DNA from: Nitrospirota bacterium
GTDB taxonomy: Bacteria; Nitrospirota; Nitrospiria; Nitrospirales; Nitrospiraceae
Direction of reading: 5' to 3'
Length of the DNA stretch: 64,000 nucleotides
Assembly: GCA_040755395.1 (NCBI GenBank)
Contig: JBFMAX010000001.1
Span: 496,001 to 560,000 of the forward strand
The notes under the pieces were generated by a model. That model was not told where the DNA came from. It saw only the letters and a list, made by a program, of their open reading frames with translations, and ran no database searches. Of this stretch, positions 1 through 64,000 are shown in pieces. How positions within the stretch are numbered: the stretch's first letter is position 1; each line of letters opens with the position of its first letter. The translations under genes and the position numbers were made by a program.

Positions 1-389
1 GCCAGCATCATACGGGACGAGAGTCCCTTATCGTGAATGCCCGGATCCACAGTCAGCCGTGTGATTTCCACCGTATCCGGCTCTTTCCGAAGACGATATC
101 CGGGAAGCAAACAGGGTCGGAACTCCGACTCCAACATGAACGGCCCGGGCGGCGCCAGGATACGAAACAAGCCCGCCAGGGTCCCATTGTCCATGAACAG
201 ACCGACCGATGTTGCCCAGGCGTCATAAGAATCCACCTCCAATTCGATGGGCGAGGCCGGCACCCATTGCAGCCGGTCGACAAAGACTTTGTGGCGCAAC
301 CGATAAGCTTCCACAAGATCTTGTTGCTCCGTGAGCGTTTTGACCAAAAACCGCCCCTCATAGAACGCGATCTTCCTCCAGCCCTCCAT
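1..389 (-). CDS. luxI: LuxI-family acyl-homoserine-lactone synthase (5' part, cut by window edge)
   Basis: The minus strand from ATG at 389 is open to the left edge (129 codons). The protein begins MEGWRKIAFYEGRFLVKTL. It carries the N-terminal LuxI-type pattern: an R-x-R-x-x-V-F stretch (YRLRHKVFVDRLQW, residues about 27-40), an E-x-D-x-Y-D motif (ELEVDSYD), an arginine in LFRILAP, an ESEF motif, and EITRLTVDP near the cut. LuxI enzymes condense S-adenosylmethionine with an acyl donor to make a diffusible acyl-homoserine lactone. A GGGAGG ribosome site lies just upstream of 389, and a lux-box-like palindrome lies about 73 bp upstream of the start. The C-terminal acyl-chain-selectivity half is outside the window, and no autoinducer-binding LuxR is visible here. 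The family call rests on the motif pattern and is fairly secure; product and activity are inferred. Confidence 0.85.
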   Translation of the reverse strand, partial: MEGWRKIAFYEGRFLVKTLTEQQDLVEAYRLRHKVFVDRLQWVPASPIELEVDSYDAWATSVGLFMDNGTLAGLFRILAPPGPFMLESEFRPCLLPGYRLRKEPDTVEITRLTVDPGIHDKGLSSRMML

Positions 390-460
390 GGCCGCCTCCC
401 TTCTTGTGCGCAAGAATGCGCTGTCAGGGAACCCGTCATGGTCGAAATTCCATTTTTTGT

Positions 461-482
461 CACCTGGCGGAGTCGCCAGGTG
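461..482. promoter_or_regulatory. lux-box-like palindrome between luxI and a response regulator gene
   Basis: A perfect 9-4-9 inverted repeat (CACCTGGCG, gap GAGT, CGCCAGGTG) contains the 20-mer ACCTGGCGGAGTCGCCAGGT. It matches 13 of 20 positions of the classical Vibrio fischeri lux box, including both ACCTG/CAGGT ends. It sits 73 bp upstream of the luxI start, where a LuxR-type activator would bind, and 71 bp before the divergent regulator gene. On the luxI strand the palindrome is followed by an A-run, not a T-run, so it is not an intrinsic terminator. Confidence 0.65.
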
Positions 483-552
483 TGCCGGCCGGTTTTCTTT
501 GGCATGCTGGAGGGAAGAAACTGCCCGGTTTTACCCCTAGCCGGAGGAACCC

Positions 553-1236
553 ATGGACAGGCACAGCGGCAAGTCCATTCACGTGTATATCGTGGACGAT
601 CACGAAGTCGTGCGGGCCGGATTACGGACCATCCTGGAATCCGCTCCCGACATCACCGTCGTCGGTGAAGCGGGCGCCAGAACGGAAGCGGTCCAGGAAG
701 TCGTTCGCCTGACACCTGATCTCGTGTTGATGGACGTGCGTTTGAAACAGAGCAGCGGCATCGAAGCCTGCCGGGATATCCGGAGAGTCTGCCGCGAAAC
801 CCGTGTCCTGATGCTCACCGCCTTTGCCGAGGAAGACCTTGTCCTCGACGCCGCGTTGGCCGGCGCCCACGGCTATCTTTCCAAGTTCGCGAGCAGCGCG
901 GCCCTGATCAGCGCGGTGCGAGCGATTGCGGCAGGCCGGACGGTGTTCGACAGGACGATCGCGGGGCGGGCGTTCGAGATGAGACCTGTCCTCGCCACGA
1001 AACCCAGGACAGGACCGGAGAGCCTGACCGCGCAGGAACAGCGTGTCCTGACGCTGGTCGCGGAGGGTAAGACCAACAAGGAAGTCGCGGCTGAACTCGA
1101 CCTGAGCGAAAAAACCGTCAAGAACTATCTCGCCAATATCTACGACAAGCTCAACATCTCGCGTCGCGCACAGGCTGCCGCTCTCTATGCCAGAGGGATG
1201 AGGGCGGTCGCTCAATATACCGTGCGAACACACTGA
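553..1236 (+). CDS. NarL/FixJ-type response regulator (REC + LuxR-type HTH)
   Basis: A 227-residue two-component regulator. An N-terminal receiver domain (about 10-125) has the acidic pair VDDHE, the phospho-acceptor Asp in LVLMDVRL, a T in MLTAF and the conserved Lys in GYLSKF. A C-terminal LuxR-type helix-turn-helix (about 155-215) has the usual LTAQEQRVLTLVAEGKTNKE start and a KTVKNYLANIYDKL recognition helix. The start follows GGAGGA at 543-548. It is divergent from luxI and shares a 163-bp intergenic region that contains the lux-box-like palindrome. It has a receiver in place of an autoinducer-binding domain, so it is not the expected cognate LuxR. Its sensor kinase is not adjacent. Confidence 0.93.
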   Translation: MDRHSGKSIHVYIVDDHEVVRAGLRTILESAPDITVVGEAGARTEAVQEVVRLTPDLVLMDVRLKQSSGIEACRDIRRVCRETRVLMLTAFAEEDLVLDAALAGAHGYLSKFASSAALISAVRAIAAGRTVFDRTIAGRAFEMRPVLATKPRTGPESLTAQEQRVLTLVAEGKTNKEVAAELDLSEKTVKNYLANIYDKLNISRRAQAAALYARGMRAVAQYTVRTH

Positions 1237-1407
1237 CATCGGCGCGGAGCCGGCATTTCGGGGGCTCCACGCGCGGCAGTCGTTGCTGCCTTCGCTGTAA
1301 TCGTCGCCGGACCAGCCGCGCCCGGGGTTCGTTTATTTCATTCCCTCCGCCCGGCTCCCTTGAAGCCTTTTCGGCGGCGGCGGCGCTGTCTCGTTTGCCG
1401 GAGCGAA

Positions 1408-1436
1408 TTGACAGATGGCCGTGGTCTCACTAGGAT
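1408..1436 (+). promoter_or_regulatory. sigma-70-type promoter of the YqhA-family gene
   Basis: TTGACA (1408-1413), a 17-bp spacer and TAGGAT (1431-1436), about 115 bp upstream of the ATG at 1552. It is the only promoter-like signal I see in the 315-bp gap 1237-1551; nothing else was recognised there. Confidence 0.5.
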
Positions 1437-1551
1437 ACGGCCCCTGAATGCAGCCGGATACGGTAGACGTCCGAACGTGTAGAGACCCGTTGCTCCTTCC
1501 GCCCGTCACCCCGTGCAGCGAACGCGATCTACCGATCAGCGAGGAGACAGC

Positions 1552-2133
1552 ATGTCCAACGTGACGCATTCCACTCACTCACCGGGCACGGCCACGACCT
1601 CAACTGCGGCGACCACGGACGTCGCCGGCCGCGTCGAGCGCGGATTCGAGGTTATCGTGTTCGCCAGCCGGTGGATTCAAGCGCCGCTCTATGCCGGCCT
1701 GATCGTCGCCGAACTGCTCTACGCGTACAAGTTCCTGGTCGAGCTGTGGGAGATGATCCACAACATCCGCGAACTGACGGAAACGATTTTCATGCTCGGC
1801 GTCTTGTCCCTCGTCGATATCACGATGGTCGCCAACCTACTGACGATGGTCGTGATCGGCGGCTACGCGACGTTCGTCAGCAAGCTCGACCTGGAGGGGC
1901 ATCGAGACCGGCCGGACTGGCTCAGCCACGTGGACCCGGGCACCATCAAGGTCAAGCTCGCGGCCTCGCTGATCGGCATCTCCAGCATTCATCTCCTGAA
2001 AGCCTTCGTGAACGTGAGCAACGTGCCGCCCGAACAGATCAAGTGGCAGATCTTCATCCACATGACATTCCTGGGCTCCGCCATCCTGCTGGCCTGGACC
2101 GACAAGCTGATGCAGAAGGATCGCAAACACTGA
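1552..2133 (+). CDS. YqhA/UPF0114-family inner-membrane protein
   Basis: A 193-residue integral membrane protein of the YqhA (UPF0114, TIGR00645-like) family, whose function is unknown. After a polar Ser/Thr-rich N-terminus of about 35 residues, it has hydrophobic segments around WIQAPLYAGLIVAELLYAY, FMLGVLSLVDITMVANLLTM and a later SLIGISSIHLLKAF, then a last span near the C-terminus. The diagnostic central motif VDITMVANLLTMVVIGGYATF is followed by a cytosolic loop containing the family's WLSHVDPGTIKVKLA. ATG 1552 was chosen over an upstream in-frame start because GAGGAG lies 6 bp before it. The N-terminal extension is longer than in the E. coli protein. It appears to be a single-gene unit. 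Confidence 0.88.
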   Translation: MSNVTHSTHSPGTATTSTAATTDVAGRVERGFEVIVFASRWIQAPLYAGLIVAELLYAYKFLVELWEMIHNIRELTETIFMLGVLSLVDITMVANLLTMVVIGGYATFVSKLDLEGHRDRPDWLSHVDPGTIKVKLAASLIGISSIHLLKAFVNVSNVPPEQIKWQIFIHMTFLGSAILLAWTDKLMQKDRKH

Positions 2134-2468
2134 ACCGTCGTATTTGGAGTGATCCATCCGTCTGTTCAGGACCTCCCGATCCGGCGGGAAGTGTCGGAAC
2201 CGATACCGACGCTGTATCTCTTTCGATAACCGCGCCGAACGGCGCAACGATCCATCAGGCTGAACAGTGAGCGCGTTTCGGCTTCCAGCCGCGGTTTGGG
2301 AATCGCGCGCCGTCGTTCCCGCTCCGGTACGACGGTTGCTTTCCTTGCGATCGGCAAGCTGTGTAGAAAATAGGCGCGAGGCTAGAGGCCGGAGTGACAC
2401 CCGGCACCTTTCCCCCTCGCCCCGAGCCCCTCGCCTCTCGCCCAGCCGCGATTTTCATGATGCATGGG

Positions 2469-2482
2469 TGAGCGATCGCTCA
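2469..2482. promoter_or_regulatory. perfect 14-bp palindrome TGAGCGATCGCTCA in an intergenic gap
   Basis: The 413-bp gap 2134-2546 contains C-rich, G-rich low-complexity sequence (CCCCTCGCC strings near 2400-2450) and this perfect palindrome, 65 bp upstream of the lipoprotein start at 2547. Its core GCGATCGC is the same octamer as the cyanobacterial HIP1 repeat, but a single copy cannot be called a HIP1 site. A regulator-binding role is only a possibility. Confidence 0.3.
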
Positions 2483-2546
2483 TGGAGACAGTTCTGTATG
2501 GCGCGTGCGATCAGCTTAAACATGGATCGTCACAGGGAGGTGGTTC

Positions 2547-3608
2547 ATGAGACGCTCACCTGCGCGGCATCTGACGGCGATCCTGGCCACGGTCCTCTTG
2601 TCTGGATGCGCGGCGTCGGTGGTGCACCTGCGCGAGACGTCCGCGCTGATCGACAAGATCCGGGCTCGCAGGGACCTCGCCGAGCCGTTCGCGCGCTGCA
2701 CCGCGCAGGCCTATCGCGGGCAGCCGGCTGGTCCGGCAGCCGGAACCGGCGCGCCGCAACCTGCCGGCGAAGCCGCAGGGACCTTTGCCGACTCCATTGC
2801 GCTGACGGCCGCAGTGGAGGACAGTCCCATGCTCAAGAGCGATGAAGATGTCGGGACGCTCCTGGTTCTGGTCCGGGAGATGGCCGATCCGGCCGAGCGC
2901 AAGATCGACTTGAATCGGTTGGCGCGGCTGGTTGAACTGGCCAGGCGACTGCATGCTCGGCTGCGGATCGACGAGGACCGGTTGGCCGAGGACACAGCCC
3001 TCTTTGCCCGCCTGCTGCTGGCTTACAACAAGGCCTACTTCGGAGACATCCGCTTTCAAGCCGCACCAAGCCCGGCCGGCGACTCGATCCGAGGCGTGAG
3101 TAAGGTGACGTCGTCGGGGTTCGTGGATCGCAACGGCAACGCGTTCGTCTTCCCGGGGCTTTCATCCGAAGCGGAATTCTCGCCGAAGGCGGACCGCCCG
3201 GTCCGGTTCCGCGCCGGCGAGGTGGAATCACGCCGGGTGGTTTCCGACCTGGTCCGCGTCTTTTTGGAAGCCCTCTTCGACGCCGCCTTTCGCGTGCCGG
3301 CCGAACAGAACGCCACCGCGGTCACGGTCACATGGGGCGACCCGCCGCGCGCCTATCCGAAGTTCGACGCCGACCACCCGCCCATCGCCCTGGACCGGTT
3401 CGCACGGGTGTCGCGCGACGCGCTGCGCGCGGAGGCCGCCGTGACGTCGGTCGTCGGCAAGGCCGTGCGCGGCGCCGGTGTGTTCGGCACGAATAACGAG
3501 ACCTTGGCGGCGGCGCTGGAGACGGCCGCCGGCGTGACCGCCAAGAAACTCGCCGAGCACGAACTGTTTTGCTATTTCCTGGTGACAGGCGCATCGGGGC
3601 AGCCCTAG
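2547..3608 (+). CDS. predicted lipoprotein of unknown function
   Basis: 353 residues. A short signal peptide ends in the lipobox LLSGC (Cys about residue 21), so the mature protein should be lipid-anchored. I recognise no catalytic domain. The N-terminal third has helical, charged segments followed by a Pro/Gly/Ala-rich linker (about 55-80). The middle has a Leu/Arg-rich helical region (ARLVELARRLHARLRIDEDR) and the C-terminal part is mixed with many Ala. GGGAGG precedes the ATG by about 7 bp. The next gene on the same strand, 108 bp downstream, is a membrane-bound patatin-like lipase, so the two may work together at the envelope; this is inference. Confidence 0.8.
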   Translation: MRRSPARHLTAILATVLLSGCAASVVHLRETSALIDKIRARRDLAEPFARCTAQAYRGQPAGPAAGTGAPQPAGEAAGTFADSIALTAAVEDSPMLKSDEDVGTLLVLVREMADPAERKIDLNRLARLVELARRLHARLRIDEDRLAEDTALFARLLLAYNKAYFGDIRFQAAPSPAGDSIRGVSKVTSSGFVDRNGNAFVFPGLSSEAEFSPKADRPVRFRAGEVESRRVVSDLVRVFLEALFDAAFRVPAEQNATAVTVTWGDPPRAYPKFDADHPPIALDRFARVSRDALRAEAAVTSVVGKAVRGAGVFGTNNETLAAALETAAGVTAKKLAEHELFCYFLVTGASGQP

Positions 3609-3716
3609 AGCTCGAAAGCGCCCCTTCACCGTCACCTTATTTCCCGAGCGGGAAGGGGTGCGAGTGAAGTTATCGGCTGCCCGCCGCCTGTTATTCTCTG
3701 CAAAGAAGGAGCGTCT

Positions 3717-5489
3717 ATGACCGAGCACGTCGTCCACACAGCCGGCACCAAAGCAGTCCCGCCGCCGGCGCCGCAGCCGGGTCCCTGGCAGCGGCTCAGG
3801 CGTCCTCCGTTCACCGTCAAGAATCTCCTCTCCGATCTGCTCGCCATCACCTCGGTGCTGGGACTCGCCTGGAAGTTCGACCTGATCACTCCCTATCTCT
3901 ATCTGTTTCTGGCGGTGTATGCGTTGATGACGGGGTACTGGTTTTGGAGGTTCCGCCGGGCGGCGGGCAAGGATCAGGTGCGCCTGGTACGCGCGCTGGC
4001 GGGGAACGGTCGAAGACTGGTCGCCGTTTTGTATGCGCTCGTGGGGCTCTACACTCTTCTTCGATTCCACCAGGTGGCCGAACGAGCAGCGATCGCGATC
4101 GGCTGGGGCGCGCTGGGTTGGCTGATCGTTTGGCCTCTCATCACGGAGGGGGCGCGCACGGAAAAACTCATGATGCGGTGCTTCACGATCGGAAGTTCCA
4201 TCCTGGTCGCGTGGACGATCGCGTCGCTGGCCTACGATCCGTTGAGTTTTTGGATCAGCCCGCGTCAGAACCGGGCGCCGAACCCGACCGTCTACGAGGA
4301 ACGGGAACAACTTCGTCAAGCGGAAGCGCCCGACGTGACGATCGCGGTCGCGCTGTCCGGGGGCGGATACCGGGCGGCGTCGATTCACACGGGAGTGCTC
4401 AAGGCGTTGGAAGCGCACCGCATTCCGATTCATTACCTCTCAACGGTGTCCGGCGGCTCGATCATCGGCTCGTACTACGCGATGGGGCACACCCCGCAGG
4501 ACTTCGCGGAGCTGCTCAGCCGGAAGAAGCCCGGTCTCCCGAACGACCTGTTCCATCTGTGGAACCTGTTCGGCGCGCTCGTGGTGCCGGGGAGAAGCGA
4601 CAGCGACACCTATGCGCGACACTTCGCCCATCTCTACTTCGACGACACGCGCCTCACCCAGATCAGGACCCCGACCTTGCTGGTCAACGTCACCGATTAT
4701 GTCTCGGGTGAACGGAAAGTCTTCTCCAGCGATCCCGCGTCGGGGACAGCGGACGTTCGTCTTGCCGAAGCCGTGGCCGCCAGCGGCGCATTTCCCGGAG
4801 CCTTCGAACCGAAAAAAGTCGGCGACCGGCACTATATCGACGGAGGCGTCGTGGAGAACTTGGGGTTGGAGGGCCTGCGGCAGTTCCTCTTGTCGGACAG
4901 AAAGCCCGCGAAGCCGGACATCCTCATCATTTCGGACGCCAGCAAGGGGGACAAGGACCCGGATCCCGGCGAAAAACGGTTCCGCTTTCAACTCCTCAAA
5001 GACGCGAGTTCTGCCTCGTACCAGGCGCTCCATTTACATCTCTATCGGATCTACACCGATACCAGCTATCACCCCGAGGAGGAGCGCAGCCTGGTTCAAC
5101 CCTATTTCCAGCACCATTCGCACATCTACGGCATCGTCGGAAAGCATGACGACCATCTGTTCGTGTTCGTGCTCAACGGCACCAGCCGGGCAGAGCGACG
5201 CCACATGGAGCGGCGAGGGGAAGAGGACGCAGCCAAAGGGCTTCCGCCGGAGGATGGATCGGTGATCAACAAGCACACCGCGGAAACCGTTGCGAACATC
5301 GCCACGTTGTCGGAATTGACCAAGGCGCAGGTCGTCCAGGGAGTCTGGGTCGGAGAGACCATCGCGGCCAAGTACGCGGGAGCCATCCGCTGCACTTTGC
5401 AGCACCTGCGCCGGGCCAAGTTGGAGAAACAGGCGATCGATCCGGAGAAAGTCCGAACGGATTGCGGCACTGATCCCAATCGGGCATGA
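3717..5489 (+). CDS. membrane-anchored patatin-like phospholipase
   Basis: 590 residues. The N-terminal 180 residues contain several hydrophobic spans (for example LLSDLLAITSVLGLAWKF, YLYLFLAVYALMTGYWFW and a pair around 125-175). A patatin-like catalytic domain follows: an oxyanion-hole glycine motif SGGGYR (about 213), a nucleophile Ser in STVSGGSIIGSYY (about 243; Thr replaces the first Gly of GxSxG, as in related large patatin proteins), and the catalytic Asp in YIDGGVVENLG (about 374). Enzymes of this type hydrolyse acyl esters of lipids. The N-terminal spans suggest it acts at the inner membrane. AAGGAG lies 7 bp upstream of the ATG. The preceding gene encodes a lipoprotein. The substrate is unknown. 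Confidence 0.88.
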   Translation: MTEHVVHTAGTKAVPPPAPQPGPWQRLRRPPFTVKNLLSDLLAITSVLGLAWKFDLITPYLYLFLAVYALMTGYWFWRFRRAAGKDQVRLVRALAGNGRRLVAVLYALVGLYTLLRFHQVAERAAIAIGWGALGWLIVWPLITEGARTEKLMMRCFTIGSSILVAWTIASLAYDPLSFWISPRQNRAPNPTVYEEREQLRQAEAPDVTIAVALSGGGYRAASIHTGVLKALEAHRIPIHYLSTVSGGSIIGSYYAMGHTPQDFAELLSRKKPGLPNDLFHLWNLFGALVVPGRSDSDTYARHFAHLYFDDTRLTQIRTPTLLVNVTDYVSGERKVFSSDPASGTADVRLAEAVAASGAFPGAFEPKKVGDRHYIDGGVVENLGLEGLRQFLLSDRKPAKPDILIISDASKGDKDPDPGEKRFRFQLLKDASSASYQALHLHLYRIYTDTSYHPEEERSLVQPYFQHHSHIYGIVGKHDDHLFVFVLNGTSRAERRHMERRGEEDAAKGLPPEDGSVINKHTAETVANIATLSELTKAQVVQGVWVGETIAAKYAGAIRCTLQHLRRAKLEKQAIDPEKVRTDCGTDPNRA

Positions 5490-5490
5490 G

Positions 5491-5549
5491 CCGGCAGCGG
5501 GAAGGGAATAGCTCAAAGCTATTCGCTGCTCGCTACCGTCTACTCGCCG
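5491..5549. repeat. dispersed repeat, family B (AGCTATTCGCT / GCGAATAGCT)
   Basis: An intergenic copy of a repeat built from GGGAATAGCTCAAAGC and AGCTATTCGCTGCTCGCTA. Related copies lie at about 14170, 21551, 23249, 47768, 48112, 59799 and 60437. The block sits between the convergent ends of the lipase and HerA-like genes and can form a weak hairpin. Confidence 0.75.
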
Positions 5550-5563
5550 TTTTCAGAACCGAG

Positions 5564-8017
5564 TTAATACGCGGGCGTCAGCGCGCCGTGGGCGTCCTGC
5601 CAATGCGGCGCCCAGGTGAGCGCGATCAGGCGGACGGTGATGTTGGTCTTGGTGGGCCGGAGCGCGATGGTCTCGAGGGGTTCGGTCAGCGGATCGATCT
5701 TGGACATCAGGGTGTCCGTTTCCGCCTGAAACTGCGTCTCCAAATCGGCGAGTTGCTTGCGGATCGCCTCGATGTTTTCCTCCGCGCGGGCGACGTCTTG
5801 GGCTTCCTTGATGGACCGGCCGACGCCCCGAGCCGCGGTCGTGGCCTTCCCCAGCGTGGTCGCGCTGATCGTCTTTCTGCCGAGAAACGCGCCCAGCAAC
5901 GTCGCACCCAATGAGATCGCGGTCTGCAGATGTTGCGCCTTGGCCTGCTCGGCTTCCCGTTCCTTGGCCTGCTCGGCGCGACGAAGACGTTCCTGCAACG
6001 CGGCCATCTTGGGTCCGTACTTGCGGCGGAGTTGCTCCGTCACCTGATCCCGCCACTCGTGCGCGAGCTGGTGCAGCCGGATGCGAAAATCCCGTTCGCT
6101 CTCGCCGGGCTTGGACACCTCCTTCAACGACGGGCTTCTGAACAACTCGACCTTCTGAGTGCGGTAGAGCCAGTTTGCAAAGTCCTTGCTCCACACGTCG
6201 TACCTCTTCTTGTTGCCGGCCGAGGAGGGAAGCGACCCGTACCGCGCCGGGTCCTGCGGAACCCGTTCAAGATCGGCCACGGCCACGTCGGTTTCGGCGG
6301 CGTCATCCCAGTCCACCGCCACGGGCGCGTCGGTCACCCGCGCGAGAAACACGCGATCTTGGAAGAGGTCCACACCAGCCTTCGCATCGGCCACCTGAAT
6401 CTGCGCCGCCCCGAGCAGCTTCGGTTGATAGACCAGTTCACCGTCTTTGGGACGGACGCCGCGGACGGGGATGAAATACTGCGGCACGTCGGGCGGCAGC
6501 AACGGACGTGAAACGTGACGCGTGACGCGTGATGCGTCAGGCGTAGACTGAGGCTTCTGACTTCTCTCGCCTAACGTTTCACGCTTCACGCTTAACGCAT
6601 CACGCCTCACGGGGTCCATCAGCTTCTTGATCTGATCGCGGGTGAGCGGGCCGCGCAGGTAGGAGAGCGTCCAGCGGGTTTCGAACACGACCGGCGCATC
6701 TTCATGGACGTTGTTCATCAGGAAGATCCGGCTGCCCAGCCCGGCCAACAGTTGTTCCATCTTTTGCCGGTCGAAGCGCTTGCCGCCGCCGGCCGCCGCG
6801 CCTTCGAGCCCTTCCAACACGCGCGCCTTGTCCCGCTCGGTCTGCAAGCGGCCGATGAACCAGGTGCCGGTATTCGCCAGGCCCTTGTAATCGAGATCGA
6901 CCGGGTTCTGGGTGGCGAGCACCACGCCCAATCCGAACGCACGGGCCTGCTTGAGAAGCGTGAGCAGGGGTTGCTTGGAGGGCGGATTGGCGACCGGCGG
7001 GAAATAGCCGAAGATCTCATCCATATACAGGATGGCGCGGAGGCTCGTCGTGCCCGCCTGGGTGCGGACCCACCCCAGCGTCTGGCTCAGCAGCAGCGTG
7101 ACGAAAAACATACGCTCGGCGTCGCTCAGGTGGGCGATCGAAAAGATGGCGATCCGAGGCTTGCCTTCCGCGGTGTAGAGCAGCCGGCCGATGTCCAACG
7201 CGTCGCCTTCCAGCCAAACCGAAAAGCCCGGCGCAGCCAGCAGATTGTTGAGTTGCATGGCGAGCGCGAACCGGTCCTTCGCAGGATAGAACGATTCCAG
7301 ATCGACCACGCCCACGTGAGAGACCGGCGGGGCTTGAATCTGCCGGATCAGCGTCGCGAGGTCCAGGTCCTGCCCCCGCTTCCACGCCGTCTCCAGGATG
7401 GTCGAGATGAGGATGTGCTCGCGGCTCTTGATCGGATCGGTCTCGATGCCCAAGAGGCCCAGCAAGCCGGTGGCGGTGGTGCTGATCCGTTCGCGCAAGC
7501 GTTCCGCGTCGTCGAGGTTGTCGCCCGACGGGGCGGCGAACGATTTCACAATCGACACGGGCAGGCCGGCATGGCTCCCCGGCGTGTAGACGACGAACTC
7601 GGCGGCATCCCGCAGGCGCTGGATGCGGGTTCCGTCCTGTCCCCACTCGGCCAGGCCTTTCCTCCACAGCTCCGCCTGCTGCCGGGCGTAGTCCGCCGGG
7701 GACAGGCCCTTGTTGCGCGCCTCGTCTTCATTGATCCAGGGCGCGAAGTCTTCAGCGCGCAGCTCGGGGAAGGTCAGGAGGAGATTGGCCAAGTCGCCTT
7801 TCGGATCGATGACGAGGGCGGGAATACCGTCGAGGGCGGCCTCTTCGAGCAACCCGATGCAGAGGCCGGTCTTGCCGCTCCCGGTCATCCCGACGCAGAT
7901 TGCATGCGTGACCAGATCCTTCGAGTCGTAGAGCAGCCAACCCAACTTGGGCTTCTTTTTGGCCGGATCATACGGACGGCCGAGATAAAAGGCGCCGAGC
8001 TTTTCGAAGTCTTGCAT
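5564..8017 (-). CDS. HerA-like (DUF87-type) ATPase
   Basis: A large P-loop ATPase of the HerA/FtsK clan, 817 residues from ATG 8017. Walker A is GMTGSGKT (about 43-50), followed by LVIDPKGDLANLL; Walker B is AILYMDEIFGYFP (about 330); LATQNPVDLDYKGLANTGTW is the typical later motif. The C-terminal 200 residues include a strongly charged coiled-coil stretch (ERLRRAEQAKEREAEQAKA) and a Gly/Ala-rich segment. HerA-type ATPases translocate DNA or act as motor partners; no NurA nuclease gene is adjacent. The second ATG (8017) is preferred to 8023 because GAGG lies 6 bp before it. The linker near residues 470-505 is encoded by a dispersed repeat (6508-6611). Confidence 0.85.
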   Translation of the reverse strand: MQDFEKLGAFYLGRPYDPAKKKPKLGWLLYDSKDLVTHAICVGMTGSGKTGLCIGLLEEAALDGIPALVIDPKGDLANLLLTFPELRAEDFAPWINEDEARNKGLSPADYARQQAELWRKGLAEWGQDGTRIQRLRDAAEFVVYTPGSHAGLPVSIVKSFAAPSGDNLDDAERLRERISTTATGLLGLLGIETDPIKSREHILISTILETAWKRGQDLDLATLIRQIQAPPVSHVGVVDLESFYPAKDRFALAMQLNNLLAAPGFSVWLEGDALDIGRLLYTAEGKPRIAIFSIAHLSDAERMFFVTLLLSQTLGWVRTQAGTTSLRAILYMDEIFGYFPPVANPPSKQPLLTLLKQARAFGLGVVLATQNPVDLDYKGLANTGTWFIGRLQTERDKARVLEGLEGAAAGGGKRFDRQKMEQLLAGLGSRIFLMNNVHEDAPVVFETRWTLSYLRGPLTRDQIKKLMDPVRRDALSVKRETLGERSQKPQSTPDASRVTRHVSRPLLPPDVPQYFIPVRGVRPKDGELVYQPKLLGAAQIQVADAKAGVDLFQDRVFLARVTDAPVAVDWDDAAETDVAVADLERVPQDPARYGSLPSSAGNKKRYDVWSKDFANWLYRTQKVELFRSPSLKEVSKPGESERDFRIRLHQLAHEWRDQVTEQLRRKYGPKMAALQERLRRAEQAKEREAEQAKAQHLQTAISLGATLLGAFLGRKTISATTLGKATTAARGVGRSIKEAQDVARAEENIEAIRKQLADLETQFQAETDTLMSKIDPLTEPLETIALRPTKTNITVRLIALTWAPHWQDAHGALTPAY
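6508..6611. repeat. dispersed repeat, family D, read in frame inside the HerA-like gene
   Basis: Tandem GACGCGT units (GTGACGCGTGACGCGTGATG) with a mirrored right part (ACGCTTAACGCATCACGC and ACGTTTCAC matching GTGAAACGT), so the block can form a hairpin. It lies inside an intact reading frame and encodes a hydrophilic linker including SRVTRHVSRP. A related unit lies in uvrA at about 8983-9010. Confidence 0.75.
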
Positions 8018-8094
8018 AGACATCCTCGTGATCGGTCAATGGTCATCAGTCACCGGTCAATGGGCCCGGAATCCATTGTGCGCGGCCCTCCCCG

Positions 8095-10719
<2,625 letters not shown>

Positions 10720-10729
10720 AGGGAGCGGG

Positions 10730-10735
10730 ATTATA
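10730..10735 (-). promoter_or_regulatory. -10 element (TATAAT) immediately upstream of uvrA
   Basis: On the minus strand TATAAT ends 10 bp before the uvrA ATG, whose position is fixed by family alignment. A transcript starting the usual 6-7 bp after the -10 box would be leaderless or nearly so. I see no convincing -35 box and no Shine-Dalgarno sequence. Confidence 0.4.
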
Positions 10736-10767
10736 TCATGGGGGCGAGGGAAGAGGACGTGCGCGGG

Positions 10768-12375
10768 TCAACGCCGGCGGCCGGGCGGCCGCTTCAACGC
10801 TTCGCCCCAGCGCGCCAGGAACGCAGTGACGAAGTCGTGTTCATTCGCCGCCTCGACGGCCAGCGGGGCCAGCGCCAGCGCCACTGTGAGGGCGAGGTGA
10901 TAACCCTCCGAGCGGGAGGCTTCGGCGCGCCGGTAGGCGGGATGAGCGTCGTTGACGACGACCGTGGACTCGACCAGACGGCCCAGCTCCGGATCATCGG
11001 GCGCGGACTCAAACCGGATGGTCAGTCCGTAGCGCCCGGGGCGCGGCTTGCCGCGCGCGCCGGGGAGGACCGTGTCGGTCGCGGGCGGTTCTATCTCACC
11101 TTCAGGCTGGGCCTGCGGTTGAGTCGACTCTTCCGCTGGTCCTGGCTCTTCCGCCGGTTCCTTGAGGTCCCGGCTTTCCGGCTGCTCCGCTTGCTGATCA
11201 CCGATCGTTTGCTCTGCCGATGGAGTGACCGTCGCGGCAAGCGGCCCTGGACCGTCCTGAGCCTCCCCTCCACGGCCAATCGGCAGCCGCTTTTGCCCGC
11301 CGGCCCGCCGCTCGACGAGGGAGGCCAGCAGCGGAAAATCTTCCGCCAGATCCACCAGCACCTGCTCGAGATCGCGTTCGACCGGCCGCACTTTCCGGCG
11401 GCGCACCTCTTCCGTGGGCTCGCGCCCGTCCCCCCACGCGGAGAGCTGCGCCGACACCGCCTCCTGCAGGGCTTTCCGGTACGCGAGATAGATCGCGCCG
11501 CGGGAACCGACGCGGACGAAATCGCCTTTATTGAGCGTGAGACAGGCGGCTAGCGCCGGCGCTTCGACCACGCCGCCGATCCGGTCCGGCGCCGACGGGG
11601 TGAGGCCGAGCCATTCCCAGCCTCGTTTGATGACCTTGCCGAACGTGCAGATCGCGACGCCGCGGCGATCCTCGGGCAACGGCGTCGGCTCCCGGACCAG
11701 ATACCCGACCGCGGCTGGCTTGCGTTTGCGGGCCAGGCGCACCGCGATCGGCGCGGTGTCCGCCCCGCGCCAGGTCTCGGGCGGGAGCCGCCGGCCGTTC
11801 ACTTCGAAGACGACTCCCTTGGGATAGTGGGATATCAGGATGTCGGTGAATGTCGGATCGAGCAGCGACTGAAAGTGATGGCGGACGGTCGTCTCGACAT
11901 ACCCGTCATCGAGCAGGGGCGAGAGCGCGTTCTGGAGCTTGAGCCGGACGCCCGTCCCGCGTTCGACGACGAGGCCCGGAGGCGGGATCCATTTCCACGG
12001 CGCCCGATGCCGCGACGCCAACGCCCACCGCGTCGCCACATGGGTCTTGCCCCGGCGCGTTTCGGTCACGACTTCTTCGCAGACCAACAACCCGAGCTTG
12101 ATGCCGACGCCGGCGAAGCCGATCCCCTCGCCGCGCGTCTTGGTGCTCGCCGCGAGGTCGTGATATCGGACCAGATCCCGCCGCTGCATGCCGGACCCGT
12201 TATCCACCACGGTCAGCGTCGCTTGCGCGGGATCGGTCAGCAGGGCGATGCGCGTGGCGCCGGAATCCAGAGAGTTGGCCACAATCTCGGTCAAGATGGT
12301 TTCCTCGATCGCGCCGGGATAGGCGTCGCGCAAGTCTTCCAGGAGGTGCAGCAGATCAACGCGGGTTTCGCCCAT
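10768..12375 (-). CDS. GHKL-superfamily ATP-binding protein
   Basis: 535 residues with an N-terminal histidine-kinase/Hsp90/MutL-type ATP-binding fold: N-box [16 protein letters not shown] (about 25-40), G1 box VVDNGSGM (about 55-62) and G2-like [14 protein letters not shown] (about 82-95). A Pro/Glu/Gln-rich, probably disordered linker (about 370-450) precedes a C-terminal domain of about 90 residues that I do not recognise. There is no phospho-acceptor His region, so it is not a canonical sensor kinase. Similar stand-alone GHKL proteins resemble MutL or topoisomerase VI B ATPase modules. It lies 48 bp upstream of uvrA on the same strand, which makes a DNA-related role attractive but unproven. 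Confidence 0.8.
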
Positions 12376-12396
12376 AAAGCCCGCCCCTTACGGCTC

Positions 12397-12762
12397 CTAT
12401 TTTCCCCCTAACCCCACCTGAATCAGGAAATCCGCCAAACGCTGATAGCTGCTACGGGATCTGCAGACACCGGCCGCGTCAAGGCTTTTTGTTCCTTCCC
12501 CACCAGCCTTGCTCCGAAGCGGAGACTCGGGGTGCACGTTCAGGATGCGCTCAAAAACCGAGACAAAGGCCACAATGGCCCAATCATCCAGATCTGCCTT
12601 GGCCAACGTGAGTCGACGTTTCGCCCCTTCCGGCGGTAAGCCCAGGAAGGTAGTCCGGTGAAAGAATGCGCGCTTGGTGGACTTGCCAACAAGTTCGCTG
12701 GTGACTGTGAAGCAGTCGCGGAGCGTGAGATAGCTGTCCCGAACCGCGTCGAGTTCCGTCAC
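12397..12762 (-). CDS. hypothetical protein, coupled to the gene upstream
   Basis: 121 residues, unrecognised. The protein is mostly helical in look (TELDAVRDSYLTLRDCFTVT, LDDWAIVAFVSVFERILN), with a low-complexity loop around GGEGTKSLDAAGV and a final helix LADFLIQVGLGGK. Its start overlaps the stop of the upstream gene by 4 bp (ATGA), the usual sign of translational coupling, so the two products probably act together. The pair could be an accessory module such as an unrecognised toxin-antitoxin or defence pair, but nothing in the sequence proves this. Confidence 0.65.
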   Translation of the reverse strand: MTELDAVRDSYLTLRDCFTVTSELVGKSTKRAFFHRTTFLGLPPEGAKRRLTLAKADLDDWAIVAFVSVFERILNVHPESPLRSKAGGEGTKSLDAAGVCRSRSSYQRLADFLIQVGLGGK

Positions 12763-13199
12763 ACAAGAGCGCGCTTGAGGAGATCGGTGAAGAGGTCTTC
12801 AGTAAGTTCGGGGAACTCAGCAGGCTGCCTACCCATGCCGTAAACCCACTTCTCCTGATCCGCAAAGTACAGGAACATGTAGGTGCCGTTGACAGATTCC
12901 ATATCCACTCGGCCGTCCGCGCCGATGATGGTGCTACCGATCGGTCTGAGTTTCACGGTCTTGCCGGCAGCCGTCAGTCTGAGGCATGGGGCTGTGTACG
13001 CGCCAAGAGCTTCCTCAGTAATCTTGATTTTGTCCTCGTGGACCTTGACCAACTTCTCGCGCTGCGCCTCCGCAAGCCACGAACGGACCTGCTCGAAGAA
13101 GGCGTCAACCGCATCAAGATATTTCTTGCGCCGTCGAGCCTGGCGTTCCGGTGACCTGGCCTTTTGTTTCTCTCGAAGGAAATCCGTCAGCGTACCCAC
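12759..13199 (-). CDS. hypothetical protein, first gene of a coupled pair
   Basis: 146 residues, unrecognised. The N-terminal 60 residues are highly charged and helical, rich in Lys/Arg (FLREKQKARSPERQARRRKK), followed by a more compact part with alternating strands (TVKLRPIGSTIIGADGRVDM, YMFLYFADQEKWVYGM). The basic N-terminus could bind nucleic acid. Its 3' end overlaps the next gene by 4 bp. Upstream (13200-13387) is the gap shared with the divergent menG gene. Confidence 0.65.
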   Translation of the reverse strand: MGTLTDFLREKQKARSPERQARRRKKYLDAVDAFFEQVRSWLAEAQREKLVKVHEDKIKITEEALGAYTAPCLRLTAAGKTVKLRPIGSTIIGADGRVDMESVNGTYMFLYFADQEKWVYGMGRQPAEFPELTEDLFTDLLKRALV

Positions 13200-13349
13200 G
13201 CGAACACCTCGTGCCGCGTCATCAAAAGAGGCGGAAATGTCGTCAATGTATATCAGGATTGCACGGGTTAGCCAAGGGGCGGTGTCTACGCACTCAAGCG
13301 TCTACGCCGACACAGCGGTCCGGGGAAACTAACCCTAATCGGGCTCGCC

Positions 13350-13378
13350 TTGACAACGCCCGGAGGCGGGTGTTACGA
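13350..13378 (+). promoter_or_regulatory. sigma-70-type promoter directly in front of menG
   Basis: TTGACA (13350-13355), a 17-bp spacer and TTACGA (13373-13378). The -10 box ends 9 bp before the ATG at 13388, so the message would be almost leaderless, as proposed for uvrA. Confidence 0.45.
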
Positions 13379-13387
13379 GCAAGGCCC

Positions 13388-14170
13388 ATGCTGCAGCTCG
13401 ATGAACGGCCCGTGCGCGCGGAGGCGCCGAGCGAATCCTCGGCGACGACCGTGTCTTCCTGGTCCGGCAAGGCCCGCGAGGATGCGGTGCAGCGGATGTT
13501 CACCGCGATCGCGCGGTTCTACGACCTCAACAATTCCCTGTTGAGTTTCGGCCTCCATCACCGGTGGAAGCACATCGCCGCCTCGTACGTGCCGGCCGTC
13601 GAGAACGGTCGCGCGGTCGACATCGGCGCCGGCACCGCCGACTTGGCGCTGTTGATCGAACGCCGCGTGGGACCGAAGGGCTACGTCGTGGCCACGGACC
13701 TGAACGACGCCATGCTTCGGGAAGGCGCGCGGAAGGTCGCCCGCCGGGGCTTGAGCCGTCGCATCCCCTGCCTGCGCGCGAACGCGGAGGACTTGGGCTT
13801 CAAGGACGAGAGCGTCGACGCCGTCACGGCCGGTTTCTGCGTGAGGAACGTCGGCAACCTGCCGCGGGCGCTCGGCGAGATCCATCGCGTGCTCAAGCCG
13901 GGCGGCCGGTTCGTGTGTTTGGAATTTTCCCAGCCGGTGCGGCCGTGGCTGCTGCGGCTCTATGATTGGTATTCGTTCCGGCTCCTGCCGCGCATCGGGA
14001 CGCTGGTCGCGCACGACAAGACCGGGGTGTATCACTATTTGCCGGCGTCGATTCGGACCTTTCCGGATCAGGAACGGTTCAGCGCGCTGCTGCGGGAAGC
14101 TGGCTTCCGGCAGGTGGAGTACCGCAACCTCAGCGGCGGTATCGTGGCGATCCACGTCGCGGTCAAATAG
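13388..14170 (+). CDS. menG: UbiE/MenG-type quinone C-methyltransferase
   Basis: 260 residues, a class I SAM-dependent methyltransferase of the UbiE/MenG (COQ5) family. It should carry out the last C-methylation of menaquinone (or ubiquinone) synthesis. Seen: VQRMFTAIARFYDLNNSLLSFGLHHRWK (shown in part) at about 36-63, the SAM-binding VDIGAGTADLALLI (about 78-91), a DLNDAMLREG acidic turn, and the family signature GFCVRNVGNLPRALGEIHRV (about 158-177), ending with a YRNLSGGIVAIHVAVK tail typical of the family. ATG 13388 was chosen by family length. It heads the gene run with the two radical SAM proteins and the PCP_red protein, but 73 bp of repeat separate it from the next gene. Confidence 0.9.
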   Translation: MLQLDERPVRAEAPSESSATTVSSWSGKAREDAVQRMFTAIARFYDLNNSLLSFGLHHRWKHIAASYVPAVENGRAVDIGAGTADLALLIERRVGPKGYVVATDLNDAMLREGARKVARRGLSRRIPCLRANAEDLGFKDESVDAVTAGFCVRNVGNLPRALGEIHRVLKPGGRFVCLEFSQPVRPWLLRLYDWYSFRLLPRIGTLVAHDKTGVYHYLPASIRTFPDQERFSALLREAGFRQVEYRNLSGGIVAIHVAVK

Positions 14171-14243
14171 CTAACAGCCGGCAGCGAATAGCTGAGAGCT
14201 TCAACCAAAGGCGCTGTTCGCCACTCGCCATTAGCTACCAGCT
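14171..14243. repeat. dispersed repeat, family B, between menG and the radical SAM gene
   Basis: It contains CGGCAGCGAATAGCTGAGAG and CGCCATTAGCTACCAGCT, the same building blocks as the copies at 5491, 47768 and 59799. It fills the whole intergenic gap. Confidence 0.75.
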
Positions 14244-15875
14244 ATGGGTATGAACTCCATCCTTTATATCTTTTTGCCCTGCAAGAAGGTCTATCCCATC
14301 GGGGTGACCTACCTGGCGGATTTTATCCATCGGCGGAAGCCGGAGGTGCGGCAGCGCATCCTGGACCTGTCGCTGTATCCGGAGAAAGAGCGGTCGCGCA
14401 TGCTGCGCGACGCGGCGTCGGCGTTTCGGCCGGACCTCGTCTGCTTTTCCTGGCGCGACATTCAGATTTTCTCTCCCCACGAAGGCGACGCCTCGCTGGA
14501 ACATGCCTTCAATTTTTATTTCGCGAGCAATCCGTTCAAGCGGATCGTGGCGTCGGTCGCGGGGCTGAAGCAGCTCTACCGGTATTACAGCCACATCCGC
14601 GCGAACCTGTCCTATCCCTGGCTGATCCGGCGGGAATTCCCGACAGCGCAGATCATGATCGGCGGCGGCGCCTTCACCGCGTTCGCCGATCAACTTATCG
14701 AAAAGCTGCCGGAAGGAACCATCGGCATTCTCGGCGAAGGCGAAGACGCGATTCTCAAGGTGGTCGAAGGGCAGCCGCTCGACGGCGAGCGCTATATCAT
14801 CCGCGACGGCAAGCAGATCCTGAAGGGCGAGCAGCGCGCCCCGGCTCTGTTGGATGCGCTGACGGTCGATCTCCCCTACCTGACCTCGATCTTCCCCCAG
14901 TACGCCGAATACCTCGGCGAGGCGATCGGCGTGCAGACCAAGCGGGGCTGCCCCTACGACTGCGCCTTTTGCCTCTATCCCTATATCGAGGGCAAGCGGG
15001 TCCGCTATCGACCGCCGGAGATGGTCGTCCGGGATCTCTCCCAGCACTATCACCAGTGGGGCGCGCGCCGGTTCTGGTTCACGGACGCCCAGTTCATCAC
15101 GGGCAAAGAAGCCTACCCCCAGTGCACGGAGATCCTGGAGCGGATCATCAAGGAGCAATTGGAGATCGAATGGTCCGGCTACATCCGAACGTCGCTGATC
15201 ACCCCGGACCTCGCCAAGCTCATGGTCCGTTCGGGGGTCGGGGACCTGGAAGTCGCCATCACCTCCGGGTCCCAGGAGGTCCTCAACAATCTCCACATGG
15301 GCTTCAAGCTGGAACGCCTCTATGACGGCTGCCGGTACCTGGCCGAAGCCGGGTTCAAGGGCAAGGTCATCCTGAATTACTCGCTGAATTCTCCGAAAGA
15401 AACCGAGAAAACTCTGCTCCAGAGCGTCGAGTCATACAAGGTGGTGGCCTCGATCCTGGGCGAAGACCGGGTCTTCCCGCTGATGTTCTTCCTGGGAATC
15501 CAACCGAACACCGACCTGGAGCACCGGCTCTTGGAGGAGGGCTATTTGTCCGCCGGCTACAATCCCCTCATGCTCACCCCGACCAGTATCCGGAAGCTGC
15601 TGTATAACCCGGCGCCGCTCAACAAGATCATCGCCAAGGCCTGCCTGGCCGCGTGGGAAAGAAAACATGGGAGTCGCGACCCTCGAGCGTGGACCGGCTC
15701 CCTCTCCCAGACCCGGTCCCAGGCCAAGTATGCCGACGACAATCTGATCCGCGGCATCGAAGGCAACTCCGGCCGCGACGCGCTCCTGACCCTGGAAGAA
15801 ATCCTCCGCTCCCGCCAATCATCTCGCTCTTCGACGCCTTCCCCTGAAAAAACGACAGCGACCTTGGCCGGTTAA
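14244..15875 (+). CDS. B12-binding-type radical SAM protein
   Basis: 543 residues. The N-terminus (about 5-200) looks like the cobalamin-binding half of the BchE/HpnJ-like class (LPCKKVYPIGVTYLADFI, a GGGAFTAF turn, GILGEGEDAILKVVEG). No DxHxxG cobalamin motif was found, so binding of B12 is uncertain. The radical SAM core has the iron-sulfur motif RGCPYDCAFC (about 233-242) and the later conserved WFTDAQFITGK. The C-terminal 50 residues are low-complexity and Ser/Thr/Arg-rich. Such enzymes often methylate or cyclise lipids or tetrapyrroles. Downstream lie PCP_red-domain genes, which hints at a tetrapyrrole-linked role; the substrate is unknown. Confidence 0.85.
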   Translation: MGMNSILYIFLPCKKVYPIGVTYLADFIHRRKPEVRQRILDLSLYPEKERSRMLRDAASAFRPDLVCFSWRDIQIFSPHEGDASLEHAFNFYFASNPFKRIVASVAGLKQLYRYYSHIRANLSYPWLIRREFPTAQIMIGGGAFTAFADQLIEKLPEGTIGILGEGEDAILKVVEGQPLDGERYIIRDGKQILKGEQRAPALLDALTVDLPYLTSIFPQYAEYLGEAIGVQTKRGCPYDCAFCLYPYIEGKRVRYRPPEMVVRDLSQHYHQWGARRFWFTDAQFITGKEAYPQCTEILERIIKEQLEIEWSGYIRTSLITPDLAKLMVRSGVGDLEVAITSGSQEVLNNLHMGFKLERLYDGCRYLAEAGFKGKVILNYSLNSPKETEKTLLQSVESYKVVASILGEDRVFPLMFFLGIQPNTDLEHRLLEEGYLSAGYNPLMLTPTSIRKLLYNPAPLNKIIAKACLAAWERKHGSRDPRAWTGSLSQTRSQAKYADDNLIRGIEGNSGRDALLTLEEILRSRQSSRSSTPSPEKTTATLAG

Positions 15876-15910
15876 CTTGGTTAAATCCTCCCATCCTTCA
15901 ACACACTTCT

Positions 15911-16009
15911 GAGCGGGTGACACTGGGCTGGGGCCCGGGCACGCGCAGCGGGGCCCCACACCGGGCGGGGTGCGAGCATGCCCGGGCTGCCCGGTGGCAG
16001 GACCCGCTC
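15911..16009. ncRNA. candidate structured RNA with nested stems
   Basis: A 99-nt segment folds on paper into an ordered structure. P1 pairs GAGCGGGT (15911-15918) with ACCCGCTC (16002-16009). P2 pairs CACTGGGC (15921-15928) with GCCCGGTG (15989-15996). Inside P2 are two hairpins: TGGGGCCC/GGGCCCCA (15929-15936 with 15951-15958) and CCGGGC/GCCCGG (15961-15966 with 15980-15985). The result is a closed multi-branch junction. It is not followed by a T-run and does not match a riboswitch or tRNA that I know. It lies upstream of the promoter proposed for the next gene, so it could be a separate RNA or the 3' structure of the preceding transcript. Confidence 0.45.
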
Positions 16010-16026
16010 ATTCGCTCAAACCTCCC

Positions 16027-16056
16027 TTGCAATCCCCGCAATTCCGGTGCTATCAT
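16027..16056 (+). promoter_or_regulatory. sigma-70-type promoter of the Usp-PCP_red operon
   Basis: TTGCAA (16027-16032), an 18-bp spacer and TATCAT (16051-16056), about 90 bp upstream of the start at 16147. Confidence 0.5.
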
Positions 16057-16146
16057 GCCTGCTCATTTCGGCCCGGGACCATTTTTGTCTGGATTTTCTT
16101 GGGATTAGCTCCTGTCGGCCGATGGGTTCCTGAAGGAGGCGCCTCG

Positions 16147-18243
16147 ATGTACAAGACGATCTATATCCCGGTCGACAATTCGGACCATTCCAACATGGCT
16201 GTTGACCTCGGGATTCAGCTCGCCAAAACCTTCGGCTCCAAGATCGTGGGCAGCCACGTCTATGCGGCCAAGATGCATGACAAACGGTTCAAGCAGATGG
16301 AGGCCGGCCTTCCCGAGGAATACCACGACGAAAAGGAGCTGGACCGGCAGCGGCAGATCCACGACTCCCTGATCACCCGCGGGCTCCAGATCATCACCGA
16401 CTCCTACCTGGATTACGTGGACAAGAAATGCTCCGAAGCCAACCTGCCCCTGGAGCGGCGCTCACTGGAGGGACGGAACTGGAAGGTCTTGGCCGAAGAT
16501 ATCAATACCAACGGCTATGACCTGGTCGTCATGGGGGCGCTGGGGGTCGGAGCCGTCAAGGACAGCGTCATCGGGAGCAACACCGAACGGGTCGCCCGCC
16601 GCGTCCGTAATTCCGACATGCTCATCGTCAAGCAGACGCAGCCCATGACGGGCGGGAAGATCGTCGTGGCAGTGGACGGCAGTCCCTATTCCTTCGGCGG
16701 GCTCATGACCGGCATCGCCTTGGGCAAGGCGCTGAACAAACCGGTCGAAGCCATCTCGGCGTTCGATCCCTACTTCCACTACGCGGCCTTCCACAGCATC
16801 TCCGGGGTGCTGAACGAAGAAGCCGGCAAGGTCTTTCGCTTCAAGGAGCAGGAAAAGCTGCACGAGGAAATCATCGACAGCGGACTGGCCAAGATTTACC
16901 AGTCCCATCTGGATATCTCGCGCGAACTGGCCCAGGCCGAGCAGACCGACATCAAGACCACCCTGCTGGACGGCAAGGCTTTCGAAAAGATCATTCAATA
17001 CGTCCGCAAGGAGATTCCGTGGCTCCTCATCGTCGGCCGGATCGGCGTCCACAGCGACGACGACATGGACATCGGAAGCAACACCGAGAACCTCCTGCGC
17101 AGCTCCCCCTGCAACATTCTGATCTCCAACCGCAAGCATGTGCCGCCGATCGACACCCAGGCCGAGTACACCATCGCCTGGACCGAGGAAGCCCTGCGTC
17201 GCATGGAGAAGATTCCGGTCTTCGCCCGCGGCGTGGCCAAAACGGCCATCCACCGCTATGCGATCGAGAAGGGTCACACCATTATCAGCAACACGGTCGT
17301 GGACGCCGCCGTCGGCCACATCCTGCCGAAGGGCGCCATGGAAGCGATGAAGGCGCTCGGGGCGGGGCTCGATGCGTCCGGGATCGATCGCAACAAAATG
17401 CAGGCGGACGACGAAGTGGCGAAGGACCTCATGGGCTCCACCCTGAGCGGGATGATGACCGAGATCGTGCAGGAGAAGCCGAAAGTCAGCGCGGGCACGC
17501 AGGCGTATCTGGACCGGATGAGCCAGAACTATTTCGTCTGCGACGGCTGCGGCTACATCGGCAAGGGTGACACGCCGGTCAAGTGCCCGGTCTGCGGCGC
17601 GACGGGGGATCGGTTCAAGCAGGTGGACAAGAGCATTTTCGAGGCGGCGGCCAGAGCCGAGGGCGGGCTGGAAACCGATGTGGCTTACGACGACGTGCCG
17701 ATGCAATGGACCAAAGACGCGAAGGAAGCCATCCGGGCGGTACCGGCCGGGTTCCAACGTCGCCGGGCGAAGGCGAAGATCGAGAAGAGCGCGAGAAAGC
17801 TCGGCATGACCACGATCACGCTGGAGTTCGCCGCCCCCATGATCAAGGAAGCCGCGGCGGAGGACTATACCCCCATCTTCGCCAACAAAGGCACCGGCAC
17901 GGCGCCGGCCGCGGAAGCCAAACTGGCGGCGGCGGAAACCCGGGAGCCCGGCCCGGCCAAGAGCGACAACGGCAATGGAAACGGCCGGACGGAGCCGGCC
18001 TCGCCGTACACCTGGACGCCCGAGGCTCAGGCCAGGCTGGAGCGGGCGCCCGAAGGCTTCATGCGCGACTGCACCCGCGCGCTGATCCAAAAACACGCCG
18101 ATAAGATCGGGACGACCGTGATCACGCTTGAAGTCGCCAACGAGGGAATCGAACAGGCCAAGGGCGTCATGCAAGAAGCGATGAAGACCGGCAACCTGAA
18201 AGACATCATCGCCAACCTCACAGGCAAAACTACCTCAAGCTGA
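16147..18243 (+). CDS. tandem universal-stress protein with rubredoxin-like knuckle and three PCP_red domains
   Basis: 698 residues. Two Usp domains (about 1-155 and 160-330) each end in the nucleotide-binding type G-S-N-T-E motif (SVIGSNTERVARRV and MDIGSNTENLLRSSPCNILI). A first PCP_red-like domain follows (about 338-385: AWTEEALRRMEKIPVFARGV). Next is a rubredoxin-like zinc or iron knuckle with C-D-G-C (about 464) and C-P-V-C (about 479). A second PCP_red domain (about 518-570: QWTKDAKEAIRAVPAGFQRR) and a third (about 620-670: TWTPEAQARLERAPEGFM) complete the protein. PCP_red is otherwise known from the C-terminus of the BchB/ChlB protochlorophyllide reductase subunit. ATG 16147 follows GAAGGAGG. 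This domain mix suggests a stress or redox sensor bound to a tetrapyrrole or metal cofactor; the function is unknown. Confidence 0.9.
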   Translation: MYKTIYIPVDNSDHSNMAVDLGIQLAKTFGSKIVGSHVYAAKMHDKRFKQMEAGLPEEYHDEKELDRQRQIHDSLITRGLQIITDSYLDYVDKKCSEANLPLERRSLEGRNWKVLAEDINTNGYDLVVMGALGVGAVKDSVIGSNTERVARRVRNSDMLIVKQTQPMTGGKIVVAVDGSPYSFGGLMTGIALGKALNKPVEAISAFDPYFHYAAFHSISGVLNEEAGKVFRFKEQEKLHEEIIDSGLAKIYQSHLDISRELAQAEQTDIKTTLLDGKAFEKIIQYVRKEIPWLLIVGRIGVHSDDDMDIGSNTENLLRSSPCNILISNRKHVPPIDTQAEYTIAWTEEALRRMEKIPVFARGVAKTAIHRYAIEKGHTIISNTVVDAAVGHILPKGAMEAMKALGAGLDASGIDRNKMQADDEVAKDLMGSTLSGMMTEIVQEKPKVSAGTQAYLDRMSQNYFVCDGCGYIGKGDTPVKCPVCGATGDRFKQVDKSIFEAAARAEGGLETDVAYDDVPMQWTKDAKEAIRAVPAGFQRRRAKAKIEKSARKLGMTTITLEFAAPMIKEAAAEDYTPIFANKGTGTAPAAEAKLAAAETREPGPAKSDNGNGNGRTEPASPYTWTPEAQARLERAPEGFMRDCTRALIQKHADKIGTTVITLEVANEGIEQAKGVMQEAMKTGNLKDIIANLTGKTTSS

Positions 18244-18342
18244 AATGAGAAATGTGGAATTGTCCGAAGAAACGTTTCAAATTTTCCATTTCGCATTCCT
18301 AATTTCTAATTGCTAATTCCTAATTCCACATTGTCCCTAACC
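18244..18342. repeat. dispersed repeat, family C (AATGTGGAAT / ATTCCACATT)
   Basis: AT-rich inverted repeat: GAAATGAGAAATGTGGAATT on the left and CTAATTCCTAATTCCACATT on the right. It fills the gap between two genes of the PCP_red cluster. Other copies lie at 19733, 48838, 49374, 50041, 50132, 50608 and 56686. Confidence 0.8.
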
Positions 18343-18343
18343 C

Positions 18344-19732
18344 ATGGGTAAGTCGCTGCCGATCATCAATGTCCCGCAACAGCTCGCGGGGATGCTTGGC
18401 TCGCTCGGAGAGCAGATCTCGCGGTTCGTGCCCGCTCAGGGTACATCCGACGTCCCCCGCGACGGCCGGACCGTGGACGACTTCAAGCCCTACCTCGTCG
18501 CGCTCAATCTCACCAAGCGCTGCAACCTCAAATGCGCGCACTGTTATCTCGACGCCACCACCAAAGCCGGCGGCGGCTCCGATGAGCTGACCACCGAGGA
18601 ATGTTTCCGGCTCATCGACCAGATCGCCGAGGTCAACAACGGCTGCCTGCTGGTCATCACGGGAGGGGAACCGCTCACCCGTCCCGACATCCTGGACATC
18701 GCCCGGCACGCGGTGAAGCTCGGCTTCATGGTCGTCTTCGGCACCAATGGGATGCTGATCAACGACCGGATGGCCAAAGAGCTGGTCGAGATCGGCGTCA
18801 TGGGCGTGGGGATCAGCATCGATTCGCTCGATCCGCTGAAACACGACAAATTCCGCGGCCTGCCCGGCGCGTGGAAAGGCGCGGTGGCGGGGATCGAAGC
18901 TTGCAAGCGGAACGGGCTCCAGTTTCAGATCCATTTCAGCACCCAGCCCATGAATTACAAAGAACTGCCGGACGTGATCGAATGGGCGCACACCCTCGGC
19001 GCCAGGGTGTTGAACGTCTTCTTCATGGTGTGCACCGGCCGCGGCGAAGAACTGACGGACATCACCCCGGCCCAGTACGAGGAAGTGCTGGGGTATCTCG
19101 TCGAATGCCAGGACAGGTACAAGGACATGCTCGTGCGGGCCCGCTGCGCGCCGCATTTCAAGCGGCTGGCGTACGAGAAGGACCCCAACTCCCCCATCAC
19201 CAAGGCGACCGGCTATATGGGCGGCGGATGCCTGGCCGGCACCAACTACGCCCGCGTGACGCCGAACGGCGAGCTGACGCCTTGCCCCTACATGCCGCTC
19301 TCGGCTGGCAACGTCCGCGAGAAGAGCTTCGTCGAGCTGTGGGAGAAGTCGGACATTTTCGATTCGTTCCGGTACCCGCACCTCAAAGGCAAATGCGGCG
19401 ACTGCGAATACAGCGAGATTTGCGGCGGCTGCCGCGCGCGGCCCTACGTGGACCACGGCGACTGGCTCGACGAAGACCAGTGGTGCCTCTATACGCCGAA
19501 GGGGGGCGCGAAGGTGCGCGTCGCCTTCAACACGCCGGAGGAGACGGCCGTCGAATGGGACGAAGCGGCGCAGACCAGGCTCAACCGCATTCCCTACTTC
19601 CTCCGCGCCATGGTGAAAAAGGGCGTCGAGCGCCACGCCCGGGAACAGGGCATCCCGGTCGTCACCGTCGAGCTGATGGAAGAGCTGCGCAAGAAACGGT
19701 TCGGGAACGACGCGCCCGTCTTCAAAATCTAA
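18344..19732 (+). CDS. radical SAM/SPASM protein (AhbC/AhbD/NirJ-like) with C-terminal PCP_red domain
   Basis: 462 residues. The radical SAM cluster motif is CNLKCAHC (about 60-67), followed by ITGGEPLTRPDILDI and GISIDSLDPLKHDKF. A SPASM region (about 295-385) has many cysteines, ending in CGDCEYSEICGGCRARPYV, very close to the heme-synthesis enzymes AhbC, AhbD and NirJ. The last 60 residues are a PCP_red domain (about 402-450: WDEAAQTRLNRIPYFLRAMV). The AhbC/AhbD/NirJ group modifies tetrapyrrole side chains. The PCP_red tail links it to the upstream Usp-PCP_red gene, 100 bp away, and to a CopD-like membrane protein downstream. A tetrapyrrole-modifying role is likely; the exact reaction is not known. 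Confidence 0.9.
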   Translation: MGKSLPIINVPQQLAGMLGSLGEQISRFVPAQGTSDVPRDGRTVDDFKPYLVALNLTKRCNLKCAHCYLDATTKAGGGSDELTTEECFRLIDQIAEVNNGCLLVITGGEPLTRPDILDIARHAVKLGFMVVFGTNGMLINDRMAKELVEIGVMGVGISIDSLDPLKHDKFRGLPGAWKGAVAGIEACKRNGLQFQIHFSTQPMNYKELPDVIEWAHTLGARVLNVFFMVCTGRGEELTDITPAQYEEVLGYLVECQDRYKDMLVRARCAPHFKRLAYEKDPNSPITKATGYMGGGCLAGTNYARVTPNGELTPCPYMPLSAGNVREKSFVELWEKSDIFDSFRYPHLKGKCGDCEYSEICGGCRARPYVDHGDWLDEDQWCLYTPKGGAKVRVAFNTPEETAVEWDEAAQTRLNRIPYFLRAMVKKGVERHAREQGIPVVTVELMEELRKKRFGNDAPVFKI

Positions 19733-19827
19733 ATGTGGAATGAGGAATTAGAAATGAGGAATAGCCGTCCGCGAGAATTTCGCGATCATTCCACATTCCT
19801 AATTCCACATTCCTAATTCTTCCACCA
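19733..19827. repeat. dispersed repeat, family C, long hairpin form
   Basis: AATGTGGAATGAGGAATTAG on the left and ATTCCACATTCCTAATTCC on the right can pair over most of the gap. A second small hairpin, CGCGAGAATTTCGCG, lies in the loop. It separates the radical SAM gene from the CopD-like gene. Confidence 0.8.
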
Positions 19828-19829
19828 GA

Positions 19830-20354
19830 ATGGACGCACTTCAAAGTCTCTTCACCGACATCAATCAGCTCATTCCCATCGTCAACCATTGGCTTCATCT
19901 TCTCTCCGCCGTCATCTGGATCGGCGGGCTGGCCTTTCTCGTCATGGCCGTGACGCCGGGCCTGCAGAAGACCGTCCCCAAGGAATACATCAAACCCATC
20001 ACCGACACGTTCTATAAGCAGTACAAGAAGGTCGCCGGCGCGCTGTTGGTCGTCCTGTTGTTCACCGGCGGCATCAACCTGCACTACGTCAACCAATTGC
20101 TGCTGTCGCAGACCGGCCAGGCCGTCAATCACCACGCGAAATATCTCGCGGTCTTCTTCATCAAGCTCTTCCTCGTCCTCTGCCTCCTGACCCTCTTCCT
20201 TTACACCGTCATCTTCCAGTCCAACCCGGGCGCCGAAGCCGAGGAAGAAGACAAGGAAGAGGGCTACGAAGCGATCCCTTACCAACGGGCGGCCCTGTGG
20301 ATCGGCTTCTTCATCATCCTCTGCGCCGCCGCCATGAAGCATCTGCACCAGTAA
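19830..20354 (+). CDS. CopD-like integral membrane protein
   Basis: 174 residues with four predicted membrane spans: around NHWLHLLSAVIWIGGLAFLV (about 20-42), a second at GALLVVLLFTGGINLHYV (about 70-88), a third at LAVFFIKLFLVLCLLTLFLY (about 110-130), and a last one at ALWIGFFIILCAAAMKHLHQ. His residues next to the spans (NHWLH, NHHAK, MKHLHQ) and the WIGG motif resemble CopD/YcnJ-type and related heme-binding membrane proteins. It is the last gene of the radical SAM/PCP_red run and may anchor or supply electrons to that system. An acidic loop (AEAEEEDKEEGYE) lies between spans 3 and 4. The start at 19830 has only a weak ribosome site because a repeat precedes it. Confidence 0.75.
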   Translation: MDALQSLFTDINQLIPIVNHWLHLLSAVIWIGGLAFLVMAVTPGLQKTVPKEYIKPITDTFYKQYKKVAGALLVVLLFTGGINLHYVNQLLLSQTGQAVNHHAKYLAVFFIKLFLVLCLLTLFLYTVIFQSNPGAEAEEEDKEEGYEAIPYQRAALWIGFFIILCAAAMKHLHQ

Positions 20355-20444
20355 GCGGGGGACGCATCGGCCTTGCTTGCCTTGAGTTTTCGCCGGCGGC
20401 CTGATGCGCTCCCTCTCGGGCTCGCACTCTGATCCGAGGCGTCC

Positions 20445-21210
20445 ATGTCCTCTCAAGCACGTCCGGTCAAACTCACCGTCGAAGACTACATGCTGTTGCC
20501 CGACGACGGGAAGCGCCATGAACTGATTGACGGAGACCATTACGCGACCCCTTCGCCGAATACCAAACACCAGATTACATCGTCGAACCTGCGTCGGATG
20601 TTGAGCGCTTTCGTACAGGAAAAGAAAATGGGGCGGGTCTTTACCGCTCCGTTCGACGTCATCTTGTCGGATGTCGATGTCGTCCAACCGGACCTGCTGT
20701 TCATCTCATCGGCCCGGGCTTCGATCTTGACCGAAGCCAATGCTCAAGGCGCGCCCGATCTAGCAGGTTGTTGAAAAACTATTTCGGCGCCATCGAACCG
20801 CAGGACTTCGGCAGATTACAAACAGGATCAGAATAACCAGCAGGATGTTCAAAAAGACCGTCCAGCACGGCCGCAGCGAGCGAAGAGGCGAGGCGTACTC
20901 TTCGCGGTACGTTGAGCCTCTGAGCGATTTGAGAACAAAGCTGGCGGACTTTTTCAACATCCTGCCGGTCATAGAGATCGTCTCCGACAGCACAAGGAAG
21001 GTCGATGAGATCACCAAGCGGAAGAGCGACGAACACTTCGGCGTTCAGGAATACTGGGTCGTCGACCCGGTGTTGGAGACGGTCAAAGTCTATCGGATGA
21101 CCGACAAGGGCTATGCGCGGGCGGCCGAGCTGACCAACGAATCCAAGGATTGCCTCACGACGCCCCTCTTGCCCGGACTGCAACTGTCTCTGGCCGAGAT
21201 CTTCGGATAA
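20445..21210 (+). pseudogene. Uma2-family (PD-(D/E)XK nuclease-like) gene split by a MITE-like insertion
   Basis: The 5' part (20445-20762) encodes MSSQARPVKLTVEDYMLLPD, continuing through DVVQPDLLFISSARASIL to GAPDL. The 3' part (20968-21210) continues directly with VIEIVSDSTRKVDEITKRK and EYWVVDPVLETVKVYRM, as expected for an Uma2 (DUF820) protein of about 190 residues. A 205-bp element at 20763-20967 interrupts the frame. Removing it rejoins GAPDL with VIEIVS exactly, so the gene was intact before insertion. Uma2 proteins have a restriction-endonuclease-like fold and unclear biological roles. Confidence 0.85.
20763..20967. mobile_element. MITE-like element, family H, inserted in the uma2-type gene
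   Basis: The left end GCAGGTTGTTGAAAAA (20763-20778) is inverted at the right end as TTTTTCAACATCCTGC (15 of 16 bp paired). A further inward-facing copy, GCAGGATGTTCAAAAAG, at 20840-20856 makes a 128-bp palindromic unit with the right end, so the insertion may be composite or nested. No transposase is encoded. A related element occurs at 44770-44926. Confidence 0.75.
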
Positions 21211-21349
21211 CGAAGCCGGATCCCGCAGCATCTTTCCTTTAAGCCACCGGCTTTCAGCTCTCAGCTCCCCACTTCCCTTGCCCCTTGCCTCATGCCCCTC
21301 GCCCAGCCATTTTTCAGCCTGCAAGAGAAGCCGAAGGCTCACTGGGACT

Positions 21350-21387
21350 GTATCTATCTAGATAACCCCGGTTATTGGATTCGATAC
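21350..21387. promoter_or_regulatory. tandem enhancer-like sites (GTATC-N6-GATAC), locus 1
   Basis: Site 1 is GTATC-TATCTA-GATAA (21350-21365) and site 2 is TTATT-GGATTC-GATAC (21372-21387), 22 bp apart. Site 2 begins 137 bp upstream of the -24/-12 promoter at 21509. The same arrangement occurs at 40190, 47584 and 56738. The rest of the 411-bp gap 21211-21621 holds C-rich low-complexity sequence and a family B repeat. Confidence 0.7.
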
Positions 21388-21508
21388 GGTTCACCGGCCC
21401 GCTAGGTCTGATCACTCACCGCCGCTGTCCCTCCCGAACGAACCCATCCTTTTGCAAAATCAACGCATTCTTACCCGACGGCAAAATGTCAGGCTTTTGC
21501 TGACGCGA

Positions 21509-21523
21509 TGGCACGGTGGTTGC
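21509..21523 (+). promoter_or_regulatory. sigma-54 promoter, locus 1
   Basis: TGGCACG-GTGG-TTGC, a full match to the -24/-12 consensus TGGCACG-N4-TTGC, about 98 bp upstream of the small membrane-protein gene at 21622. Confidence 0.85.
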
Positions 21524-21550
21524 TCAATCCCAAGTGAGTGAGTCGGCGAG

Positions 21551-21590
21551 AAGATAAGAGCTGACAGCTATTCGCTACCCGCTATGAGCT
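21551..21590. repeat. dispersed repeat, family B, in the leader of the small gene at 21622
   Basis: AGATAAGAGCTGACAGCTAT followed by TCGCTACCCGCTATGAGCT, between the sigma-54 promoter and the start codon. Confidence 0.65.
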
Positions 21591-21621
21591 GCCAGTTCGT
21601 CAAACCAGGAGGGACACCACC

Positions 21622-21795
21622 ATGGACATCGCGTGGGGAATCGCAATGGCAGGGTTCTCGTTGTTCGGGATGCTGGCGGTCTGGATCGCGGTCGAAACAA
21701 TGGAGGACGGCACCTCCGAGACCGCCTCGATGCAGAGACCCCAGGCTCCGGCAGGCATCGCCGAGCGACCGGTCGAACTCAAGAAAGCGGCATAA
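21622..21795 (+). CDS. small single-span membrane protein under sigma-54 control
   Basis: 57 residues: MDIAWGIAMAGFSLFGMLAV begins the protein and forms one membrane span (about 4-25), followed by a polar tail with Pro, Glu and a basic end. GGAGGG lies 8 bp upstream. It resembles the 65-residue product at 47901 (start MDWDIVTWGLLIGMAGMVWL): both have an acidic residue at position 2-4, a Trp/Gly/Met-rich span and a hydrophilic tail. Both genes have a sigma-54 promoter preceded by the same tandem sites. No family was recognised. A role as a stress or envelope peptide that modulates a membrane partner is possible; this is inference. Confidence 0.75.
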   Translation: MDIAWGIAMAGFSLFGMLAVWIAVETMEDGTSETASMQRPQAPAGIAERPVELKKAA

Positions 21796-21995
21796 CGTGG
21801 AGTCCCTCCGGCGGGGCGCGGAGCCGGCCGATTGCTCGTCGGTTGCAGGCAGACAGCCGCGAGCCCAAGAGAGATCTCTGGACCTGTGCCCATCCAGAGC
21901 GACACGACCGCCTCAACGCTCACGCCATCGGGCCGCGACCCTCCCATCACGAGGGCCGCGGCCCACTCTCTTCTGGGGAGATGAAAGCGAATAGC

Positions 21996-22037
21996 AACCC
22001 TCTCCCCCATGTGGGAGAGGGTCAAGGTGGGGAGGGG
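21996..22037. repeat. dispersed repeat, family A (CCCTCTCCC / GGGAGAGGG hairpin)
   Basis: ACCCTCTCCCCCATGTGGGA runs into GAGGGTCAAGGTGGGGAGGG, a short hairpin at the 3' side of the lipoprotein gene. The gap 21796-21995 holds no other recognisable feature. Confidence 0.7.
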
Positions 22038-22038
22038 A

Positions 22039-22386
22039 CTACTCCCGCTCAGAACGAACGGACGCTTCGCACGCAGGGCCGACGCACGAACCGTCCCCGC
22101 GAGTCAACACCGGCTCGCCGGCGGGACCGATCAGAATCCGAGAAGTCTCCGTGGATGAGAGACCGTTTGAGGCCGCCAAGGGGCGCCCGTTTCGCAGCCA
22201 TAGCCGACCCTCCGGGTCCTTCGAAAGCGACAGCCGGTCGCCATAGAAGAAGGTGGCCTCCGGCAGGACGGTCAGGAGCACGCCGCTCGGCTCGGCAGGC
22301 GGCGAGGCCGTGTCCGACAGGGCGGTGCATCCCGACGCGAAAGCGACGATCAACAAAACGAGCAAGAACAGAGGGTTACGCCACAT
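22039..22386 (-). CDS. small predicted lipoprotein
   Basis: 115 residues. The signal peptide MWRNPLFLLVLLIVAFASGC ends in the lipobox FASGC. The mature part is hydrophilic with LLTVLPEATFFYGDRLSLSK and a two-Cys C-terminus (GSCVGPACE) that could form a disulfide. AGGAGG lies about 7 bp upstream of the ATG. No known domain. It lies alone between repeats, with convergent or divergent neighbours. Confidence 0.75.
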   Translation of the reverse strand: MWRNPLFLLVLLIVAFASGCTALSDTASPPAEPSGVLLTVLPEATFFYGDRLSLSKDPEGRLWLRNGRPLAASNGLSSTETSRILIGPAGEPVLTRGDGSCVGPACEASVRSERE

Positions 22387-22483
22387 ACGGATCCTCCTGA
22401 AAATGGGTGCTGGTCTCCTATCGGTTCAACTGTCGGGAGACGAAAGAGGGAGCCACGTAAGTAAGTGTAGCAGGCGGTAAAAA

Positions 22484-22789
22484 ATGCGCCGGCAGAAGGA
22501 ACCGGGAGGGAAACCAAGAGGCCAGGGGAAGAGCGAGGGCAGGGTGAGGAGAGAAACGGCGGGGAGAGCCGACGCCGACGACAGCAGGCCGGTCCAGCCG
22601 GTACCCACGAAGCTGACCGGGAAGGCCAAGAGGGAGATTCTCAAGGCGCTGAACGCGGACACCCTCCCTCCGCCGGACGTCATTCACCTGCTGTTGTACC
22701 GGAAGACCGGAGGGACAACGGGGACCGCCGTCCCTTCTGCCCAAGAGAAAGCAGATCGTCTGTCTGGTCTGCCTGGTTCGAGCAAGTAG
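22484..22789 (+). CDS. short hypothetical ORF, doubtful
   Basis: 101 residues. The first 40 residues are Arg/Gly/Lys-rich and look like low-complexity sequence. A more protein-like helical stretch follows, KAKREILKALNADTLPPPD and VIHLLLYRKT. No clear ribosome site is visible, the opposite strand is also open, and no family is recognised. It is listed because the second half has a plausible amphipathic helix. Confidence 0.3.
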   Translation: MRRQKEPGGKPRGQGKSEGRVRRETAGRADADDSRPVQPVPTKLTGKAKREILKALNADTLPPPDVIHLLLYRKTGGTTGTAVPSAQEKADRLSGLPGSSK

Positions 22790-22790
22790 C

Positions 22791-22977
22791 TCACAGGCCG
22801 AGGCGGCGAGAGACCTCATCGAGTGGCAGGAACCGATCCTCTTTGAGGGACTTGGTCAGCAAGACGCTGGAAGTCATCGTACCCCAGGATGACAGCCGTG
22901 GGACGCCGCTTTTTCTTCATCACGCGTTTGGTGGAGAAAAAGGATTTGAGACCCGGTTTGGCTCTGGGCTGCTTCAT
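22791..22977 (-). pseudogene. frameshifted Phd/YefM-like antitoxin remnant
   Basis: From ATG 22977 the minus strand reads MKQPRAKPGLKSFFSTKRVM and then RRPTAVILGYDDFQRL, a pattern like Phd/YefM antitoxins (P-x-A-V-I-L-x-Y-x-D-x-x-x-L). A single-base shift after FQRL restores LTKSLKEDRFLPLDEVSRRL and GL, ending at TGA 22791-22793. Without the shift the frame stops early. No partner toxin gene is next to it. It could be a true decayed orphan or a sequencing indel. Confidence 0.55.
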
Positions 22978-23045
22978 GCGGCGTGACGTCTCTTGAGTCC
23001 GTCAGGGAGCGCGAGATGACAATGTCGGGCACCTTTTGTTGCACG

Positions 23046-23147
23046 CTACCGGTGATGGCGGTGCGTTCGCCAATAGGTTATGGAGGCCCCGATCACGGCA
23101 ACGATGGCAAGGATGAAGAGATTCCATTCAAACGGAGTCATGGTCAT
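23046..23147 (-). CDS. 33-residue single-span membrane protein
   Basis: The ORF reads MTMTPFEWNLFILAIVAVIG and continues ASITYWRTHRHHR. One hydrophobic span (about 9-24) is followed by a basic, His/Arg-rich tail. GGAGG lies just upstream of the ATG. It has the same length and plan (short acidic N-terminus, one span, basic end) as the product at 48870-48971. It is too short for usual gene callers and no family is recognised. Confidence 0.55.
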   Translation of the reverse strand: MTMTPFEWNLFILAIVAVIGASITYWRTHRHHR

Positions 23148-23248
23148 TGCCTCCATCAAGCCAGAAGGCCCAGAAAAAAAGCCCGCAGGTGAAGGCACGG
23201 CCACTGTAACACAGGTTGAGGAAGAAACGCGAAAAGCGACCCGGTTTA

Positions 23249-23290
23249 TCCGCTACCGGCTATTCGCTATTCGCTCTGAGCTTTCCCTTC
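23249..23290. repeat. dispersed repeat, family B
   Basis: TATCCGCTACCGGCTATTCG followed by CTATTCGCTCTGAGC. The wider gap 23148-23682 contains this block, C-rich family A sequence, a GTTGC hairpin and the long direct repeat; no gene was seen in it. Confidence 0.65.
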
Positions 23291-23339
23291 TCCCCTCGGC
23301 GGGCGAGGGAAGGCCTCTCTCTTTCCCCTCGCTCCGGGG

Positions 23340-23379
23340 ACCCGTTGCTCTTCAGATGCAATGGGGCAAAGCAACGGGT
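23340..23379. repeat. ACCCGTTGC...GCAACGGGT hairpin, family F, copy 1
   Basis: Perfect 9-bp arms ACCCGTTGC and GCAACGGGT separated by 22 bp. Copies with shorter loops lie at 46603, 49431 and 59896, and the sequence TGC(T)CTTC or similar often opens the loop. Confidence 0.75.
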
Positions 23380-23410
23380 GATGGAGAGAAAAGGATCTTC
23401 ATTCATTGAG

Positions 23411-23671
23411 CCCTCTCCCCTGGAGGGAGAGGGGAAGGGTGAGGGGGAATCCGGTCCTCCCGAACCTGCGGCTGATAGCTGATGGCTCTTGCACCATGCC
23501 CAGCGCGGCACCAGAGAACCAGCAACGCGTGGGTCGATGTGAATCATTCAAGCGCGGCGAGACGAGTGCGAGAGAACCGAGGCGGGATGCGGAAAGGCGG
23601 AACGCGGGTTGCGGGAAGCGGGCAAATCAATGCCGCACTCTGCCACAGCACGCCGGCGAAAACAAGACCGA
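23411..23671. repeat. long direct repeat, copy 1 (left of MazEF-type module)
   Basis: About 260 bp beginning with CCCTCTCCCCTGGAGGGAGA and ending AACAAGACCGA. It is repeated almost unchanged at 24540-24791, with a few indels near the middle. Inside are TGGGTCGATGTGAATCATTC and the string GCGGGATGCGGAAAGGCGGA. The two copies flank the toxin-antitoxin genes in the same orientation. The repeat encodes no recognisable protein. Confidence 0.85.
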
Positions 23672-23682
23672 GCGCGGGTTGT

Positions 23683-24009
23683 CTACTGCAACCCCAGAAC
23701 TCGCTGAATACCGGCTTCGATGTATTCCCAGGATTGAGCAGGAAGAACCCCGATGTGTTTCTTCAATCGCGACTTATGAATAGGCCCCAGCGACTCGCAC
23801 TTAGCATAGCTGGTCGTTCGCAAGCCGGTGACCTCCGGTTGATCCGGAAGCGGGATGCGGAGCGGACCAGGTTGCGAGGTAATAGGAATCACCAGCACAT
23901 CGGGACAGAGATCGTTGATGGCATTGATACTGACCACGAGCGCAGGTCTGGGTTTGGGATGGCTTAGGAGCTCGACCGTCCAGATGTCCCCGCGGTTGAT
24001 TCGTTCCAT
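23683..24009 (-). CDS. mazF: MazF/PemK-type toxin (predicted endoribonuclease)
   Basis: 108 residues from ATG 24009. The N-terminus RINRGDIWTVELLSHPKPRP, then ALVVSINAIND, VLVIPITSQPG and the motif LRTTSYAKCESLG, match the PemK/MazF fold, a ribosome-independent mRNA interferase. The substrate sequence cannot be predicted. The start overlaps the 3' end of the antitoxin gene by 46 bp, typical for this type. It could be silenced in normal growth by the antitoxin. The upstream in-frame start at 24036 lies deeper in the antitoxin gene and is less likely. Confidence 0.88.
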   Translation of the reverse strand: MERINRGDIWTVELLSHPKPRPALVVSINAINDLCPDVLVIPITSQPGPLRIPLPDQPEVTGLRTTSYAKCESLGPIHKSRLKKHIGVLPAQSWEYIEAGIQRVLGLQ

Positions 24010-24227
24010 TGATCCTGCTCCATCGTGCGGAGCCACGCCTCGTGTTCCTCACGGGCCGAAGGAGAGTCGCGATGCCGGGCCAACGCTCGGCGAAGATTCA
24101 GGTCCTCTGAAACAGTCTGGAATCGCCGCAAGATCTTTTCCAGTTTCTCTGAGCGAGAACGCCCGGGGAGCGAGTCCAGAAATCGAACCAGCGGCCGGTC
24201 GACCGTCACCGACAGTTTCTCTTTCAT
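23964..24227 (-). CDS. ribbon-helix-helix-like antitoxin partner of MazF
   Basis: 87 residues. The N-terminus MKEKLSVTVDRPLVRFLDSL reads as a short DNA-binding strand followed by helices (GRSRSEKLEKILRRFQTV), as in ribbon-helix-helix antitoxins. The C-terminal part is acidic and flexible (EEHEAWLRTMEQDQWNEST), as needed to wrap a MazF toxin. It should repress its own operon and neutralise the toxin. A small palindrome lies upstream at 24253-24265. Confidence 0.8.
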   Translation of the reverse strand: MKEKLSVTVDRPLVRFLDSLPGRSRSEKLEKILRRFQTVSEDLNLRRALARHRDSPSAREEHEAWLRTMEQDQWNESTAGTSGRSSS

Positions 24228-24252
24228 ACAACACCTCCATCGGGAGGATTCA

Positions 24253-24265
24253 CGGTAGGATACCG
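24253..24265. promoter_or_regulatory. candidate autoregulatory operator of the MazEF-type module
   Basis: CGGTA-GGA-TACCG, a perfect 5-3-5 palindrome 26 bp upstream of the antitoxin start, followed by a near-repeat (TATAGGATATG). The position fits an RHH antitoxin operator. Confidence 0.4.
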
Positions 24266-24329
24266 TATAGGATATGTGAGGAGATTGTCAAGGGCGAAGC
24301 CGTTGGGACAGGACACACCAATGCTCCTC

Positions 24330-24539
24330 GCCACTCTCGCAAGAGAGGAAATGTCTATCTCTCTTCTCCTCCTCGCCTCTGTGGGAGAGGAAAAGGTCTT
24401 CATTTTTCGGTCCCTTTCCTCTCGTGGGAGAGGGCAGATCTCTATTTCATCTTCATCCCTCGCCACCATTGAGGGAAGGGTCTTCATTTCTTGAGCCCTC
24501 TCCCTTTGTGGGAGAGGAAAAGGTCTTCATTTCAAGTGA
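24330..24539. repeat. degenerate tandem repeat of AGGAAAAGGTCTTCATTT units
   Basis: Three to four imperfect copies of a unit about 60-70 bp long, containing GTGGGAGAGGAAAAGGTCTT and CATTTC and the family A CCCTCTCCC string. No gene is recognisable in the region between the antitoxin gene and the repeat copy at 24540. Confidence 0.7.
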
Positions 24540-24791
24540 CCCTCTCCCCTGGAGGGAGAGGGGGAGGGTGAGGGGGAATCCGGTCCTCCCGAACCTGCGG
24601 CTGATAGCTGATAACTCTCTTGCTATGCCCAACGCGGCACCAGAACGCGTGGGTCGATGTGAATCATTCAAGCGCGGCGAGACGAGTGCGAGAGAACCGA
24701 GGCGGGATGCGGAAAGGCGGAACGCGGGTTGCGGGAAGCGGGCAAATCAACGCCGCACTCTGCCACAGCGCGCCGGCGAAAACAAGACCGA
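24540..24791. repeat. long direct repeat, copy 2 (right of MazEF-type module)
   Basis: It matches 23411-23671 over its length, including GTGGGTCGATGTGAATCATT and CAACGCCGCACTCTGCCACA (one base changed from copy 1). The rest of the gap to 24946 is repeat-free, with no gene seen. Confidence 0.85.
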
Positions 24792-24946
24792 ATCGCCATT
24801 CGGCCCTGACATATACCCCTAAAGTGGTATTGCTAAAAATCTTACAGAAGCCTAGCTAAGGGGCGTCCGGCGGGAGGAGTTGGGTCATCGTCGCGATCCT
24901 GACAAAGGGAATCGCACTGAGAGGAGCCGCAAAGCGGTTAGCATGT

Positions 24947-25657
24947 ATGGCTCATCACGCTTCCCGAAAGAGTCACCGTCCTCATCTTGATCCTCTTCCA
25001 TCGGCTTCCGAAGCAGAGATGGAAAATACTGCCGGGGCAAAGGTCCTCTCCCCCGCCCATGAGCCTCAGCCGAAATTCGCCGTAACCGTAAACCGAACGA
25101 ACACATTTCTTTTCACGGCGTGTCTCTTTCTGGCCGGAGCAGACTCCGGATGCAGTTTTCTCCAATGGCCTGCGGAAGAAGAGAAGCTAGATGCTAACCA
25201 GGCCTATTGGTTTCACTACGAAGCGTCCAGGCGCGGCGGCTTTCTCGTCATGGCCGACAATAGTACGAGCGGGCCGAAAGTAAAGATGTGCGCGGAACCC
25301 CCGCCGGATGTAGCCCTGTCAAGAACGGCCGACCTCGTGGCGAAAGTCGCATACCAGGGAGCATCCGGAGAACTTCAGGGCAAGCTTGCGGAACAACTGG
25401 CTCAGCTCGCGGGACGATCGGAAAACGTTCTCATCCTGCGTGAATCTCTGTTTCGACTCTGTGAGTTGTCCATAAATTCCGGCCTGAGCCCTCAAGAGCT
25501 TCAGAACCTCTACACAACGGTAATAAATGCGATAGTAGCTCTCACGACAACTGAGGCCACTCGAGCACGCACGGAGCTGAGCAAGGCGCAGACCGAACGC
25601 ATGATGATTTTTCAGACACTTCCCGAACAATACAAGCAACAATTTGCTCCACCGTAG
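24947..25657 (+). CDS. predicted exported or lipoprotein-like protein of unknown function
   Basis: 236 residues. A hydrophobic stretch (TNTFLFTACLFLAGADSGC) ends in a lipobox-like Cys, but about 50 polar residues precede it, so the true start may be a downstream codon such as the ATG at 25019. The mature part has a motif KMCAEPPPDVA, as in a widespread set of bacterial lipoproteins of unknown role, then GELQGKLAEQLAQLAGRSEN and a helical C-terminus (ARTELSKAQTERMMIFQTL). The lower GC of this gene and the next three suggests transfer. It begins the secretion island. Confidence 0.6.
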   Translation: MAHHASRKSHRPHLDPLPSASEAEMENTAGAKVLSPAHEPQPKFAVTVNRTNTFLFTACLFLAGADSGCSFLQWPAEEEKLDANQAYWFHYEASRRGGFLVMADNSTSGPKVKMCAEPPPDVALSRTADLVAKVAYQGASGELQGKLAEQLAQLAGRSENVLILRESLFRLCELSINSGLSPQELQNLYTTVINAIVALTTTEATRARTELSKAQTERMMIFQTLPEQYKQQFAPP

Positions 25658-25734
25658 AAGGTTGCAAACCTTTTGCTGGTGGCAGGAGTTACGCTCTGCA
25701 GAAATCGCTCCTGCCTGGAAAATACAAGACAATT

Positions 25735-26919
25735 ATGCAGCCTCGAATAAACAAGGAAATTGATCTCTCTGGCAGCACATTAACGCCAATGCCTCTCACC
25801 TTTCAACATAGGCCAAGAACCCCATCGCTTGTGCTTCTCTACATTATTGTTTTGCTGCTGCCGTTCAGTTTCTTCGGTTTCGACTGGTTGTTCAAATGGC
25901 CTGATTTGTTTCCGTTCGGCGGGGATATCGTCAGTTTTTACAATACCTGTAATTGTTCAGGTGCGGAAAAGGGGCTCCTGGTCGACGGACAGCGGAACGA
26001 TGGCCCTTCATTGAACGATGCAATCTACAGGACTACATCTGGCTCAGGCCTTCGGGTTGGCAATTTCATCGCCCCCCCACCCACCCCCGCATTGGGAGAG
26101 ATTATTGCCTTTGCTGAAGGACACCCTCCGGCGCTCCTTGCACCCCAATCAAGTGATCCGTTTTGGACCTCATCCACAGATAGGAAGAAGATTGTGTTCG
26201 AATGCCCCTACCACCTCCCTGTACATGTTTGGATTATTGTGCAGCCTACATTTCCACCTGAAGAATATAAGCGGAGAACTCTGCAAATTTGGGAAAGCGA
26301 ATACCAGGGAATCGATTTCCTATACTTTAAAACTGATGACCGAACTGATCGAACAACACATCCAGTCGACAACATTGCAATCAACAGTTTTCGATGCGAC
26401 GGTGCAGCCAATTATGTCAGCGATCTGACAACTGTTGGGTACGACCAAACTGCGTTGAATATTTACTTTGTTAGTGCGGTCATCGATGAAGGGGGTGGTG
26501 GCTATCAAACATCAAACGGTATTTGGTGCTATGCACCGGAGGGCTCTCCGAAAAAAGTGATCGTCATGGGGAGAGAGACTGACCCTGGCCTCCTGGCACA
26601 CGAAATCGGTCACACCTTGGGTCTCGACCATGTCGAGACTGATGCCTTACGGGACAAGTTCAACGGTGAGAACGTCATGCATTCGTACCCTCCGCCTGAG
26701 CAGTCTAGGCAATATTTGACGGAAGGGCAGACTTTCCGGGCAGTGTTCGCCCATTTCTCAGCGATCAATCCAAATGTCCTGCCCAATATTCGCTCTGGGC
26801 CCATGCGAAATTGCGGGAATGACCTGGTGGATCCCACACGAGATTGGACGTGCCCACCATTGAATTGGAGGATTTGGGCTGATGGAGAGGCGTTTCCTCC
26901 CAGCGATGCAACACCGTAA
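25735..26919 (+). CDS. zincin-type metalloprotease, probably membrane-anchored or exported
   Basis: 394 residues. An N-terminal hydrophobic segment (SLVLLYIIVLLLPFSFFGF, about 30-50) should be a signal anchor. The catalytic zinc motif HExxHxxGxxH is seen in LLAHEIGHTLGLDHVE (about 285-300), and a Met-turn-like NVMHSYP follows about 20 residues later, the pattern of metzincins. The upstream part has Trp/Pro-rich segments of unknown fold and several cysteines (CNCSG, CPYHL) that could pair. It probably cleaves protein outside the cytoplasm. It lies in the lower-GC part of the island, 77 bp after the preceding gene and 22 bp before the next. Confidence 0.85.
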   Translation: MQPRINKEIDLSGSTLTPMPLTFQHRPRTPSLVLLYIIVLLLPFSFFGFDWLFKWPDLFPFGGDIVSFYNTCNCSGAEKGLLVDGQRNDGPSLNDAIYRTTSGSGLRVGNFIAPPPTPALGEIIAFAEGHPPALLAPQSSDPFWTSSTDRKKIVFECPYHLPVHVWIIVQPTFPPEEYKRRTLQIWESEYQGIDFLYFKTDDRTDRTTHPVDNIAINSFRCDGAANYVSDLTTVGYDQTALNIYFVSAVIDEGGGGYQTSNGIWCYAPEGSPKKVIVMGRETDPGLLAHEIGHTLGLDHVETDALRDKFNGENVMHSYPPPEQSRQYLTEGQTFRAVFAHFSAINPNVLPNIRSGPMRNCGNDLVDPTRDWTCPPLNWRIWADGEAFPPSDATP

Positions 26920-26941
26920 GCGTTAACCGAGGAACGGTCTC

Positions 26942-27511
26942 ATGACAATCAGGACACCGGCTCTCCTGCTTTTTGCCGTGTCACTCATAGGAATCGTGCT
27001 GCAGGGAACCCATTCTCTTGCGCAGCACGCGGGAACTTCCCAAGGAGCAACGGCACCAAGCGCGCTACAGCGATATCTGGATATGGACTGCGGCGTAAGA
27101 ACAGAAGAGGGAAAATCGGCCATCAAAGAGGTCTTAGCGTTTCAGACTGATCTGCTCCCAGAGTTCATTAGAATTCTTTCACAAGGTCCCGACAAGCAAA
27201 CTATCGAGAATTTAGCGCAACGTTTAGAACGCGAGTGGGCAGAGCGTGAAGAGTTCATAAAAAAGAATCCAAGAAATGTGCTCACGACAGAAGACCTGGC
27301 TGCACTACATGCCCTCACAAAAAAAGAATACTTCGAGCGTCATCGTAGACGGCTAGACCGCAAGTATCGAGAAAAAGCGGCCTTTGCGTTGGCGGCCTTC
27401 GGTTCTGCTCAGGCCCGCCAAGCCCTGGAAGCGGCGAGGAAAGCGACCGAGGACACCGAACTAAAAAGAATCTTCAACGCTGCGCTCGAACTTATGGGAC
27501 AGGCTCAGTAG
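26942..27511 (+). CDS. secreted helical protein of unknown function
   Basis: 189 residues. A signal peptide (MTIRTPALLLFAVSLIGIVL) should be cut after about residue 28 (SLAQ). The mature protein is nearly all helix and highly charged: TEEGKSAIKEVLAFQTDLLP, AQRLEREWAEREEFIKKNP and FERHRRRLDRKYREKAAFAL. The end (ALAAFGSAQARQALEAARK) resembles a HEAT-like repeat. The gene follows the zincin by 22 bp and may be its co-expressed partner. No family was recognised. Confidence 0.7.
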   Translation: MTIRTPALLLFAVSLIGIVLQGTHSLAQHAGTSQGATAPSALQRYLDMDCGVRTEEGKSAIKEVLAFQTDLLPEFIRILSQGPDKQTIENLAQRLEREWAEREEFIKKNPRNVLTTEDLAALHALTKKEYFERHRRRLDRKYREKAAFALAAFGSAQARQALEAARKATEDTELKRIFNAALELMGQAQ

Positions 27512-27590
27512 AAAGGAGCGCTCTTACGACTTCTTGAAGGGCGATGCATGAAGCATCTTTCCCAAATTCCTACAAGCTGCGGTGGGCATG

Positions 27591-27614
27591 GCCCGGACAA
27601 TTCGAGGTCCGGGC
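27591..27614. other. perfect intergenic hairpin in the leader of the gene at 27638
   Basis: GCCCGGAC (27591-27598) and GTCCGGGC (27607-27614) with an 8-base loop AATTCGAG, ending 10 bp before the AGGAGG ribosome site. It has no T-run, so a role in translation or RNA stability is more likely than termination. Confidence 0.45.
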
Positions 27615-27637
27615 ACAACCAACGAGGAGGTATCACA

Positions 27638-28510
27638 ATGAAGCCACGGCTGCTCATTCTTCTGGCACTCGTTTTAACGTGTTCGCCCGGTATAGCTCTG
27701 TCTCAAATGCCACCAGCAGCCAGCACGATCAAGGCTGATGTCAATGGAACGCTGAAATCCAACAGCGACCAGCAGTGGCATGTCGAGCTCGCTCCGCAGA
27801 ACGATACAGGCATCTACTACCCTCCAGGATGTACCGTAAATAGCACCTGTCAGTTTCTTATTAAGCGTGCCACCGGCTGTGCTGATGGTCGCGTTCAAGT
27901 CACGGATTCCGGCTCCGATGATCTCCTGGAGTTCAAGTGTCTCATTATTAAAGGCGATAAGGCCAACTTGACGGCTGTGATCCCCTTTTGGACAGAACAC
28001 GTGTCCGGTCCGGATTCGCCCGCTAATTACGAGGTGCGAATGGAAGGGAAGTTTATCCGGGGAATAGGCGCGGCTAAGGATGACTGGATACGGTTCACAG
28101 GCTTTCTCCAATATCCGCCGGCCCAATCTCCTTCGGATGGAATATATGGCACTTGGCTACAACTGGGAGAATTGTACTACTCCGTGCCGGGCACGAGCTT
28201 GAGCTATGCTGACTTCAGTCAGATGACAAGCCACCAGCCGTCGAATCTTACTGGGAACCGAATTCTTAAGGGATATTTGGAATTCTATATGAAGAATAGA
28301 AATGACGAACTCAGATTACCTGTCGGCTTAAAAGTCCTTGGCGCCTCGCAGGGCGGAGGAAACGGTGGGCCTGTTGGCCCCGTAGACCCGAAGGCTTTAA
28401 AGGATCTTTTGGAGGGAATCAAAAATTCCCTAAGAGCAGAGGCGTTAAGAGAACTTCTGAAAGAACTCAACTTGCCTCCGGTTCCGCCCAAACCACAGAA
28501 TCCACAGTAA
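27638..28510 (+). CDS. secreted protein with C-terminal Pro-rich tail, unknown function
   Basis: 290 residues. ATG 27638 has AGGAGG 7 bp upstream. The signal peptide MKPRLLILLALVLTCSPGIA is cut near SLSQ. The mature part is beta-rich with two cysteine pairs (PPGCTVNSTCQFLIK and a later CADG...KCLI). The last 60 residues are Gly- and Pro-rich (GGGNGGPVGPVDPKALKDLL) with a leucine-rich helix and a VPPKPQNPQ end. Its stop lies 61 bp before the TpsA gene at 28572, so it may be co-transcribed with it. Confidence 0.7.
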   Translation: MKPRLLILLALVLTCSPGIALSQMPPAASTIKADVNGTLKSNSDQQWHVELAPQNDTGIYYPPGCTVNSTCQFLIKRATGCADGRVQVTDSGSDDLLEFKCLIIKGDKANLTAVIPFWTEHVSGPDSPANYEVRMEGKFIRGIGAAKDDWIRFTGFLQYPPAQSPSDGIYGTWLQLGELYYSVPGTSLSYADFSQMTSHQPSNLTGNRILKGYLEFYMKNRNDELRLPVGLKVLGASQGGGNGGPVGPVDPKALKDLLEGIKNSLRAEALRELLKELNLPPVPPKPQNPQ

Positions 28511-28571
28511 AGTGGCGAGATGGATGAGCGTCTTCAGAAGCGTTGGCGAAATCGACCACAGAGGTGCTGGG

Positions 28572-31500
28572 ATGAACGTACCATTGGGATCAAGAGGTGA
28601 ACGAGCGAGAGCAGTGCTTGCTCGTTGTGCCCTTAGGAGAACAAGGTTTCTGTTTGTCGCTTGCCTTGTAGCCTCCACGACCCTGCACGATATTACTCGA
28701 GCGCAGGTTGCAACGAATATTACACCCAGCGGCCTCAACACCGTCGTTACGCCGAACGGCAACGTGTACGAAATCACCGGAGGAACCCGACCAGGAAACG
28801 GACCGAACTTGTTTCACAGTTTCGGCGAATTCAGCGTCGGTGCAACGGACATCGCGCGCTTCCAACCAACGCCCTCCACGCTAGGACCAATTTCTCTGGA
28901 CGCGACGATCGGCAACATCCTCGGGCGGGTCACCGGTGTGAACGGGAATCCGCCTAACATCTCCAGCATCTTCGGCACCATCGACAGCGCCACTTTTTAT
29001 CCTAAAGCAAATCTGTTTCTGATGAATCCCGCCGGGATCATCTTCGGCCCTAACGCCAGCTTGAATGTGGGCGGCTCGGTCACCTTCACCACGGCCAACT
29101 ACATTCGCCTCTTTGACGGAGTGAACAGCGCAAACTTCTACGCAGATCCAGCACATGACACGCTGGCGAACAGCATGTTCGCCGTTTCGCCCTTAGTGGA
29201 CTTTGGGTTTGTGACGCCGGCGGCCTTGGGGTTTCTGAGCGACTCCCCAGCCGGCATGACAGTTCAGGGCAGTACTCTTTCGGTTCCTCTTGCGCAAGCG
29301 ATCACCTTGGTCGGCGGGGATATTACGATTACGACCGATTCGGAGTCAGGCGCATCAGCCAACCTCTTGGCGCCGAGCGGGGAAATCCGTATCGCCAGTA
29401 TTGCTTCAGCCGGTGAAGTGTTACTCCCTACGCTCGAGACAGGTTTGAATATCAGCGACCATTCGGTGACGGCATTCGGATCTGTTCGCATAGAGGAAGG
29501 AGCCTTTCTCGACGTCACCGACAATGATTTCTCAGGTGACGGACGTGGCGGAGCAATTCGTATCCGTGGCGGACAGTTCATCATGGACAGCGCGACGCTT
29601 TCGGCCAATACCCTTGGTGATGTTGATGGCCCATCGCTTGCGATCAGTGTGGACATCACGGGAGGCATCACGCTCGATAATTTCAGCGCGATTTCGGCGG
29701 CAACCGTAGGAGCGGGACGGACCGGAGATGTGGAACTTAGGGCTGCTGATGTGCAAGTGCGAGGAGGCTCCGGTATTGGAACCTTTAGTCTAGGGAGCGG
29801 TCATGCAGGTGATGTTCGGATAACCGGATCGAATTCTGTCACCATTAGTGGAGAATTCACCAGCGTCACAAGCGACGCCTTCGACATCGGGAACGGCGGC
29901 ACGATCTCTCTCAACTCCAATACGGTGTTGATCGATGATCTTGCCGAGATCAAGACCGGAACTGATACGGTTGGCCGCGCCGGCGACATCATTCTGGATG
30001 TCGGGAACCTGATGGTTTTGCGCGGAGGCAGTATACAGACATTGGCAGGGGTCAGTGGGTCATCAGGTTCCATTGCGATAACAGCTCAAGATACGGTGAC
30101 CCTGTCAGGCCAAACGAGCACAGGCCTCAATCGCATGACTGACGTGGGAATCACTAGCATCCGCAATCTAAGCAACAGCGATGGCGATAACGGCGGCATC
30201 GCAATCAATGCGGATAGGCTTGTTCTCACGAACGACGCGAGCATTAAGAGTGAAACGTTTACCGGAGAGGCCGCCCCGGTGACGATTTCCGCAAACACTG
30301 CCGTCACGATTGCGAGCGGAAGTCAAATCATCAGCGAGGGAACGTCGAGCGCGATTGCGCCCATCCACATCTCTGCCCCAACAATTATGCTCGACCAGGG
30401 AAGCGTAAGAACCACAACAGTGGGAAGCGGTAACGCAGGGGCCATTACGCTAAACACCACCATAGGCAATCTCATTCTGTCGAACGGCTCGGAGGTTATC
30501 AGCTCGACTCAGCAAGGAAGCGGCTTGGGCGGAGCCATCACCCTTTCTTCGGCAGACTCGATCCTGGTATCCGGCAACTCCGTGGTCCAGGCGAGTAGCG
30601 GAGTTGATACAGTCGCTGGGCCTCGAGGCAGTGGCGATGCTGGTCCTATCACAGCGACTGCGCAGGATCTCGTGTCACTGTTGGGGGTGGGATCAGGGTT
30701 CTTTAGCGAGACCAAAGCGTCCGGTAATGCCGGTGCCATCACCGTCCGGGCCAACGACGTCCAGATCACCGACGGCGCGGTGGTGTCGGCGAAGAGTACC
30801 GGATCCGGCGCGGCGGGAAGTGTGACCATCGAAGGCACGGCGAGTCCGGCGCAATCGGTTCTCATCGGCGGGATCGGCAGCGGCGTCTTCACGGAGACTC
30901 AAAGCTCCGGGGCGGGTGGCAACATCACTGTGGAATCCCAGCAAGTGCAGTTGGAGGACTCGGCCACGATATCGTCCAAGACCACCGGCTCCGGCAATGC
31001 GGGGAATATTTTGGTGAAGACCGACACGTTCAGCATGACCGGAGGTGCGACGATCACCGCCGAAAGCACCGGATCGGGTCAGGCCGGGACGGTCACAATC
31101 CAAGGCCTAGACAGTCCGGCTGAATCCATCTTGATCAGCGGCGCGGGCAGCGGCGTTTTCACCACCACTTCGGGCACCGGCGCGGGCGGCGACATCTTCC
31201 TCAATGCCAATTCCGTCACGCTCCAGAACGGTGGCACGCTCTCGGCGGCTACGTCCGGCACTGCCGCCTCCGCCATCGGCGGGACGATCACAGTGCACGC
31301 GAACACGATCGAGGTCCTGTCCGGAGCCACGATGACCGCGCAATCCACTGGGGCAGGCAGCGCCGGCAGCATTACGGTGCAGGGGTTGGCGAGTCCGGCG
31401 CAATCCATCGTGATTGACGGCCCCGGCAGCGGCCTCTTGACCGAGGCGCACGGCACGGGTGATGGCGGGAGCATCACCGTCTCGGCCCACCAGGTGCAAC

Positions 31501-32573
31501 TCACCAATCAGGCGAAACTCTCGGCGACCACCACCGGCGCCGGCGATGCCGGGGATGTTCTCGTCCAGGGCGACACCGTCAGCCTCTTGAGCGGCGCCCG
31601 GCTCGAGAGCGGCAGCATCAAGCGAACGCCCACCTCTCCGGCCCCCACAGGCCAAGGCGGCACCGTGACCGTCGAAGGGATTGCCAGCCCGGCTACTTCG
31701 ATCGTGCTCAGCGGCCCGGGCAGCGGCATCTTCACGACGGCGGAGGGATCCGGCACAGGCGGGAATATCACGATGACCGCGAGCCAGTCCGTCACGCTGA
31801 CCGACGGGGCAAGCGTCGCCGCCAGCAGCACCGGGCCGGCGAATGCCGGCAACATCGCCATCGACGCCGGCAACTCGTTCTTCGTGCAGGACAGTTCGGT
31901 CACAACCAGTGCCACGCAGGCCAGCGGCGGGGATATCTCGGTCCAGGCCAGTTCGATTTTCCGGATGATCAACAGCCAGATGACGGCCTCAGTCCAGCAG
32001 GGCTCCAACACCTTTGGCGGGAACATCACCATCGATCCGCAGTTCGTGATCCTCCAGAACCAGAGCCAGATCCTCGCCACCGCCGTGGAGGGCACAGGCG
32101 GCAATATCCTGATCGTGACCCCGGTCTTTCTCGCGGATCAGACGAGCATCGTGGACGCCTCTTCGCAGTTCGGCCGGAGCGGGACGGTGACGATCCAGTC
32201 ACCGACCTCGCAGTTGGCCGGGACCTTGGCGACGCTCCCGCAGTCGGTGCGGCAGGCGGCGGCCCTCAACACGGTGCGCTGTGCCGCGCAGATGGGGGGC
32301 CAAGCGAGCAGCTTCATCGTGGCGGGGCGGGATACGCTGCCGGCGGAGCCGGGCGGGTGGATGATGAGTGCCCTCACCCCTCCCCTCTCTCCAGCAGGGA
32401 GAGGGGAAACAGTTGAAAGCGCGGGCGCGGGGCAAGAGGCGCGGCGCGACACCCTCACCCCATCCTTCTCCCAGGGGGAGAGGGAGCAGGCCGTGTCATT
32501 GCGGCGGATGACGCCGGGCGGGTTCTTGACGCAGGCATTTGCAATTGAGGGGTCGCCAGGCTGCGGCTCGTGA
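28572..32573 (+). CDS. filamentous-haemagglutinin-type TpsA exoprotein 1
   Basis: 1333 residues. A long N-terminal signal region ends near TRAQ. A TPS (two-partner secretion) domain follows: SGLNTVVTPNGNVYEITGGT, GPNLFHSFGEFSVG, NPAGIIFGPNASLNVGGS. The rest is a right-handed beta-helix of imperfect repeats (for example TGSGNAGNILVKTDTFSMTG and AGSVTIEG types), secreted through a TpsB pore. The C-terminal motif SSFIVAGRDTLPAEPGGW is like that of cyanobacterial haemagglutinin-like proteins. A family A repeat then encodes LTPPLSPAGRGETVE, and a final segment ends GSPGCGS. ATG 28572 was chosen over the in-frame GTG at 28512 and ATG at 28524 because a GAGGTG site precedes it. The 3' 723 bp is nearly identical to that of the gene at 36771. 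Confidence 0.92.
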   Translation: MNVPLGSRGERARAVLARCALRRTRFLFVACLVASTTLHDITRAQVATNITPSGLNTVVTPNGNVYEITGGTRPGNGPNLFHSFGEFSVGATDIARFQPTPSTLGPISLDATIGNILGRVTGVNGNPPNISSIFGTIDSATFYPKANLFLMNPAGIIFGPNASLNVGGSVTFTTANYIRLFDGVNSANFYADPAHDTLANSMFAVSPLVDFGFVTPAALGFLSDSPAGMTVQGSTLSVPLAQAITLVGGDITITTDSESGASANLLAPSGEIRIASIASAGEVLLPTLETGLNISDHSVTAFGSVRIEEGAFLDVTDNDFSGDGRGGAIRIRGGQFIMDSATLSANTLGDVDGPSLAISVDITGGITLDNFSAISAATVGAGRTGDVELRAADVQVRGGSGIGTFSLGSGHAGDVRITGSNSVTISGEFTSVTSDAFDIGNGGTISLNSNTVLIDDLAEIKTGTDTVGRAGDIILDVGNLMVLRGGSIQTLAGVSGSSGSIAITAQDTVTLSGQTSTGLNRMTDVGITSIRNLSNSDGDNGGIAINADRLVLTNDASIKSETFTGEAAPVTISANTAVTIASGSQIISEGTSSAIAPIHISAPTIMLDQGSVRTTTVGSGNAGAITLNTTIGNLILSNGSEVISSTQQGSGLGGAITLSSADSILVSGNSVVQASSGVDTVAGPRGSGDAGPITATAQDLVSLLGVGSGFFSETKASGNAGAITVRANDVQITDGAVVSAKSTGSGAAGSVTIEGTASPAQSVLIGGIGSGVFTETQSSGAGGNITVESQQVQLEDSATISSKTTGSGNAGNILVKTDTFSMTGGATITAESTGSGQAGTVTIQGLDSPAESILISGAGSGVFTTTSGTGAGGDIFLNANSVTLQNGGTLSAATSGTAASAIGGTITVHANTIEVLSGATMTAQSTGAGSAGSITVQGLASPAQSIVIDGPGSGLLTEAHGTGDGGSITVSAHQVQLTNQAKLSATTTGAGDAGDVLVQGDTVSLLSGARLESGSIKRTPTSPAPTGQGGTVTVEGIASPATSIVLSGPGSGIFTTAEGSGTGGNITMTASQSVTLTDGASVAASSTGPANAGNIAIDAGNSFFVQDSSVTTSATQASGGDISVQASSIFRMINSQMTASVQQGSNTFGGNITIDPQFVILQNQSQILATAVEGTGGNILIVTPVFLADQTSIVDASSQFGRSGTVTIQSPTSQLAGTLATLPQSVRQAAALNTVRCAAQMGGQASSFIVAGRDTLPAEPGGWMMSALTPPLSPAGRGETVESAGAGQEARRDTLTPSFSQGEREQAVSLRRMTPGGFLTQAFAIEGSPGCGS
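31851..32573 (+). repeat. near-identical 3' segment shared by the two TpsA genes, copy 1
   Basis: From AACATCGCCATCGACGCCGG to the stop codon this segment is almost the same as 39456-40184. The only length difference seen is 6 bp, inside the family A repeat. The rest of the two genes differs much more, so recent duplication or gene conversion is likely. Confidence 0.85.
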
Positions 32574-32680
32574 CCATCGCGGAGTGAAACCCCGTCGTGA
32601 AAACGACGACTGCGAATGATCCGGCGCCTCTTGATTCGACGAGAGAAGTATGCCGATTGAGTGAGTCGAGAGAGTGGCCC

Positions 32681-35539
32681 ATGCGCGGGCGGTCCGCTTT
32701 GGTGTTCTTCGTGATCACACTGGCAACCGGAGGGTGCGCCACGATCGATCCGCGGGAATTGGTTGACTGCGTCACGTACGGGCTCGAGGGATTTCGGCCG
32801 GTTGCGGCTCAACGCACCGAACGATTTCTAGGCAAGGTGGACAAAGACACCGCTCGCTGTCGGGGCGGGAACAAAGCCGTGGCGGGTCGCGACTTTCCCT
32901 GGGTGGACTGGCAGAACTACTGGGCTGCGGGAGATGCCGGTTCCAAGTCGTGGGGCTCCGCGGACGGGAGCGGGCACTTCCCCCCGAATGGACGCGGCAT
33001 CGACGGGGCCTTGCTCGACCTCGAGTTCCAACGCATGGAGCTGATCAGGTTCAACCTGTTCGACAACAGCGGGACCTACGAGGACTATGTCAAGGGTCGG
33101 ACGGAGGACGGCAAGCCACAAGACGGACCGACCCTGAAGGTCTGGCAAGAGATGCGGCTTCCGCGCGGGCATCCGCAGTACGAAGTCGTGGGCGGTGATG
33201 ATCACCAGACCTGCCGCGGCGAGTTGATCCGCTTCCGCACTCTCACCGGCATCTGCAACGACATCCGCAATCCCCTTATGGGCTCCACCGGCCAGCCTTT
33301 CGCGCGCAACGTGGAGTTCGAGACCACCTTCCCGGACTTAGGCAAGAACGACATCGTCAAGAACCGCCACGCTGACCGACTGGAGTTGCTCAAGCCCGAC
33401 CCGCAGATGATCAGTCGCACGCTCTTCATCCGAACACAATCGCAACCCCACACATGCCACGCGGGGCTCGGGTTGCCGGGTAACTCGCCCGAGGCCACCT
33501 GCGACTATAAGAAGGCCCCGTTCTTCAACGTCCTGGCCGCCTTCTGGATCCAATTCATGACGCACGATTGGTTCTCTCACCTGGAGGAAGGACACAACCG
33601 GGAAGTGAACGGGAAGCCCGACCTCATGCCCGTCGGATGCATGGCTGAGGCCGCCGGCAAGCTCGGATGCCGCCCCGATGACCGGATGGACCGAGCCTCC
33701 ATCGCGGAGCAGAACGATCCGCCGACCTTCACCCACCAAGGCAAGACCTATCTCACCCGGGCCTATAAGACCACGCGGAATACCGTCACGGCCTGGTGGG
33801 ATGCGTCGCAGATCTACGGCTATGACGAGCGGTCGCACCAGCGGGTCAAGCGAGATCCGAAAGACCCGGCCAAGCTCCAGATGATCACCGTGGGCCGGCG
33901 CGCGGGAGAGGGCGAGAAGCAAGGCTACCTGCCCCAGTTCGATTCAACCGATCCCATCAACCCCGCCTGGGCTGATCAGGAGGCGACGGCGTTCCCGGAT
34001 AACTGGTCCGTCGGCCTGAGCTTCTTCCACAACGTCTTCGCCCGCGAGCACAACCAGTTTGTGGAGGCGTTCCGCGACCGGCAGCAGAAGACGCCGAACG
34101 CCGACAGCGGACTCCGCCATCCCGCCCGGCCCGACGAGGAGATCCCATACAAGAATGTGAGCGACGAAGAACTGTTCCAGATCGCGCGGCTCGTCGTCTC
34201 GGCGGAGATCGCCAAGATTCACACCATCGAGTGGACCACGCAACTGCTCTACGACGAGCCGCTCTATCTGGGCATGAACGCCAACTGGCACGGGCTCCTG
34301 CGTGGAGAGGGCCCGGTGTCGAGAGCCCTCGAAAAGATCGTGGTGCAATCCTTCGGCAAGTCCCGGGACGCGAAGACAGCCAATCAGTGGTATTCGGTCT
34401 TTGCCGCCGGACCGGGGATCTTCGGATTAGGCAGCCGCGTGTATGCCGACGATGCCATCTTCTCCCTCTACGATCCGAAGAAGACAGACATCTGGAGCCT
34501 GAAGAATCCCGACCACGTCAACGGGGGCACCAACCACTTCGGCTCGCCGTTCAACTTTCCAGAAGAGTTCATCACCGTCTATCGCCTGCACCCGATGGTA
34601 CCCGATCTGCTCGAATACCGCGAGCTCAAGAATCCCAACGGCATCGTGGAGAAGATTCCGGTGGTCGAGACGTTCCGCGGCAAAGCCACGCCCGCGATGA
34701 GAGACCGGGGCTTGGCCAACTGGGCGCTATCGATGGGACGCCAACGGCTCGGACTGCTCGCGCTCCAGAACCACCCGCAGTTCCTGCAAAACTTGCCGAT
34801 GCCCGCGTCGCGCACGGGGACCGGCAAACTCGACGTCGCGGCGCTTGACCTCATTCGGGACCGGGAACGTGGCGTGCCGCGATTCAACGAGTTTCGGCGA
34901 CAGTATGGGCTGAAGACCCTCATGAGCTTTGACGATTTCGTGGACCAGCGGCCTCCCAAGGAGTCGGAAGCACGCAAGGAACAGGAAAAATTAGCGCAGC
35001 TTCTGCGCGAGGTCTACGGCCGGCACACTTGCGACGCGTCCAAAATCATCACCACAGCCCAAGTGAACGACGACGGGACGCCGATCAACGACTGCCTCGG
35101 ACACCCCGACGGCAGCATGGTGGACAATGTCGAAGACGTGGACACCGTCGTGGGCTGGCTGGCGGAGCCAGTCCGGCCCCACGGCTTCGCCATCTCCGAG
35201 ACCCAGTTCCAGGTCTTTATCCTCAACGCCTCGCGGCGCCTCTTCAGCGACCGGTTCTTCACGTCGAGCTTTCGGCCGGAGTTCTACACGCATCTGGGAG
35301 TGGAGTGGGTCACGAACAATGGTCCGGACGGCAAGAAAATGGAACCAAACAAGTCGAACGGCCATGAAGTGGAAGTATCGCCGCTCAAGCGCGTGCTCCA
35401 GCGGACCATCCCGGAACTCAAGCCGGAACTCGAACACGTGATCAACGTCTTCGACCCCTGGGCCCGCGACCGTGGGGAATATTACAGCCTGCAGTGGAAG
35501 CCGAGGCCAGGTGCGGAGGCGGACGAGGCGTTCAGGTAG
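32681..35539 (+). CDS. animal-type heme peroxidase lipoprotein (COX/alpha-DOX-like)
   Basis: 952 residues from ATG 32681. The signal peptide MRGRSALVFFVITLATGGC ends in a lipobox-like Cys; an upstream in-frame start (32597) would place 28 polar residues before it. The peroxidase-cyclooxygenase fold shows a distal Gln/His in IQFMTHDWFSH (about 290), FAREHNQFV (about 445) and the proximal-His motif VYRLHPMVPDLL (about 634). A Tyr three residues before the proximal His lies where cyclooxygenases have the catalytic Tyr. The C-terminal part after about 700 is less clear. It should oxidise small substrates or lipids with peroxide at the envelope. It stands between two secretion genes. Confidence 0.85.
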   Translation: MRGRSALVFFVITLATGGCATIDPRELVDCVTYGLEGFRPVAAQRTERFLGKVDKDTARCRGGNKAVAGRDFPWVDWQNYWAAGDAGSKSWGSADGSGHFPPNGRGIDGALLDLEFQRMELIRFNLFDNSGTYEDYVKGRTEDGKPQDGPTLKVWQEMRLPRGHPQYEVVGGDDHQTCRGELIRFRTLTGICNDIRNPLMGSTGQPFARNVEFETTFPDLGKNDIVKNRHADRLELLKPDPQMISRTLFIRTQSQPHTCHAGLGLPGNSPEATCDYKKAPFFNVLAAFWIQFMTHDWFSHLEEGHNREVNGKPDLMPVGCMAEAAGKLGCRPDDRMDRASIAEQNDPPTFTHQGKTYLTRAYKTTRNTVTAWWDASQIYGYDERSHQRVKRDPKDPAKLQMITVGRRAGEGEKQGYLPQFDSTDPINPAWADQEATAFPDNWSVGLSFFHNVFAREHNQFVEAFRDRQQKTPNADSGLRHPARPDEEIPYKNVSDEELFQIARLVVSAEIAKIHTIEWTTQLLYDEPLYLGMNANWHGLLRGEGPVSRALEKIVVQSFGKSRDAKTANQWYSVFAAGPGIFGLGSRVYADDAIFSLYDPKKTDIWSLKNPDHVNGGTNHFGSPFNFPEEFITVYRLHPMVPDLLEYRELKNPNGIVEKIPVVETFRGKATPAMRDRGLANWALSMGRQRLGLLALQNHPQFLQNLPMPASRTGTGKLDVAALDLIRDRERGVPRFNEFRRQYGLKTLMSFDDFVDQRPPKESEARKEQEKLAQLLREVYGRHTCDASKIITTAQVNDDGTPINDCLGHPDGSMVDNVEDVDTVVGWLAEPVRPHGFAISETQFQVFILNASRRLFSDRFFTSSFRPEFYTHLGVEWVTNNGPDGKKMEPNKSNGHEVEVSPLKRVLQRTIPELKPELEHVINVFDPWARDRGEYYSLQWKPRPGAEADEAFR

Positions 35540-35706
35540 CTAGCCTGCGAGGCACAGAAGATTTACTGAAAACTTGCACCCTAGGTCACATTCCAGGGAA
35601 ATGCCAAGGCATTACTCGCCGCCAAACCAAAGAGGCGGTCAGACGCCCATCAAGTCAGGCAATCGAAGGGCTGCACGGAAATCAGATTCGAACAGGAGGT
35701 AGCGGT

Positions 35707-36156
35707 ATGCGTACTCAACACTTTACAAGACTTAGATGGCTTGTTATCGCGGGCGCAACAGTTCTGTTGAGCGGATGTCTGCCTGAGGGCTTTCCCAAGT
35801 GTCCTCCTCCTGGCGGGATAGTGAGCACTACGTGTTATTACAAGCTCAAGATTATTGAAAAAGAAACGCCGGAGGCAGGTTTGGTAATAGGCAAGATCTC
35901 CGATGACGTCATACAAAAGAACGCAGAGAGACGAAAGCACTGGTTTTCGAGTGGGTTGCTTAGGGAGCTTGTACAGAACGATTACGATCCTAAGGATTAT
36001 CCCTCCTTTCAATATGCCATCCATGTGAAAGATACAAGCACGATAGAGAAAGGCAACGACTACTATTTTGTGAACGAGCCCAATAGTTACTATCTCAAGC
36101 TCTGCGATGCGAAGTGTTTGGAGGATGGGAGGAAAAAGTCGAATGTGGGATCTTAG
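35707..36156 (+). CDS. small predicted lipoprotein
   Basis: 149 residues. The signal peptide MRTQHFTRLRWLVIAGATVL ends at LLSGC (lipobox), followed by a Cys/Pro-rich start (PEGFPKCPPPGGIVSTTCYY). The rest is beta/alpha mixed with many Asp/Asn and Tyr (NDYYFVNEPNSYYLKLCDAK). AGGAGGT lies 7 bp upstream of the ATG. No domain is recognised. The gene and the next one are richer in A+T than the flanking large genes and may have been acquired together. Confidence 0.7.
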   Translation: MRTQHFTRLRWLVIAGATVLLSGCLPEGFPKCPPPGGIVSTTCYYKLKIIEKETPEAGLVIGKISDDVIQKNAERRKHWFSSGLLRELVQNDYDPKDYPSFQYAIHVKDTSTIEKGNDYYFVNEPNSYYLKLCDAKCLEDGRKKSNVGS

Positions 36157-36171
36157 AGAGGAGGTGCTGTT

Positions 36172-36627
36172 ATGCGCAGGCTCATGGTCGTTCAGGTTCT
36201 TACACTGTTGACACTTTGTGGAGGTGGGATCCTATTCGCGGCTGCTCCGGCCCACGCTGAAGAAGTAATCTGCTGTATGTGCAACAGATGCTACTCCTGG
36301 TGTGTCTGCCCTGGCGACCACCCGGACTGCGAAACTTGTGCTGTATCAGACCCTAACGTTTCCCAAATCAGCAATGTCGCTCACACGGGAACGCTTGGCA
36401 TAAGACGGATACACGAGCCGTTGCCTTCCCTTTTCGCCATTGCAAGTGACCCTAATCGACTGACAAGGCTTGCCAGCGCCAAGCCATGTGGCCAGGCTAT
36501 GGGGAGATTGAAACTATTGAAGGACACTGGCGCTGTTCTGAGCTACGAACACGCTGTCTTGGAAAGCACGGCGGAACAAGACAACGCTGTGGCTTTCCAG
36601 GCTACAACCTACAGGAACAGGAAATAG
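36172..36627 (+). CDS. small Cys-rich secreted protein
   Basis: 151 residues. The signal peptide (MRRLMVVQVLTLLTLCGGG) is cut after AHAEE or nearby. The mature N-terminus has a dense Cys cluster, ICCMCNRCYSWCVCPGDHPD followed by CETC: seven cysteines and a His in about 25 residues, which could bind a metal or form disulfides. The remaining part is polar. AGAGGAGG lies upstream of the ATG. It follows the previous gene by 15 bp and precedes TpsA 2 by 143 bp. Unknown function; a redox or metal role at the envelope is possible. Confidence 0.7.
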   Translation: MRRLMVVQVLTLLTLCGGGILFAAAPAHAEEVICCMCNRCYSWCVCPGDHPDCETCAVSDPNVSQISNVAHTGTLGIRRIHEPLPSLFAIASDPNRLTRLASAKPCGQAMGRLKLLKDTGAVLSYEHAVLESTAEQDNAVAFQATTYRNRK

Positions 36628-36770
36628 GAACAGACCCGACGCGGAATCAAGGCGTTCGGCCGTGTTCATCCTGGAGGCGGAGGTTATTCACTTCAGGTAC
36701 AACCGTCGCGACATCAGACCCAAAGGTGAAGGGCAGGCGTCCTCTCATCGAGACACAGGGAGGATGAATC

Positions 36771-39700
36771 ATGAGACGCACATTCCTGTTTCATGACTGG
36801 ATAACAAGGATACCCGCTGTCTATCAGTACGTTGTGATTCCAGTCCTCAGTGCGGTGTCGTTGTCGCTCCCCTGCCTGTTAGCCTCTGGCCACGCCCAAA
36901 CACCTATCACGTCGTCCGGACTCAACACGAAGGTCAACTTAAGCACATCAGAGACAGTTCCCGTAGGCAAAGTCCAATACGACATCACTGGCGGGACCAG
37001 AGAGGGGACGAACCTGTTTCATAGCTTCGGCGAGTTCAGTGTCCCGACCAACAACATCGCGAATTTTCTCAACACAGGTTCGGTTGATCTGAACGGTAGC
37101 CTACTCGCTCCCAATCTACCCACCTCCAACATTCTCGGCCGCGTCACCGGCGGCAACCCCTCCAGCATCTTCGGAACGATTCGGACTACCGACTTCGGCA
37201 ATGCAAACCTCTTCCTCATGAACCCAGCCGGGATTGTCTTCGGCCCCAACGCCAGTTTGAACGTCGGTGGGTCGGTGACCTTCACCACCGCGAACTATCT
37301 ACGGCTGGCAGAGGCTGGCGGAACGAATGCGGGAATATTTCACGCCGACCAGGCAATGATGAATAGCGTGCTGACCAGCGCCCCTGTGGCGGCGTTTGGA
37401 TTCCTGGGGTCAAATCCCGCAGCGATTTCTGTCCAAGGCAGCACCTTGGCGGTTCAACCTGGCCAGTCAATTTCCCTTGTAGGAGGGCACCAAGGATTCT
37501 CCTATTCCAACCCGGACACCGGCGTTATGGCTTCCGTGTCAAACGGCATGACCGTCATTGGTGGCAAACTCTCGGCTCCGCGAGGTCAGGTCAACCTAGC
37601 CGGCACCGCCTCGCCTGGAGAATTTCTGGCAGGAACCTGGGAGCACGCCGCCAATACCAGTGGCGAATCGTTCGGATCGCTGGGTGCGATCGAGGTCACG
37701 CAAAAATCGGCCATCGATGTGAGCGGCGCCGGTGGGGGCACCGTTCGTATTCGCGGCGGCCGCTTCGTGTTGAACGATTCAACGATCTTCGCCAACATCA
37801 CTGGTCCCGAGGTGGCCGCTCCGGGGGGCGGCATTGACATTGACGTGGCTCAAGATGCGGTGATTCAGAACGGCGCAGTCCTTCAAACCAATGTATCCGG
37901 CAATGCCACACCCGGTGTCCAATACGGCGGCGTGACCCTCAAGGCCGATCGCATCGAAATCTTGGGATCCCAGGATTTTCAGAGGCGACCCTCTACAGGA
38001 ATTGCGTCCGAAGTGGCCCTACGCAGTACGGGAGGCAGCAGTGGTGATATCAACTTGGAAGCCGACTCGATCCTCATCAAAGACTTTGGAACATTCTCGA
38101 CGCGGATAACTACGCGAACGCGCGGTGTCGGCAACTCGGGCGACATTACGCTGAAGACCACGGGCAACCTCGAAATCGACGGCGTCGTTTTTATTACGAC
38201 AAACTCATCGTCATCCCCCTCTGGAAATGCCGGGTCCATCGAGTTGATCAGTACCCAGGGAAGTATCTCCATGACGAACGCACCGTTCGTGAGTTCCCAA
38301 GCTCTAGCAAGTAGTACTGGAACCGTCGGAAGTATCACGGTTAGCGCACCAGCCGGTGATATTCTCTTGGCTGATGGAGTTCTTTTTACACGCATCGACG
38401 GGACCGGGGCGAATGCGGGAAAGGGCGGGATTCAGCTTACCGCACAGAATCTCACCATAGAAAATGCCGGCATCCAAATCGACAATTTTACGCCCTTCCA
38501 GCCGGGAGATATGACCGTGAACCTTACCGGCCGCTTGAGCCTGAGCGGCACGTTGTTCCCCTCTACCCTTCTGACGACCACACGGCGATCGGCACGTTCT
38601 GCCGATCTCAACATCACGGCTCATGACGTTCTTCTTACCGACGGCAGCCTGGTCGCCACGGAAACGTTCCGAGACGGGGATGCGGGGACTCTCAATTTCT
38701 TTACTCAGAACCTCGAGATCACTAACGGCGCGCAAATCAGAAGCAGCAGCCGATTCAATCCGTTTCCTCCTCCGGGCCAGCCACCTGAAATTCCATCCGG
38801 TGCAGGGGGAACTATCACCATCCAGGGATTGGCAAGCCCGGCGGAATCTATCCTGATCGACGGTCCCGGCAGCGGCATCTTCACCAACACGGAGGGAAGC
38901 GGCGCAGGCGGGAGCATCAGCCTCTTCGCCAATTCCGTCACGGTTCAGAATGGTGGAAAGGTGTCGGCCGCCACCTCGGGTTCGGCGACTTCGGCGACCG
39001 GTGGCACAATCACCGTGGAGGGTAGTCAGGTACAACTGGATACCGGCGCGGTCGTCACCGCCGAAACCAGCGGCCCGGCGGACGCGGGCAATATCCTCAT
39101 CAAGGCCGACACTTTCAGCATGACCGGCGGCGCGACGGTGACGGCGAACTCGACCGGCTCAGGCGCCGCCGGCACCGTGACCATCGAAGGCACGGCGAGC
39201 CCGGCGCAGTCGATCGTGATCGACGGAACGGGCAGCGGGATCTTTACTACCACCTCGGGCACCGGCGCGGGCGGCGACATGGACCTGTTCGCCGACACGG
39301 TCACACTCCAGAACGGCGGCACGCTGTCGGCCACAAGCACAGGCACCGCGGCGACTGCTGTCGGCGGCACGATCGGCATCACCGCCACGGAGTCGGTGAG
39401 CCTGACCGGCGGCGCGTCCATCGCGGCGAGCAGCAGCGGGCCGGCCGACGCGGGGAACATCGCCATCGACGCCGGCAACTCGTTCTTCATGCAGGACAGC
39501 TCGGTCACGACCAGTGCCACGCAGGCCAGCGGCGGGGATATCTCGGTCCAGGCCAGTTCGATTTTCCGGATGATCAACAGCCAGATGACGGCCTCAGTCC
39601 AGCAGGGCTCCAACACCTTTGGCGGGAACATCACGATCGATCCGCAGTTCGTGATCCTCCAGAACCAGAGCCAGATCCTCGCCACCGCCGTGGAGGGCAC

Positions 39701-40184
39701 AGGCGGCAATATCCTGATCGTGACCCCGGTCTTTCTCGCGGATCAGACGAGCCTGGTGGACGCCTCTTCGCAGTTCGGCCGGAGCGGGACGGTGACGATC
39801 CAGTCGCCGACCTCGCAGTTGGCCGGGACCTTGGCGACGCTCCCGCAGTCGGTGCGGCAGGCGGCGGCCCTCAACACGGTGCGCTGTGCCGCGCAGATGG
39901 GGGGCCAAGCGAGCAGCTTCATCGTGGCGGGGCGGGATACGCTGCCGGCGGAGCCGGGCGGGTGGATGATGAGTGCCCTCACCCTCACCCCTCCCCTCTC
40001 CCTAGCAGGGAGAGGGGAAACAGTTGAAAGCGCGGGCGCGGGGCGAGAGGCGAGGGGCGACACCCTCACCCCATCCCTCTCCCAGGGGGAGAGGGAGCAG
40101 ACCGTGTCATTGCGGCGGATGACGCCGGGCGGGTTCTTGACGCAGGCATTTGCAATTGAGGGGTCGCCAGGCTGCGGCTCGTAA
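36771..40184 (+). CDS. filamentous-haemagglutinin-type TpsA exoprotein 2
   Basis: 1137 residues. A signal region (to about residue 42, GHAQ) is followed by a TPS domain: SGLNTKVNLSTSE, YDITGGTREGTNLFHSFGEF, NPAGIVFGPNASLNVGGS, VTFTTANYLRLAE. A beta-helix repeat region follows, with an AGGSGGTITI-like and GGTLSATSTG repeat pattern in its last third. GGGAGGAT lies 5-12 bp upstream of the ATG. Its C-terminal 243 residues are almost identical to those of the gene at 28572, including the family A repeat-encoded segment. It should be exported by the TpsB encoded downstream. It is probably an adhesin or surface structural protein; the target is unknown. Confidence 0.92.
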   Translation: MRRTFLFHDWITRIPAVYQYVVIPVLSAVSLSLPCLLASGHAQTPITSSGLNTKVNLSTSETVPVGKVQYDITGGTREGTNLFHSFGEFSVPTNNIANFLNTGSVDLNGSLLAPNLPTSNILGRVTGGNPSSIFGTIRTTDFGNANLFLMNPAGIVFGPNASLNVGGSVTFTTANYLRLAEAGGTNAGIFHADQAMMNSVLTSAPVAAFGFLGSNPAAISVQGSTLAVQPGQSISLVGGHQGFSYSNPDTGVMASVSNGMTVIGGKLSAPRGQVNLAGTASPGEFLAGTWEHAANTSGESFGSLGAIEVTQKSAIDVSGAGGGTVRIRGGRFVLNDSTIFANITGPEVAAPGGGIDIDVAQDAVIQNGAVLQTNVSGNATPGVQYGGVTLKADRIEILGSQDFQRRPSTGIASEVALRSTGGSSGDINLEADSILIKDFGTFSTRITTRTRGVGNSGDITLKTTGNLEIDGVVFITTNSSSSPSGNAGSIELISTQGSISMTNAPFVSSQALASSTGTVGSITVSAPAGDILLADGVLFTRIDGTGANAGKGGIQLTAQNLTIENAGIQIDNFTPFQPGDMTVNLTGRLSLSGTLFPSTLLTTTRRSARSADLNITAHDVLLTDGSLVATETFRDGDAGTLNFFTQNLEITNGAQIRSSSRFNPFPPPGQPPEIPSGAGGTITIQGLASPAESILIDGPGSGIFTNTEGSGAGGSISLFANSVTVQNGGKVSAATSGSATSATGGTITVEGSQVQLDTGAVVTAETSGPADAGNILIKADTFSMTGGATVTANSTGSGAAGTVTIEGTASPAQSIVIDGTGSGIFTTTSGTGAGGDMDLFADTVTLQNGGTLSATSTGTAATAVGGTIGITATESVSLTGGASIAASSSGPADAGNIAIDAGNSFFMQDSSVTTSATQASGGDISVQASSIFRMINSQMTASVQQGSNTFGGNITIDPQFVILQNQSQILATAVEGTGGNILIVTPVFLADQTSLVDASSQFGRSGTVTIQSPTSQLAGTLATLPQSVRQAAALNTVRCAAQMGGQASSFIVAGRDTLPAEPGGWMMSALTLTPPLSLAGRGETVESAGAGREARGDTLTPSLSQGEREQTVSLRRMTPGGFLTQAFAIEGSPGCGS
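39456..40184 (+). repeat. near-identical 3' segment shared by the two TpsA genes, copy 2
   Basis: Partner of 31851-32573, longer by 6 bp (one extra CTCACC in the family A block). Confidence 0.85.
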
Positions 40185-40189
40185 TGACT

Positions 40190-40226
40190 GTATCGAGGTA
40201 GATACGCGGCGTATCTAGGTCGATAC
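40190..40226. promoter_or_regulatory. tandem enhancer-like sites (GTATC-N6-GATAC), locus 2
   Basis: Two perfect sites, GTATC-GAGGTA-GATAC (40190-40205) and GTATC-TAGGTC-GATAC (40211-40226), 21 bp apart. Together they make a 37-bp near-palindrome. Site 2 begins 132 bp before the -24/-12 promoter at 40343. Confidence 0.8.
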
Positions 40227-40342
40227 GATTAGGCGGCGTGGCAGGCTGGCCTGCTTACCTGCCCCAACAGGAATAGGACGTTTTTCTACGCAGAAGCGCG
40301 GAGTTATCCTTCGTGCCCGGTCGAGGGGTCTGGGCTGCTGGT

Positions 40343-40357
40343 GGGCACGGCAGTTGC
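40343..40357 (+). promoter_or_regulatory. sigma-54 promoter, locus 2 (TpsB-CHAT-DUF928 operon)
   Basis: GGGCACG-GCAG-TTGC: matches the -24/-12 consensus at all positions but the first T, with GG and GC correctly spaced. It lies about 195 bp before the tpsB start at 40552. Confidence 0.75.
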
Positions 40358-40454
40358 GCTCTTCATCGTAGCGGTGAATGGAGCCTATGACCGGTCCGGC
40401 GGGCGAGAGGGGGGAGGGAGCGGTTGCTCGGGAGGAGAAAACCCCCTCAATCCA

Positions 40455-40562
40455 CCCCTCACCCTGGCCCTCTCCCGCACGGGGGAGAGGGGATAGAGAT
40501 CAGGAGGAGGGAAAAAGAGATCGCCCTCGCCCCTTTGGGGAGAGGGGTGGGGTGAGGGGAAT
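40455..40562. repeat. dispersed repeat, family A, providing the tpsB ribosome site
   Basis: CCCCTCACCCTGGCCCTCTC and CGGGGGAGAGGGGATAGAG, then CGCCCCTTTGGGGAGAGGGG and GTGAGGGG. The GGGGAGAGG string lies about 9-17 bp before the GTG start at 40552 and can act as a Shine-Dalgarno sequence. Confidence 0.7.
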
Positions 40563-42285
40563 TCTCAGGCTTTTTATTTTTATGATGATGGCCACACTGA
40601 CAGCCTCGCCGGTCTTTACGCAGGTGCTGCCGCCGATCTTTGACCCGACGGGCCGGTCCGGCGAGCCGCCGGCGCCCTTGAAAAAAGAATTCAAGCCGCC
40701 GACGCCGCCGCCCAAACCCGCCTTGCCGCCCGTGCCGGTCCCGCCGGAGGGCGGCATTGAAAAACAGATGCCCAAGATCCGCGTCTTCGTCCATGACATC
40801 CATGTCGTCGGCAGCACGGTGTTCTCGGACGCCGAGATCGATGAAGTCGTCGCCCCGTTCCGCCAGCGGATGCTCACGACGGAAGATCTGGAGCGCCTGC
40901 GCCTCGCGCTCACCTTGATGTACGTGAACAAGGGCTACATCACGTCCGGCGCGATCATTCCAGACCAGGACGTGACGTTCGGCGTGATCACCTACCAGAT
41001 CATCGAAGGGACATTGACGCGCATCGACGTCGAAGGTAACCGGTGGTTCCGGACGTCCTATCTCCGCGATCGGGTCGCGCGCGGCGTGACGACGCCGGTG
41101 ACCCTGGCGCCGATCCAGGAGCGCCTGCAACTGCTCCAGCAGGACCCGCGCATCCAGCGGATCAACGCGGAACTGCGGCCCGGCGACCAACGCGGCGAGA
41201 GCGTGTTGAATCTGCGCGTGACGGAAGCGAGCCCCTTCAAGGCCTGGCTGGAGTTCAACAACTTTCAGACGCCGGTGGTGGGCGCGGAGCGCGGGCTGGG
41301 CACCGTCGCGCATCAAAATCTGACGGGCAACGGCGATCCGTTCAGCTTCACGTACGGGCGGTCGCGCGGGGTCGATCCGATCATCGACACGTTTTACACC
41401 TTGCCGCTGAACCGGTATGACACGACGTTCACGGCCTCCTATCGGCGCAACGATTTCCTCGTCATCGAAGCGCCGTTCCGGCCGTTGGACCTGCGGGTGC
41501 AGGCGGAGATCATCGGCTTCACCTTGCGGCATCCGGTGGTCCGGACGCTGTCCGACGAATTCGCCGTCGCGATCGTCGGCGAGCGCTTGTACAACAAGGT
41601 CACGTCGATCTTCGACGTTCCCGGCGTCGCCTCGCTCTTCATCCCCGGCTCGTCGCCGACCGGCGTGAACACGGTGAGCGCGTTGCGCTTCGTCCAGGAA
41701 TGGACGCACCGCACGACGAATTCCGTCTTTGCCGCGCGGTCGCGGTTTACGGTCGGCATCGACGTGCTGGAAGCGACCATCAATCACGGGCCGTTGCCCG
41801 ACAGCCAGTACTTCGCCTGGCTCGGCCAGATGCAGGGCGTGCGGCGCTTCGACGACTGGTGGGGCTTGCAGCTCCTCGGCCGCATGGACCTCCAGGTGGC
41901 GAACGACCGGCTGTTTCCCTTGGAGCAGGTGCCGGTGGGCGGTCGGTTCAGCGTACGGGGCTACCGCGAGAATACCCTCGTGCGCGACAACGCGTACCTG
42001 GCCTCGATCGAAGCGCGCTGGCCGTTGTGGCGTTCGGCGGCCGGCGAGGACCGCCTCCAGTTCGCGCAGTTCATCGACCTGGGGCGCGCCTGGAACGCGA
42101 AGGGCGGGACGCCGGATCCGGAGACGTTGGCCAGCGTGGGCCTCGGCGTCCGGTGGATGGTTCTGCCGCAGGACCGCGCGCGGTTCGAGGTCTATTGGGG
42201 CGTGCCGTTGAATCACGTGGAGACGCCGGGGGGCAATTTGCAGGATCACGGGATTCATCTGCAGTTCGTGGTGCAGGCGTTGTGA
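40552..42285 (+). CDS. TpsB-type outer-membrane transporter (ShlB/FhaC family)
   Basis: 577 residues from GTG 40552, giving a signal peptide (n-region RGILRLFIFMMMATLTASP, cut near FTQ). A Pro-rich linker (PPTPPPKPALPPVPVPPEGG) is followed by POTRA-type domains (about 80-240: IHVVGSTVFSDAEIDEVV, GYITSGAIIPDQDV). The rest is a 16-strand BamA-type barrel ending in HLQFVVQAL, with the conserved VPVGGRFSVRGYRE (about 465). It exports TpsA proteins such as those at 28572 and 36771. The upstream in-frame ATG 40378 would translate repeat sequence and is unlikely to be the start. It heads the sigma-54 operon with the CHAT and DUF928 genes. Confidence 0.92.
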   Translation: MRGILRLFIFMMMATLTASPVFTQVLPPIFDPTGRSGEPPAPLKKEFKPPTPPPKPALPPVPVPPEGGIEKQMPKIRVFVHDIHVVGSTVFSDAEIDEVVAPFRQRMLTTEDLERLRLALTLMYVNKGYITSGAIIPDQDVTFGVITYQIIEGTLTRIDVEGNRWFRTSYLRDRVARGVTTPVTLAPIQERLQLLQQDPRIQRINAELRPGDQRGESVLNLRVTEASPFKAWLEFNNFQTPVVGAERGLGTVAHQNLTGNGDPFSFTYGRSRGVDPIIDTFYTLPLNRYDTTFTASYRRNDFLVIEAPFRPLDLRVQAEIIGFTLRHPVVRTLSDEFAVAIVGERLYNKVTSIFDVPGVASLFIPGSSPTGVNTVSALRFVQEWTHRTTNSVFAARSRFTVGIDVLEATINHGPLPDSQYFAWLGQMQGVRRFDDWWGLQLLGRMDLQVANDRLFPLEQVPVGGRFSVRGYRENTLVRDNAYLASIEARWPLWRSAAGEDRLQFAQFIDLGRAWNAKGGTPDPETLASVGLGVRWMVLPQDRARFEVYWGVPLNHVETPGGNLQDHGIHLQFVVQAL

Positions 42286-42287
42286 AA

Positions 42288-42450
42288 GCCCCTCACCCTT
42301 GCCCTCTCCCCGGATAGGGAGAGGGGAGAGAAAATAGACCCCCTCCCTGGAAAATGGAGGGAGAGAGAAAATGGCCCTCTCCCCGGTAGGGAGGGGGAGA
42401 GTTTTTTGAATCACCCTCGCCCCTTTGGGGAGAGGGGAGGGTGAGGGGGG
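42288..42450. repeat. cluster of dispersed family A hairpins between tpsB and the CHAT gene
   Basis: Repeated CCCTCTCCCC and GGGGAGAGGG strings (for example GGATAGGGAGAGGGGAGAGA, CCCGGTAGGGAGGGGGAGAG and GGGGAGAGGGGAGGGTGAGG), several copies in 160 bp, ending just before the CHAT gene start. Confidence 0.8.
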
Positions 42451-42465
42451 ATGGAGATGGTTCCT

Positions 42466-44769
42466 ATGCCGCATAGAACGCTTGTCGCCATCATCTTCGT
42501 TTGCATCACCCTCGCCTTCGCCTTCCCTGCGTTGGCCGCGGGCTCTGAGCCCGCGCCGCCGGAGGGCCTGATGCAGCAGGGGGCGCAGGCGTTTGCGCGC
42601 GGGGCGTTCGATCAGGCGCTCTCGCTCTGGAAACAGGCGGCGCAGGAGTACGAACGGGCCGGGAAGGTGCGGGAACGGAGTGAGGCGCTGGTCCGCGCGG
42701 CGCAGGCGGCACACTCGCTCGGCCAGCTCAAACAGGCGTTGCAATCGCTGGAGTTGGCGCTGAACCTGGCTCAGCAGATCGGCGATCCCGTCTGGACGGC
42801 GGTCGTGCAGGACGGGATCGGGAAAGTCTACTTTGCGAACCGGCAACCCGAAGCCGCCGCGCACCATTTGTCCGAGGCCCTGGAGATCGCGAAGGCGCAG
42901 GAGGCGCGCGGGCTGACCGCCGCGATCCTCAACGACCTGGGCATCGTTCGGTCGTTCCATCAGCAGTACCTCGACGCGCTGGCGGCCTTTACCGAGAGCG
43001 ATCTATTGGCTCAGGGCGCTGATCAACCGGCGCTGGCGATCCGGGCGCGGCTCAATGCGGCGCGCGTCGCGCTCCGCTTGAAACGCCACCAGGATGCGCG
43101 CCTGTGGTTGGACCAGGTGTACGATCAACTGAAGGACCTCCCGGCCTCGCACGACAAGGCGACCGCCCTCATCGCGCTCGGCTTGCTGTACCACGAGCTG
43201 CGCGGCGCGTTTCCGGACCTCAGCGATCCGCTCGTGCTGCGCGCCGCGGCGGTCTTGCAGGACGCTGCGGCGACGGCGGAACAGATGGGCGACATCCGCA
43301 CGTTGTCCTACGCCTGGGGCTACCTTGGTCGTCTTTACGAGACGGACCATCGCTACGACGACGCGCTGACCCTGACGCGCCAGGCGGTCTTCGCGGCCCA
43401 GTCGGCGAGCGCCCCGGAATCGCTCTATCGCTGGCAATGGCAGACCGGCCGCATTCTCGCCGCGCAGGGCCGACTCGACGAGGCCATCTCGGCCTACCGC
43501 AGCGCCACGGCCACCCTGCAGCCGATCCGTCCGGAGGTGGCGACCGCCTCGCAGGATGCCGGGTCGCCCGGTCAGGGCACCGTGCGCCCGCTCTATTTCG
43601 AGTTCGCCGATCTGCTGCTGCAACGCGCCGCGCTGACGGAGGAGGGCCCCGCGTCCCAAGGCTATCTGAGGGCCGCGCGGGACGCGATCGAGGCCTCCAA
43701 GGCCGCCGAGCTCCGCGATTATTTCCGCGACGAGTGCGTCGACGCGTTGCAGGCGCACACGACCACGCTGGATGCCATTTCCACGACCACTGCGGTGCTA
43801 TACCCGATCATTTTCGCCGATCGGACCGAGTTGCTGGTGAGCCTGCCGACCGGGTTGAAGCGGGTGACCGTCCCGGTTCCGTCGACGACGCTGACACAAG
43901 AGGTCCGGACCTTCCGGCGCCTGTTGGAGAAGCGGACGACGCGCGAGTACCTGCCCCACGCGCAGCAGCTCTATGAATGGTTGCTGCGACCGCTCGACGC
44001 GGACCTGAAGGCTTTCGCCATCGACACGCTGGTGGTGGTGCCGGACGGTCCGCTCCGGACGATCCCCCTCGCCGCCCTGCACGACGGCGCCGAGTTCGTG
44101 ATCCAGCGCTACGCCATCGCCACTACGCCGGGCCTCAATTTGACCGATCCGCGCCCCCTCAACCGCGAGCGGCTGAAGATGCTGGCCGGCGGCCTCACGC
44201 AAGCCGCGCAGGGCTTTCCGCCCCTGCCGCACGTGACCATCGAGCTGCAGGCGATCCGCGCGTTGTACGGCGGCAAGCAACTGGTCAATAAGCAGTTCCT
44301 CGTGGCCGGCCTGGAAAAGGAGCTGAAGGAGAAGCCGCTGTCCGTCCTGCACATCGCGTCGCACGGCCGCTTCGAGAAAGACGTGGCGCACTCGTTCGTC
44401 CTGACTTACGACGACAAGCTGACGATGGCCAAGCTGGACCAGTACGTGGGGCTCTTCCGGTTCCGGCAGGACCCCCTGGAGCTGCTCACATTGAGCGCCT
44501 GCGAGACCGCGGCCGGCGACGATCGCGCCGCGTTGGGCTTGGCCGGCGTGGCGATCAAGGCCGGCGCGCGCAGCGCGCTCGCCACGCTGTGGTCCATCAA
44601 CGACGAGGCCTCGTCCACGTTGGTGGCCGAGTTCTACAAGCAACTCCGCGATCCGGCCGCGTCCAAGGCCGTGGCGCTCCAGCGCGCCCAACTGAAACTG
44701 CTGAGCGATCCCGTGTATCGGCATCCGGCGTATTGGTCGCCGTTCTTGTTATTGAACAACTGGCTGTGA
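42466..44769 (+). CDS. secreted TPR-CHAT caspase-like protease
   Basis: 767 residues from ATG 42466 (a GGAG lies 9 bp upstream; the in-frame ATG 42451 is an alternative). The signal peptide MPHRTLVAIIFVCITLAFAF is cut near ALA. A tetratricopeptide (TPR) region covers about 25-380 (repeats such as LNDLGIVRSFHQQYLDALAA and AWGYLGRLYETDHRYDDALT). The C-terminal CHAT domain has the catalytic His in SVLHIASHGRF (about 627) and catalytic Cys in LLTLSACETAAGDDRAALGL (about 675), ending in LFLLNNWL. CHAT proteins are caspase-like cysteine proteases. With TpsB upstream and three DUF928-like genes downstream, it resembles an arrangement known from cyanobacteria. Its substrate may be the TpsA proteins; this is inference. 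Confidence 0.9.
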   Translation: MPHRTLVAIIFVCITLAFAFPALAAGSEPAPPEGLMQQGAQAFARGAFDQALSLWKQAAQEYERAGKVRERSEALVRAAQAAHSLGQLKQALQSLELALNLAQQIGDPVWTAVVQDGIGKVYFANRQPEAAAHHLSEALEIAKAQEARGLTAAILNDLGIVRSFHQQYLDALAAFTESDLLAQGADQPALAIRARLNAARVALRLKRHQDARLWLDQVYDQLKDLPASHDKATALIALGLLYHELRGAFPDLSDPLVLRAAAVLQDAAATAEQMGDIRTLSYAWGYLGRLYETDHRYDDALTLTRQAVFAAQSASAPESLYRWQWQTGRILAAQGRLDEAISAYRSATATLQPIRPEVATASQDAGSPGQGTVRPLYFEFADLLLQRAALTEEGPASQGYLRAARDAIEASKAAELRDYFRDECVDALQAHTTTLDAISTTTAVLYPIIFADRTELLVSLPTGLKRVTVPVPSTTLTQEVRTFRRLLEKRTTREYLPHAQQLYEWLLRPLDADLKAFAIDTLVVVPDGPLRTIPLAALHDGAEFVIQRYAIATTPGLNLTDPRPLNRERLKMLAGGLTQAAQGFPPLPHVTIELQAIRALYGGKQLVNKQFLVAGLEKELKEKPLSVLHIASHGRFEKDVAHSFVLTYDDKLTMAKLDQYVGLFRFRQDPLELLTLSACETAAGDDRAALGLAGVAIKAGARSALATLWSINDEASSTLVAEFYKQLRDPAASKAVALQRAQLKLLSDPVYRHPAYWSPFLLLNNWL

Positions 44770-44926
44770 CCAGGATGTTGAAAAAACTTTTCGGGACTCG
44801 TGTGGGCAGTTCTTCCCCCTCTCCCTTGAGGGGAGAGGGTGCGGGTGAGGGTGGAGGAATCGGGGCTTGGTACGGGGGCGAGGGATATTTCGAAGTCGGG
44901 TGCGACGACCTTTTTGAACATCCCGG
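44770..44926. mobile_element. MITE-like element, family H, between the CHAT gene and the first DUF928-like gene
   Basis: The left end is CCAGGATGTTGAAAAA (44770-44785). The right end TTTTTGAACATCCCGG (44911-44926) is its inverted copy with two mismatches. The element carries a family A hairpin and no gene. It is related to the insertion at 20763. It begins right after the CHAT stop codon and may affect transcription of the downstream genes. Confidence 0.65.
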
Positions 44927-45011
44927 TTGAGCACCCATAGCCCTGAGCGTAGGAACCATGCTAGACTCTCGGCGTTCCCACCCCATGACATGGCCGGTTC
45001 TCGGAGGATCT

Positions 45012-45824
45012 ATGCGCTTCCTCCTGATCCTGACGGCCGCCGCTCTCGCCCTCGGTTTCGGTGCTTCGCCGCCGGGACTCGCCGCCGAGCCCTCCCCGCA
45101 GGCCCCGATTGAACAGGTGCAAAACGCCCCCAAGTTCATCGAGCCGACCGTGCCGGTCTACAAACCGCGCAAAGGCAGCGCGCTCCGCGGCCGGGTGGAC
45201 GGCGGGTTCCGCGGAGGAGACAAAGGCGAGCCCGTCGTCAAGGTCCTCGCGCCCGCCGACCATATCGGCTTCACCATTCGCAAGGCGCCGGCCCTGTATT
45301 GGTACCTGTCCCAGGCAACCACCTATCCGATCGAATTCACGCTGGTGGACAACCGGCACTATCAGCCGGAGCTGCAGGTGTCGCTCAAACCTCCCCCCTG
45401 CCCCGGCATTCAGATGGTCGGGCTCGCCGAGTACAACAAGACGCTGGAGGAGGAGGTGCAGTATTGGTGGCACATCGCCGTGATCGTCGACCCCGAATCC
45501 CGGTCGAAAGACATTCACTCGGCGGGCGCCATCGAACGCATTCCCTACCTGGATGCCCTCGTCGAGGGCAGGACCGCCTGTAAGGACCCGCTGGACGTCT
45601 TCTGCCTGTATGTGGAGTCCGGACTCTGGTACGACGCCATCCAGGTGATCTCCGACTTGATTACGGCGCATCCGAAGGATCGGGTTCTGCGCCTGATGCG
45701 CGCGTCCCTGTTGGACCAGGTGGGGCTGAACGACGTGGCCGACTATGACCGGATGCAGAACGGCACGCCGTGTCCGGCGCGCAAGGTGGAGGCGGACTCA
45801 GCGACCGCGTCCGCGCAACGGTAA
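45012..45824 (+). CDS. DUF928-like secreted protein 1
   Basis: 270 residues from ATG 45012 (GGAGG 4-9 bp upstream). The signal peptide ends near GLAAEP. The conserved core is YKPRKGSALRGRVDGGF, then PADHIGFTIRKAPALYWYLS, FTLVD, EVQYWWHIAVIVDPESRS and GLWYDAIQVISDLITAHP. This pattern (a W-Y-L motif, FTL, a Tyr-Trp pair and a Leu-rich end) matches DUF928, a family often found in cyanobacteria near CHAT and haemagglutinin genes. One Cys pair is seen in ACKDPLDVFC. Function unknown; it may be a structural partner of the secreted complex. Confidence 0.85.
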   Translation: MRFLLILTAAALALGFGASPPGLAAEPSPQAPIEQVQNAPKFIEPTVPVYKPRKGSALRGRVDGGFRGGDKGEPVVKVLAPADHIGFTIRKAPALYWYLSQATTYPIEFTLVDNRHYQPELQVSLKPPPCPGIQMVGLAEYNKTLEEEVQYWWHIAVIVDPESRSKDIHSAGAIERIPYLDALVEGRTACKDPLDVFCLYVESGLWYDAIQVISDLITAHPKDRVLRLMRASLLDQVGLNDVADYDRMQNGTPCPARKVEADSATASAQR

Positions 45825-45828
45825 CCCT

Positions 45829-46566
45829 ATGAACTCTCGAAGGCCGGTCATACGGTGGCTGGCGGTCTGCAGCCTGAGCCTCTCCGGCGGAGTCTTCGCC
45901 GCCGTCGCCCCGGCGACGGAATTCCAGCTTGCCCGAGAGGCGGATTCGCCGGCTCCGCTCTACAAACCCCGCGAGCGCGCCACGCCGCGCGCCCGCGTGT
46001 TCGGGCCGACCCGCGGGATCGAGGCCGACGCGCCGCAGGCGCTGGCTCTGGTTCCGGATCACATCGGCTTCACCGTGTCCGCGCAACCGACCCTCTACTG
46101 GTACCTGTCGAAGACGACCTCCCTGCCCGTCACCTTCACCCTGATCGACACGCGGGTCATCAAGCCGCTGTTTCACGTGACGCTCGCGCCTCCCCGCCGC
46201 GCGGGGCTGCAGGCGATCCGGCTGAAGGATTACGGGATCACGCTGGAAGAGCACGTGCAGTATCGCTGGTTCGTCTCTCTGGTCCCCGATCCGAATTCGC
46301 CGGCGCGCGATATCGTCACGGGCGGGGTGATCGAGCGTGTGGTGGCCAATGAAGCCGGCTGCGGCCTATCGGTCGCGGCCTCGCTGGATGCGGCCCGGTG
46401 TTACGCGGAAGATGGGTTGTGGTACGACATGTTCGCCGCCATCTCCGACCTCATCGCGGCGTCGCCCCAGGACCGGGCCCTTCGCCGAATCCGCGCCTCG
46501 TTCCTGCAGCAGGCCGGCTTGCCGGACGTCGCCGCCTGGGACTTGCGCCAAGGTGGGAGTGAGTAG
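45829..46566 (+). CDS. DUF928-like secreted protein 2
   Basis: 245 residues, starting 4 bp after the previous stop. The signal peptide ends near PATEF. It shares with its neighbours YKPRERATPRARVFGPTRG, VPDHIGFTVSAQPTLYWYLS, LPVTFTLIDTRVIKPL, TLEEHVQYRWFVSLVPDPNS and a GLWYDMFAAISDLIA end, with a C-x(12)-C pair before GLWYD. The very short spacing points to co-translation with copy 1. The three copies diverge enough to be old duplicates, not recent ones. Confidence 0.87.
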   Translation: MNSRRPVIRWLAVCSLSLSGGVFAAVAPATEFQLAREADSPAPLYKPRERATPRARVFGPTRGIEADAPQALALVPDHIGFTVSAQPTLYWYLSKTTSLPVTFTLIDTRVIKPLFHVTLAPPRRAGLQAIRLKDYGITLEEHVQYRWFVSLVPDPNSPARDIVTGGVIERVVANEAGCGLSVAASLDAARCYAEDGLWYDMFAAISDLIAASPQDRALRRIRASFLQQAGLPDVAAWDLRQGGSE

Positions 46567-46602
46567 TTTGAAAATACGGGTCCTGTCACCGCCCGGCCGG
46601 GT

Positions 46603-46632
46603 ACCCGTTGCTCCGCTCCGGTTGCAACGGGT
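46603..46632. repeat. ACCCGTTGC...GCAACGGGT hairpin, family F, copy 2
   Basis: Arms ACCCGTTGC and GCAACGGGT with a 12-base loop. It lies in a 219-bp gap (46567-46785) that also has a family A hairpin near 46712-46745. Confidence 0.8.
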
Positions 46633-46785
46633 GAAAGCTCGCACCCCGCCCGGTGTAAGGACCCCGCTGCGCGCGGACGGGCTCCCAGGGCGGTGCCACC
46701 CGCATTAGTTGCACCCTCTCCCCTGGAGGGAGAGGGTTAGGGTGATGGGGCGCGTTTTCATACTGCTCGGGTGCGTCAAGAGCAC

Positions 46786-47562
46786 ATGGTGACTCACAAG
46801 AAGAACGAGGCCTTCCCTCTTCTCCTTCTCCTCAGCGCGGCTCTCCTGGTCGGCGGGTTTGTCGCCGGTGTGCCCGGTGTCGTCGCGGCTCCTGCGCCGG
46901 CGGAGCCGGCCGCCGCTCAGATCCGCGAGCCCGCGGCGGCTCCCGACCGGCCGTTGCCAGCGTACAAGCCTCGGAAAGACAGCGTTCCGCGGGCGAGAAT
47001 CGGCGGGCCGGCGCGTGGCGGCGAGCCCGGTGATCCGGCGCTGGTCGCGTTGGTTCCCGACCATGTGGGCCTGACCTTGAAAAGCGACCCTTCGCTCTGC
47101 TGGTTCCTCTCGCGACCGACGACGCAGCCCTTGACCCTCACGATTCTGGATTCCCGCGCGATCAAGCCGATCCTCGAAGCGACGTTGCCGTCGCCCGCCC
47201 GTCCGGGCTTGCAGTGCGTGCATCTCAGAGACCACGGCATTACGTTGAAGGAACGGGAACAATACCGGTGGTTCGTCACGCTGGTGCTCGATCCGGACAA
47301 ACCCTCGCGCGATATCGTGAGCGGCGGCATGATCGAACGGATCCCGTTCAGCGAAGGATGCGCCTTGGGACTCCCCTGTTCCTGGACCTGCGAGTTGGAC
47401 GCGGTCTATCAGTACGCGGAGAACGGGCTCTGGTACGACGCGATCGCCTGCCTGCTTGAATTGATCAAGGCGGCTCCCGATGATCCGTTACTGCTGAGGG
47501 TGCTTGATCACCTGCTGAAGCAATCCGACATTCATCTGCCTCCCGTTCGCCGCGCCGGATAA
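46786..47562 (+). CDS. DUF928-like secreted protein 3
   Basis: 258 residues from ATG 46786 (an in-frame GTG lies at 46771). The signal peptide carries KKNEAFPLLLLLSAALLVGG and is cut near VVAAP. The conserved core is YKPRKDSVPRARIGGPARGG, VPDHVGLTLKSDPSLCWFLS, PLTLTILDSRAIKPILEATL, EREQYRWFVTLVLDPDKPSR and GLWYDAIACLLELIKAAPD. It has the same plan as the two upstream genes but slightly changed motifs (CWFLS for YWYLS). It is the last gene of the operon and is followed by the next sigma-54 locus. Confidence 0.85.
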   Translation: MVTHKKNEAFPLLLLLSAALLVGGFVAGVPGVVAAPAPAEPAAAQIREPAAAPDRPLPAYKPRKDSVPRARIGGPARGGEPGDPALVALVPDHVGLTLKSDPSLCWFLSRPTTQPLTLTILDSRAIKPILEATLPSPARPGLQCVHLRDHGITLKEREQYRWFVTLVLDPDKPSRDIVSGGMIERIPFSEGCALGLPCSWTCELDAVYQYAENGLWYDAIACLLELIKAAPDDPLLLRVLDHLLKQSDIHLPPVRRAG

Positions 47563-47583
47563 TCACCGCATTGTTTGTGTCCG

Positions 47584-47620
47584 TTATCGTTTTGGATACG
47601 CCCCGCATCGCTTTCGATAC
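47584..47620. promoter_or_regulatory. tandem enhancer-like sites (GTATC-N6-GATAC), locus 3
   Basis: TTATC-GTTTTG-GATAC (47584-47599) and GCATC-GCTTTC-GATAC (47605-47620), 21 bp apart. Site 2 begins 133 bp upstream of the -24/-12 promoter. Confidence 0.7.
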
Positions 47621-47737
47621 ACTGTGCCGGCCGTCATCGGCCGGGCTGTCTTCGCTCGGCCTTCCTGTTTTCCTACATGCGGTTGAAAAACTAGGAAGTC
47701 CATGGTGGCGCGGTATTACGTGCTTTTCAGAGACACA

Positions 47738-47752
47738 TGGCATGGGTGTTGC
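47738..47752 (+). promoter_or_regulatory. sigma-54 promoter, locus 3
   Basis: TGGCATG-GGTG-TTGC, one base from the consensus, about 148 bp upstream of the small membrane-protein gene at 47901. Confidence 0.8.
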
Positions 47753-47767
47753 TGACTTCATGCTGTG

Positions 47768-47852
47768 AAAACAGCGAGCAGCGAATAGCTGGTAGCTCAT
47801 AGCTCTGAGTTGTCGGCGTTTGGCTATTCGCTACCAGCTACTCGCTACTTTC
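47768..47852. repeat. dispersed repeat, family B, inverted pair
   Basis: CAGCGAGCAGCGAATAGCTG and GGTAGC on the left, CTATTCGCTACCAGCTACTC on the right, forming an imperfect hairpin in the leader of the gene at 47901. Confidence 0.75.
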
Positions 47853-47900
47853 TAGACACAGAGAGTCTGGGTGAGGGGGATTTCAAAGGAGAACCATACC

Positions 47901-48098
47901 ATGGACTGGGACATCGTCACGTGGGGATTGCTCATCGGGATGGCCGGTATGGTGTGGCTGATGGTTCTCGCCACGTGGGGTGCAGATCGACCCCCCGACC
48001 GTGCGGCTGAAGCTCATCCTGACGAGTCCGAGGGTTCCGTTGCGCAAGAACCGAGGACCGGCCGCCGACTGGTCGAACGACGCTCCCACGCGGCCTGA
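47901..48098 (+). CDS. small single-span membrane protein, similar to the product at 21622
   Basis: 65 residues. MDWDIVTWGLLIGMAGMVWL starts a single span (about 5-25), followed by a polar Pro/Glu/Arg-rich tail (DRPPDRAAEAHPDESEG). AAAGGAGA lies 9 bp upstream. It shares an M-D start, a Gly/Met/Trp-rich span and tail type with the 57-residue product at 21622. Both have a sigma-54 promoter and tandem GTATC-N6-GATAC sites in the same arrangement, so they probably belong to one regulon. The function is unknown. Confidence 0.75.
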   Translation: MDWDIVTWGLLIGMAGMVWLMVLATWGADRPPDRAAEAHPDESEGSVAQEPRTGRRLVERRSHAA

Positions 48099-48111
48099 TC
48101 CGCCATGACAA

Positions 48112-48205
48112 GAGCGAGTAGCTGGTAGCGCACAGCAAACAGACGGGCAGAGAATAGCCGGGAGTTCGTCGCTGTTCGCTATAAGCTGTTCGCTATTCGC
48201 CGTGA
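48112..48205. repeat. dispersed repeat, family B
   Basis: GAGCGAGTAGCTGGTAGCGC and CGCTGTTCGCTATAAGCTGT, then TCGCTATTCGCCGTGAGC, between the small membrane-protein gene and the RHH gene. Confidence 0.75.
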
Positions 48206-48271
48206 GCAAATTTGTGATGCGCGAGTGAGCCGAACGCTCATGAAGACTCCAGAACGATCACTCGCCGTGAG

Positions 48272-48625
48272 ATGAAGAGTAACGCCATGCAGCCCGATGT
48301 GACCAACCATGGGACGCCTCGAACCGGCCGGGTGAGGAGAGCCAGGCTGTCCGTGAAGCCGGAGAAACGCCGGCTGACCTTGAACTTACCCGCGGATTTG
48401 CTGGAGCGATTGCGCAACACGGTCTATTGGAACCCCGGCCTGACGATGGCGAAACTCGTGACAGAAGCCGTCAGCGATGCGCTGGACCGCTTGGAACGCC
48501 GCAACGGAGAACCGTTCCCCCAGCGCATGGAGGAACTCAAGCCCGGTCGTCCGCGCACGTGGAAGCCTGTATCTGAACCAATACGCCCCCGTATCCAGAC
48601 AGATAACCCCGCCGCACGTCTCTAA
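48272..48625 (+). CDS. ribbon-helix-helix-like protein
   Basis: 117 residues. A basic N-terminal arm (TGRVRRARLSVKPEKRR) leads to LTLNLPADLLERLRNTVYWN and PGLTMAKLVTEAVSDALDRL, the strand-helix-helix pattern of RHH proteins that bind DNA as dimers. Similar proteins include plasmid partition and antitoxin regulators. No toxin or partition gene is adjacent. The start at 48272 has only a weak site; the ATG at 48287 is an alternative. The gap 48626-48869 has no recognisable gene. Confidence 0.65.
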   Translation: MKSNAMQPDVTNHGTPRTGRVRRARLSVKPEKRRLTLNLPADLLERLRNTVYWNPGLTMAKLVTEAVSDALDRLERRNGEPFPQRMEELKPGRPRTWKPVSEPIRPRIQTDNPAARL

Positions 48626-48869
48626 ACGAGTCTGCCCAGGCCCTCTCGGTTCCCTTCCGCAAGTTCTTGGTTTTTCAGTCGTTCCTTCACCAACGTCACG
48701 CGCTCGCCATCTGAAAAATAAGCATGCATTTTGCGTTGAGTCACGACCGCTTGCTCCCCTTTCCCCCACGCCTGCCAAAGCCCTTGCGCCTCACCTTTTC
48801 CCCTGCGGGAGGGAAGGCCGGGATGGTTGGGAAATTGGGAATGTGGAATGTGGAGTCAGAAGCGAGGAT

Positions 48870-48971
48870 TCAGCGTTTTCGGTCTTGGTAATACTCGACA
48901 AGCTTCAGCACCCCAACGGCTGCGATGGCAAAGACACCGAGCGAGATGATCCAAAGGAGGAGGGGATCCAT
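48870..48971 (-). CDS. 33-residue single-span membrane protein
   Basis: The ORF reads MDPLLLWIISLGVFAIAAVG and continues VLKLVEYYQDRKR: one span (about 4-23) and a basic tail. AAGGAA lies 8-13 bp before the ATG. Only 3 bp separate it from the stop of the preceding membrane gene, so both are one operon. It has the same length and plan as the product at 23046-23147. Confidence 0.55.
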   Translation of the reverse strand: MDPLLLWIISLGVFAIAAVGVLKLVEYYQDRKR

Positions 48972-48974
48972 GAC

Positions 48975-49133
48975 TCAGTTCCTTTCCTCGGGTGTGACGA
49001 CCACCGCGACGGCCAGAAGCACAAAGGCCACAGCGGAACCCGTGAGCGCCGTCCAGCCGGCGATCTTGCTATCGGGCAAAATCGCTCCTACACCGACTAC
49101 GGTCAACAAATACTTCGCAAGGTCGAACAGCAA
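48975..49133 (-). CDS. small two-span membrane protein (start uncertain)
   Basis: About 52 residues if TTG 49133 is the start (a GGGAG lies 12 bp upstream); an in-frame GTG at 49175 would make 66. The product has LLFDLAKYLLTVVGVGAILP as the first span and GWTALTGSAVAFVLLAVAVV as the second, ending TPEERN. It precedes the 33-residue membrane gene by 3 bp. A membrane partner pair is likely; no family is recognised. Confidence 0.5.
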   Translation of the reverse strand: MLFDLAKYLLTVVGVGAILPDSKIAGWTALTGSAVAFVLLAVAVVVTPEERN

Positions 49134-49220
49134 ACTCGAAACTTTCTCCCGTTTGTTGTGGTGTGCGCCCTTCACTGGAAAGCATTCTATATCCACCGAA
49201 TGGTCAAGTAAAGCCGGACT

Positions 49221-49374
49221 CTGGGGCGATGCGTTTGCACTCCCCTGCCGACGACACGGGGAAGCGGAGGTCGCGGTCTCCGCGTTCAACGCGCTGAACG
49301 ACAAGCACAAGGAGCATCCCCTGGGGGATGAGATCGGCAGCCGCGTGCGGGGATGGGTGACCCTGAAATTTTGA
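49221..49374 (+). pseudogene. remnant of the 3' end of an outer-membrane receptor gene
   Basis: The + frame ends with AEVAVSAFNALNDKHKEHPL and then [16 protein letters not shown] and a stop. The F-N-x-L-x-D pattern followed by a final R-G-W-x-T-L-K-F strand is like the last two strands of TonB-dependent receptors. No upstream receptor gene is present. The last 16 codons or so recur at about 50002-50043, on the other side of the HicAB genes, so this seems to be a duplicated gene end. Confidence 0.55.
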
Positions 49375-49421
49375 ATGAGGAATGTGGAATGTGGAATGAG
49401 GAATTCCCCTCACCCTGCCCC
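49332..49421. repeat. direct repeat, copy 1 (left of HicAB)
   Basis: GATCGGCAGCCGCGTGCGGG and ATGGGTGACCCTGAAATTTT, then a family C stretch and a family A stretch. It recurs at 50002-50081, with two changes in the first 49 bp. The repeat includes the receptor end codons and stop. Confidence 0.8.
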
Positions 49422-49430
49422 TCTCGGGGC

Positions 49431-49457
49431 GCCCGTTGCTCTTCCAATGCAACGGGC
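49431..49457. repeat. GCCCGTTGC...GCAACGGGC hairpin, family F, copy 3
   Basis: Perfect 9-bp arms with a 9-base loop TCTTCCAAT; one base pair differs from the other copies (G-C at the base of the stem instead of A-T), a compensated change. Confidence 0.85.
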
Positions 49458-49492
49458 CAAGGGGGAGAGGGGAACGGAGAGGAGAGGTGCGC

Positions 49493-49726
49493 TTACAGGT
49501 CTTCCAACATTTTTTGAAACGCCTCAGGCGTGAGGTCTATCTCGCGCAGAATTTCCCGGATCAAAGGCCAGGCCAGATCACTGCCGGAGGGGTGAGGAAC
49601 GGTGGTCGTCCGCCCGTCGGGGTGTCGGTAGAATTTATGGCTGCCTTTTTGGCGCGTCACGGAAAAGCCCAAGCGGAGCAGCGCCTTTTCCATCGTCTTG
49701 GCGTCAACGATGGGCAGACGGCTCAA
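49493..49726 (-). CDS. hicA: HicA-type toxin (predicted mRNA interferase)
   Basis: 77 residues. It has the dsRBD-like HicA (YcfA) pattern: [40 protein letters not shown] and [19 protein letters not shown]. The catalytic His is in KGSHKFY. HicA cuts mRNA and is neutralised by HicB. The gene overlaps the stop of the antitoxin gene by 4 bp, so both are translationally coupled. Here the antitoxin gene comes first, the reverse of the order in E. coli. Confidence 0.92.
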
Positions 49727-49941
49727 ACCGAGACCTCAATTTGTTGGAGGCCGACAAATCGAGGGGGATTCTCCGCGAGGTCCCGGTGCTCTTCCAGACA
49801 GAGTTCCAGAACCTCCTTGAGGTTTCTCTGCAGCTCATCGAGTGACTTTCCTTGGGTATGGGCGCCCGGGATCCCAGGCACAAAGCCGACATACAGTTTG
49901 GTTTCCGGATCCCATTCCAGATACGCGGTGAATGTCTTCAC
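49723..49941 (-). CDS. hicB: HicB-type antitoxin
   Basis: 72 residues from GTG 49941 (GGAGGTG 8 bp upstream). The HicB fold is seen in [20 protein letters not shown], then [20 protein letters not shown] and [12 protein letters not shown]. It is short: the family's C-terminal DNA-binding domain is missing, as in many two-gene HicAB modules where another protein or the complex gives repression. A longer frame from 49995 adds a hydrophobic leader that does not belong to the family. Confidence 0.88.
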
Positions 49942-50001
49942 TGGGCACCTCCGTTTCCAGATGTATCCACTACAGAGAAGCGAGCGAAAAGTCAATGCGC
50001 G

Positions 50002-50081
50002 ATCGGCAGCCGGGTGCGGGGATGGGTGACACTGAAATTTTGAATGAGGAATGAGGAATTCCCCTCACCCTTCCCCTCTCC
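50002..50081. repeat. direct repeat, copy 2 (right of HicAB)
   Basis: GATCGGCAGCCGGGTGCGGG and ATGGGTGACACTGAAATTTT with the same following family C and family A stretches as 49332-49421. A third partial copy of the AGTCACCCTGAAATTCTGAA part is near 50118. The gap 50082-50219 contains only such repeats. Confidence 0.8.
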
Positions 50082-50219
50082 CCGATGGGGAGAGGAGACA
50101 GAAGAGGGGAACGGGAGAGTCACCCTGAAATTCTGAATGAGGAATGAAGAATGTGGAATGAGGAATGCGGAATGAGAAATGCCCTGACGAACCTACACGA
50201 CATTTGGGATGAGGAGGCG

Positions 50220-50648
50220 ATGACGAGAAAAAACGTTGTTCAAGAGAAGAGTTTCGCTTTTGCCTTACAGATCGTCAAGCTGAGCCGACGCCTCCGGCTT
50301 GACCGGAGAGAATTGATTCCGTCCGGGCAACTCATTCGCTCCGGCATTTCGATCGGGGCGAACATTGAGGAAGCCATAGCCGCACAAAGCAAAAGAGATT
50401 TTCTTGCGAAGATGTCCATTGCCATGAAAGAGGCGCGCGAAACCCTTTACTGGTTACGGATCTTCCACGAATCCGGCCTGGCGAATAGTCCGGAAGTCAC
50501 CATGTTGCTTCAGGAGTGCCGGGAGCTTACGAATCTCCCCAGCAGTATCACGTTGACGACCCGTCAAAACCTCCAGGCGAACAAGCGTGTTTCTTCTCCC
50601 GATGCTATGAATTCCTCATTCCACATTCCTCATTCCACATTGGGATAG
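50220..50648 (+). CDS. four-helix-bundle protein (TIGR02436-like)
   Basis: 142 residues from ATG 50220. The helices EKSFAFALQIVKLSRRLRLD, the central LIRSGISIGANIEEAIAAQS and KMSIAMKEARETLYWLRIFH are the hallmark of the four-helix-bundle family first described in 23S rRNA intervening sequences. Its function is unknown. The last residues (MNSSFHIPHSTLG) come from a family C repeat at 50608-50642, so the original end was probably near residue 125. The next gene starts 11 bp downstream, suggesting the two are co-transcribed. Confidence 0.85.
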   Translation: MTRKNVVQEKSFAFALQIVKLSRRLRLDRRELIPSGQLIRSGISIGANIEEAIAAQSKRDFLAKMSIAMKEARETLYWLRIFHESGLANSPEVTMLLQECRELTNLPSSITLTTRQNLQANKRVSSPDAMNSSFHIPHSTLG

Positions 50649-50659
50649 TGGAGGCAGCT

Positions 50660-53398
50660 ATGACCACCGCAACGGCTGAACACAGCGTGCTCATTGTCGA
50701 CGATGAAGAGGATATCGTCTTGACGCTGCGGGACCTGCTGGAGCACGACGGGTACCGGGTCGATTTCGCCGGCACCTGCGCCGAGGCCATCGCCCGCGCC
50801 GCCGAACGCCATTACAACGCGGTGCTGCTCGACCTGACTCTGCCCGACGGCGACGGGCTCACCGTGTTGAAGGCGCTGCAGGAGCGCGACCCGACGCTGC
50901 CGGTCATCGTCCTGACCGCCGACGTCTCGACGGACCGGCGGGTCGATTTGCGGACCCAAGGCGCCTTCGATTATCTGACCAAGCCCTATAACCGCGACGA
51001 TCTGCGCGCCACGCTGCGCAAGGCGGTCGGGGTCAAAGCCCTTGCCGTGAAGGCGGCCCGGGTGGAACACGCCTTGACCGAGAGCCAGGAACGGTTCCGC
51101 TCACTGGTCGAGTCGGCGACGGACGCCATCGTCGTCGCCGACCACCGCGGCCGCATCCTCTCCTGGAACCGGGCGGCCTCGACCTTGTTCGGCTATGCCG
51201 AGGCCGAGATTCTGGGCCGGCCGCTGACCGCGCTGATGCCGGCCCGTTACCGGGAGGCGCACCAGAATGGCCTGCAACGCCTCCGCGCCGGCGGCGAGAC
51301 CCGCCTCATCGGCAGAGTGGTCGAGCTGGAAGGGCTCCGGAAGGACGGCAGCGAGTTTCCGCTGGAACTCTCGCTGGCCACGTGGCGGACGCGGACCGAG
51401 ACGTTCTTCAGCGGGATCATCCGCGACATCTCCGAACGGAAACGGGTCCAGGCGGCGCTCGGGGTGAGCGAAGAGCGCTTCCGTTCTCTGGTGTCGAACA
51501 TTCCCGGCGCCGTCTATCGCTGCGCCTGCGATCCCCACTGGACGATGGAGTTCCTGACCGACGGCGTCCAGGATCTCTGCGGGTATCCCGCGTCGGACTT
51601 TCTCGGCAACCGCGTCCGGTCGTACGCCAGCGTCATCCATCCGGACGATCGGGCGACGGTCGAGCGACAGGTCCATGAGGCGGTAGCGCAGCGACGGCCG
51701 TACGTCATCGAGTATCGGCTGTTGCACAGCAACGGCGACGTCCGATGGGTGTACGAGAAGGGGCAAGGAGTCTTCGAGGACGGCCGGGTGCGCTGGCTCG
51801 ACGGGGTCATCGTGGACATTACGGACCGCAAGCGGGCCGAAGCGGCGCTCCAGGACAGCGAAGAGCGGTATCGCGCGCTCTACGAAGACAACCCGTCCAT
51901 GTACTTCATGGTCGATCCCGACGGGAGGATCCTCTCGGTCAATCCTTTCGGCGCCGAACAACTCGGCTACACCGTCGCGGAGCTCCTCGGCCGGCCGGTC
52001 CTGTCGGTGTTTCACGCCGAGGACCGCCAGGCCGTGGCCCGGGAACTCGAGATGTGCCTGGAACACTTCGGCCGGGCGATCAGTTGGGAATTGCGTAAGG
52101 TCCGGAAGGACGGGGTCGTGATTTGGGTCCGCGAAACGGCCCGGGCGGTGCAAACCGCCGCCCACGGGCCGGTCGTGTTGATCGTCTGCGAGGACATCAC
52201 CGACCGCAAACGGGCCGAAGATGCGGAGCGGGAAAGCGAAGAGCGGTTCCGCCAGTTGGCCGAACAGATCAGAGAAGTCTTTTGGCTCAGCGATGCCGAG
52301 AAAAATCGGATCTATTATGTCAGTCCTGCGTACGAGCAGATCTGGGGCCGCCCCTGCGACGCGCTCTACGCCTCGCCTCGGTCGTGGTTGGACGCCATTC
52401 ATCCCGACGACCGGCCCCGCGTGCTCGAGGCGGCGCTCACCAAGCAAGTCGGCGGAGAGTACGACGAAGAGTATCGGATCGTGCGGCCGGACGGATCGGA
52501 GCGGTGGATTCGGGACCGCGCCTTCCCTGTCCGTGACGCGACCGGCCGAGTGTATCGGATCGCCGGGCTCGCCGAGGACATCACCGACCGCAAACGGATC
52601 GAAGCAGCCCTGCGCGACAGCAACGAGCGCCTGGACCTCGCGGTGCGGGGGTCCACCGACGGGCTATGGGACGGCCGCGTCATCCCCGGCGAGCACTGGT
52701 CCTCCCCGCGGACGCCGGTCTGGTGGTCGCCCCGCCTCAAAGAGCTGTTGGGGTTTGCCGACGACGAGTTCCCGGACGTGCTGGAGAGTTGGTCCTCCCG
52801 CCTCCATCCCGACGATAAGGACCGGGTCTTTGCCGCGCTGACGGCGCACATCGAGCGGAAGGAGCCGTATGACGTGGAATATCGGTTGCTGAACAAGGCG
52901 GGCGAATACCGGTGGTTCCGCGCCAGAGGGCAGGCCGTCTGGGACGACCAGGGTCGGCTGGTCCGAATGGCCGGCTCCCTGCAATGCGTCACCGACCGGA
53001 AGCGCGCGGAGGAAGCCCTGCGCGCGAGCGAGGAGCGGTTGCGGCTGGCGCTTCGCGCCGCCGACTTGGGGGTGTGGGATTGGGACCTCCGCTCGGGCCG
53101 CGTGTATTGGTCCGAGACCGTCGAAGCGTTCTTCGGCCTCCCTTCCGGTTCGTTCCCCGGGACGCATGCCGCGTACCTCGATCTCATTTACCTCGAGGAT
53201 CGCGGCCTCGTGCTGCAGGCCGTTCAGGACGCCGTCGAGGGACGAGCGGCGTTCGAGATCGAGCATCGGGTGGTCCGGCCGGACGGCACGCTGCATTGGC
53301 TGGCCTGGTCGGGCCGGGTCATGCGGGAGACGGACGGAACGGCGATCCGGATCCTCGGCACGGTGCGGGACGTGACGACAGCCAAACAACGCGCGTGA
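50660..53398 (+). CDS. REC-PASx6 signalling protein without a kinase domain
   Basis: 912 residues from ATG 50660 (GTGGAGG 6 bp upstream). The receiver (about 10-130) has VDDEED, the phospho-acceptor in LLDLTLPDGDG (about 56) and the conserved Lys in YLTKPY. At least six PAS/PAC units follow to the end, each closed by a D-I-[ST]-[DE]-R-K-R motif, such as IIRDISERKR, VIVDITDRKR and SLQCVTDRKR. There is no HisKA, HATPase, GGDEF or EAL domain: the protein stops at VRDVTTAKQRA, immediately before a family A repeat. Its first 270 residues resemble those of the kinase at 56995. It may be a phospho-relay sensor scaffold, or a kinase that lost its output. Confidence 0.9.
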   Translation: MTTATAEHSVLIVDDEEDIVLTLRDLLEHDGYRVDFAGTCAEAIARAAERHYNAVLLDLTLPDGDGLTVLKALQERDPTLPVIVLTADVSTDRRVDLRTQGAFDYLTKPYNRDDLRATLRKAVGVKALAVKAARVEHALTESQERFRSLVESATDAIVVADHRGRILSWNRAASTLFGYAEAEILGRPLTALMPARYREAHQNGLQRLRAGGETRLIGRVVELEGLRKDGSEFPLELSLATWRTRTETFFSGIIRDISERKRVQAALGVSEERFRSLVSNIPGAVYRCACDPHWTMEFLTDGVQDLCGYPASDFLGNRVRSYASVIHPDDRATVERQVHEAVAQRRPYVIEYRLLHSNGDVRWVYEKGQGVFEDGRVRWLDGVIVDITDRKRAEAALQDSEERYRALYEDNPSMYFMVDPDGRILSVNPFGAEQLGYTVAELLGRPVLSVFHAEDRQAVARELEMCLEHFGRAISWELRKVRKDGVVIWVRETARAVQTAAHGPVVLIVCEDITDRKRAEDAERESEERFRQLAEQIREVFWLSDAEKNRIYYVSPAYEQIWGRPCDALYASPRSWLDAIHPDDRPRVLEAALTKQVGGEYDEEYRIVRPDGSERWIRDRAFPVRDATGRVYRIAGLAEDITDRKRIEAALRDSNERLDLAVRGSTDGLWDGRVIPGEHWSSPRTPVWWSPRLKELLGFADDEFPDVLESWSSRLHPDDKDRVFAALTAHIERKEPYDVEYRLLNKAGEYRWFRARGQAVWDDQGRLVRMAGSLQCVTDRKRAEEALRASEERLRLALRAADLGVWDWDLRSGRVYWSETVEAFFGLPSGSFPGTHAAYLDLIYLEDRGLVLQAVQDAVEGRAAFEIEHRVVRPDGTLHWLAWSGRVMRETDGTAIRILGTVRDVTTAKQRA

Positions 53399-53507
53399 AG
53401 GGGAAGAGCAGCTATCAGCTACACCCCTCACCCTCCCCTCTCCCACCACCGGGGGAGAGGAGCAAGGTGAGGGGGATTTTCGACCGGGGCATGAGGAGCC
53501 CGACTTG

Positions 53508-54443
53508 GTGAGGAGACGGTCGTTCGCCACCACCCTGTTCTTCATCTGCCTGCCGATGATGATCGGCGAGGCCGCCGGTTTATTCCCCGCCGCCGCCGCC
53601 GAGTTCGCCATTCTCAAATCCTCCAACATCAAGGCGTACAACGACGCCGTCGACGGCTTCAAAGCGGCGGCGCCCAACGGCTCGACCTTCGGGGAATACG
53701 ATCTGGACGGCGACCTGGACCGGGGCCGCAAGCTCGCGCGCAAGATCCGCGCGTCGGACGCCGCGTTGGTCCTGGCCGTGGGCTTGAAGGCGGCGATAGC
53801 CGCCAAACTGGAGATCGTCGATACCCCGGTCATCTACGTGATGGTGCTCGACCCCTCGAAGCATGATCTGACGGCGCCCAACATGACCGGCATCCTTCTG
53901 GAGGTGCCGCTCGACCGGCAGCTCGGCACGATCCGGTCGCTCCTGCCCGGCCAACGGCGCGTCGGCGTCATCTACGACCCGAGCAAGACCTCGGCCGTCG
54001 TGGAGGAGGCGCGCCGCCAGGCCAAGGCCTACGGCTTGGAACTCGTGGCCGCTCAAGTGTCGAGCGAAAAGGACGTGCCGGCCTCGCTGCGGACTCTGCT
54101 GCCGACCGTCGGGGCGCTGTGGCTGGTCCCGGATTCGACGGTCTTGACCGATGAGTCGCTCAGGTACATCCTAAACACGGCCTTGGACCAGAAAGTCCCG
54201 GTCATCGGCTTTTCGCCGGAATTCGTCCGGAGCGGCGCGCTGCTCAGTCTCTCGGTGAACTACAGAGACATCGGCCGCCAGGCGGGCGGTCTGGCCCGTC
54301 GGATTCTGGACGGCCACGTCAGCCTGCCGCTCAAGGCGGTTCCGGCCGACCGGATCAAGATGACCCTGAATTTGAAAACGGCGCGGTTCCTGGGCATCGA
54401 CATTCCCAAGGAGATCGAAGCCCGCGCCGATGAAACGTATTGA
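53508..54443 (+). CDS. ABC-type substrate-binding protein (PF04392-like)
   Basis: 311 residues from GTG 53508 (AGGAG 9 bp upstream; the adjacent TTG 53505 is possible). The signal peptide has TTLFFICLPMMIGEAAGLFP and is cut near AAAAEF. The periplasmic-binding fold shows AILKSSNIKAYNDAVDGFKA, a GILLEVPLDRQLGTIRSLLP segment and VIGFSPEFVRSGALLSLSVN. This group of binding proteins is often encoded with sensor kinases instead of ABC permeases. Here the end overlaps the start of the kinase gene by 14 bp, so it probably senses a ligand for that kinase. No permease or ATPase is present. Confidence 0.87.
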   Translation: MRRRSFATTLFFICLPMMIGEAAGLFPAAAAEFAILKSSNIKAYNDAVDGFKAAAPNGSTFGEYDLDGDLDRGRKLARKIRASDAALVLAVGLKAAIAAKLEIVDTPVIYVMVLDPSKHDLTAPNMTGILLEVPLDRQLGTIRSLLPGQRRVGVIYDPSKTSAVVEEARRQAKAYGLELVAAQVSSEKDVPASLRTLLPTVGALWLVPDSTVLTDESLRYILNTALDQKVPVIGFSPEFVRSGALLSLSVNYRDIGRQAGGLARRILDGHVSLPLKAVPADRIKMTLNLKTARFLGIDIPKEIEARADETY

Positions 54444-56661
54444 GCCCCGAACTCTGAGGCAGCCGATGGATCGCCATCCGCATCAACGTTTCGTCAGTCT
54501 GCGGACGAAGTTCGTGGCGCTCTCCGGCCTGATCATCGTGGCGACCACCTCGAGCGTGAGTTGGTATTTCGTCCAGGACAAGCGCGCGGCGATGACCGAG
54601 CGGTTGACCGGTCTGGGCTCCGTGCTGGTCAAAAATCTGGAACATACGGCCCATTATTCCATCATCAGCGAGGACCGGCCGACGCTGGCGACGTACACGG
54701 ACGGCGTCATGGAAGTGGACGAAGTCGTGTACGTGGTGATCACGGGCTCGGACGGCACCGTCCTGGCGGCCAAGAGCAAGGGCCATCTCACCGGGCGGCC
54801 GGATTTTTCCCGCTCTGCCGACCAGCCGCTGTATCCGGATCCGTCCTTGGCGCGCCGCCTGATCGAGACGCCCTCGCCCGAGCCGCGGATCATGCATCTG
54901 CGGGACCCGGACGGAGAATCGTTCTACGATTTCGCCCTGCCGGTCGTGCAGTCCAGCCGGGAAAAGTTGCGCTCCCAAGCGTTGGCGCTGCAGTTGGAGG
55001 AAAGCTTCAAGGAGCAGGGTGCGCCGAAGGAGCCGGTCTACGGCGTGATCCAGATCGGCCTGACCGAGGCGAAACTCCAGCGCGCCCTGACCGACATCGT
55101 CAAGAACATCGTGCTGATCACGTCGGCGATTATCGCGGCCGGCATTCTGGGGACGCTTCTGCTCACCGCGCGGATCATCACGCCGCTGCGCAGCCTGGCG
55201 GCGATGGCGCGGCGGGTAGCCGAGGGGGATCTGGCCGCCTCGGCGACGCCCACGACCCGGGACGAAGTCGGCCAGCTCACGCTGTTGTTCAACCAGATGA
55301 CGGAATCGCTGAAAGAGCGCGACCAGGCGATCTCCGCCAATCTGGAAACCATCCGGCGGCAGGTGAACCAGTTGACCACCCTGAACCAAGCCAGCGCGGC
55401 CATCACCTCGACGCTCGATCTCGACAAACTGCTGACGACCGTCCTTCATCTGCTGCTCGACAACCTGGGCTTCGCCCGGACGATCCTGATCCTCTACGAC
55501 AGCGAGCGGGGAATCGCCTACACGGGTCGCGTCGCGGGCGTTCCGCCCGACGTGGAACGGAAAGCCCGGTCGCTGGAAATTCCGGTGCAGGACGACGGAA
55601 GCCTCGACGCGGATCTGCTGCTTCACGGCAAGCCGGTGCTCGCGCTCAACATCGAGACGGTGGCGCAGCGCATGCATCCCGACATGAAGTCACTCGCCAT
55701 GGAGGTCGGCATCATCTCGTTCGTCGCCGTGCCCCTCCGCAGCAAGCAGCGCGTCCTTGGCTACCTGGCGGCGGACCGGGGCAGCCCCCGCTGCACGCAA
55801 GAGGACCTCGAACTGCTGATGACGGTCGCCAGCCACGTCGCGGTGGCGCTGGACAACGCTCGCGCCTACCTCGAACTGGAACTGCTCACACAGACGCTCG
55901 AAAAGCGCGTGCAGGAGCGGACGCAGGAATTGCGGGCGGCGAACGAGGCGCTCGAAGAGCAGGACAAGCGCCGCGCGGCGTTCATCAAGGTCGCCTCACA
56001 CCAAATGCGCACGCCCATGGCGGTGATCAGCGGCAGCGTGGACAACATGTTGGATGGTTTGACCGGAGCGTTGACGGAGAAACAGTCGACATACCTGCTC
56101 CGAATGAAGAAAAACGTGGCCGACCTCACGGACCTCATCAACCGGCTGTTGAGCTGGATGGAGATCGACCCCCGGCGCGCGCAACTGACGCTCACGCGGT
56201 GTTCGCTGTGGGAGATCATTACGGATTTGGTCGAGAGCCTACAGATGATGGCGGAGAAAGAGGGGGTCAAGCTGGTGGTCAAGCCCGCGCCCAACCTCCC
56301 CCCGATCATGGCCGATCGGAGTTGGATCAGGGAGGTGTTCTCCAATCTCATCAACAACGCCATTAAGTTCACGCCGCCCGGGGGCCAGGTCGCGATCGAG
56401 TTTCTCGTCCGGGACGACGGGTTCCTCCAAACCTGCATCACCGACACGGGCTGCGGCATCGATGCGCAGGAATTGCCTAAGCTCTTCCACGAATTCGTCA
56501 AAATCATATCGAGTCGTCCCGACAAACAGGGGTCCCGTCTCGGCCTGGCCATCTGCAAGCAAGCTATCGAGCTTCACGGCGGGACGATTTGGGTGGAAAG
56601 CCGGCTCGGCGAAGGCAGCCGCTTCTTCTTTACACTCCCGCTCGACGCACGGGTGACCTGA
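54430..56661 (+). CDS. HAMP-GAF sensor histidine kinase
   Basis: 743 residues. Transmembrane segment 1 (about 28-47) is followed by a periplasmic domain with DEVVYVVITGSDGTVLAAKS. Segment 2 is at about 222-243, a HAMP domain at about 245-297 (ARIITPLRSLAAMARRVAEG), a GAF domain at about 318-475 and a coiled coil (KRVQERTQELRAANEALEEQ). HisKA has the phospho-acceptor His in VASHQMRTPM (about 522). HATPase_c has FSNLINNAIKFTPPGG, the G1 box ITDTGCGI and the G2 box GSRLGLAICK. Its start overlaps the binding-protein gene by 14 bp, which suggests a two-protein sensor. The cognate regulator may be the REC proteins in this cluster. Confidence 0.93.
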   Translation: MKRIEPRTLRQPMDRHPHQRFVSLRTKFVALSGLIIVATTSSVSWYFVQDKRAAMTERLTGLGSVLVKNLEHTAHYSIISEDRPTLATYTDGVMEVDEVVYVVITGSDGTVLAAKSKGHLTGRPDFSRSADQPLYPDPSLARRLIETPSPEPRIMHLRDPDGESFYDFALPVVQSSREKLRSQALALQLEESFKEQGAPKEPVYGVIQIGLTEAKLQRALTDIVKNIVLITSAIIAAGILGTLLLTARIITPLRSLAAMARRVAEGDLAASATPTTRDEVGQLTLLFNQMTESLKERDQAISANLETIRRQVNQLTTLNQASAAITSTLDLDKLLTTVLHLLLDNLGFARTILILYDSERGIAYTGRVAGVPPDVERKARSLEIPVQDDGSLDADLLLHGKPVLALNIETVAQRMHPDMKSLAMEVGIISFVAVPLRSKQRVLGYLAADRGSPRCTQEDLELLMTVASHVAVALDNARAYLELELLTQTLEKRVQERTQELRAANEALEEQDKRRAAFIKVASHQMRTPMAVISGSVDNMLDGLTGALTEKQSTYLLRMKKNVADLTDLINRLLSWMEIDPRRAQLTLTRCSLWEIITDLVESLQMMAEKEGVKLVVKPAPNLPPIMADRSWIREVFSNLINNAIKFTPPGGQVAIEFLVRDDGFLQTCITDTGCGIDAQELPKLFHEFVKIISSRPDKQGSRLGLAICKQAIELHGGTIWVESRLGEGSRFFFTLPLDARVT

Positions 56662-56685
56662 CCCGGGCCGCGTTCCGCATCCCGC

Positions 56686-56722
56686 ATCCATAATTCCTCA
56701 TTCATCATTCCTCATTCCTAAT
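56686..56722. repeat. dispersed repeat, family C
   Basis: CCATAATTCCTCATTCATCA and TTCCTCATTCCTAATTT, after the kinase gene stop. Confidence 0.7.
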
Positions 56723-56737
56723 TTTTCTCAGCCAGGT

Positions 56738-56775
56738 GTATCCCATCCGATACCGTTTCGTATTGCATTCGATAC
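56738..56775. promoter_or_regulatory. tandem enhancer-like sites (GTATC-N6-GATAC), locus 4
   Basis: GTATC-CCATCC-GATAC (56738-56753, perfect) and GTATT-GCATTC-GATAC (56760-56775), 22 bp apart. Site 2 begins 133 bp upstream of the -24/-12 promoter at 56893. Confidence 0.75.
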
Positions 56776-56892
56776 CCCCGGCTCCGCCGATCTCCGGAAA
56801 AACCCTGTATTCTCTGCAACTCGTCTCCCCATCTTTCCCATAGAATCAAGGGGTTCTTGCGGACCTTCTCGGCCCGTGAATGACCGGCGTCG

Positions 56893-56907
56893 TGGCACGC
56901 CGGTTGC
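56893..56907 (+). promoter_or_regulatory. sigma-54 promoter, locus 4 (kinase operon)
   Basis: TGGCACG-CCGG-TTGC, a full match to the -24/-12 consensus, about 90 bp upstream of the kinase start. A family A hairpin lies between it and the start (about 56931-56980). Confidence 0.87.
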
Positions 56908-56994
56908 TCCTTCCCTGCCTAGAATATGCCCCCTCACCCTCCCCTCTCCCCCAGGATGGGGGGAGGATAAAGGTGAGGGGTGAGCCAAGGGCTC

Positions 56995-59799
56995 ATGAAG
57001 ACTGTGTCACAAGCTGAACCGGCGATGGTTTCGGATCCCGAGAGCGAACGAAGGAACTCCGCCATGCCCGCTCCCTCGGTCCTCATTGTGGACGACAACC
57101 CCGACATCCGCGATTCACTCAGCGATATGTTGATCCACGAAGGGTACGCCGTCGAGAGCGTCGGGTACGGCGCCGACGCCATCCAGCACATCAAGCAGAA
57201 GCGGTACGGGGCGGCCATCCTCGACATGCAACTCCCCGACCTGGACGGCCTGTCGGTGCTCAAGGTCATCACGGAGCTGGACCCGAACTTGCCTATCGTG
57301 GTCATTACGGCGTACGGCACCAACGAGAACCGGTCGGGGTCGCTGACCCGCGGCGCGTTCGCCTACCTGACCAAGCCGTACGATTCCGGAGAGGTCAAGG
57401 CGATCCTGCGGCGGGCCTTCTCCGTCAAAGGTCTCGAGGTGCGGGCTGAGCACGTCGAGCAGGCGTTGCGGGCCAGCGAGGCGCGATTCCGCACGCTGGT
57501 CGAATCCGCCACCGACGCCATCGTGCTCGCCGATCACCGGGGGCACATCATCTCCTGGAACCAGGCGGCGGAGCGCCTGTTCGGCTATAGCAAGCAGGAC
57601 GCGCTGGGCCGGCCGGTGACGATCCTCATGCCCGCGCGCTACCGACCGTCCAACGAGGCGGCCCTGGCGCGGCTGGAACGCACCGGCCAGTCCACGCTGG
57701 TCGGGAAAACCCTGGAATTCACGGGCCTCACGAAATCCGGGCAGGAGTTTCCCCTGGAACTGTCGCTCGCGTCGTGGACCACGAAGGACGGCACCTATTA
57801 CAGCGGCATCATCCGCGACATCAGCGAGCGCAAGCGGGCCGAGGACGCGCTGCGCCGGCTCAGCCGCCACAACCAACTCCTGCTCGATTCGGCCGGCGAC
57901 GGCATCTACGGCCTCGACCTCGAAGGACGCACCACGTTCGTCAACCCGGCCGCGGCCCGCATGCTGGGCTGGGAGATCGCCGATCTGCTCGGCCGGCCCA
58001 TGCACGATTTCGTCCACCACGCGCATGGCGACGGCAGTCCCTACCCGCCGGAAGCCTGCCCGATTTATGCCGCGCTCAAGGACGGCGCCGTCCACCAGGT
58101 GCACAACGAGGTCTTCTGGAGGAAGGACGGCACCGGCTTTCCGGTCGAGTACGTGAGCACGCCCATCCACGAAGAGGGCGCGCTCGTCGGCGCCGTCGTG
58201 GTCTTCAAGGACATCAGCGAGCGGAAACGGGCCGAAAGCCTTCAGCAAACCCAGTTGGCGATCAGCCACGTCCTGGCGGCGGCGGACACCCTCGAGGACG
58301 CGGCGCCGCACATTCTGCAAGCGGTCTGCGACACCGCCGGATGGGAACTGGGGGTCCTGTGGCTCATGGATCACGGCGCCCGCGCGCTGCGGTGCGAGAC
58401 CATCTGGCAGAAGCCGGACGCCGGTCTGGACGAATTCGCGGCGCTCAGCCGCGCGACGACGCTGCCGCCCGGCGTCGGGTTGCCGGGCCGTGTGTGGTCC
58501 GCCGGCGACGCCGCCTGGATCCTCGACGTCGTCAACGATCCGAATTTCCCGCGGGCGCCGGCCGCCGCCCGCGTCGGCCTGCACGCCGCCTTCGCCTTTC
58601 CCATTCGCGTGGGTGGTCACCTCCACGGGGTCATCGAATTCTTCAGCCGCGCCGTTCGCGAGCTGGACGGCACGTTGCTCAAGATGATGGCCGACATCGG
58701 CATGAAGATCGGCCAATTCGTCGAGCGGAAGCAGGCCGCCCAGGCGCTGGTGCGGGCGTACGAAGAAACCGAAAAGATTCTCGCCAGCCTCCCCGGCGCC
58801 ATCCTGATCGTCGACAGCCGGGAGGAGATCGTGTACGCCAACGCGCTGGCCGTGCAGTATTTCGGAGGGTACGACCGCGCGACACTGGTCCGGCGTCGCC
58901 TGCATGACGCGCTCAAGCTCCCGCCGCCCGCCCGCGAACGACTCGAGCGCGAGCTGGCCGCCGTCCGCGCGGGCAACCCCCGGCCGCCGGACCCCGAGTT
59001 CGAGGCGGACAAGCGGGTCTATCGGTACCGCCTGTTTCCCCTGATGCTGCGCGCCGGCGAGCCGCCGCGGACGGGCATGATCATCTGGGACGTGACGGAG
59101 GAACGGCAGCTCCAGGATCACTTGCTGCAGACCGAAAAGCTGGCCAGCCTCGGCACGATGGTCTCCGGCATGGCCCATGAGATCAACAATCCCGCCCAGG
59201 CCATCCTGGGCATGGCGGAACTGCTGCTGGAAGAACGGGACCTGGAGAGGGTTCGCGAGTACGCCGCGGATATCATCGCCTACGCGAAACACGTCTCCGG
59301 CGTCGCCCGCGACTTCGCCGGCTATACCCGCTTGACGTCCCGAGACGGAGAATGCGAGGTGGACCTCCGTGAGCGGTTGGCCGAGGGGGTCAAGATGGTG
59401 CGGCGCGGCCCGCATTTCGGGTATGTCGAGGTCGTGACGACCTTCGAGCCCGTTCCGTTGCTCCGCGCCCGCAAGGCGGAGATCGACCAGCTCTTCATCA
59501 ATCTGATCAACAACGCCGTCCAGGCGATGAACGGCCGCGGCCGCCTGACCCTTTCCACGGCGGTCGAACAGGAGCAGATCATCGTCCGCGTCGACGACAC
59601 CGGGTGCGGCATCCCGAAGGCGATGCTGCATAAAATTTTCGATCCGTTTTTCACCACCAAAGAGCCGGGAAAAGGCACGGGCTTGGGATTGAGCATCGTG
59701 TACCGCATCGTCGCCAAATACGGGGGGACGCTCGGCGTCGAGAGCGAAGAAGGAAAAGGCACCCGATTCATCATCAGGTTTCCGCTCCATGGCGGGTAA
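56995..59799 (+). CDS. REC-PAS-GAF hybrid histidine kinase
   Basis: 934 residues from ATG 56995 (in-frame GTG at 56980 possible). Domains: receiver (about 22-140; VDDNPDIRDS, Asp in AILDMQLPDLDG, Lys in YLTKPY), PAS 1 (about 155-280), PAS 2 (about 290-410), GAF (about 420-575), PAS 3 (about 590-700), HisKA with His in MAHEINNPAQAILGMAELLL (about 725), and HATPase_c (about 815-930; INLINNAVQAM, DDTGCGI, GKGTGLGLSIVYRIV). The kinase core is of the NtrB-like type that often serves regulators of sigma-54 promoters. It has no membrane span, so it is cytosolic. It forms an operon with the REC gene at 59999 and sits under a sigma-54 promoter itself. Confidence 0.93.
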   Translation: MKTVSQAEPAMVSDPESERRNSAMPAPSVLIVDDNPDIRDSLSDMLIHEGYAVESVGYGADAIQHIKQKRYGAAILDMQLPDLDGLSVLKVITELDPNLPIVVITAYGTNENRSGSLTRGAFAYLTKPYDSGEVKAILRRAFSVKGLEVRAEHVEQALRASEARFRTLVESATDAIVLADHRGHIISWNQAAERLFGYSKQDALGRPVTILMPARYRPSNEAALARLERTGQSTLVGKTLEFTGLTKSGQEFPLELSLASWTTKDGTYYSGIIRDISERKRAEDALRRLSRHNQLLLDSAGDGIYGLDLEGRTTFVNPAAARMLGWEIADLLGRPMHDFVHHAHGDGSPYPPEACPIYAALKDGAVHQVHNEVFWRKDGTGFPVEYVSTPIHEEGALVGAVVVFKDISERKRAESLQQTQLAISHVLAAADTLEDAAPHILQAVCDTAGWELGVLWLMDHGARALRCETIWQKPDAGLDEFAALSRATTLPPGVGLPGRVWSAGDAAWILDVVNDPNFPRAPAAARVGLHAAFAFPIRVGGHLHGVIEFFSRAVRELDGTLLKMMADIGMKIGQFVERKQAAQALVRAYEETEKILASLPGAILIVDSREEIVYANALAVQYFGGYDRATLVRRRLHDALKLPPPARERLERELAAVRAGNPRPPDPEFEADKRVYRYRLFPLMLRAGEPPRTGMIIWDVTEERQLQDHLLQTEKLASLGTMVSGMAHEINNPAQAILGMAELLLEERDLERVREYAADIIAYAKHVSGVARDFAGYTRLTSRDGECEVDLRERLAEGVKMVRRGPHFGYVEVVTTFEPVPLLRARKAEIDQLFINLINNAVQAMNGRGRLTLSTAVEQEQIIVRVDDTGCGIPKAMLHKIFDPFFTTKEPGKGTGLGLSIVYRIVAKYGGTLGVESEEGKGTRFIIRFPLHGG

Positions 59800-59866
59800 C
59801 GGCCGGCAGCGAATAGCTCAGAGCTGCCCGCTGCTCGCTACTTGTTACTCGCCGCCATGCAAGTGC

Positions 59867-59951
59867 CCCCTCACCTTTCTCCTCTCCCCCCGGGGACCCG
59901 TTGCTCTGCAAGTTGCAACGGGTGATGGGGAGAGGGATGGGGTGAGGGGGA
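59867..59951. repeat. nested hairpin: family A stem enclosing family F hairpin, copy 4
   Basis: The outer arms CCCCTCACC and GGGTGAGGGG pair, a second stem TCCTCTCCCC/GGGGAGAGGG lies inside, and the family F hairpin ACCCGTTGC/GCAACGGGT (59896-59923, 10-base loop) forms the tip. It is the most complete form of the composite repeat in this window. It lies between the kinase gene and the REC gene. Confidence 0.8.
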
Positions 59952-59998
59952 AGCTGATGACTGAGAGCTGACGGCTATTTCTGAAACAGGAGGACTTT

Positions 59999-60436
59999 AT
60001 GCACGCGCAGTCCGAAGATTCGCCGACCGGACGGCTCGGCCGCGTCCTGGTCGTCGACGACGAGGCGTCGGTCCGGAAGCCGATCACCCTGTCGTTGCAA
60101 AAGGCCGGCTATGAAGTGATCGAAGCGGAGAACGGCGAGCAGGCAATCGAGACGTTGAACGCGGGGGACAACCCGCTTTTGGTGGACACGATTCTATGCG
60201 ACATCCGCATGCCGAAGATCAACGGGATCGACGCCATCGCGTATTTTCGGTCGCAATATCCTTCGATTCCGGTGGTCGTGCTGACCGGCTATCCGGATGC
60301 CGAGCTGGCCGTGTCGCTGATGAAGGCGGGCGTGCGGGATTACCTGGTCAAACCGGCCACGAAAGACGACCTGCTCCGGATCATCCGGCACGCGGTCGAG
60401 CACCACGAGCTGTTCAAGGATCAGTTCGTCGCATAA
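59999..60436 (+). CDS. single-domain response regulator (REC)
   Basis: 145 residues. A lone receiver: acidic pair VVDDEASVRK (about 18-27), the phospho-acceptor Asp in ILCDIRMPKINGIDAI (about 66), T in VVLTGYPDAE and Lys in YLVKPA (about 118). There is no output domain, so it acts as a phospho-relay or by protein contact. CAGGAGG lies 5 bp upstream of the ATG. It follows the hybrid kinase on the same strand with a repeat between. It is a candidate partner for the kinases at 54430 and 56995. Confidence 0.92.
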   Translation: MHAQSEDSPTGRLGRVLVVDDEASVRKPITLSLQKAGYEVIEAENGEQAIETLNAGDNPLLVDTILCDIRMPKINGIDAIAYFRSQYPSIPVVVLTGYPDAELAVSLMKAGVRDYLVKPATKDDLLRIIRHAVEHHELFKDQFVA

Positions 60437-60535
60437 CGAGCGAACAGCGCATAGCTGGTAGCTCGGAGCGATTCGCTACCGGCTTTCTGCTCTCGACTAT
60501 GAGCGATCAGCTATTCGCTGCTCGCTACTCGCGGC
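60437..60535. repeat. dispersed repeat, family B, overlapping the 2OG-Fe(II) oxygenase end
   Basis: GAGCGAACAGCGCATAGCTG, GTAGCTCGGAGCGATTCGCT and GCTATTCGCTGCTCGCTACT. The last part encodes the final residues (around ASSE) of the minus-strand oxygenase gene. Confidence 0.75.
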
Positions 60536-61275
60536 TTGCTTCCCCGCGTGAAGACGGTCCGCAGCCCGAAGTAGCCGAAGGCGTCCTTCAGGTTGGAATA
60601 GATCCGTTTGAAGGGCCCCATCTCCGGGTTGGTCACATACTCCATCGTCAGGACGATCCGCTCCTCGCCCTCGGCCAGCGGCGTGACCGCGTGCCAGAGC
60701 TTGTCCCCGTTGAAGATGACCAGGTCGCCGGGCTCGGTCTTCAGCTCGAGATGCCGGGGGGTTTTGCCCGGAACATCTTTATAGAGCTCGCACACCAGCC
60801 GGCAGTGGTCGGACCGATCCACCAGCCCCATCAGGATCGTGTAGCGGGCGCCTTTGTAGTAAGACGTGTCGTAGTGAAATCCGATATGGTCTCCGGGCTC
60901 CGTGTAGTAGTAGAGGGCGCAGGAATGGGGATCGTGGTCCGGACAGAGCGTCACCCGGGCGTCGACCAGCCGGTCGAGAAAATTCATGAACGCCGGTGAG
61001 CGGTACAGATCGAGAAAGCGGGGCGCCTTCTCGATGACCGTGAAGTAGCTGACGCTGCCCCCTTTCTTCCGGCCCGGGATGTAATTGCGGTTCAGCTCCG
61101 ATTTGACGGATTGGGCCTGCGGCACCAGGAGCGCCTCGACCACCGCCCGAGGCAGGAACTCCTTGAGATAGACGAACTCATTCTGATCCCAGTACTCCTT
61201 CTTCACCCGCTCGAAATCAAGCGCGGCCACCGCCTGCTCGACGGCCTCGGCAACGAGCCCAGTCGTTATCTGCAT
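60511..61275 (-). CDS. 2-oxoglutarate/Fe(II)-dependent oxygenase
   Basis: 254 residues from ATG 61275 (AGGAAAGGATG upstream). The facial triad is seen in HIGFHYDTSYYKG (His and Asp, about 135-145) and DKLWHAVTPL (His, about 200), with the 2-oxoglutarate-binding Arg in GEERIVLTMEY (about 213). The fold around these sites resembles the HalD/prolyl-hydroxylase-like family that acts on small molecules or proteins. The substrate is unknown. The longer frame upstream (to 61467) is repeat sequence. It is a single-gene unit on the minus strand. Confidence 0.87.
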   Translation of the reverse strand: MQITTGLVAEAVEQAVAALDFERVKKEYWDQNEFVYLKEFLPRAVVEALLVPQAQSVKSELNRNYIPGRKKGGSVSYFTVIEKAPRFLDLYRSPAFMNFLDRLVDARVTLCPDHDPHSCALYYYTEPGDHIGFHYDTSYYKGARYTILMGLVDRSDHCRLVCELYKDVPGKTPRHLELKTEPGDLVIFNGDKLWHAVTPLAEGEERIVLTMEYVTNPEMGPFKRIYSNLKDAFGYFGLRTVFTRGSKPRVASSE

Positions 61276-61318
61276 CTTTTCATCCTTTCCTAGCCCTGAT
61301 CCGAAATTCTTTCCAATC

Positions 61319-61440
61319 TTGAGTCCCCTACTCTCCTCACGCTCCCTTGGGGGAGAAGCTGCCGTGAGGCGGTTCTTCTCGAACCTACCCTCACCTGTCT
61401 CCTCTCCCTCCCTCGGGAGGGAGAGGATCCTTTCGGGAAA
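61319..61440. repeat. dispersed repeat, family A, two hairpins upstream of the oxygenase gene
   Basis: TCCTCACGCTCCCTTGGGGG and TGCCGTGAGG, then ACCCTCACCTGTCTCCTCTC and CGGGAGGGAGAGG. Confidence 0.7.
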
Positions 61441-61486
61441 CGGAGAAAGGCATCTTTTTCGAGACAACTATTTTCGGATCAGGGCT

Positions 61487-61577
61487 AGTTCTGAGTGCTG
61501 AGTTCTATGTTCTGAGTGTATAGACTGCGTCTCACCTCCTGGTTACTCACTCGGAACTCAACACTCAGAACTCACAA
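61487..61577. repeat. dispersed inverted repeat, family E (GAGTTCTGAGTG / CACTCAGAACTC)
   Basis: AGTTCTGAGTGCTGAGTTCT and TGAGTGTAT on the left, ACTCGGAACTCAACACTCAG and AACTC on the right, pairing over about 25 bp with mismatches. It lies between the oxygenase and lolA genes and may act as a transcription end signal. Confidence 0.7.
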
Positions 61578-61585
61578 CTACCCGC

Positions 61586-62284
61586 CTACGGCGGGCTCAG
61601 CGCCGGCGCTTTGACCACTTCGACGCCGGGCGGCACCTGGAATTCAAACACCGCGTCCTTCAAGCCCGTGTTCGGCTTGAGCCCGTTGAATTCGAAGGTC
61701 GCGACGTTCCCGCTGATCTCGTGTAGCGAGAGGCTCTTGATGAAATACGTCTTCGGTTGGACCTCCATTACGATCCGGTCCAGCGTGCGGACCGCTTCCG
61801 AATCCCTCCGCTTGGGCAGCAGCGTGACGAGCGGCAGCCCTCCCGCCCCGCGAGCTTTGCCGGGCGTCGGTTCGATGACGAACTGCTCCTCCAGCTTGGC
61901 CGCCCCCTGCAGCAGTTCCAACGGCGCCTTCGAGGCCGCCATCTGCGTCAACTTGCCGACCAGCACTTGCTTGTGCTCGGGCACGTACATCTTCACGTCG
62001 TCGTGGTTGACGTAAATCTCCTCGACGGACGGCTCCACGTAATCCCACCGCAGCCGCCCCGGCTTCTTGATATACACCCGGCCGGAGGACGCGATCGCCG
62101 TTGCAAAGCCTTCGATCCTGGTTTTCTGGGTAAACTCCGCCTGCAGGTCCTTCGTCTGCTCATACCGCGCCTGCACCTTCTTCACAACCTCTCTGACTTC
62201 CCTGAGCGCCTTGTCCTCCGTCCCCTCCTCAGCCGCGCGGGCCGGTAGAACCGACCAAAAGGAAAAGGCCAGCAAGCAAGACAC
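61586..62284 (-). CDS. lolA: outer-membrane lipoprotein carrier protein LolA
   Basis: 232 residues from GTG 62284. The protein has a signal-like LLAFSFWSVLPARAAEEG and the LolA fold: AEFTQKTRIEGFATAIASSG, GRVYIKKPGRLRWDYVEPS, MYVPEHKQVLVGKLTQMAAS and a final beta segment FEFNGLKPNTGLKDAVFEFQ. LolA takes lipoproteins across the periplasm to the outer membrane. The start is not clear: an in-frame ATG at 62596 overlaps ftsK by 4 bp but translates low-complexity Arg-rich sequence, and no good ribosome site precedes 62284 or the TTG at 62293. The many lipoprotein genes in the window fit this role. Confidence 0.88.
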   Translation of the reverse strand: MSCLLAFSFWSVLPARAAEEGTEDKALREVREVVKKVQARYEQTKDLQAEFTQKTRIEGFATAIASSGRVYIKKPGRLRWDYVEPSVEEIYVNHDDVKMYVPEHKQVLVGKLTQMAASKAPLELLQGAAKLEEQFVIEPTPGKARGAGGLPLVTLLPKRRDSEAVRTLDRIVMEVQPKTYFIKSLSLHEISGNVATFEFNGLKPNTGLKDAVFEFQVPPGVEVVKAPALSPP

Positions 62285-62453
62285 AAAGCTCAAGAGGGTG
62301 CGGCAGCATGGAAAGCAAGGTCGCGGAGGAGCCGGTACCAGACCACATCTACTGGGAGTGATGGGGGTTGCGTCGCGAATTGCGCGCAGGCTCGGGCCCC
62401 GCACTTGCCGACCAGATGCGGTACGCCTTGGCGGACGGCGAGCACTGTTCGAA

Positions 62454-62483
62454 GTTCCGTTTAAGCGGAACTTTAAACGGAAC
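62454..62483. other. perfect hairpin between ftsK and lolA
   Basis: GTTCCGTTTAA (62454-62464) and TTAAACGGAAC (62473-62483) with an 8-base loop. An alternative overlapping hairpin uses the AGTTCCG/CGGAACT pair. The 300-bp region 62290-62592 has no recognisable gene besides the doubtful N-terminal extension of lolA. Confidence 0.45.
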
Positions 62484-62592
62484 AAGTTGCGCAGCCGGGC
62501 AGATGGGAGGCTTAGTGCGGTCGAGCCGGAGCGCCTGAGCAGAGCAGCCCCCATCGCTCCACGACCTTGGCACATTTCGCTCAAACAACTTC

Positions 62593-64000
62593 TCAAACTT
62601 CTTCCCCCACCGGCCCGCGCCTTCCCAACACCTCGCGCCGCCCATCCCGCGCCGGCGCGCTCACCAACCCCTCCTGCTCCATCCGTTCGATCATCCGCGC
62701 CGCCCGCGGGTACCCGACGCGCAGCCGGCGTTGGATCAGCGAGGCCGACGCCTGCCCGGAGGACAACACGATCTCTTTGGCCTGCTCGTACACTTCGTCC
62801 TGCTGCTCCTCCTCGGCCGCTTCTTCTTGGCGCAGCGCCTGCAGTTCCTCGCTGTAGGTCGGCGCGGCCTGCTGCTTGACGAACTCGACCACGCGCCGGA
62901 CGTCGTCGTCGGCCACAAAGGAGCCGTGGAGGCGGGTGATCCGTCCCGTGCCGGAGGCGAGATACAGCATATCGCCTTTTCCCAGCAGCGCCTCCGCACC
63001 GTTCGCGTCGAGAATGGTCCGCGAGTCGGTCTTCGAGGACACCTGGAACGCGATCCGCGCCGGGAAGTTGGCCTTGATCAGTCCCGTGATGACATCCACC
63101 GAGGGACGCTGGGTCGCCAGCACGAGATGAATGCCGGCCGCGCGGGCCATCTGCGCCAGCCGCGCGATCTTGTCCTCCACGTCTTTCGGCGCCACCATCA
63201 TGAGATCGGCCAGTTCGTCGATCATGACGACGATGTACGGCAACGGCTCCGGCGGAGTCTGCGGCGGCGTAGCCGCCCCGGCCGCGCTCCCCTCGGGAGC
63301 GGCGCTCTCGCCGGCGGACAGCCTCTCTTCTTCGGACAGAAAACGGATCGGCAACTCGGTCTGCTCCGGAGCGCCGGCCGACTTGCCTTCCGGCAGCACG
63401 CCCTGAGCCGCGGCGACCCGCCGGTTGTAGGCGTCGATATTGCGCACCCCCGCCTCGGCCAACAGTTTGTAGCGGCGCTCCATCTCCTGCACGACCCAGC
63501 CGAGTCCCCGGGCCGCCGACTTGGGATCGGTGATCACGGGCCGCAGCAAATGCGGAATGCCGTCGTAGGACTGCAACTCCAGCATCTTCGGGTCGATCAA
63601 GAGCAGCTTGACTTCGTCCGGCCTGGCGGAAAACAAAATGCTCAGCAGCATCGTGTTGAGGCTGACGCTCTTGCCGGCTCCCGTCGCGCCGGCGACCAGG
63701 AGATGCGGCATGGCTTTCAGATCGGCGGTGACGGGCACGCCGAAAATGTCTTTGCCCAGCGCCAACGTCAGCTTGGACCGTGATCGCGTGAAGGCGTCGC
63801 TCGTGACCACTTCTTTGAACGACACGGTTTCGCGGTAGCGGTTCGGCACCTCGATCCCGACCACCGATTTGCCGGGCAAGGGCGCGACGATCCGCAGGCT
63901 CATCGCTTTCAGGGCCAGGGCCAGGTCGTCGGCCAGGTTCACGATGCGGGCGACCTTGACGCCGGGCGCCGGCTCGAATTCGTACATCGTCACCACCGGT
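62593..64000 (-). CDS. ftsK: FtsK/SpoIIIE-type DNA translocase (3' part, cut by window edge)
   Basis: 469 residues are visible and the frame stays open past 64000, so the N-terminus lies outside. The DNA-motor has VVTMYEFEPAPGVKVARI at the edge, Walker A LVAGATGAGKSVSLNTMLLS (about 90), Walker B VVMIDELADLMMVAPKDVED and LVLATQRPSVDVITGLIKAN. A poorly conserved, Gly/Ala-rich loop (about 195-245) lies inside the motor domain. The C-terminal gamma domain QASASLIQRRLRVGYPRAAR binds orienting DNA motifs. FtsK moves chromosome ends during division. lolA follows on the same strand, a common arrangement. Confidence 0.96.
   Translation of the reverse strand, partial: PVVTMYEFEPAPGVKVARIVNLADDLALALKAMSLRIVAPLPGKSVVGIEVPNRYRETVSFKEVVTSDAFTRSRSKLTLALGKDIFGVPVTADLKAMPHLLVAGATGAGKSVSLNTMLLSILFSARPDEVKLLLIDPKMLELQSYDGIPHLLRPVITDPKSAARGLGWVVQEMERRYKLLAEAGVRNIDAYNRRVAAAQGVLPEGKSAGAPEQTELPIRFLSEEERLSAGESAAPEGSAAGAATPPQTPPEPLPYIVVMIDELADLMMVAPKDVEDKIARLAQMARAAGIHLVLATQRPSVDVITGLIKANFPARIAFQVSSKTDSRTILDANGAEALLGKGDMLYLASGTGRITRLHGSFVADDDVRRVVEFVKQQAAPTYSEELQALRQEEAAEEEQQDEVYEQAKEIVLSSGQASASLIQRRLRVGYPRAARMIERMEQEGLVSAPARDGRREVLGRRGPVGEEV

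Follow-up and report, generated by a model that had tools for sequence, protein, structure and literature searches.

PCP_red-domain proteins of a non-photosynthetic Nitrospirota bacterium form a gene trio linked to the cytochrome bd-like oxidase of Nitrospira and anammox bacteria

Background

CtaA and CtaB (CyoE) provide dedicated heme modification for terminal oxidases. The PCP_red domain ends BchB/ChlB, the protochlorophyllide-binding subunit of the dark-operative protochlorophyllide reductase, and the literature searched contained no report of PCP_red proteins in organisms other than phototrophs. Side chains of iron tetrapyrroles are altered by AhbD and NirJ (reviewed in PMC7242693). Nitrospira lacks a canonical heme-copper oxidase; its terminal oxidase is considered to be a bd-like protein whose chemistry is uncertain, and Nitrospina and anammox bacteria keep a related, highly conserved cluster of bd-like, cytochrome and NxrC-like genes (PMC6606698). 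The assignment to OR-N1/OR-N2, or CydAA', has been published (PMC12342949); the literature searched gave no heme type for OR-N oxidases. Methyl-plastoquinone also occurs in Nitrospira (PMC12324825), and a mutant of Slr0320 displayed slow QA-to-QB transfer, its authors suggesting plastoquinone methylation (PMC8065906).

This study describes a gene trio from a 64,000-nucleotide stretch of a non-photosynthetic Nitrospirota genome (hereafter the window) and its distribution among other bacteria. No paper on this module itself, or on radical SAM enzymes, heme synthesis, anammox and Nitrospira jointly, was found in the literature searched, whose coverage was incomplete.

Results

The trio was composed, in this order and on the + strand, of a tandem-Usp/PCP_red gene, a radical SAM/PCP_red gene and a CopD-like gene. 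The first (16147..18243) encodes 698 residues for which a Pfam scan and motif inspection gave the order Usp, Usp, PCP_red, rubredoxin-like, PCP_red, PCP_red. Usp domain 1 (residues 1-161, 16147..16629) was the best PF00582 stretch and Usp domain 2 (16648..17136, approximate limits) the second, the whole protein scoring 106 bits in the Pfam scan. Both displayed an intact ATP motif G2xG9xG[S/T] (at residues 130 and 297), which places them in the ATP-binding type, and tandem Usp folds were matched (3ab8 and 3cis). PCP_red domains followed at 17179..17310 (54.3 bits), 17707..17829 (41.9 bits) and 18013..18138 (37.4 bits). The rubredoxin-like (RUBY_RBDX) knuckle between the first two (17533..17619) scored 27.7 bits for a cut-off of 26.5 and carried CxxC pairs at residues 465 and 480. 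The domain content proposed by an earlier, sequence-only reading of this DNA (two Usp domains, a rubredoxin-like knuckle and three PCP_red domains) was thus borne out by Pfam scores, ATP motifs and CxxC pairs. A longer frame is possible from GTG 15970, but the start was placed at the Met of 16147 because the fetched homologues begin there. The structure model of this protein was weak between domains (pTM 0.49), so that it is not used here to infer how the domains are arranged.

The second gene (18344..19732) encodes a 462-residue enzyme recognised by Pfam and NCBIfam as a NirJ2/AhbD-like radical SAM-SPASM protein (PF04055, 88 bits; PF13186, 39.5 bits). The cysteines of its radical SAM cluster motif CNLKCAHC (residues 60-67, 18521..18544) were invariant in 36 homologues. 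In the region of its SPASM domain (19229..19408, 39.5 bits), which holds the auxiliary Fe-S ligands, Cys 296, 314, 351, 354, 360, 363 and 381 were conserved among homologues. The top NCBIfam matches were NirJ2 (TIGR04055, 323.1 bits) and AhbD (TIGR04545, 312.8 bits), neither of which reached the equivalog cut-off of 500; the AhbC, NirJ1 and NirJ profiles were also among the top six. The enzyme also had the CAPH..R motif and the GGCRARA motif of the SPASM end in common with AhbD-like paralogues, one of them in the same genome. A rapid tree built from the radical SAM rows had long branches. A separate AhbD-like match was recorded in most enzyme-bearing outlying Nitrospirota (two matches each) and a ferrochelatase (HemH) is encoded in the window's genome; the enzyme is therefore not simply the heme b synthase of its host.

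The C-terminus of this enzyme is formed by a fourth PCP_red domain (19556..19690, 64 bits), as the sequence-only reading had stated together with the likeness to AhbC, AhbD and NirJ. It matched the BchB C-terminal domain 2kru with E=3.6e-7 and also aligned with the BchB structures 2xdq and 3aek and with stand-alone Asr4154 (2l09). All four PCP_red domains exceeded the Pfam PF08369 gathering cut-off of 32.5 bits, and whole-protein scores were 59.6 bits (radical SAM protein) and 112.3 bits, so that the domain assignment withstood the significance check. This likeness does not extend to BchB/ChlB as a whole, since the match covered the C-terminal end of the model alone (455-529 of ~512-535) with 67-69 bits against the 490-509 of family membership. 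Among 14 control genomes, a PCP_red match was recorded in Synechococcus only. The window genome, by comparison, had 12 matches in five proteins (11 over the cut-off), and photosynthesis genes were absent from the context of the locus, in line with the initial reading.

The third gene (19830..20354) encodes a membrane protein of 174 residues with about four hydrophobic segments according to hydropathy. Its CopD-like nature had been asserted from sequence, and the gene indeed occupies a conserved third place in the trio loci of Nitrospirales; yet its PF05425 score (24.3 bits, E=4.3e-5) was below the cut-off of 32.1, as was that of NF033808 (37.4 versus 195), and the protein is CopD-like rather than a CopD family member.

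The three genes were adjacent and on one strand in 19 fetched loci from three Nitrospirales families, with frequent overlap or near contact where spacing was measured. The order was kept in every fetched locus of these families and so is conserved beyond the window genome. A fourth family displayed a divergent radical SAM-PCP_red gene alone, without the other two. In four loci (L065, L068, L069 and L091), the radical SAM and CopD-like genes were separated by a gene for a protein with four PCP_red domains; in the window genome such a protein is encoded at a separate locus. There, a 163-residue protein with two PCP_red domains (L061:7797-8288) also occurred two genes upstream of a bd-like gene, an order repeated in four relatives. 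From these two arrangements, the scattered PCP_red proteins appear to be parts of one system. Simple promoter and terminator scans gave a single promoter-like site (16027-16056), at chance level, and an Rfam search across the window gave no match.

Two further genes on the + strand precede the trio. The MenG-type methyltransferase of the sequence-only reading is present and is better named MpqE, the methyl-plastoquinone methyltransferase (13391..14170; NF052510, 402.7 bits for a cut-off of 335). The B12-type radical SAM protein that it also mentioned (14244..15875) was nearest to the Slr0320 family (NF045585, 444 bits for a cut-off of 775). Both genes were found directly upstream of the trio in two of the three families, where uvrA was mostly divergent beside mpqE, and were absent there from the loci of the third. 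Among 197 Nitrospirota, MpqE and the Slr0320-like protein occurred together in 92 genomes, MpqE alone in four and neither in 101. Outside class Nitrospiria, the mpqE module and the PCP_red module were found together in two genomes, and one without the other in 15 and 17 (p=1.0). It follows that the five-gene block is a neighbourhood of two separate modules. The mpqE gene and the Slr0320 homologue are a methyl-plastoquinone pair independent of the PCP_red module, contrary to their initial inclusion in one system, and a five-gene quinone-synthesis operon was ruled out by distribution.

A very different picture was obtained with the bd-like oxidase. Presence and absence were scored over the same 197 Nitrospirota genomes, transcribed by hand from search listings, with counts that ignore kinship. 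Three genomes with lower search scores were counted as enzyme-positive for their full-length genes (G160, G174 and G182, in L068, L091 and L069, respectively). The enzyme and the tandem-Usp protein went together (90 both, two and one alone, 104 neither). The bd-like query matched 92 genomes, of which 90 also had the enzyme; two had the oxidase only (G017 and G186), two the enzyme only (G042 and G048) and 103 neither (phi 0.96, kinship ignored). By genus, phi was again 0.96 (32 both, two enzyme only, no bd only, 65 neither). Outside class Nitrospiria, 15 genomes had both, two just one of the pair and 103 neither (15/2/0/103, p=2.9e-17, kinship ignored). NXR-like proteins and MpqE fitted the enzyme more poorly (phi 0.65). 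Within single genera, one species could have both and another neither (G154 versus G141, G159 versus G116 and G177 versus G161), a contrast that points to repeated joint gain or loss of enzyme and oxidase.

This association extended to other phyla. Among 292 Planctomycetota, where an enzyme was called when its PCP_red end was present, with more than 480 bits and a match reaching model position ~407-410, 32 genomes had both, two the oxidase only (G485 and G527, without any enzyme match), none the enzyme only and 258 neither. The enzymes recorded alone in G042 and G048 and the oxidases recorded alone in G485 and G527 possibly reflect genome incompleteness. Among 46 non-Nitrospirota genomes of several phyla that carry the enzyme, 45 had the bd-like oxidase. 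Anammox bacteria are anaerobes, and therefore a shared aerobic lifestyle fails to explain the link. The functional link between the PCP_red module and the bd-like oxidase is strong and very likely real.

Physical linkage was also observed. A contig scan with eleven distant enzymes yielded 80 distant loci, among them loci of anammox Planctomycetota (Brocadia, Kuenenia, Jettenia, Scalindua and Loosdrechtia), Nitrospinota, Rokubacteria, deltaproteobacterial MAGs and other Nitrospirota. The bd-like gene was inside the fetched flank of 15 of them (Nitrospirota, deltaproteobacterial MAGs and Planctomycetota including Scalindua), for fewer than one expected by chance according to our arithmetic (~15 kb per locus, one to two genes per ~3 Mb). 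Several Planctomycetota had enzyme and oxidase on one contig, ~6-11 kb apart (for example G300:C345, G303:C62, G513:C34 and G534:C12). In three distant Nitrospirota loci (L079-L081), the Usp and radical SAM-PCP_red genes adjoined a cytochrome bd subunit I-like gene together with c-type cytochromes, a NarJ-like chaperone and NXR/DMSO-reductase-type subunits. The bd-like protein of one of them (L079:6635-8320) scored 56.4 bits with PF01654 for a cut-off of 26.2, and the bd-like profile matched CydA structures; assignment of these oxidases to class OR-N/CydAA' rests on the literature for Nitrospirales (PMC12342949, PMC6606698). The window genome has four bd-like genes, two in each of two loci, and the oxidase is not adjacent to the trio (C1:242946 versus C1:512147). 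Encoded elsewhere in the genome, this OR-N-type main partner had escaped the sequence-only reading.

Discussion

The near-exclusive co-occurrence with the oxidase suggests that the module is probably its missing assembly or cofactor machinery. We propose that the enzyme makes, modifies or inserts the tetrapyrrole of the oxidase, or brings its active site to maturity in another way. With a probability of about 0.5, the trio would be a dedicated maturation module of the Nitrospira/anammox-type bd-like oxidase (OR-N, CydAA') that acts through a tetrapyrrole mechanism. The PCP_red domains may hold a tetrapyrrole, as their homologue ends BchB/ChlB. The AhbD/NirJ-type enzyme would then alter a side chain of the (iron) tetrapyrrole or ready it for insertion. 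Gating, or a supply of electrons, could fall to the two ATP-binding Usp domains and the rubredoxin knuckle, and the CopD-like protein would pass the product to the membrane oxidase or assemble it there. Involvement of heme or a tetrapyrrole, as guessed in the sequence-only reading, is still the best reading of these sequences. NirJ2 and AhbD were the top profiles and PCP_red comes from a protochlorophyllide-binding subunit, so that a specialised heme-type cofactor step for the oxidase is the simplest reading. Judged from these profiles, heme chemistry appears the best mechanism, and the chances are about even that the substrate is a heme-type tetrapyrrole whose product ends in the oxidase. More tentatively, Nitrospira, Nitrospinota and anammox bacteria may perhaps have an oxidase with a modified heme not yet described, which a radical SAM enzyme would produce with a tetrapyrrole-holding domain borrowed from the chlorophyll pathway.

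The main rival stems from the fold search, where the nearest solved structures were the SPASM enzymes PqqE, SuiB, SkfB and anSME. As this family also modifies peptides, the enzyme might introduce a cross-link or another modification into a protein, be it a subunit of the oxidase or an accompanying cytochrome; PCP_red and Usp would then serve as a scaffold or for recognition. Co-occurrence with the oxidase would fit such an activity equally well. Nevertheless, we consider it unlikely, given that peptide maturase profiles did not exceed 146 bits, against 323 for NirJ2, 313 for AhbD and 176-180 for AhbC, NirJ1 and NirJ, and that the other known setting of PCP_red is a tetrapyrrole enzyme. The tandem ATP-type Usp domains, together with the rise of Usp proteins under low oxygen in Nitrospira marina (PMC8115632), could instead evoke an oxygen or heme stress sensor, in which Usp and rubredoxin adjust respiration at low oxygen and the radical SAM part is regulatory or handles damage. 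This appears improbable: the radical SAM-PCP_red enzyme, its catalytic cysteines intact, is the part that does not vary among phyla, and the flanks fetched for anammox loci yielded no tandem-Usp gene. Moreover, the module accompanies one oxidase family and not aerobic life, anammox bacteria being anaerobic.

The client itself may also be questioned, and it could be the co-occurring cytochromes or NXR-like proteins. Maturation of an NXR-type molybdenum enzyme instead of the oxidase would agree with the NXR-like genes that share the cluster in L079-L081 and others. The distribution makes it very improbable, with a phi of 0.65 against 0.96 and, outside the class, seven genomes with both, ten with the enzyme only and three with the NXR-like protein only; furthermore, deltaproteobacterial loci join enzyme and oxidase while the NXR-like gene is absent from the fetched flank. 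As for a single methyl-plastoquinone operon comprising all five genes, the position of mpqE and the B12-radical SAM gene directly upstream in two families is its argument, but such an operon is scarcely credible when the two modules are unlinked outside the class and the trio of the third family stands without mpqE.

Maturation of the bd-like oxidase therefore remains our preferred reading, and it would make the module the first named candidate for cofactor synthesis or assembly of this enzyme. Which heme the oxidase uses, and how it is built, becomes a directly testable question. PCP_red, annotated only as a part of chlorophyll synthesis, would gain a function outside photosynthesis, and a modified heme, if true, would count as a new type of heme that a dedicated enzyme synthesises.

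Comparison with known systems

The enzyme described here shares its radical SAM and SPASM architecture with AhbD, the heme b synthase, and with NirJ/NirJ2 of the heme d1 pathway; it differs from AhbD and NirJ2 by additional C-terminal PCP_red domain(s), scores below the cut-offs and its tracking of the bd-like oxidase. BchB/ChlB has a homologous C-terminal PCP_red domain of ~50 residues. Yet the module is devoid of the nitrogenase-like BchN/BchB core, its PCP_red domains occur as repeats and in fusion with Usp or radical SAM proteins, and its host is non-phototrophic by context. CtaA and CtaB (CyoE), the heme makers of terminal oxidases, offer an analogy as dedicated heme-modifying enzymes serving an oxidase; they are nevertheless unrelated proteins, and the module presented here would rely on radical SAM chemistry and serve a bd-like instead of a heme-copper oxidase. 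Finally, the quinone-linked genes of the Slr0320/MpqE type adjoin the module in the window, although they are distributed independently of it.

Genes accompanying the PCP_red module

A protein family without any match in Pfam or NCBIfam was encountered behind the radical SAM-PCP_red gene (L073, 8173-8826; L076, 10888-11649; L077, 10560-11291; L078, 8051-8785), and its L077 member is rich in Met and His close to its end. Members of this family occurred in 16 of the 80 distant loci. In the window's own genome, a gene coding for a protein with two PCP_red domains adjoins that of an ApbC/MrpORP-type Fe-S carrier (L060, 8951-10797), and ApbC-like genes also occurred near the module in the Rokubacteria loci L166, L172 and L174. 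Sulfate-assimilation genes, recognized by eye from sequence starts, likewise lie beside the L060 gene.

Variation was also observed in the cytochrome bd subunit I-like (bd-like) proteins, the oxidase partners of the module. Where canonical CydA has an N-terminal His, the aligned position was occupied by Met (AQTM or AQLM) in L079 (6635-8320), L095 (11259-12950) and L104 (11237-12919), and by His (AQLH) in most of the remaining proteins.

Among Nitrospirales, ferrochelatase (PF00762) was present in genomes of family f1, in contrast to four genomes of family f3 (G026, G029, G032 and G035), one of them a single contig of 100% completeness, where no match was found; nor was a second AhbD-like match listed for these four. 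By eye, a hemE-like gene was noticed near the module in L068 (12207-13244) and a hemL-like gene directly upstream of it in L078 (11244-12533).

Other regions of the window

Inspection of the ORF list revealed no clear long genes at 22400-24850. This stretch seems to be a repeated non-coding element, as suggested by its sequence, since its small ORFs share recurring peptides such as SPLPWRERGRVRG and FKRGETSAREPRRDAERRNAGCGKRANQ.

The genes for MpqE and the Slr0320-family B12-binding radical SAM protein (13391-15875) displayed a co-distribution: among 197 Nitrospirota genomes, 92 had both, four MpqE alone and 101 neither, and the two genes adjoin in many families. The pair is a candidate for a step in the ring methylation of methyl-plastoquinone. 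In cyanobacteria, its candidate role would be a step in plastoquinone ring methylation; there, an slr0320 mutant displayed a defect in QA-to-QB transfer (PMC8065906).

Follow-up and report, generated by a model that had tools for sequence, protein, structure and literature searches.

The window, i.e., the complete stretch of 64,000 nucleotides that was analyzed, carries two TpsA exoproteins, a TpsB transporter, a TPR-CHAT protease, and three DUF928 proteins on its forward strand. TpsA1 (28512..32573; Pfam TPS domain E-value 9.6e-36) and TpsA2 (36771..40184; TPS secretion domain 4.7e-34, TIGR01901 5.9e-19, followed by a beta-helix) are both above the curated Pfam cut-off for PF05860. The adjoining TpsB (40378..42285) is an outer-membrane transporter with POTRA and ShlB-type barrel domains (ShlB 2e-22, POTRA_2 3.5e-19, and Omp85), and its start is probably near 40560, because the first ~60 codons cross an intergenic repeat. 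By domain content, the TpsA/TpsB pair can thus be classified as putative type Vb two-partner secretion. It is followed by the TPR-CHAT caspase-like protease (42451..44769; CHAT 1.9e-55) and DUF928 proteins a, b, and c (44958..45824, 45745..46566 or, with a later start, 45829..46566, and 46771..47562), all three above the cut-off for PF06051 (3.5e-29, 2.5e-30, and 5.9e-28, respectively) and predicted to be exported. A further exported protein of 320 aa with no assigned family (27548..28510, forward strand) precedes TpsA1; it also precedes TpsA in 3 relatives, which hints weakly at an accessory of the module. The TpsA, TpsB, TPR-CHAT, and DUF928 identities given by the initial annotation are confirmed, and its heme peroxidase and zincin exist as well. 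TpsA1, the peroxidase, and the zincin, however, fall outside the interval 36771-47562 to which it had assigned the whole set.

When named genomes were scanned with CHAT as the query, TpsA, TpsB, TPR-CHAT, and DUF928 appeared as a conserved gene set, with gene order shuffled between relatives, so the co-conservation on which the original proposal depended holds strongly. Its view that such sets belong mainly to cyanobacteria is wrong, since the module recurs in at least eight phyla (Nitrospirota, Desulfobacterota, Pseudomonadota, Planctomycetota, Verrucomicrobiota, Myxococcota, Methylomirabilota, and Cyanobacteriota). Most CHAT loci have nearby a TpsA bearing the C-terminal motif described below, in varying order and orientation (loci from several phyla, some of them overlapping), and cyanobacterial plasmids also carry CHAT with motif-bearing TpsA. 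In the literature searched, no description of CHAT together with TPS was found, and a mention of DUF928 was found in PMC5587647 only; the module is apparently undescribed so far.

The peroxidase at 32597-35539 (An_peroxidase, E-value 1.5e-68) is a passenger, as is the zincin at 25735-26919, which carries the metzincin signature HEIGHTLGLDH and reaches Pfam scores slightly below cut-off. Both had been proposed as parts of one island, with the peroxidase cross-linking the fiber and the zincin processing it along with CHAT. In this window the genes are indeed neighbors on one strand, and genome G183 has a peroxidase ~6 kb from TpsA. In the other relatives examined, however, peroxidase and zincin are unlinked to the module: peroxidase orthologues lie elsewhere, and of 97 other genomes in the family, a single one has a zincin relative, ~110 kb from its own module locus. 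The full-island reading is therefore largely refuted and deserves almost no credence. The sigma-54 signal attributed to the TpsB-CHAT-DUF928 part is likewise at chance level, as the sole site before TpsB has 2 mismatches (40343, GGGCACGGCAGTTGCG) and the window contains 22 sites of that quality versus 19.7 expected. Upstream of module genes at 60 relative loci, 14 near-matches were counted versus 3 expected, most of them before DUF928 and several with one first-base change (AGGCA); before TpsB, these 60 loci yield one site only and no enrichment. Sigma-54 control of TpsB-CHAT-DUF928 was rejected on these grounds.

The feature that distinguishes module TpsA proteins is found at their C-terminus. 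Across module loci, the TpsA end carries the motif Cys...SSF-x-V-x-GR-[DG]-x-LP-x-x-PG, located at 32160..32381 in TpsA1 (contig positions 528160-528381) by motif search and at 39765..39998 in TpsA2 by alignments. The last ~250 aa of the two window proteins are ~97% identical, versus only 22-37% in the middle. Short divergent TpsA with other bodies, found beside CHAT without DUF928, end in the same motif (L140, L142, and L160). Separase-type specificity calls for Arg as the P1 residue of the substrate; GR-[DG] is frequent in the tails and not invariant, the Arg not being kept in L034, L069, and related tails. Cysteine makes up ~0.1% of the TpsA body, as opposed to a pair at the C-terminus. In TpsA2, the first conserved Cys (codon 39885-39887) is inside the motif, and the second (40173-40175) is 3 residues before the end. 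The second Cys is within the last 8 residues in 82 of 84 long-tailed TpsA and is absent from fourteen TpsA tails. AlphaFold2 models the C-terminal part of TpsA with confidence for the beta-helix only, and the tail that follows, at ~50 pLDDT, is predicted to be unstructured, which fits an accessible protease target; the motif as a folded domain was rejected on this model.

This motif and CHAT occur almost exclusively together. Among 295 Nitrospirota genomes, 64 have both, 1 the motif only, 3 CHAT only, and 227 neither (Fisher 5e-60), and among the 100 genomes with a TPS domain the corresponding numbers are 64, 1, 3, and 32 (p 1.4e-21), although both values overstate significance because related genomes are not independent. 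In genomes with ordinary TpsA the tail motif is absent. Such pairing suggests that CHAT decides whether the fiber stays attached or is let go, and it lends indirect support to the earlier guess that CHAT processes the fiber.

The co-occurrence may, however, also arise because the CHAT-type TpsB recognizes the tail, with the motif serving as a docking signal and CHAT as a constitutive clean-up or maturation protease that clears stalled or mature tails without regulated release. Module TpsB proteins do form a clade of their own (mostly 550-1000 bits, versus 75-176 for TpsB at CHAT-less loci), and in Bordetella general periplasmic proteases process the FhaB tail (PMC8263021). Against this, L136, L152, and L173 have CHAT and motif-bearing TpsA but lack TpsB over the sequence that was read, and a dedicated sensor gene accompanies the module; this explanation is considered rather unlikely.

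The CHAT protein itself has the residues expected of a protease. Its putative catalytic dyad, His638 (44362-44364) and Cys684 (44500-44502), is invariant in 19 aligned proteins, and together with the CHAT domain it would place the protein among the caspase-like CHAT proteases. Pfam matches to this protein comprise CHAT and TPR-type families, with the LapG family not among them. An N-terminal signal sequence is predicted by hydropathy only, as are the other export signals, and this is weak evidence because 60% of random ORFs also score. To our knowledge, all characterized TPR-CHAT proteases are intracellular. Csx29 (Craspase) and separase share TPR, CHAT, and a His/Cys dyad with the module protein (PMC9729208), but they act on Csx30 or cohesin inside the cell, whereas the module CHAT has a predicted export signal.

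Since TPR-CHAT proteases function in CRISPR type III-E immunity (PMC9729208), contact-dependent inhibition or defense was also considered, in which TpsA would carry a toxin and CHAT would be the protease that confers immunity. The predicted export signals of CHAT and DUF928 speak against it, and so does the TpsA tail, which is short, conserved, predicted to be unstructured, and free in Pfam of any toxin domain such as ends CdiA; we regard this reading as highly improbable. Another option is that CHAT acts as a scaffold or cuts a protein other than the tail (DUF928, the receptor, or TpsB). DUF928 distances correlate with those of CHAT more tightly than TpsB distances do (r 0.94 and 0.84, respectively), as this option would have it. 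The catalytic dyad, however, is present in all aligned CHATs, and in six genomes (G018, G135, G165, G175, G240, and G254) CHAT persists beside motif-bearing TpsA with DUF928 absent, which makes it decidedly unlikely.

DUF928 proteins in turn gain a structural context. The AlphaFold2 model of DUF928 b (pLDDT 89.8) consists of an FN3-like sandwich and four TPR-like helices, and its top structural match is MtxA of Magnetospirillum gryphiswaldense (4z29; Z 10.5 over 156 residues, the next match having 6.7). The family thus probably shares the MtxA fold, but sequence similarity is not detectable, the MtxA chain remaining without a hit when the threshold is relaxed to E 10. MtxA is exported, as DUF928 is predicted to be, and its operon contains a CHASE2-cyclase (PMC4439547). 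A CHASE2-cyclase receptor, confirmed by Pfam, also joins the module outside the main Nitrospira type, in which an ABC_sub_bind/histidine kinase pair takes its place. ABC_sub_bind is found at 54 of 75 CHASE2-less loci and at 0 of 32 CHASE2 loci, so the two never occur together. The window has the Nitrospira form, with an ABC_sub_bind protein (53505..54443) adjoined by a HAMP-GAF histidine kinase (54430..56661) and preceded by a receiver protein with multiple PAS domains (50516..53398) that is linked in many relatives, all on the forward strand.

The reading we favor, although it falls a little short of probable, is a type Vb module that brings along a dedicated caspase-like protease of the periplasm and an envelope sensor, and in which CHAT acts on the TpsA tail. 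TpsB would export the beta-helical TpsA fiber, while a cysteine hook would keep its C-terminal tail on the periplasmic side. There, TPR-CHAT, itself exported, would act on the tail, so that the fiber is released or matured and retention versus release is controlled. A cut in the most conserved stretch alone would not free the fiber, because this stretch is within the presumed disulfide loop. DUF928 would be an exported adaptor or ligand sensor partnering a membrane receptor, either the CHASE2-class III cyclase (the widespread form) or the ABC_sub_bind/histidine kinase pair (the Nitrospira form), the direction of signaling being presumed.

Separate elements of this scheme have precedents. In HMW1/HMW1B and HxuA/HxuB of Haemophilus influenzae, a C-terminal anchor with a disulfide locks TpsA in TpsB (PMC5422565), resembling the Cys pair here, but no CHAT-type protease or sensor is described for them. 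The closest likeness in release logic would be to CdrA/CdrB with LapG/LapD of Pseudomonas aeruginosa, a TPS adhesin with a C-terminal cysteine hook, release by a periplasmic protease, and second-messenger control (PMC5422565, PMC7616799, PMC11898600). The parts, however, appear unrelated: the module protease is TPR-CHAT rather than LapG and is encoded in the TPS locus, an extra DUF928 protein is present, and a CHASE2-cyclase or ABC_sub_bind/histidine kinase receptor stands in place of LapD. Regulated proteolysis of a periplasmic TpsA C-terminal region is also known for FhaB/FhaC with DegP, CtpA, and SphB1 in Bordetella (PMC8263021), where, in contrast, the maturation protease genes are outside the TPS operon (PMC5422565) and FhaB has a long prodomain where module TpsA proteins have a short tail with cysteines.

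More tentatively, and with considerable doubt, CHAT may be a periplasmic separase-like protease that recognizes the tail as a dedicated C-terminal sorting motif and either releases the fiber or joins it covalently to the envelope, with DUF928 and the CHASE2-cyclase reporting fiber state to cyclic-nucleotide signaling. A separate reading would make CHAT a sortase like PorU of type IX secretion, which cuts at GR-D and joins the fiber to an envelope acceptor. CHAT and PorU both belong to the caspase-gingipain clan, and in the module one protease is paired with a C-terminal motif, but no acceptor-making genes were seen accompanying the module and the Arg is not strictly conserved, as noted above, so a PorU-like role is very unlikely.

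If the sorting-motif reading is true, type V secretion would gain a new branch, one sorted by a protease. For a large, apparently exported TPR-CHAT subfamily, a specific substrate and site can now be named as candidates, which makes the cleavage target directly testable. DUF928 gains a predicted fold and a candidate partner, and the orphan MtxA a suggested context. For Nitrospira and other nitrifiers, the module offers a route by which attachment in flocs and biofilms may be controlled.

Pfam matches place the module on the forward strand of the window, in a genome of 4.11 Mb that evidently belongs to the Nitrospirota (close relatives among named genomes are Nitrospira), as TpsA1 (28512-32573), TpsA2 (36771-40184), TpsB (40378-42285), TPR-CHAT (42451-44769), and three DUF928 genes (44958-47562), with genes for a receiver/PAS protein, an ABC_sub_bind protein, and a histidine kinase at its 3' side. 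Contig 4 of the same genome carries a second module (TpsA, TpsB, CHAT, CHASE2-cyclase, and DUF928). Perfect sigma-54-like sites (TGGCAYR-N4-TTGCW) occur at 21509, 47738, and 56893, none immediately 5' of the module genes; that at 47738 lies ahead of a putative gene for a small membrane protein, which itself follows the last DUF928.

DUF928 is present in 64 of 295 Nitrospirota genomes. The initial annotation had pointed to synteny of CHAT, DUF928, TpsA, and TpsB outside cyanobacteria as a check, and this synteny is indeed found, both in most of the 60 Nitrospirota neighbourhoods read, often with PAS, ABC_sub_bind, and kinase genes coming after it, and in other phyla. The CHAT alignment, used as a query against named genomes, yielded 80 loci, which overlap with the 60 neighbourhoods and include some doubtful MAG labels, in Nitrospirota, Desulfobacterota, Planctomycetota (Scalindua), Verrucomicrobiota, Myxococcota, Methylomirabilota, and alpha-, beta-, and gammaproteobacteria. 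At most of them TpsA, TpsB, and DUF928 lie close by in varying orders and orientations. The module-bearing organisms include isolates, for example Nitrospira moscoviensis and Desulfobacter latus, and cyanobacterial plasmids carry TpsA, CHASE2, CHAT, and DUF928 together, tail motif included. The module is almost certainly a real functional unit. As for individual loci, the record titles of L167 and L122 (e.g., Akkermansia muciniphila, Verrucomicrobia) may stem from metagenome bins that are mixed or carry a wrong label. Loci L088 and L089, from two relatives, share the window's flank (USP, radical SAM, and a small membrane protein), followed by a DUF928 remnant of ~130 aa, with TpsA, TpsB, and CHAT all absent from the stretch read; the remnant is perhaps a decayed island copy at the same site.

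The peroxidase and the zincin, which had been counted as island members, turn out to be passengers. Orthologues of the ~980-aa An_peroxidase (32597-35539, forward strand, Pfam) occur in many relatives away from the module, except in one genome (G183), where the gene is about 6 kb from a TpsA. For the zincin upstream of TpsA1 (25735-26919; weak Reprolysin-like matches, HExxHxxGxxH-type motif intact), 97 other genomes of the family yield a single distant relative, which is encoded a long way from the module locus of its own genome. Two small forward-strand genes for exported proteins or lipoproteins lie between An_peroxidase and TpsA2, ending at 36627. Relatives of a 320-aa gene 5' of TpsA1 stand immediately upstream of TpsA in three genomes, and the gene is a possible module accessory.

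Aligned TpsA ends share an invariant Cys followed by SSF-x-V-x-GR-[DG]-x-LP-x-x-PG-x-x-L-x-SP. Long-tailed TpsA have a second Cys at the extreme C-terminus (82 of 84) and a body almost free of Cys. Among the 295 Nitrospirota genomes the motif profile matches 65 and CHAT 67, with 64 having both, while only 1 of the 33 genomes with a TPS domain but no CHAT of this kind has the motif, on an orphan TpsA. Judged by these sequence profiles, the motif is therefore a mark of CHAT-linked TpsA and no general TpsA trait. It also ends short TpsA with other bodies that adjoin divergent CHATs. This second locus type (TpsB, short TpsA, and divergent CHAT; loci L140, L142, and L160; genomes G018, G135, G175, and G240) has a different TpsA body and the same Cys tail, with DUF928 and CHASE2 absent.

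Identity between TpsA1 and TpsA2 is ~97% over the last ~250 residues but just 22-37% in the middle, a pattern suggesting that the tail recently underwent gene conversion. Intergenic palindromic repeats (CCCTCACCC..GGCCCTCTCCC..GGGAGAGGG) flank module genes at 40459-40500, 42288-42440, and 46715-46740, and also lie inside the 3' ends of TpsA1 (about 32430-32530) and TpsA2 (about 40040-40130). There they appear to be read as protein (TPPLSPAGRGE...TPSLSQGEREQ), after the conserved motif and before the last Cys.

The His and Cys of the CHAT dyad are invariant in an alignment of 19 proteins, and 121 of 133 CHATs have an N-terminal hydrophobic stretch, as export predicts, by a hydropathy test with high background. 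In HMW1, HxuA, and CdrA the tail is described as retained in the periplasm via a cysteine hook (PMC5422565, PMC7616799, PMC11898600). According to the best-supported reading, which is tentative and has slightly less than an even chance of being right, a cysteine hook would likewise keep the TpsA fibre tail in the periplasm, and CHAT would be its dedicated protease, in the role that LapG has toward CdrA. The weakest point of this mechanism is that the tail motif might function for the CHAT-type TpsB rather than for CHAT. Under the hook-and-protease reading, we infer cleavage, a disulfide, and signalling in the module.

In modules that are not of the main Nitrospira type, CHAT and DUF928 are separated by a gene for a CHASE2-class III cyclase. 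ABC_sub_bind is found at 0 of 32 CHASE2-cyclase loci versus 54 of 75 loci lacking the cyclase, so the two sensors apparently stand in for each other. The AlphaFold2 model of DUF928b (pLDDT 89.8) has a beta-sandwich followed by four helices, and among solved structures it comes closest to the C-terminal domain of MtxA (4z29; Z 10.5, rmsd 4.4, 156 residues), with the runner-up at Z 6.7. That domain is described as consisting of an FN3-like part and TPR. A CHASE2-adenylate cyclase gene is reported to follow mtxA (PMC4439547), and MtxA has in common with the module's DUF928 both this neighbour and, by the model, the fold. A sequence search found no detectable similarity between DUF928 and MtxA, so kinship remains a suggestion. 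MtxA is an orphan protein found in magnetotactic bacteria and has no known phenotype; it may be part of a sensory pair like that of DUF928 and its CHASE2-cyclase.

Follow-up and report, generated by a model that had tools for sequence, protein, structure and literature searches.

We report that tandem GTATC-N6-GATAC sites upstream of -24/-12 promoters define a real, lineage-wide sigma-54 regulon in the order Nitrospirales, for which a good candidate activator and a good candidate kinase can be named. The starting point was a 64-kb window (the whole stretch of DNA that was analyzed, from a Nitrospirota bacterium), in which the original prediction had described a sigma-54 regulon governed by tandem enhancer sites; genome-wide counts, the distribution among relatives and the coupling of the sites to promoters strongly support that description. 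Nitrospira oxidize nitrite and perform comammox in soils, waters and treatment plants, and their genetic manipulation is hard. Here, a site that is readable straight from genomes leads to a regulon and to its likely activator and kinase. The site also yields a list of secretion and effector genes under common control whose functions are unknown (TPS-CHAT-DUF928, caspase, TIR-STAND), and makes their regulation testable.

The window carries six tandem pairs, with the two sites 21-23 bp apart and at most 3 mismatches in 20, all on the plus strand, as are the promoters of the window and its genes between 21622 and 48098 and between 50516 and 60436 that are named below. They lie at 2191-2229 (sites 2191/2214, spacing 23, 2 mismatches in 20), 21350-21387 (21350/21372, spacing 22, 3 mismatches in 20), 40190-40226 (40190/40211, spacing 21, both sites exact), 47584-47620 (47584/47605, spacing 21), 48569-48606 (48569/48591, spacing 22) and 56738-56775 (56738/56760, spacing 22). 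Four pairs had been claimed originally, each with a -24/-12 promoter; all four are real and every coordinate given for them and their promoters was correct, but the count was too low, as the pairs 2191/2214 and 48569/48591 had been overlooked. Exact 16-mers stand at 40190, 40211 and 56738, three observed versus 0.01 expected from dinucleotide shuffles of the window, while the sites at 21350, 47584, 47605 and 56760 deviate at one position and that at 21372 at two. Among the site-to-site distances of up to 80 bp in the window, six are of 21-23 bp and only two have other values. Random sequence does not produce the pairing at a similar rate: 60 Markov windows contained no pair within the limits of 3 mismatches and 21-23 bp spacing, versus six in the window.

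Sigma-54 promoters were scored with a hand-weighted consensus that was set before the relatives were looked at, with a cut-off of at least 0.84 in this genome. When the six best -24/-12-like sites of the window are taken from both strands, five lie downstream of a pair. Two of these reach the full consensus score (TGGCACGGTGGTTGCT at 21509-21524 and TGGCACGCCGGTTGCT at 56893-56908); the others are GGGCACGGCAGTTGCG at 40343-40358, TGGCATGGGTGTTGCT at 47738-47753 and, weakest of the set, the -24/-12-like site CGGTACGACGGTTGCT at 2325-2340, 95 bp past its pair. Downstream of the 48569/48591 pair, this score found no convincing sigma-54 site. Close to the sigma-54 promoters, or between them and the first open reading frames (ORFs), the window also contains dispersed G-rich/C-rich repeats of the CCCTCACCC...GGGGAGAGGG type, which are capable of forming hairpins (around 40000-40560 and at 56930-56975).

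Across the 4.11-Mb assembly (G000), the scan for paired sites at the same mismatch limit returned ten pairs, at spacings of 21, 22 and 23, and the reversed-pattern control returned none. Six of the ten are inside the window, and the rest are at C4:9801, C4:252489, C7:42296 and C2:201875. Seven of the ten are followed, at a distance of 95-127 bp, by a sigma-54-like site scoring at least 0.84; the expectation is about 0.01 such sites per pair. RpoN itself is encoded in the genome (PF04552 at C10:128794). Eight further exact 16-mers occur outside pairs in the whole genome. We rejected these as functional sites and take them as chance occurrences; because they have neither a partner nor a sigma-54 promoter, it is the pairing that marks function.

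The paired site is a trait of the order Nitrospirales. It is present in 36 of 65 genomes of the order versus 4 of 132 from elsewhere in the phylum (Fisher 3e-17), and the reversed pattern is found in 0 of 197 genomes across the phylum. In a set of 61 genomes made up of the host and its relatives, 26 have a pair at spacing 22, and the reversed control matches in one. An exact-pair scan of 84,980 species genomes gave matches mostly in Nitrospira and Nitrospirota records. One genome of a genus other than that of the host, which we take as N. defluvii FP929003 (G029), has eight pairs at spacing 22; this kinship suggests that the host is Nitrospira-like.

Promoter coupling extends over the same set. 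A strong sigma-54 site lies 55-165 bp from the pair at 54 of 166 unique Nitrospirota pairs, compared with 3 in a control interval of 200-310 bp. In a larger locus set, the count is 61 of 178 unique pairs versus about 1.8 expected, a roughly 30-fold excess, and about two thirds of Nitrospirota pairs have no strong site by this simple score. GTATC-N6-GATAC is the consensus over the 61 loci with both pair and promoter. The distance between the two was originally described as fixed. This holds for the spacing within pairs (21-23 bp) but not for the promoter: from the start of the second site to the -24 element there are 132-137 bp at the first four loci and 111-143 bp at the seven loci of this genome, and among the 61 promoters at Nitrospirales loci the gap from pair end to -24 spans 62-155 bp (mean 103, SD 22), so the promoter distance is not fixed. 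The strongest period in this gap is 11.5 bp (R 0.43, n = 61), with a weak signal at 10.5 bp (p 0.03); since the periods were scanned after the fact, helical phasing is suggestive only.

Could the pairs be copies of a dispersed repeat, or chance matches? In some unrelated genomes (Bacteroidaceae, Treponema) they do occur as plain tandem repeats, the pairs outside Nitrospirota are mostly tandem repeats with no sigma-54 sites, and in the window dispersed G-rich repeats lie near some promoters. The N6 centers, spacers and flanks vary between loci, however, the shuffle and reversed-pattern controls stand at zero, and the 54 of 166 coupled pairs in the Nitrospirota set contrast with 3 of 34 elsewhere, so that we regard this explanation as next to impossible. 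The three coupled pairs outside the set belong to the Latescibacterota records L164 and L186 and to a comammox-like CMX record (L198). In L164 and L186, the tandem pairs are exact and the strong sigma-54-like sites are at 73-88 bp; a Nitrospinota record (L193) has an exact tandem pair with a weaker sigma-54-like site. The pairs in Latescibacterota and Nitrospinota suggest either spread of the system or a wider origin.

The promoter counts also bear on a second explanation, under which the sites would be targets of a non-AAA+ response regulator and the sigma-54 sites would be there by coincidence. The model for this is the autoregulated RhpR of Pseudomonas syringae, for which the identical 16-bp string, GTATC-N6-GATAC, has been published as the site (PMC4191427). 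The original statement that no regulon with this site had been described was therefore wrong as regards the string; of a sigma-54 regulon with tandem sites we found no description in the literature searched. RhpR sites are described as single and with many mismatches rather than as tandem pairs spaced 21-23 bp and coupled to a -24/-12 element, whereas strong sigma-54 sites accompany the pairs here at the excess given above and the regulators linked to pairs are AAA+ activators. We therefore consider an RhpR-like regulator very improbable, and we return to the sigma-54 regulon in what follows.

The genes at the pairs in the window include, as predicted, small membrane proteins, the TpsB-CHAT-DUF928 genes and a sensor kinase behind pair promoters. 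Behind the 21350 pair is a 57-aa single-TM protein (MDIAWGIAMAGFSLFGMLAVWIA...ELKKAA, 21622-21795), with relatives behind pairs in G053, G037 and on C2 of the host genome, where the C2:201875 pair precedes a small membrane protein that resembles it. A 65-aa small membrane protein (MDWDIVTWGLLIGMAGMVWLMVLATWG..., 47901-48098) follows the 47738 promoter. Very small single-TM proteins of one family (M-x-AWGI-x-M...) are encoded immediately after sigma-54 promoters with tandem pairs in two families of bacteria; members are the window protein at 21622-21795, one from G000:C2 202,119 onward (L059:10119-10280), one at about 8180-8299 of L341 and one in L068. The KAA ends of several of these small proteins could be a C-terminal degradation signal. 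The 40190 pair directly follows a gene for a TPS-domain exoprotein (36771-40184; PF05860, 4.7e-34) and is itself followed by a TpsB-type outer-membrane transporter (POTRA_2, ShlB; 40378-42285, with the true start probably further in than 40378), a TPR-CHAT protein (42451-44769; PF12770, 1.9e-55) and three DUF928 proteins in 44958-47562 (44958-45824, 45745-46566 and 46771-47562).

Elsewhere in the host genome, the C4:252489 pair precedes the gene for a 1945-aa TPS-domain exoprotein, beside a cluster of sigma-54 activators, with only a weak sigma-54 site (score 0.81) towards the TPS gene, and the C7:42296 pair precedes a receiver protein and two histidine kinases. Taken together, the targets in the host are TpsB-CHAT-DUF928, the C4 TPS exoprotein, small single-TM proteins, and receiver and kinase genes. 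Between the C4 TPS gene and the activator cluster (L055:7975-9482, G000:C4 about 252,975-254,482) there are two copies of a receiver-domain gene, one of them truncated, which flank a ParE-like toxin and antitoxin-like gene pair. In relatives, where a fixed rule took the best ORF following the promoter as the target and some picks are wrong (e.g., an Obg-like ORF in L067), the ORFs behind pair and promoter encode a patatin, two Tle1-like lipases, a TIR-nSTAND1-FGE protein, a subtilase, an eCIS-core-domain protein, a non-specific endonuclease, a phosphoesterase, an animal-type heme peroxidase, a caspase, a polysaccharide deacetylase and an M48 peptidase, as well as TPS exoproteins and receivers. 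We read surface and lytic functions as the common theme. The TIR-nSTAND1-FGE protein, with an architecture like that of conflict systems, occurs behind a pair and a sigma-54-like site in two Nitrospirales genomes (L103:15154-17769 and L221).

The activator had been predicted to lie outside the window, and this is borne out: when proteins with long PF00158 domain matches are counted, the genome has about 28 sigma-54 activators, none of them in the window, and the best candidate is encoded on a different contig. A comparison of the activator repertoires of pair-bearing genomes from three families leaves three clades common to all. One of these contains L033, L024 and L291, which have a common HTH, LGLQRTYLARLIKQ. 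L033 is a receiver-AAA+-HTH protein encoded at C4:254868-256250 (clade HTH GNQTKAAExLGLQRTYLARLIKQ), 2.3 kb from the nearest pair, C4:252489. Four relatives (G037, G040, G051, G053) carry a tandem pair ahead of genes for a receiver protein and an L033-type activator; in G037 and G051 a sigma-54 site stands between the pair and this operon, and in G040 and G053 none was found at that pair. G053 has two further pairs, each with a sigma-54 site, one for a hybrid kinase and the other for a small protein plus a receiver. In G034, a pair and a sigma-54 site precede an operon that encodes a binding protein, a kinase and the activator L291. N. defluvii has a weak pair (4 mismatches) upstream of its L033 orthologue, which lies near 1,929,000 of FP929003; no sigma-54 site was found at this pair. 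Based mainly on this adjacency of pairs and operons, a protein of the L033 clade is likely to be the activator. Since the activator's own operon has a pair upstream in relatives, the system is probably autoregulated.

Strict orthologues of L033 are limited to G029, G037, G040, G051 and G053 and are missing from many pair-bearing genomes. We thus rejected L033 as a universal regulator, although it remains the best candidate here, and sister paralogues must act elsewhere. An alternative is that the regulon is real but is driven by L024 or by a different one among the roughly 28 activators, with L033 being a regulated gene or the regulator of a subset. L024 has an HTH very similar to that of L033 (LQRTYLARL) and is present throughout the order, and in G050 and G060 the kinase discussed below adjoins an activator from the L024 side of the tree. 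Yet L024 sits in a housekeeping neighborhood with no pairs in G000, G034 and G047 and also occurs in pair-less genomes, the pairs standing instead at genes of the L033/L291 type. We judge this alternative unlikely, but it deserves some weight. L020, which adjoins L033 and has a kinase gene behind it, was rejected as the activator: it occurs throughout the window's family, pair-less genomes included, and is absent from the pair-bearing G037 and G051.

For the kinase, the window itself offers the candidate. Its cluster consists of a receiver-multi-PAS protein with no kinase domain (50516-53398), an ABC_sub_bind periplasmic binding protein (53505-54443; 59% identity to the binding protein of the G034 operon), a TM-HAMP-GAF-HisKA-HATPase kinase (54430-56661), a receiver-PAS-GAF hybrid histidine kinase (56980-59799) and, after it, a single receiver-domain protein (59999-60436). 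Upstream of the receiver-PAS gene lies a gene of the 23S_rRNA_IVP (four-helix-bundle) family (50151-50648). The kinase at 54430-56661 is 52% identical over 523 aa to the activator-adjacent kinase of G053 and 45% identical over 758 aa to that of G034, the latter two being 46% identical to each other. The 56738 pair starts 77 bp after this gene, and the hybrid kinase behind the pair is 49-59% identical over parts to the one behind a pair and promoter in G053; because these hybrid kinases are related, two families share the order kinase, pair, promoter, hybrid kinase. The kinase tends to be present in genomes with at least two pairs (16 of 21 genomes against 7 of 40, p 1e-5, a value that ignores kinship). 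These homologies and gene orders point to the window kinase as the likely cognate kinase of the activator.

We consider it probable that the sites are tandem dimer sites of a two-component sigma-54 activator, most likely L033, working with the window kinase. Activators of the NtrC type bind as dimers at two sites that lie two helical turns from each other ahead of a -24/-12 promoter, nucleate an AAA+ oligomer and loop to sigma-54 polymerase. The mechanism that we infer for the present system is similar. One activator dimer would bind each GTATC-N6-GATAC site, and the spacing of 21-23 bp (two helical turns) would place the two dimers on the same side of the helix, where they would nucleate an active AAA+ ring. 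The ring would then loop to RNA polymerase-sigma-54 at the -24/-12 promoter some 60-155 bp away. The activator would be a receiver-AAA+-HTH response regulator, presumably L033, with the universal paralogue L024 as the alternative, and would be phosphorylated by the TM-HAMP-GAF kinase (54430-56661), whose signal may come from the neighboring periplasmic binding protein (53505-54443). Tuning of the system would fall to the receivers and hybrid kinases encoded behind other pairs, and its outputs would be surface, secreted and lytic proteins.

As to what the system might do, one reading is that an autoregulated sigma-54 two-component switch turns on effectors of a lytic or cell-death type together with TPS surface proteins, serving antagonism or programmed lysis in nitrifiers. 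The effectors in this reading would be the CHAT and caspase proteases, TIR-STAND, the patatin and Tle1-like phospholipases, the nuclease and the peroxidase. We offer it tentatively, as a possibility that we would at present bet against.

Among known systems, NtrC-type activators resemble the proposed one in that two dimer sites, separated by a whole number of helical turns, stand about 100 bp ahead of the -24/-12 promoter, and in the receiver-AAA+-Fis-HTH architecture; site sequence, HTH and target genes differ. RhpRS of Pseudomonas syringae/savastanoi is a two-component, autoregulated system with single, degenerate sites (PMC4191427, PMC6426608). It has in common with the present system the inverted repeat GTATC-N6-GATAC, the two-component character and autoregulation (proposed here), and differs, by its published descriptions, in that neither the tandem layout nor a sigma-54 element has been described for RhpR. 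In the Nitrospira literature, a search that covered few subscription journals found no description of such a sigma-54 regulon.

By layout, the closest regulon is the PEP-CTERM-box regulon of PrsK/PrsR in Proteobacteria, in which a motif, sometimes repeated, lies upstream of a sigma-54 promoter with a mean spacer of 62.8 bp; its motif 1 is a 17-mer ending in TTTACA, confined to Proteobacteria and to PEP-CTERM genes (PMC1569441). We rejected the identity of L033 with PrsR: it scores 430.5 bits against a TIGR02915 cut-off of 502.6, the best of ten proteins scored being L022 at 439.6, and L033 passed the cut-off of none of the NCBIfam activator families. The two systems are alike in combining a motif with a sigma-54 promoter, in having been approached by comparative genomics, in a receiver-AAA+-Fis activator with a kinase, and in their many surface or secreted targets. 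Unlike the PrsR boxes, the consensus here is GTATC-N6-GATAC and not a motif ending in TTTACA upstream of PEP-CTERM genes, and the kinase here, unlike PrsK, has a TM-HAMP-GAF architecture. PrsK/PrsR comes nearest in layout and differs in site, phylum and activator.
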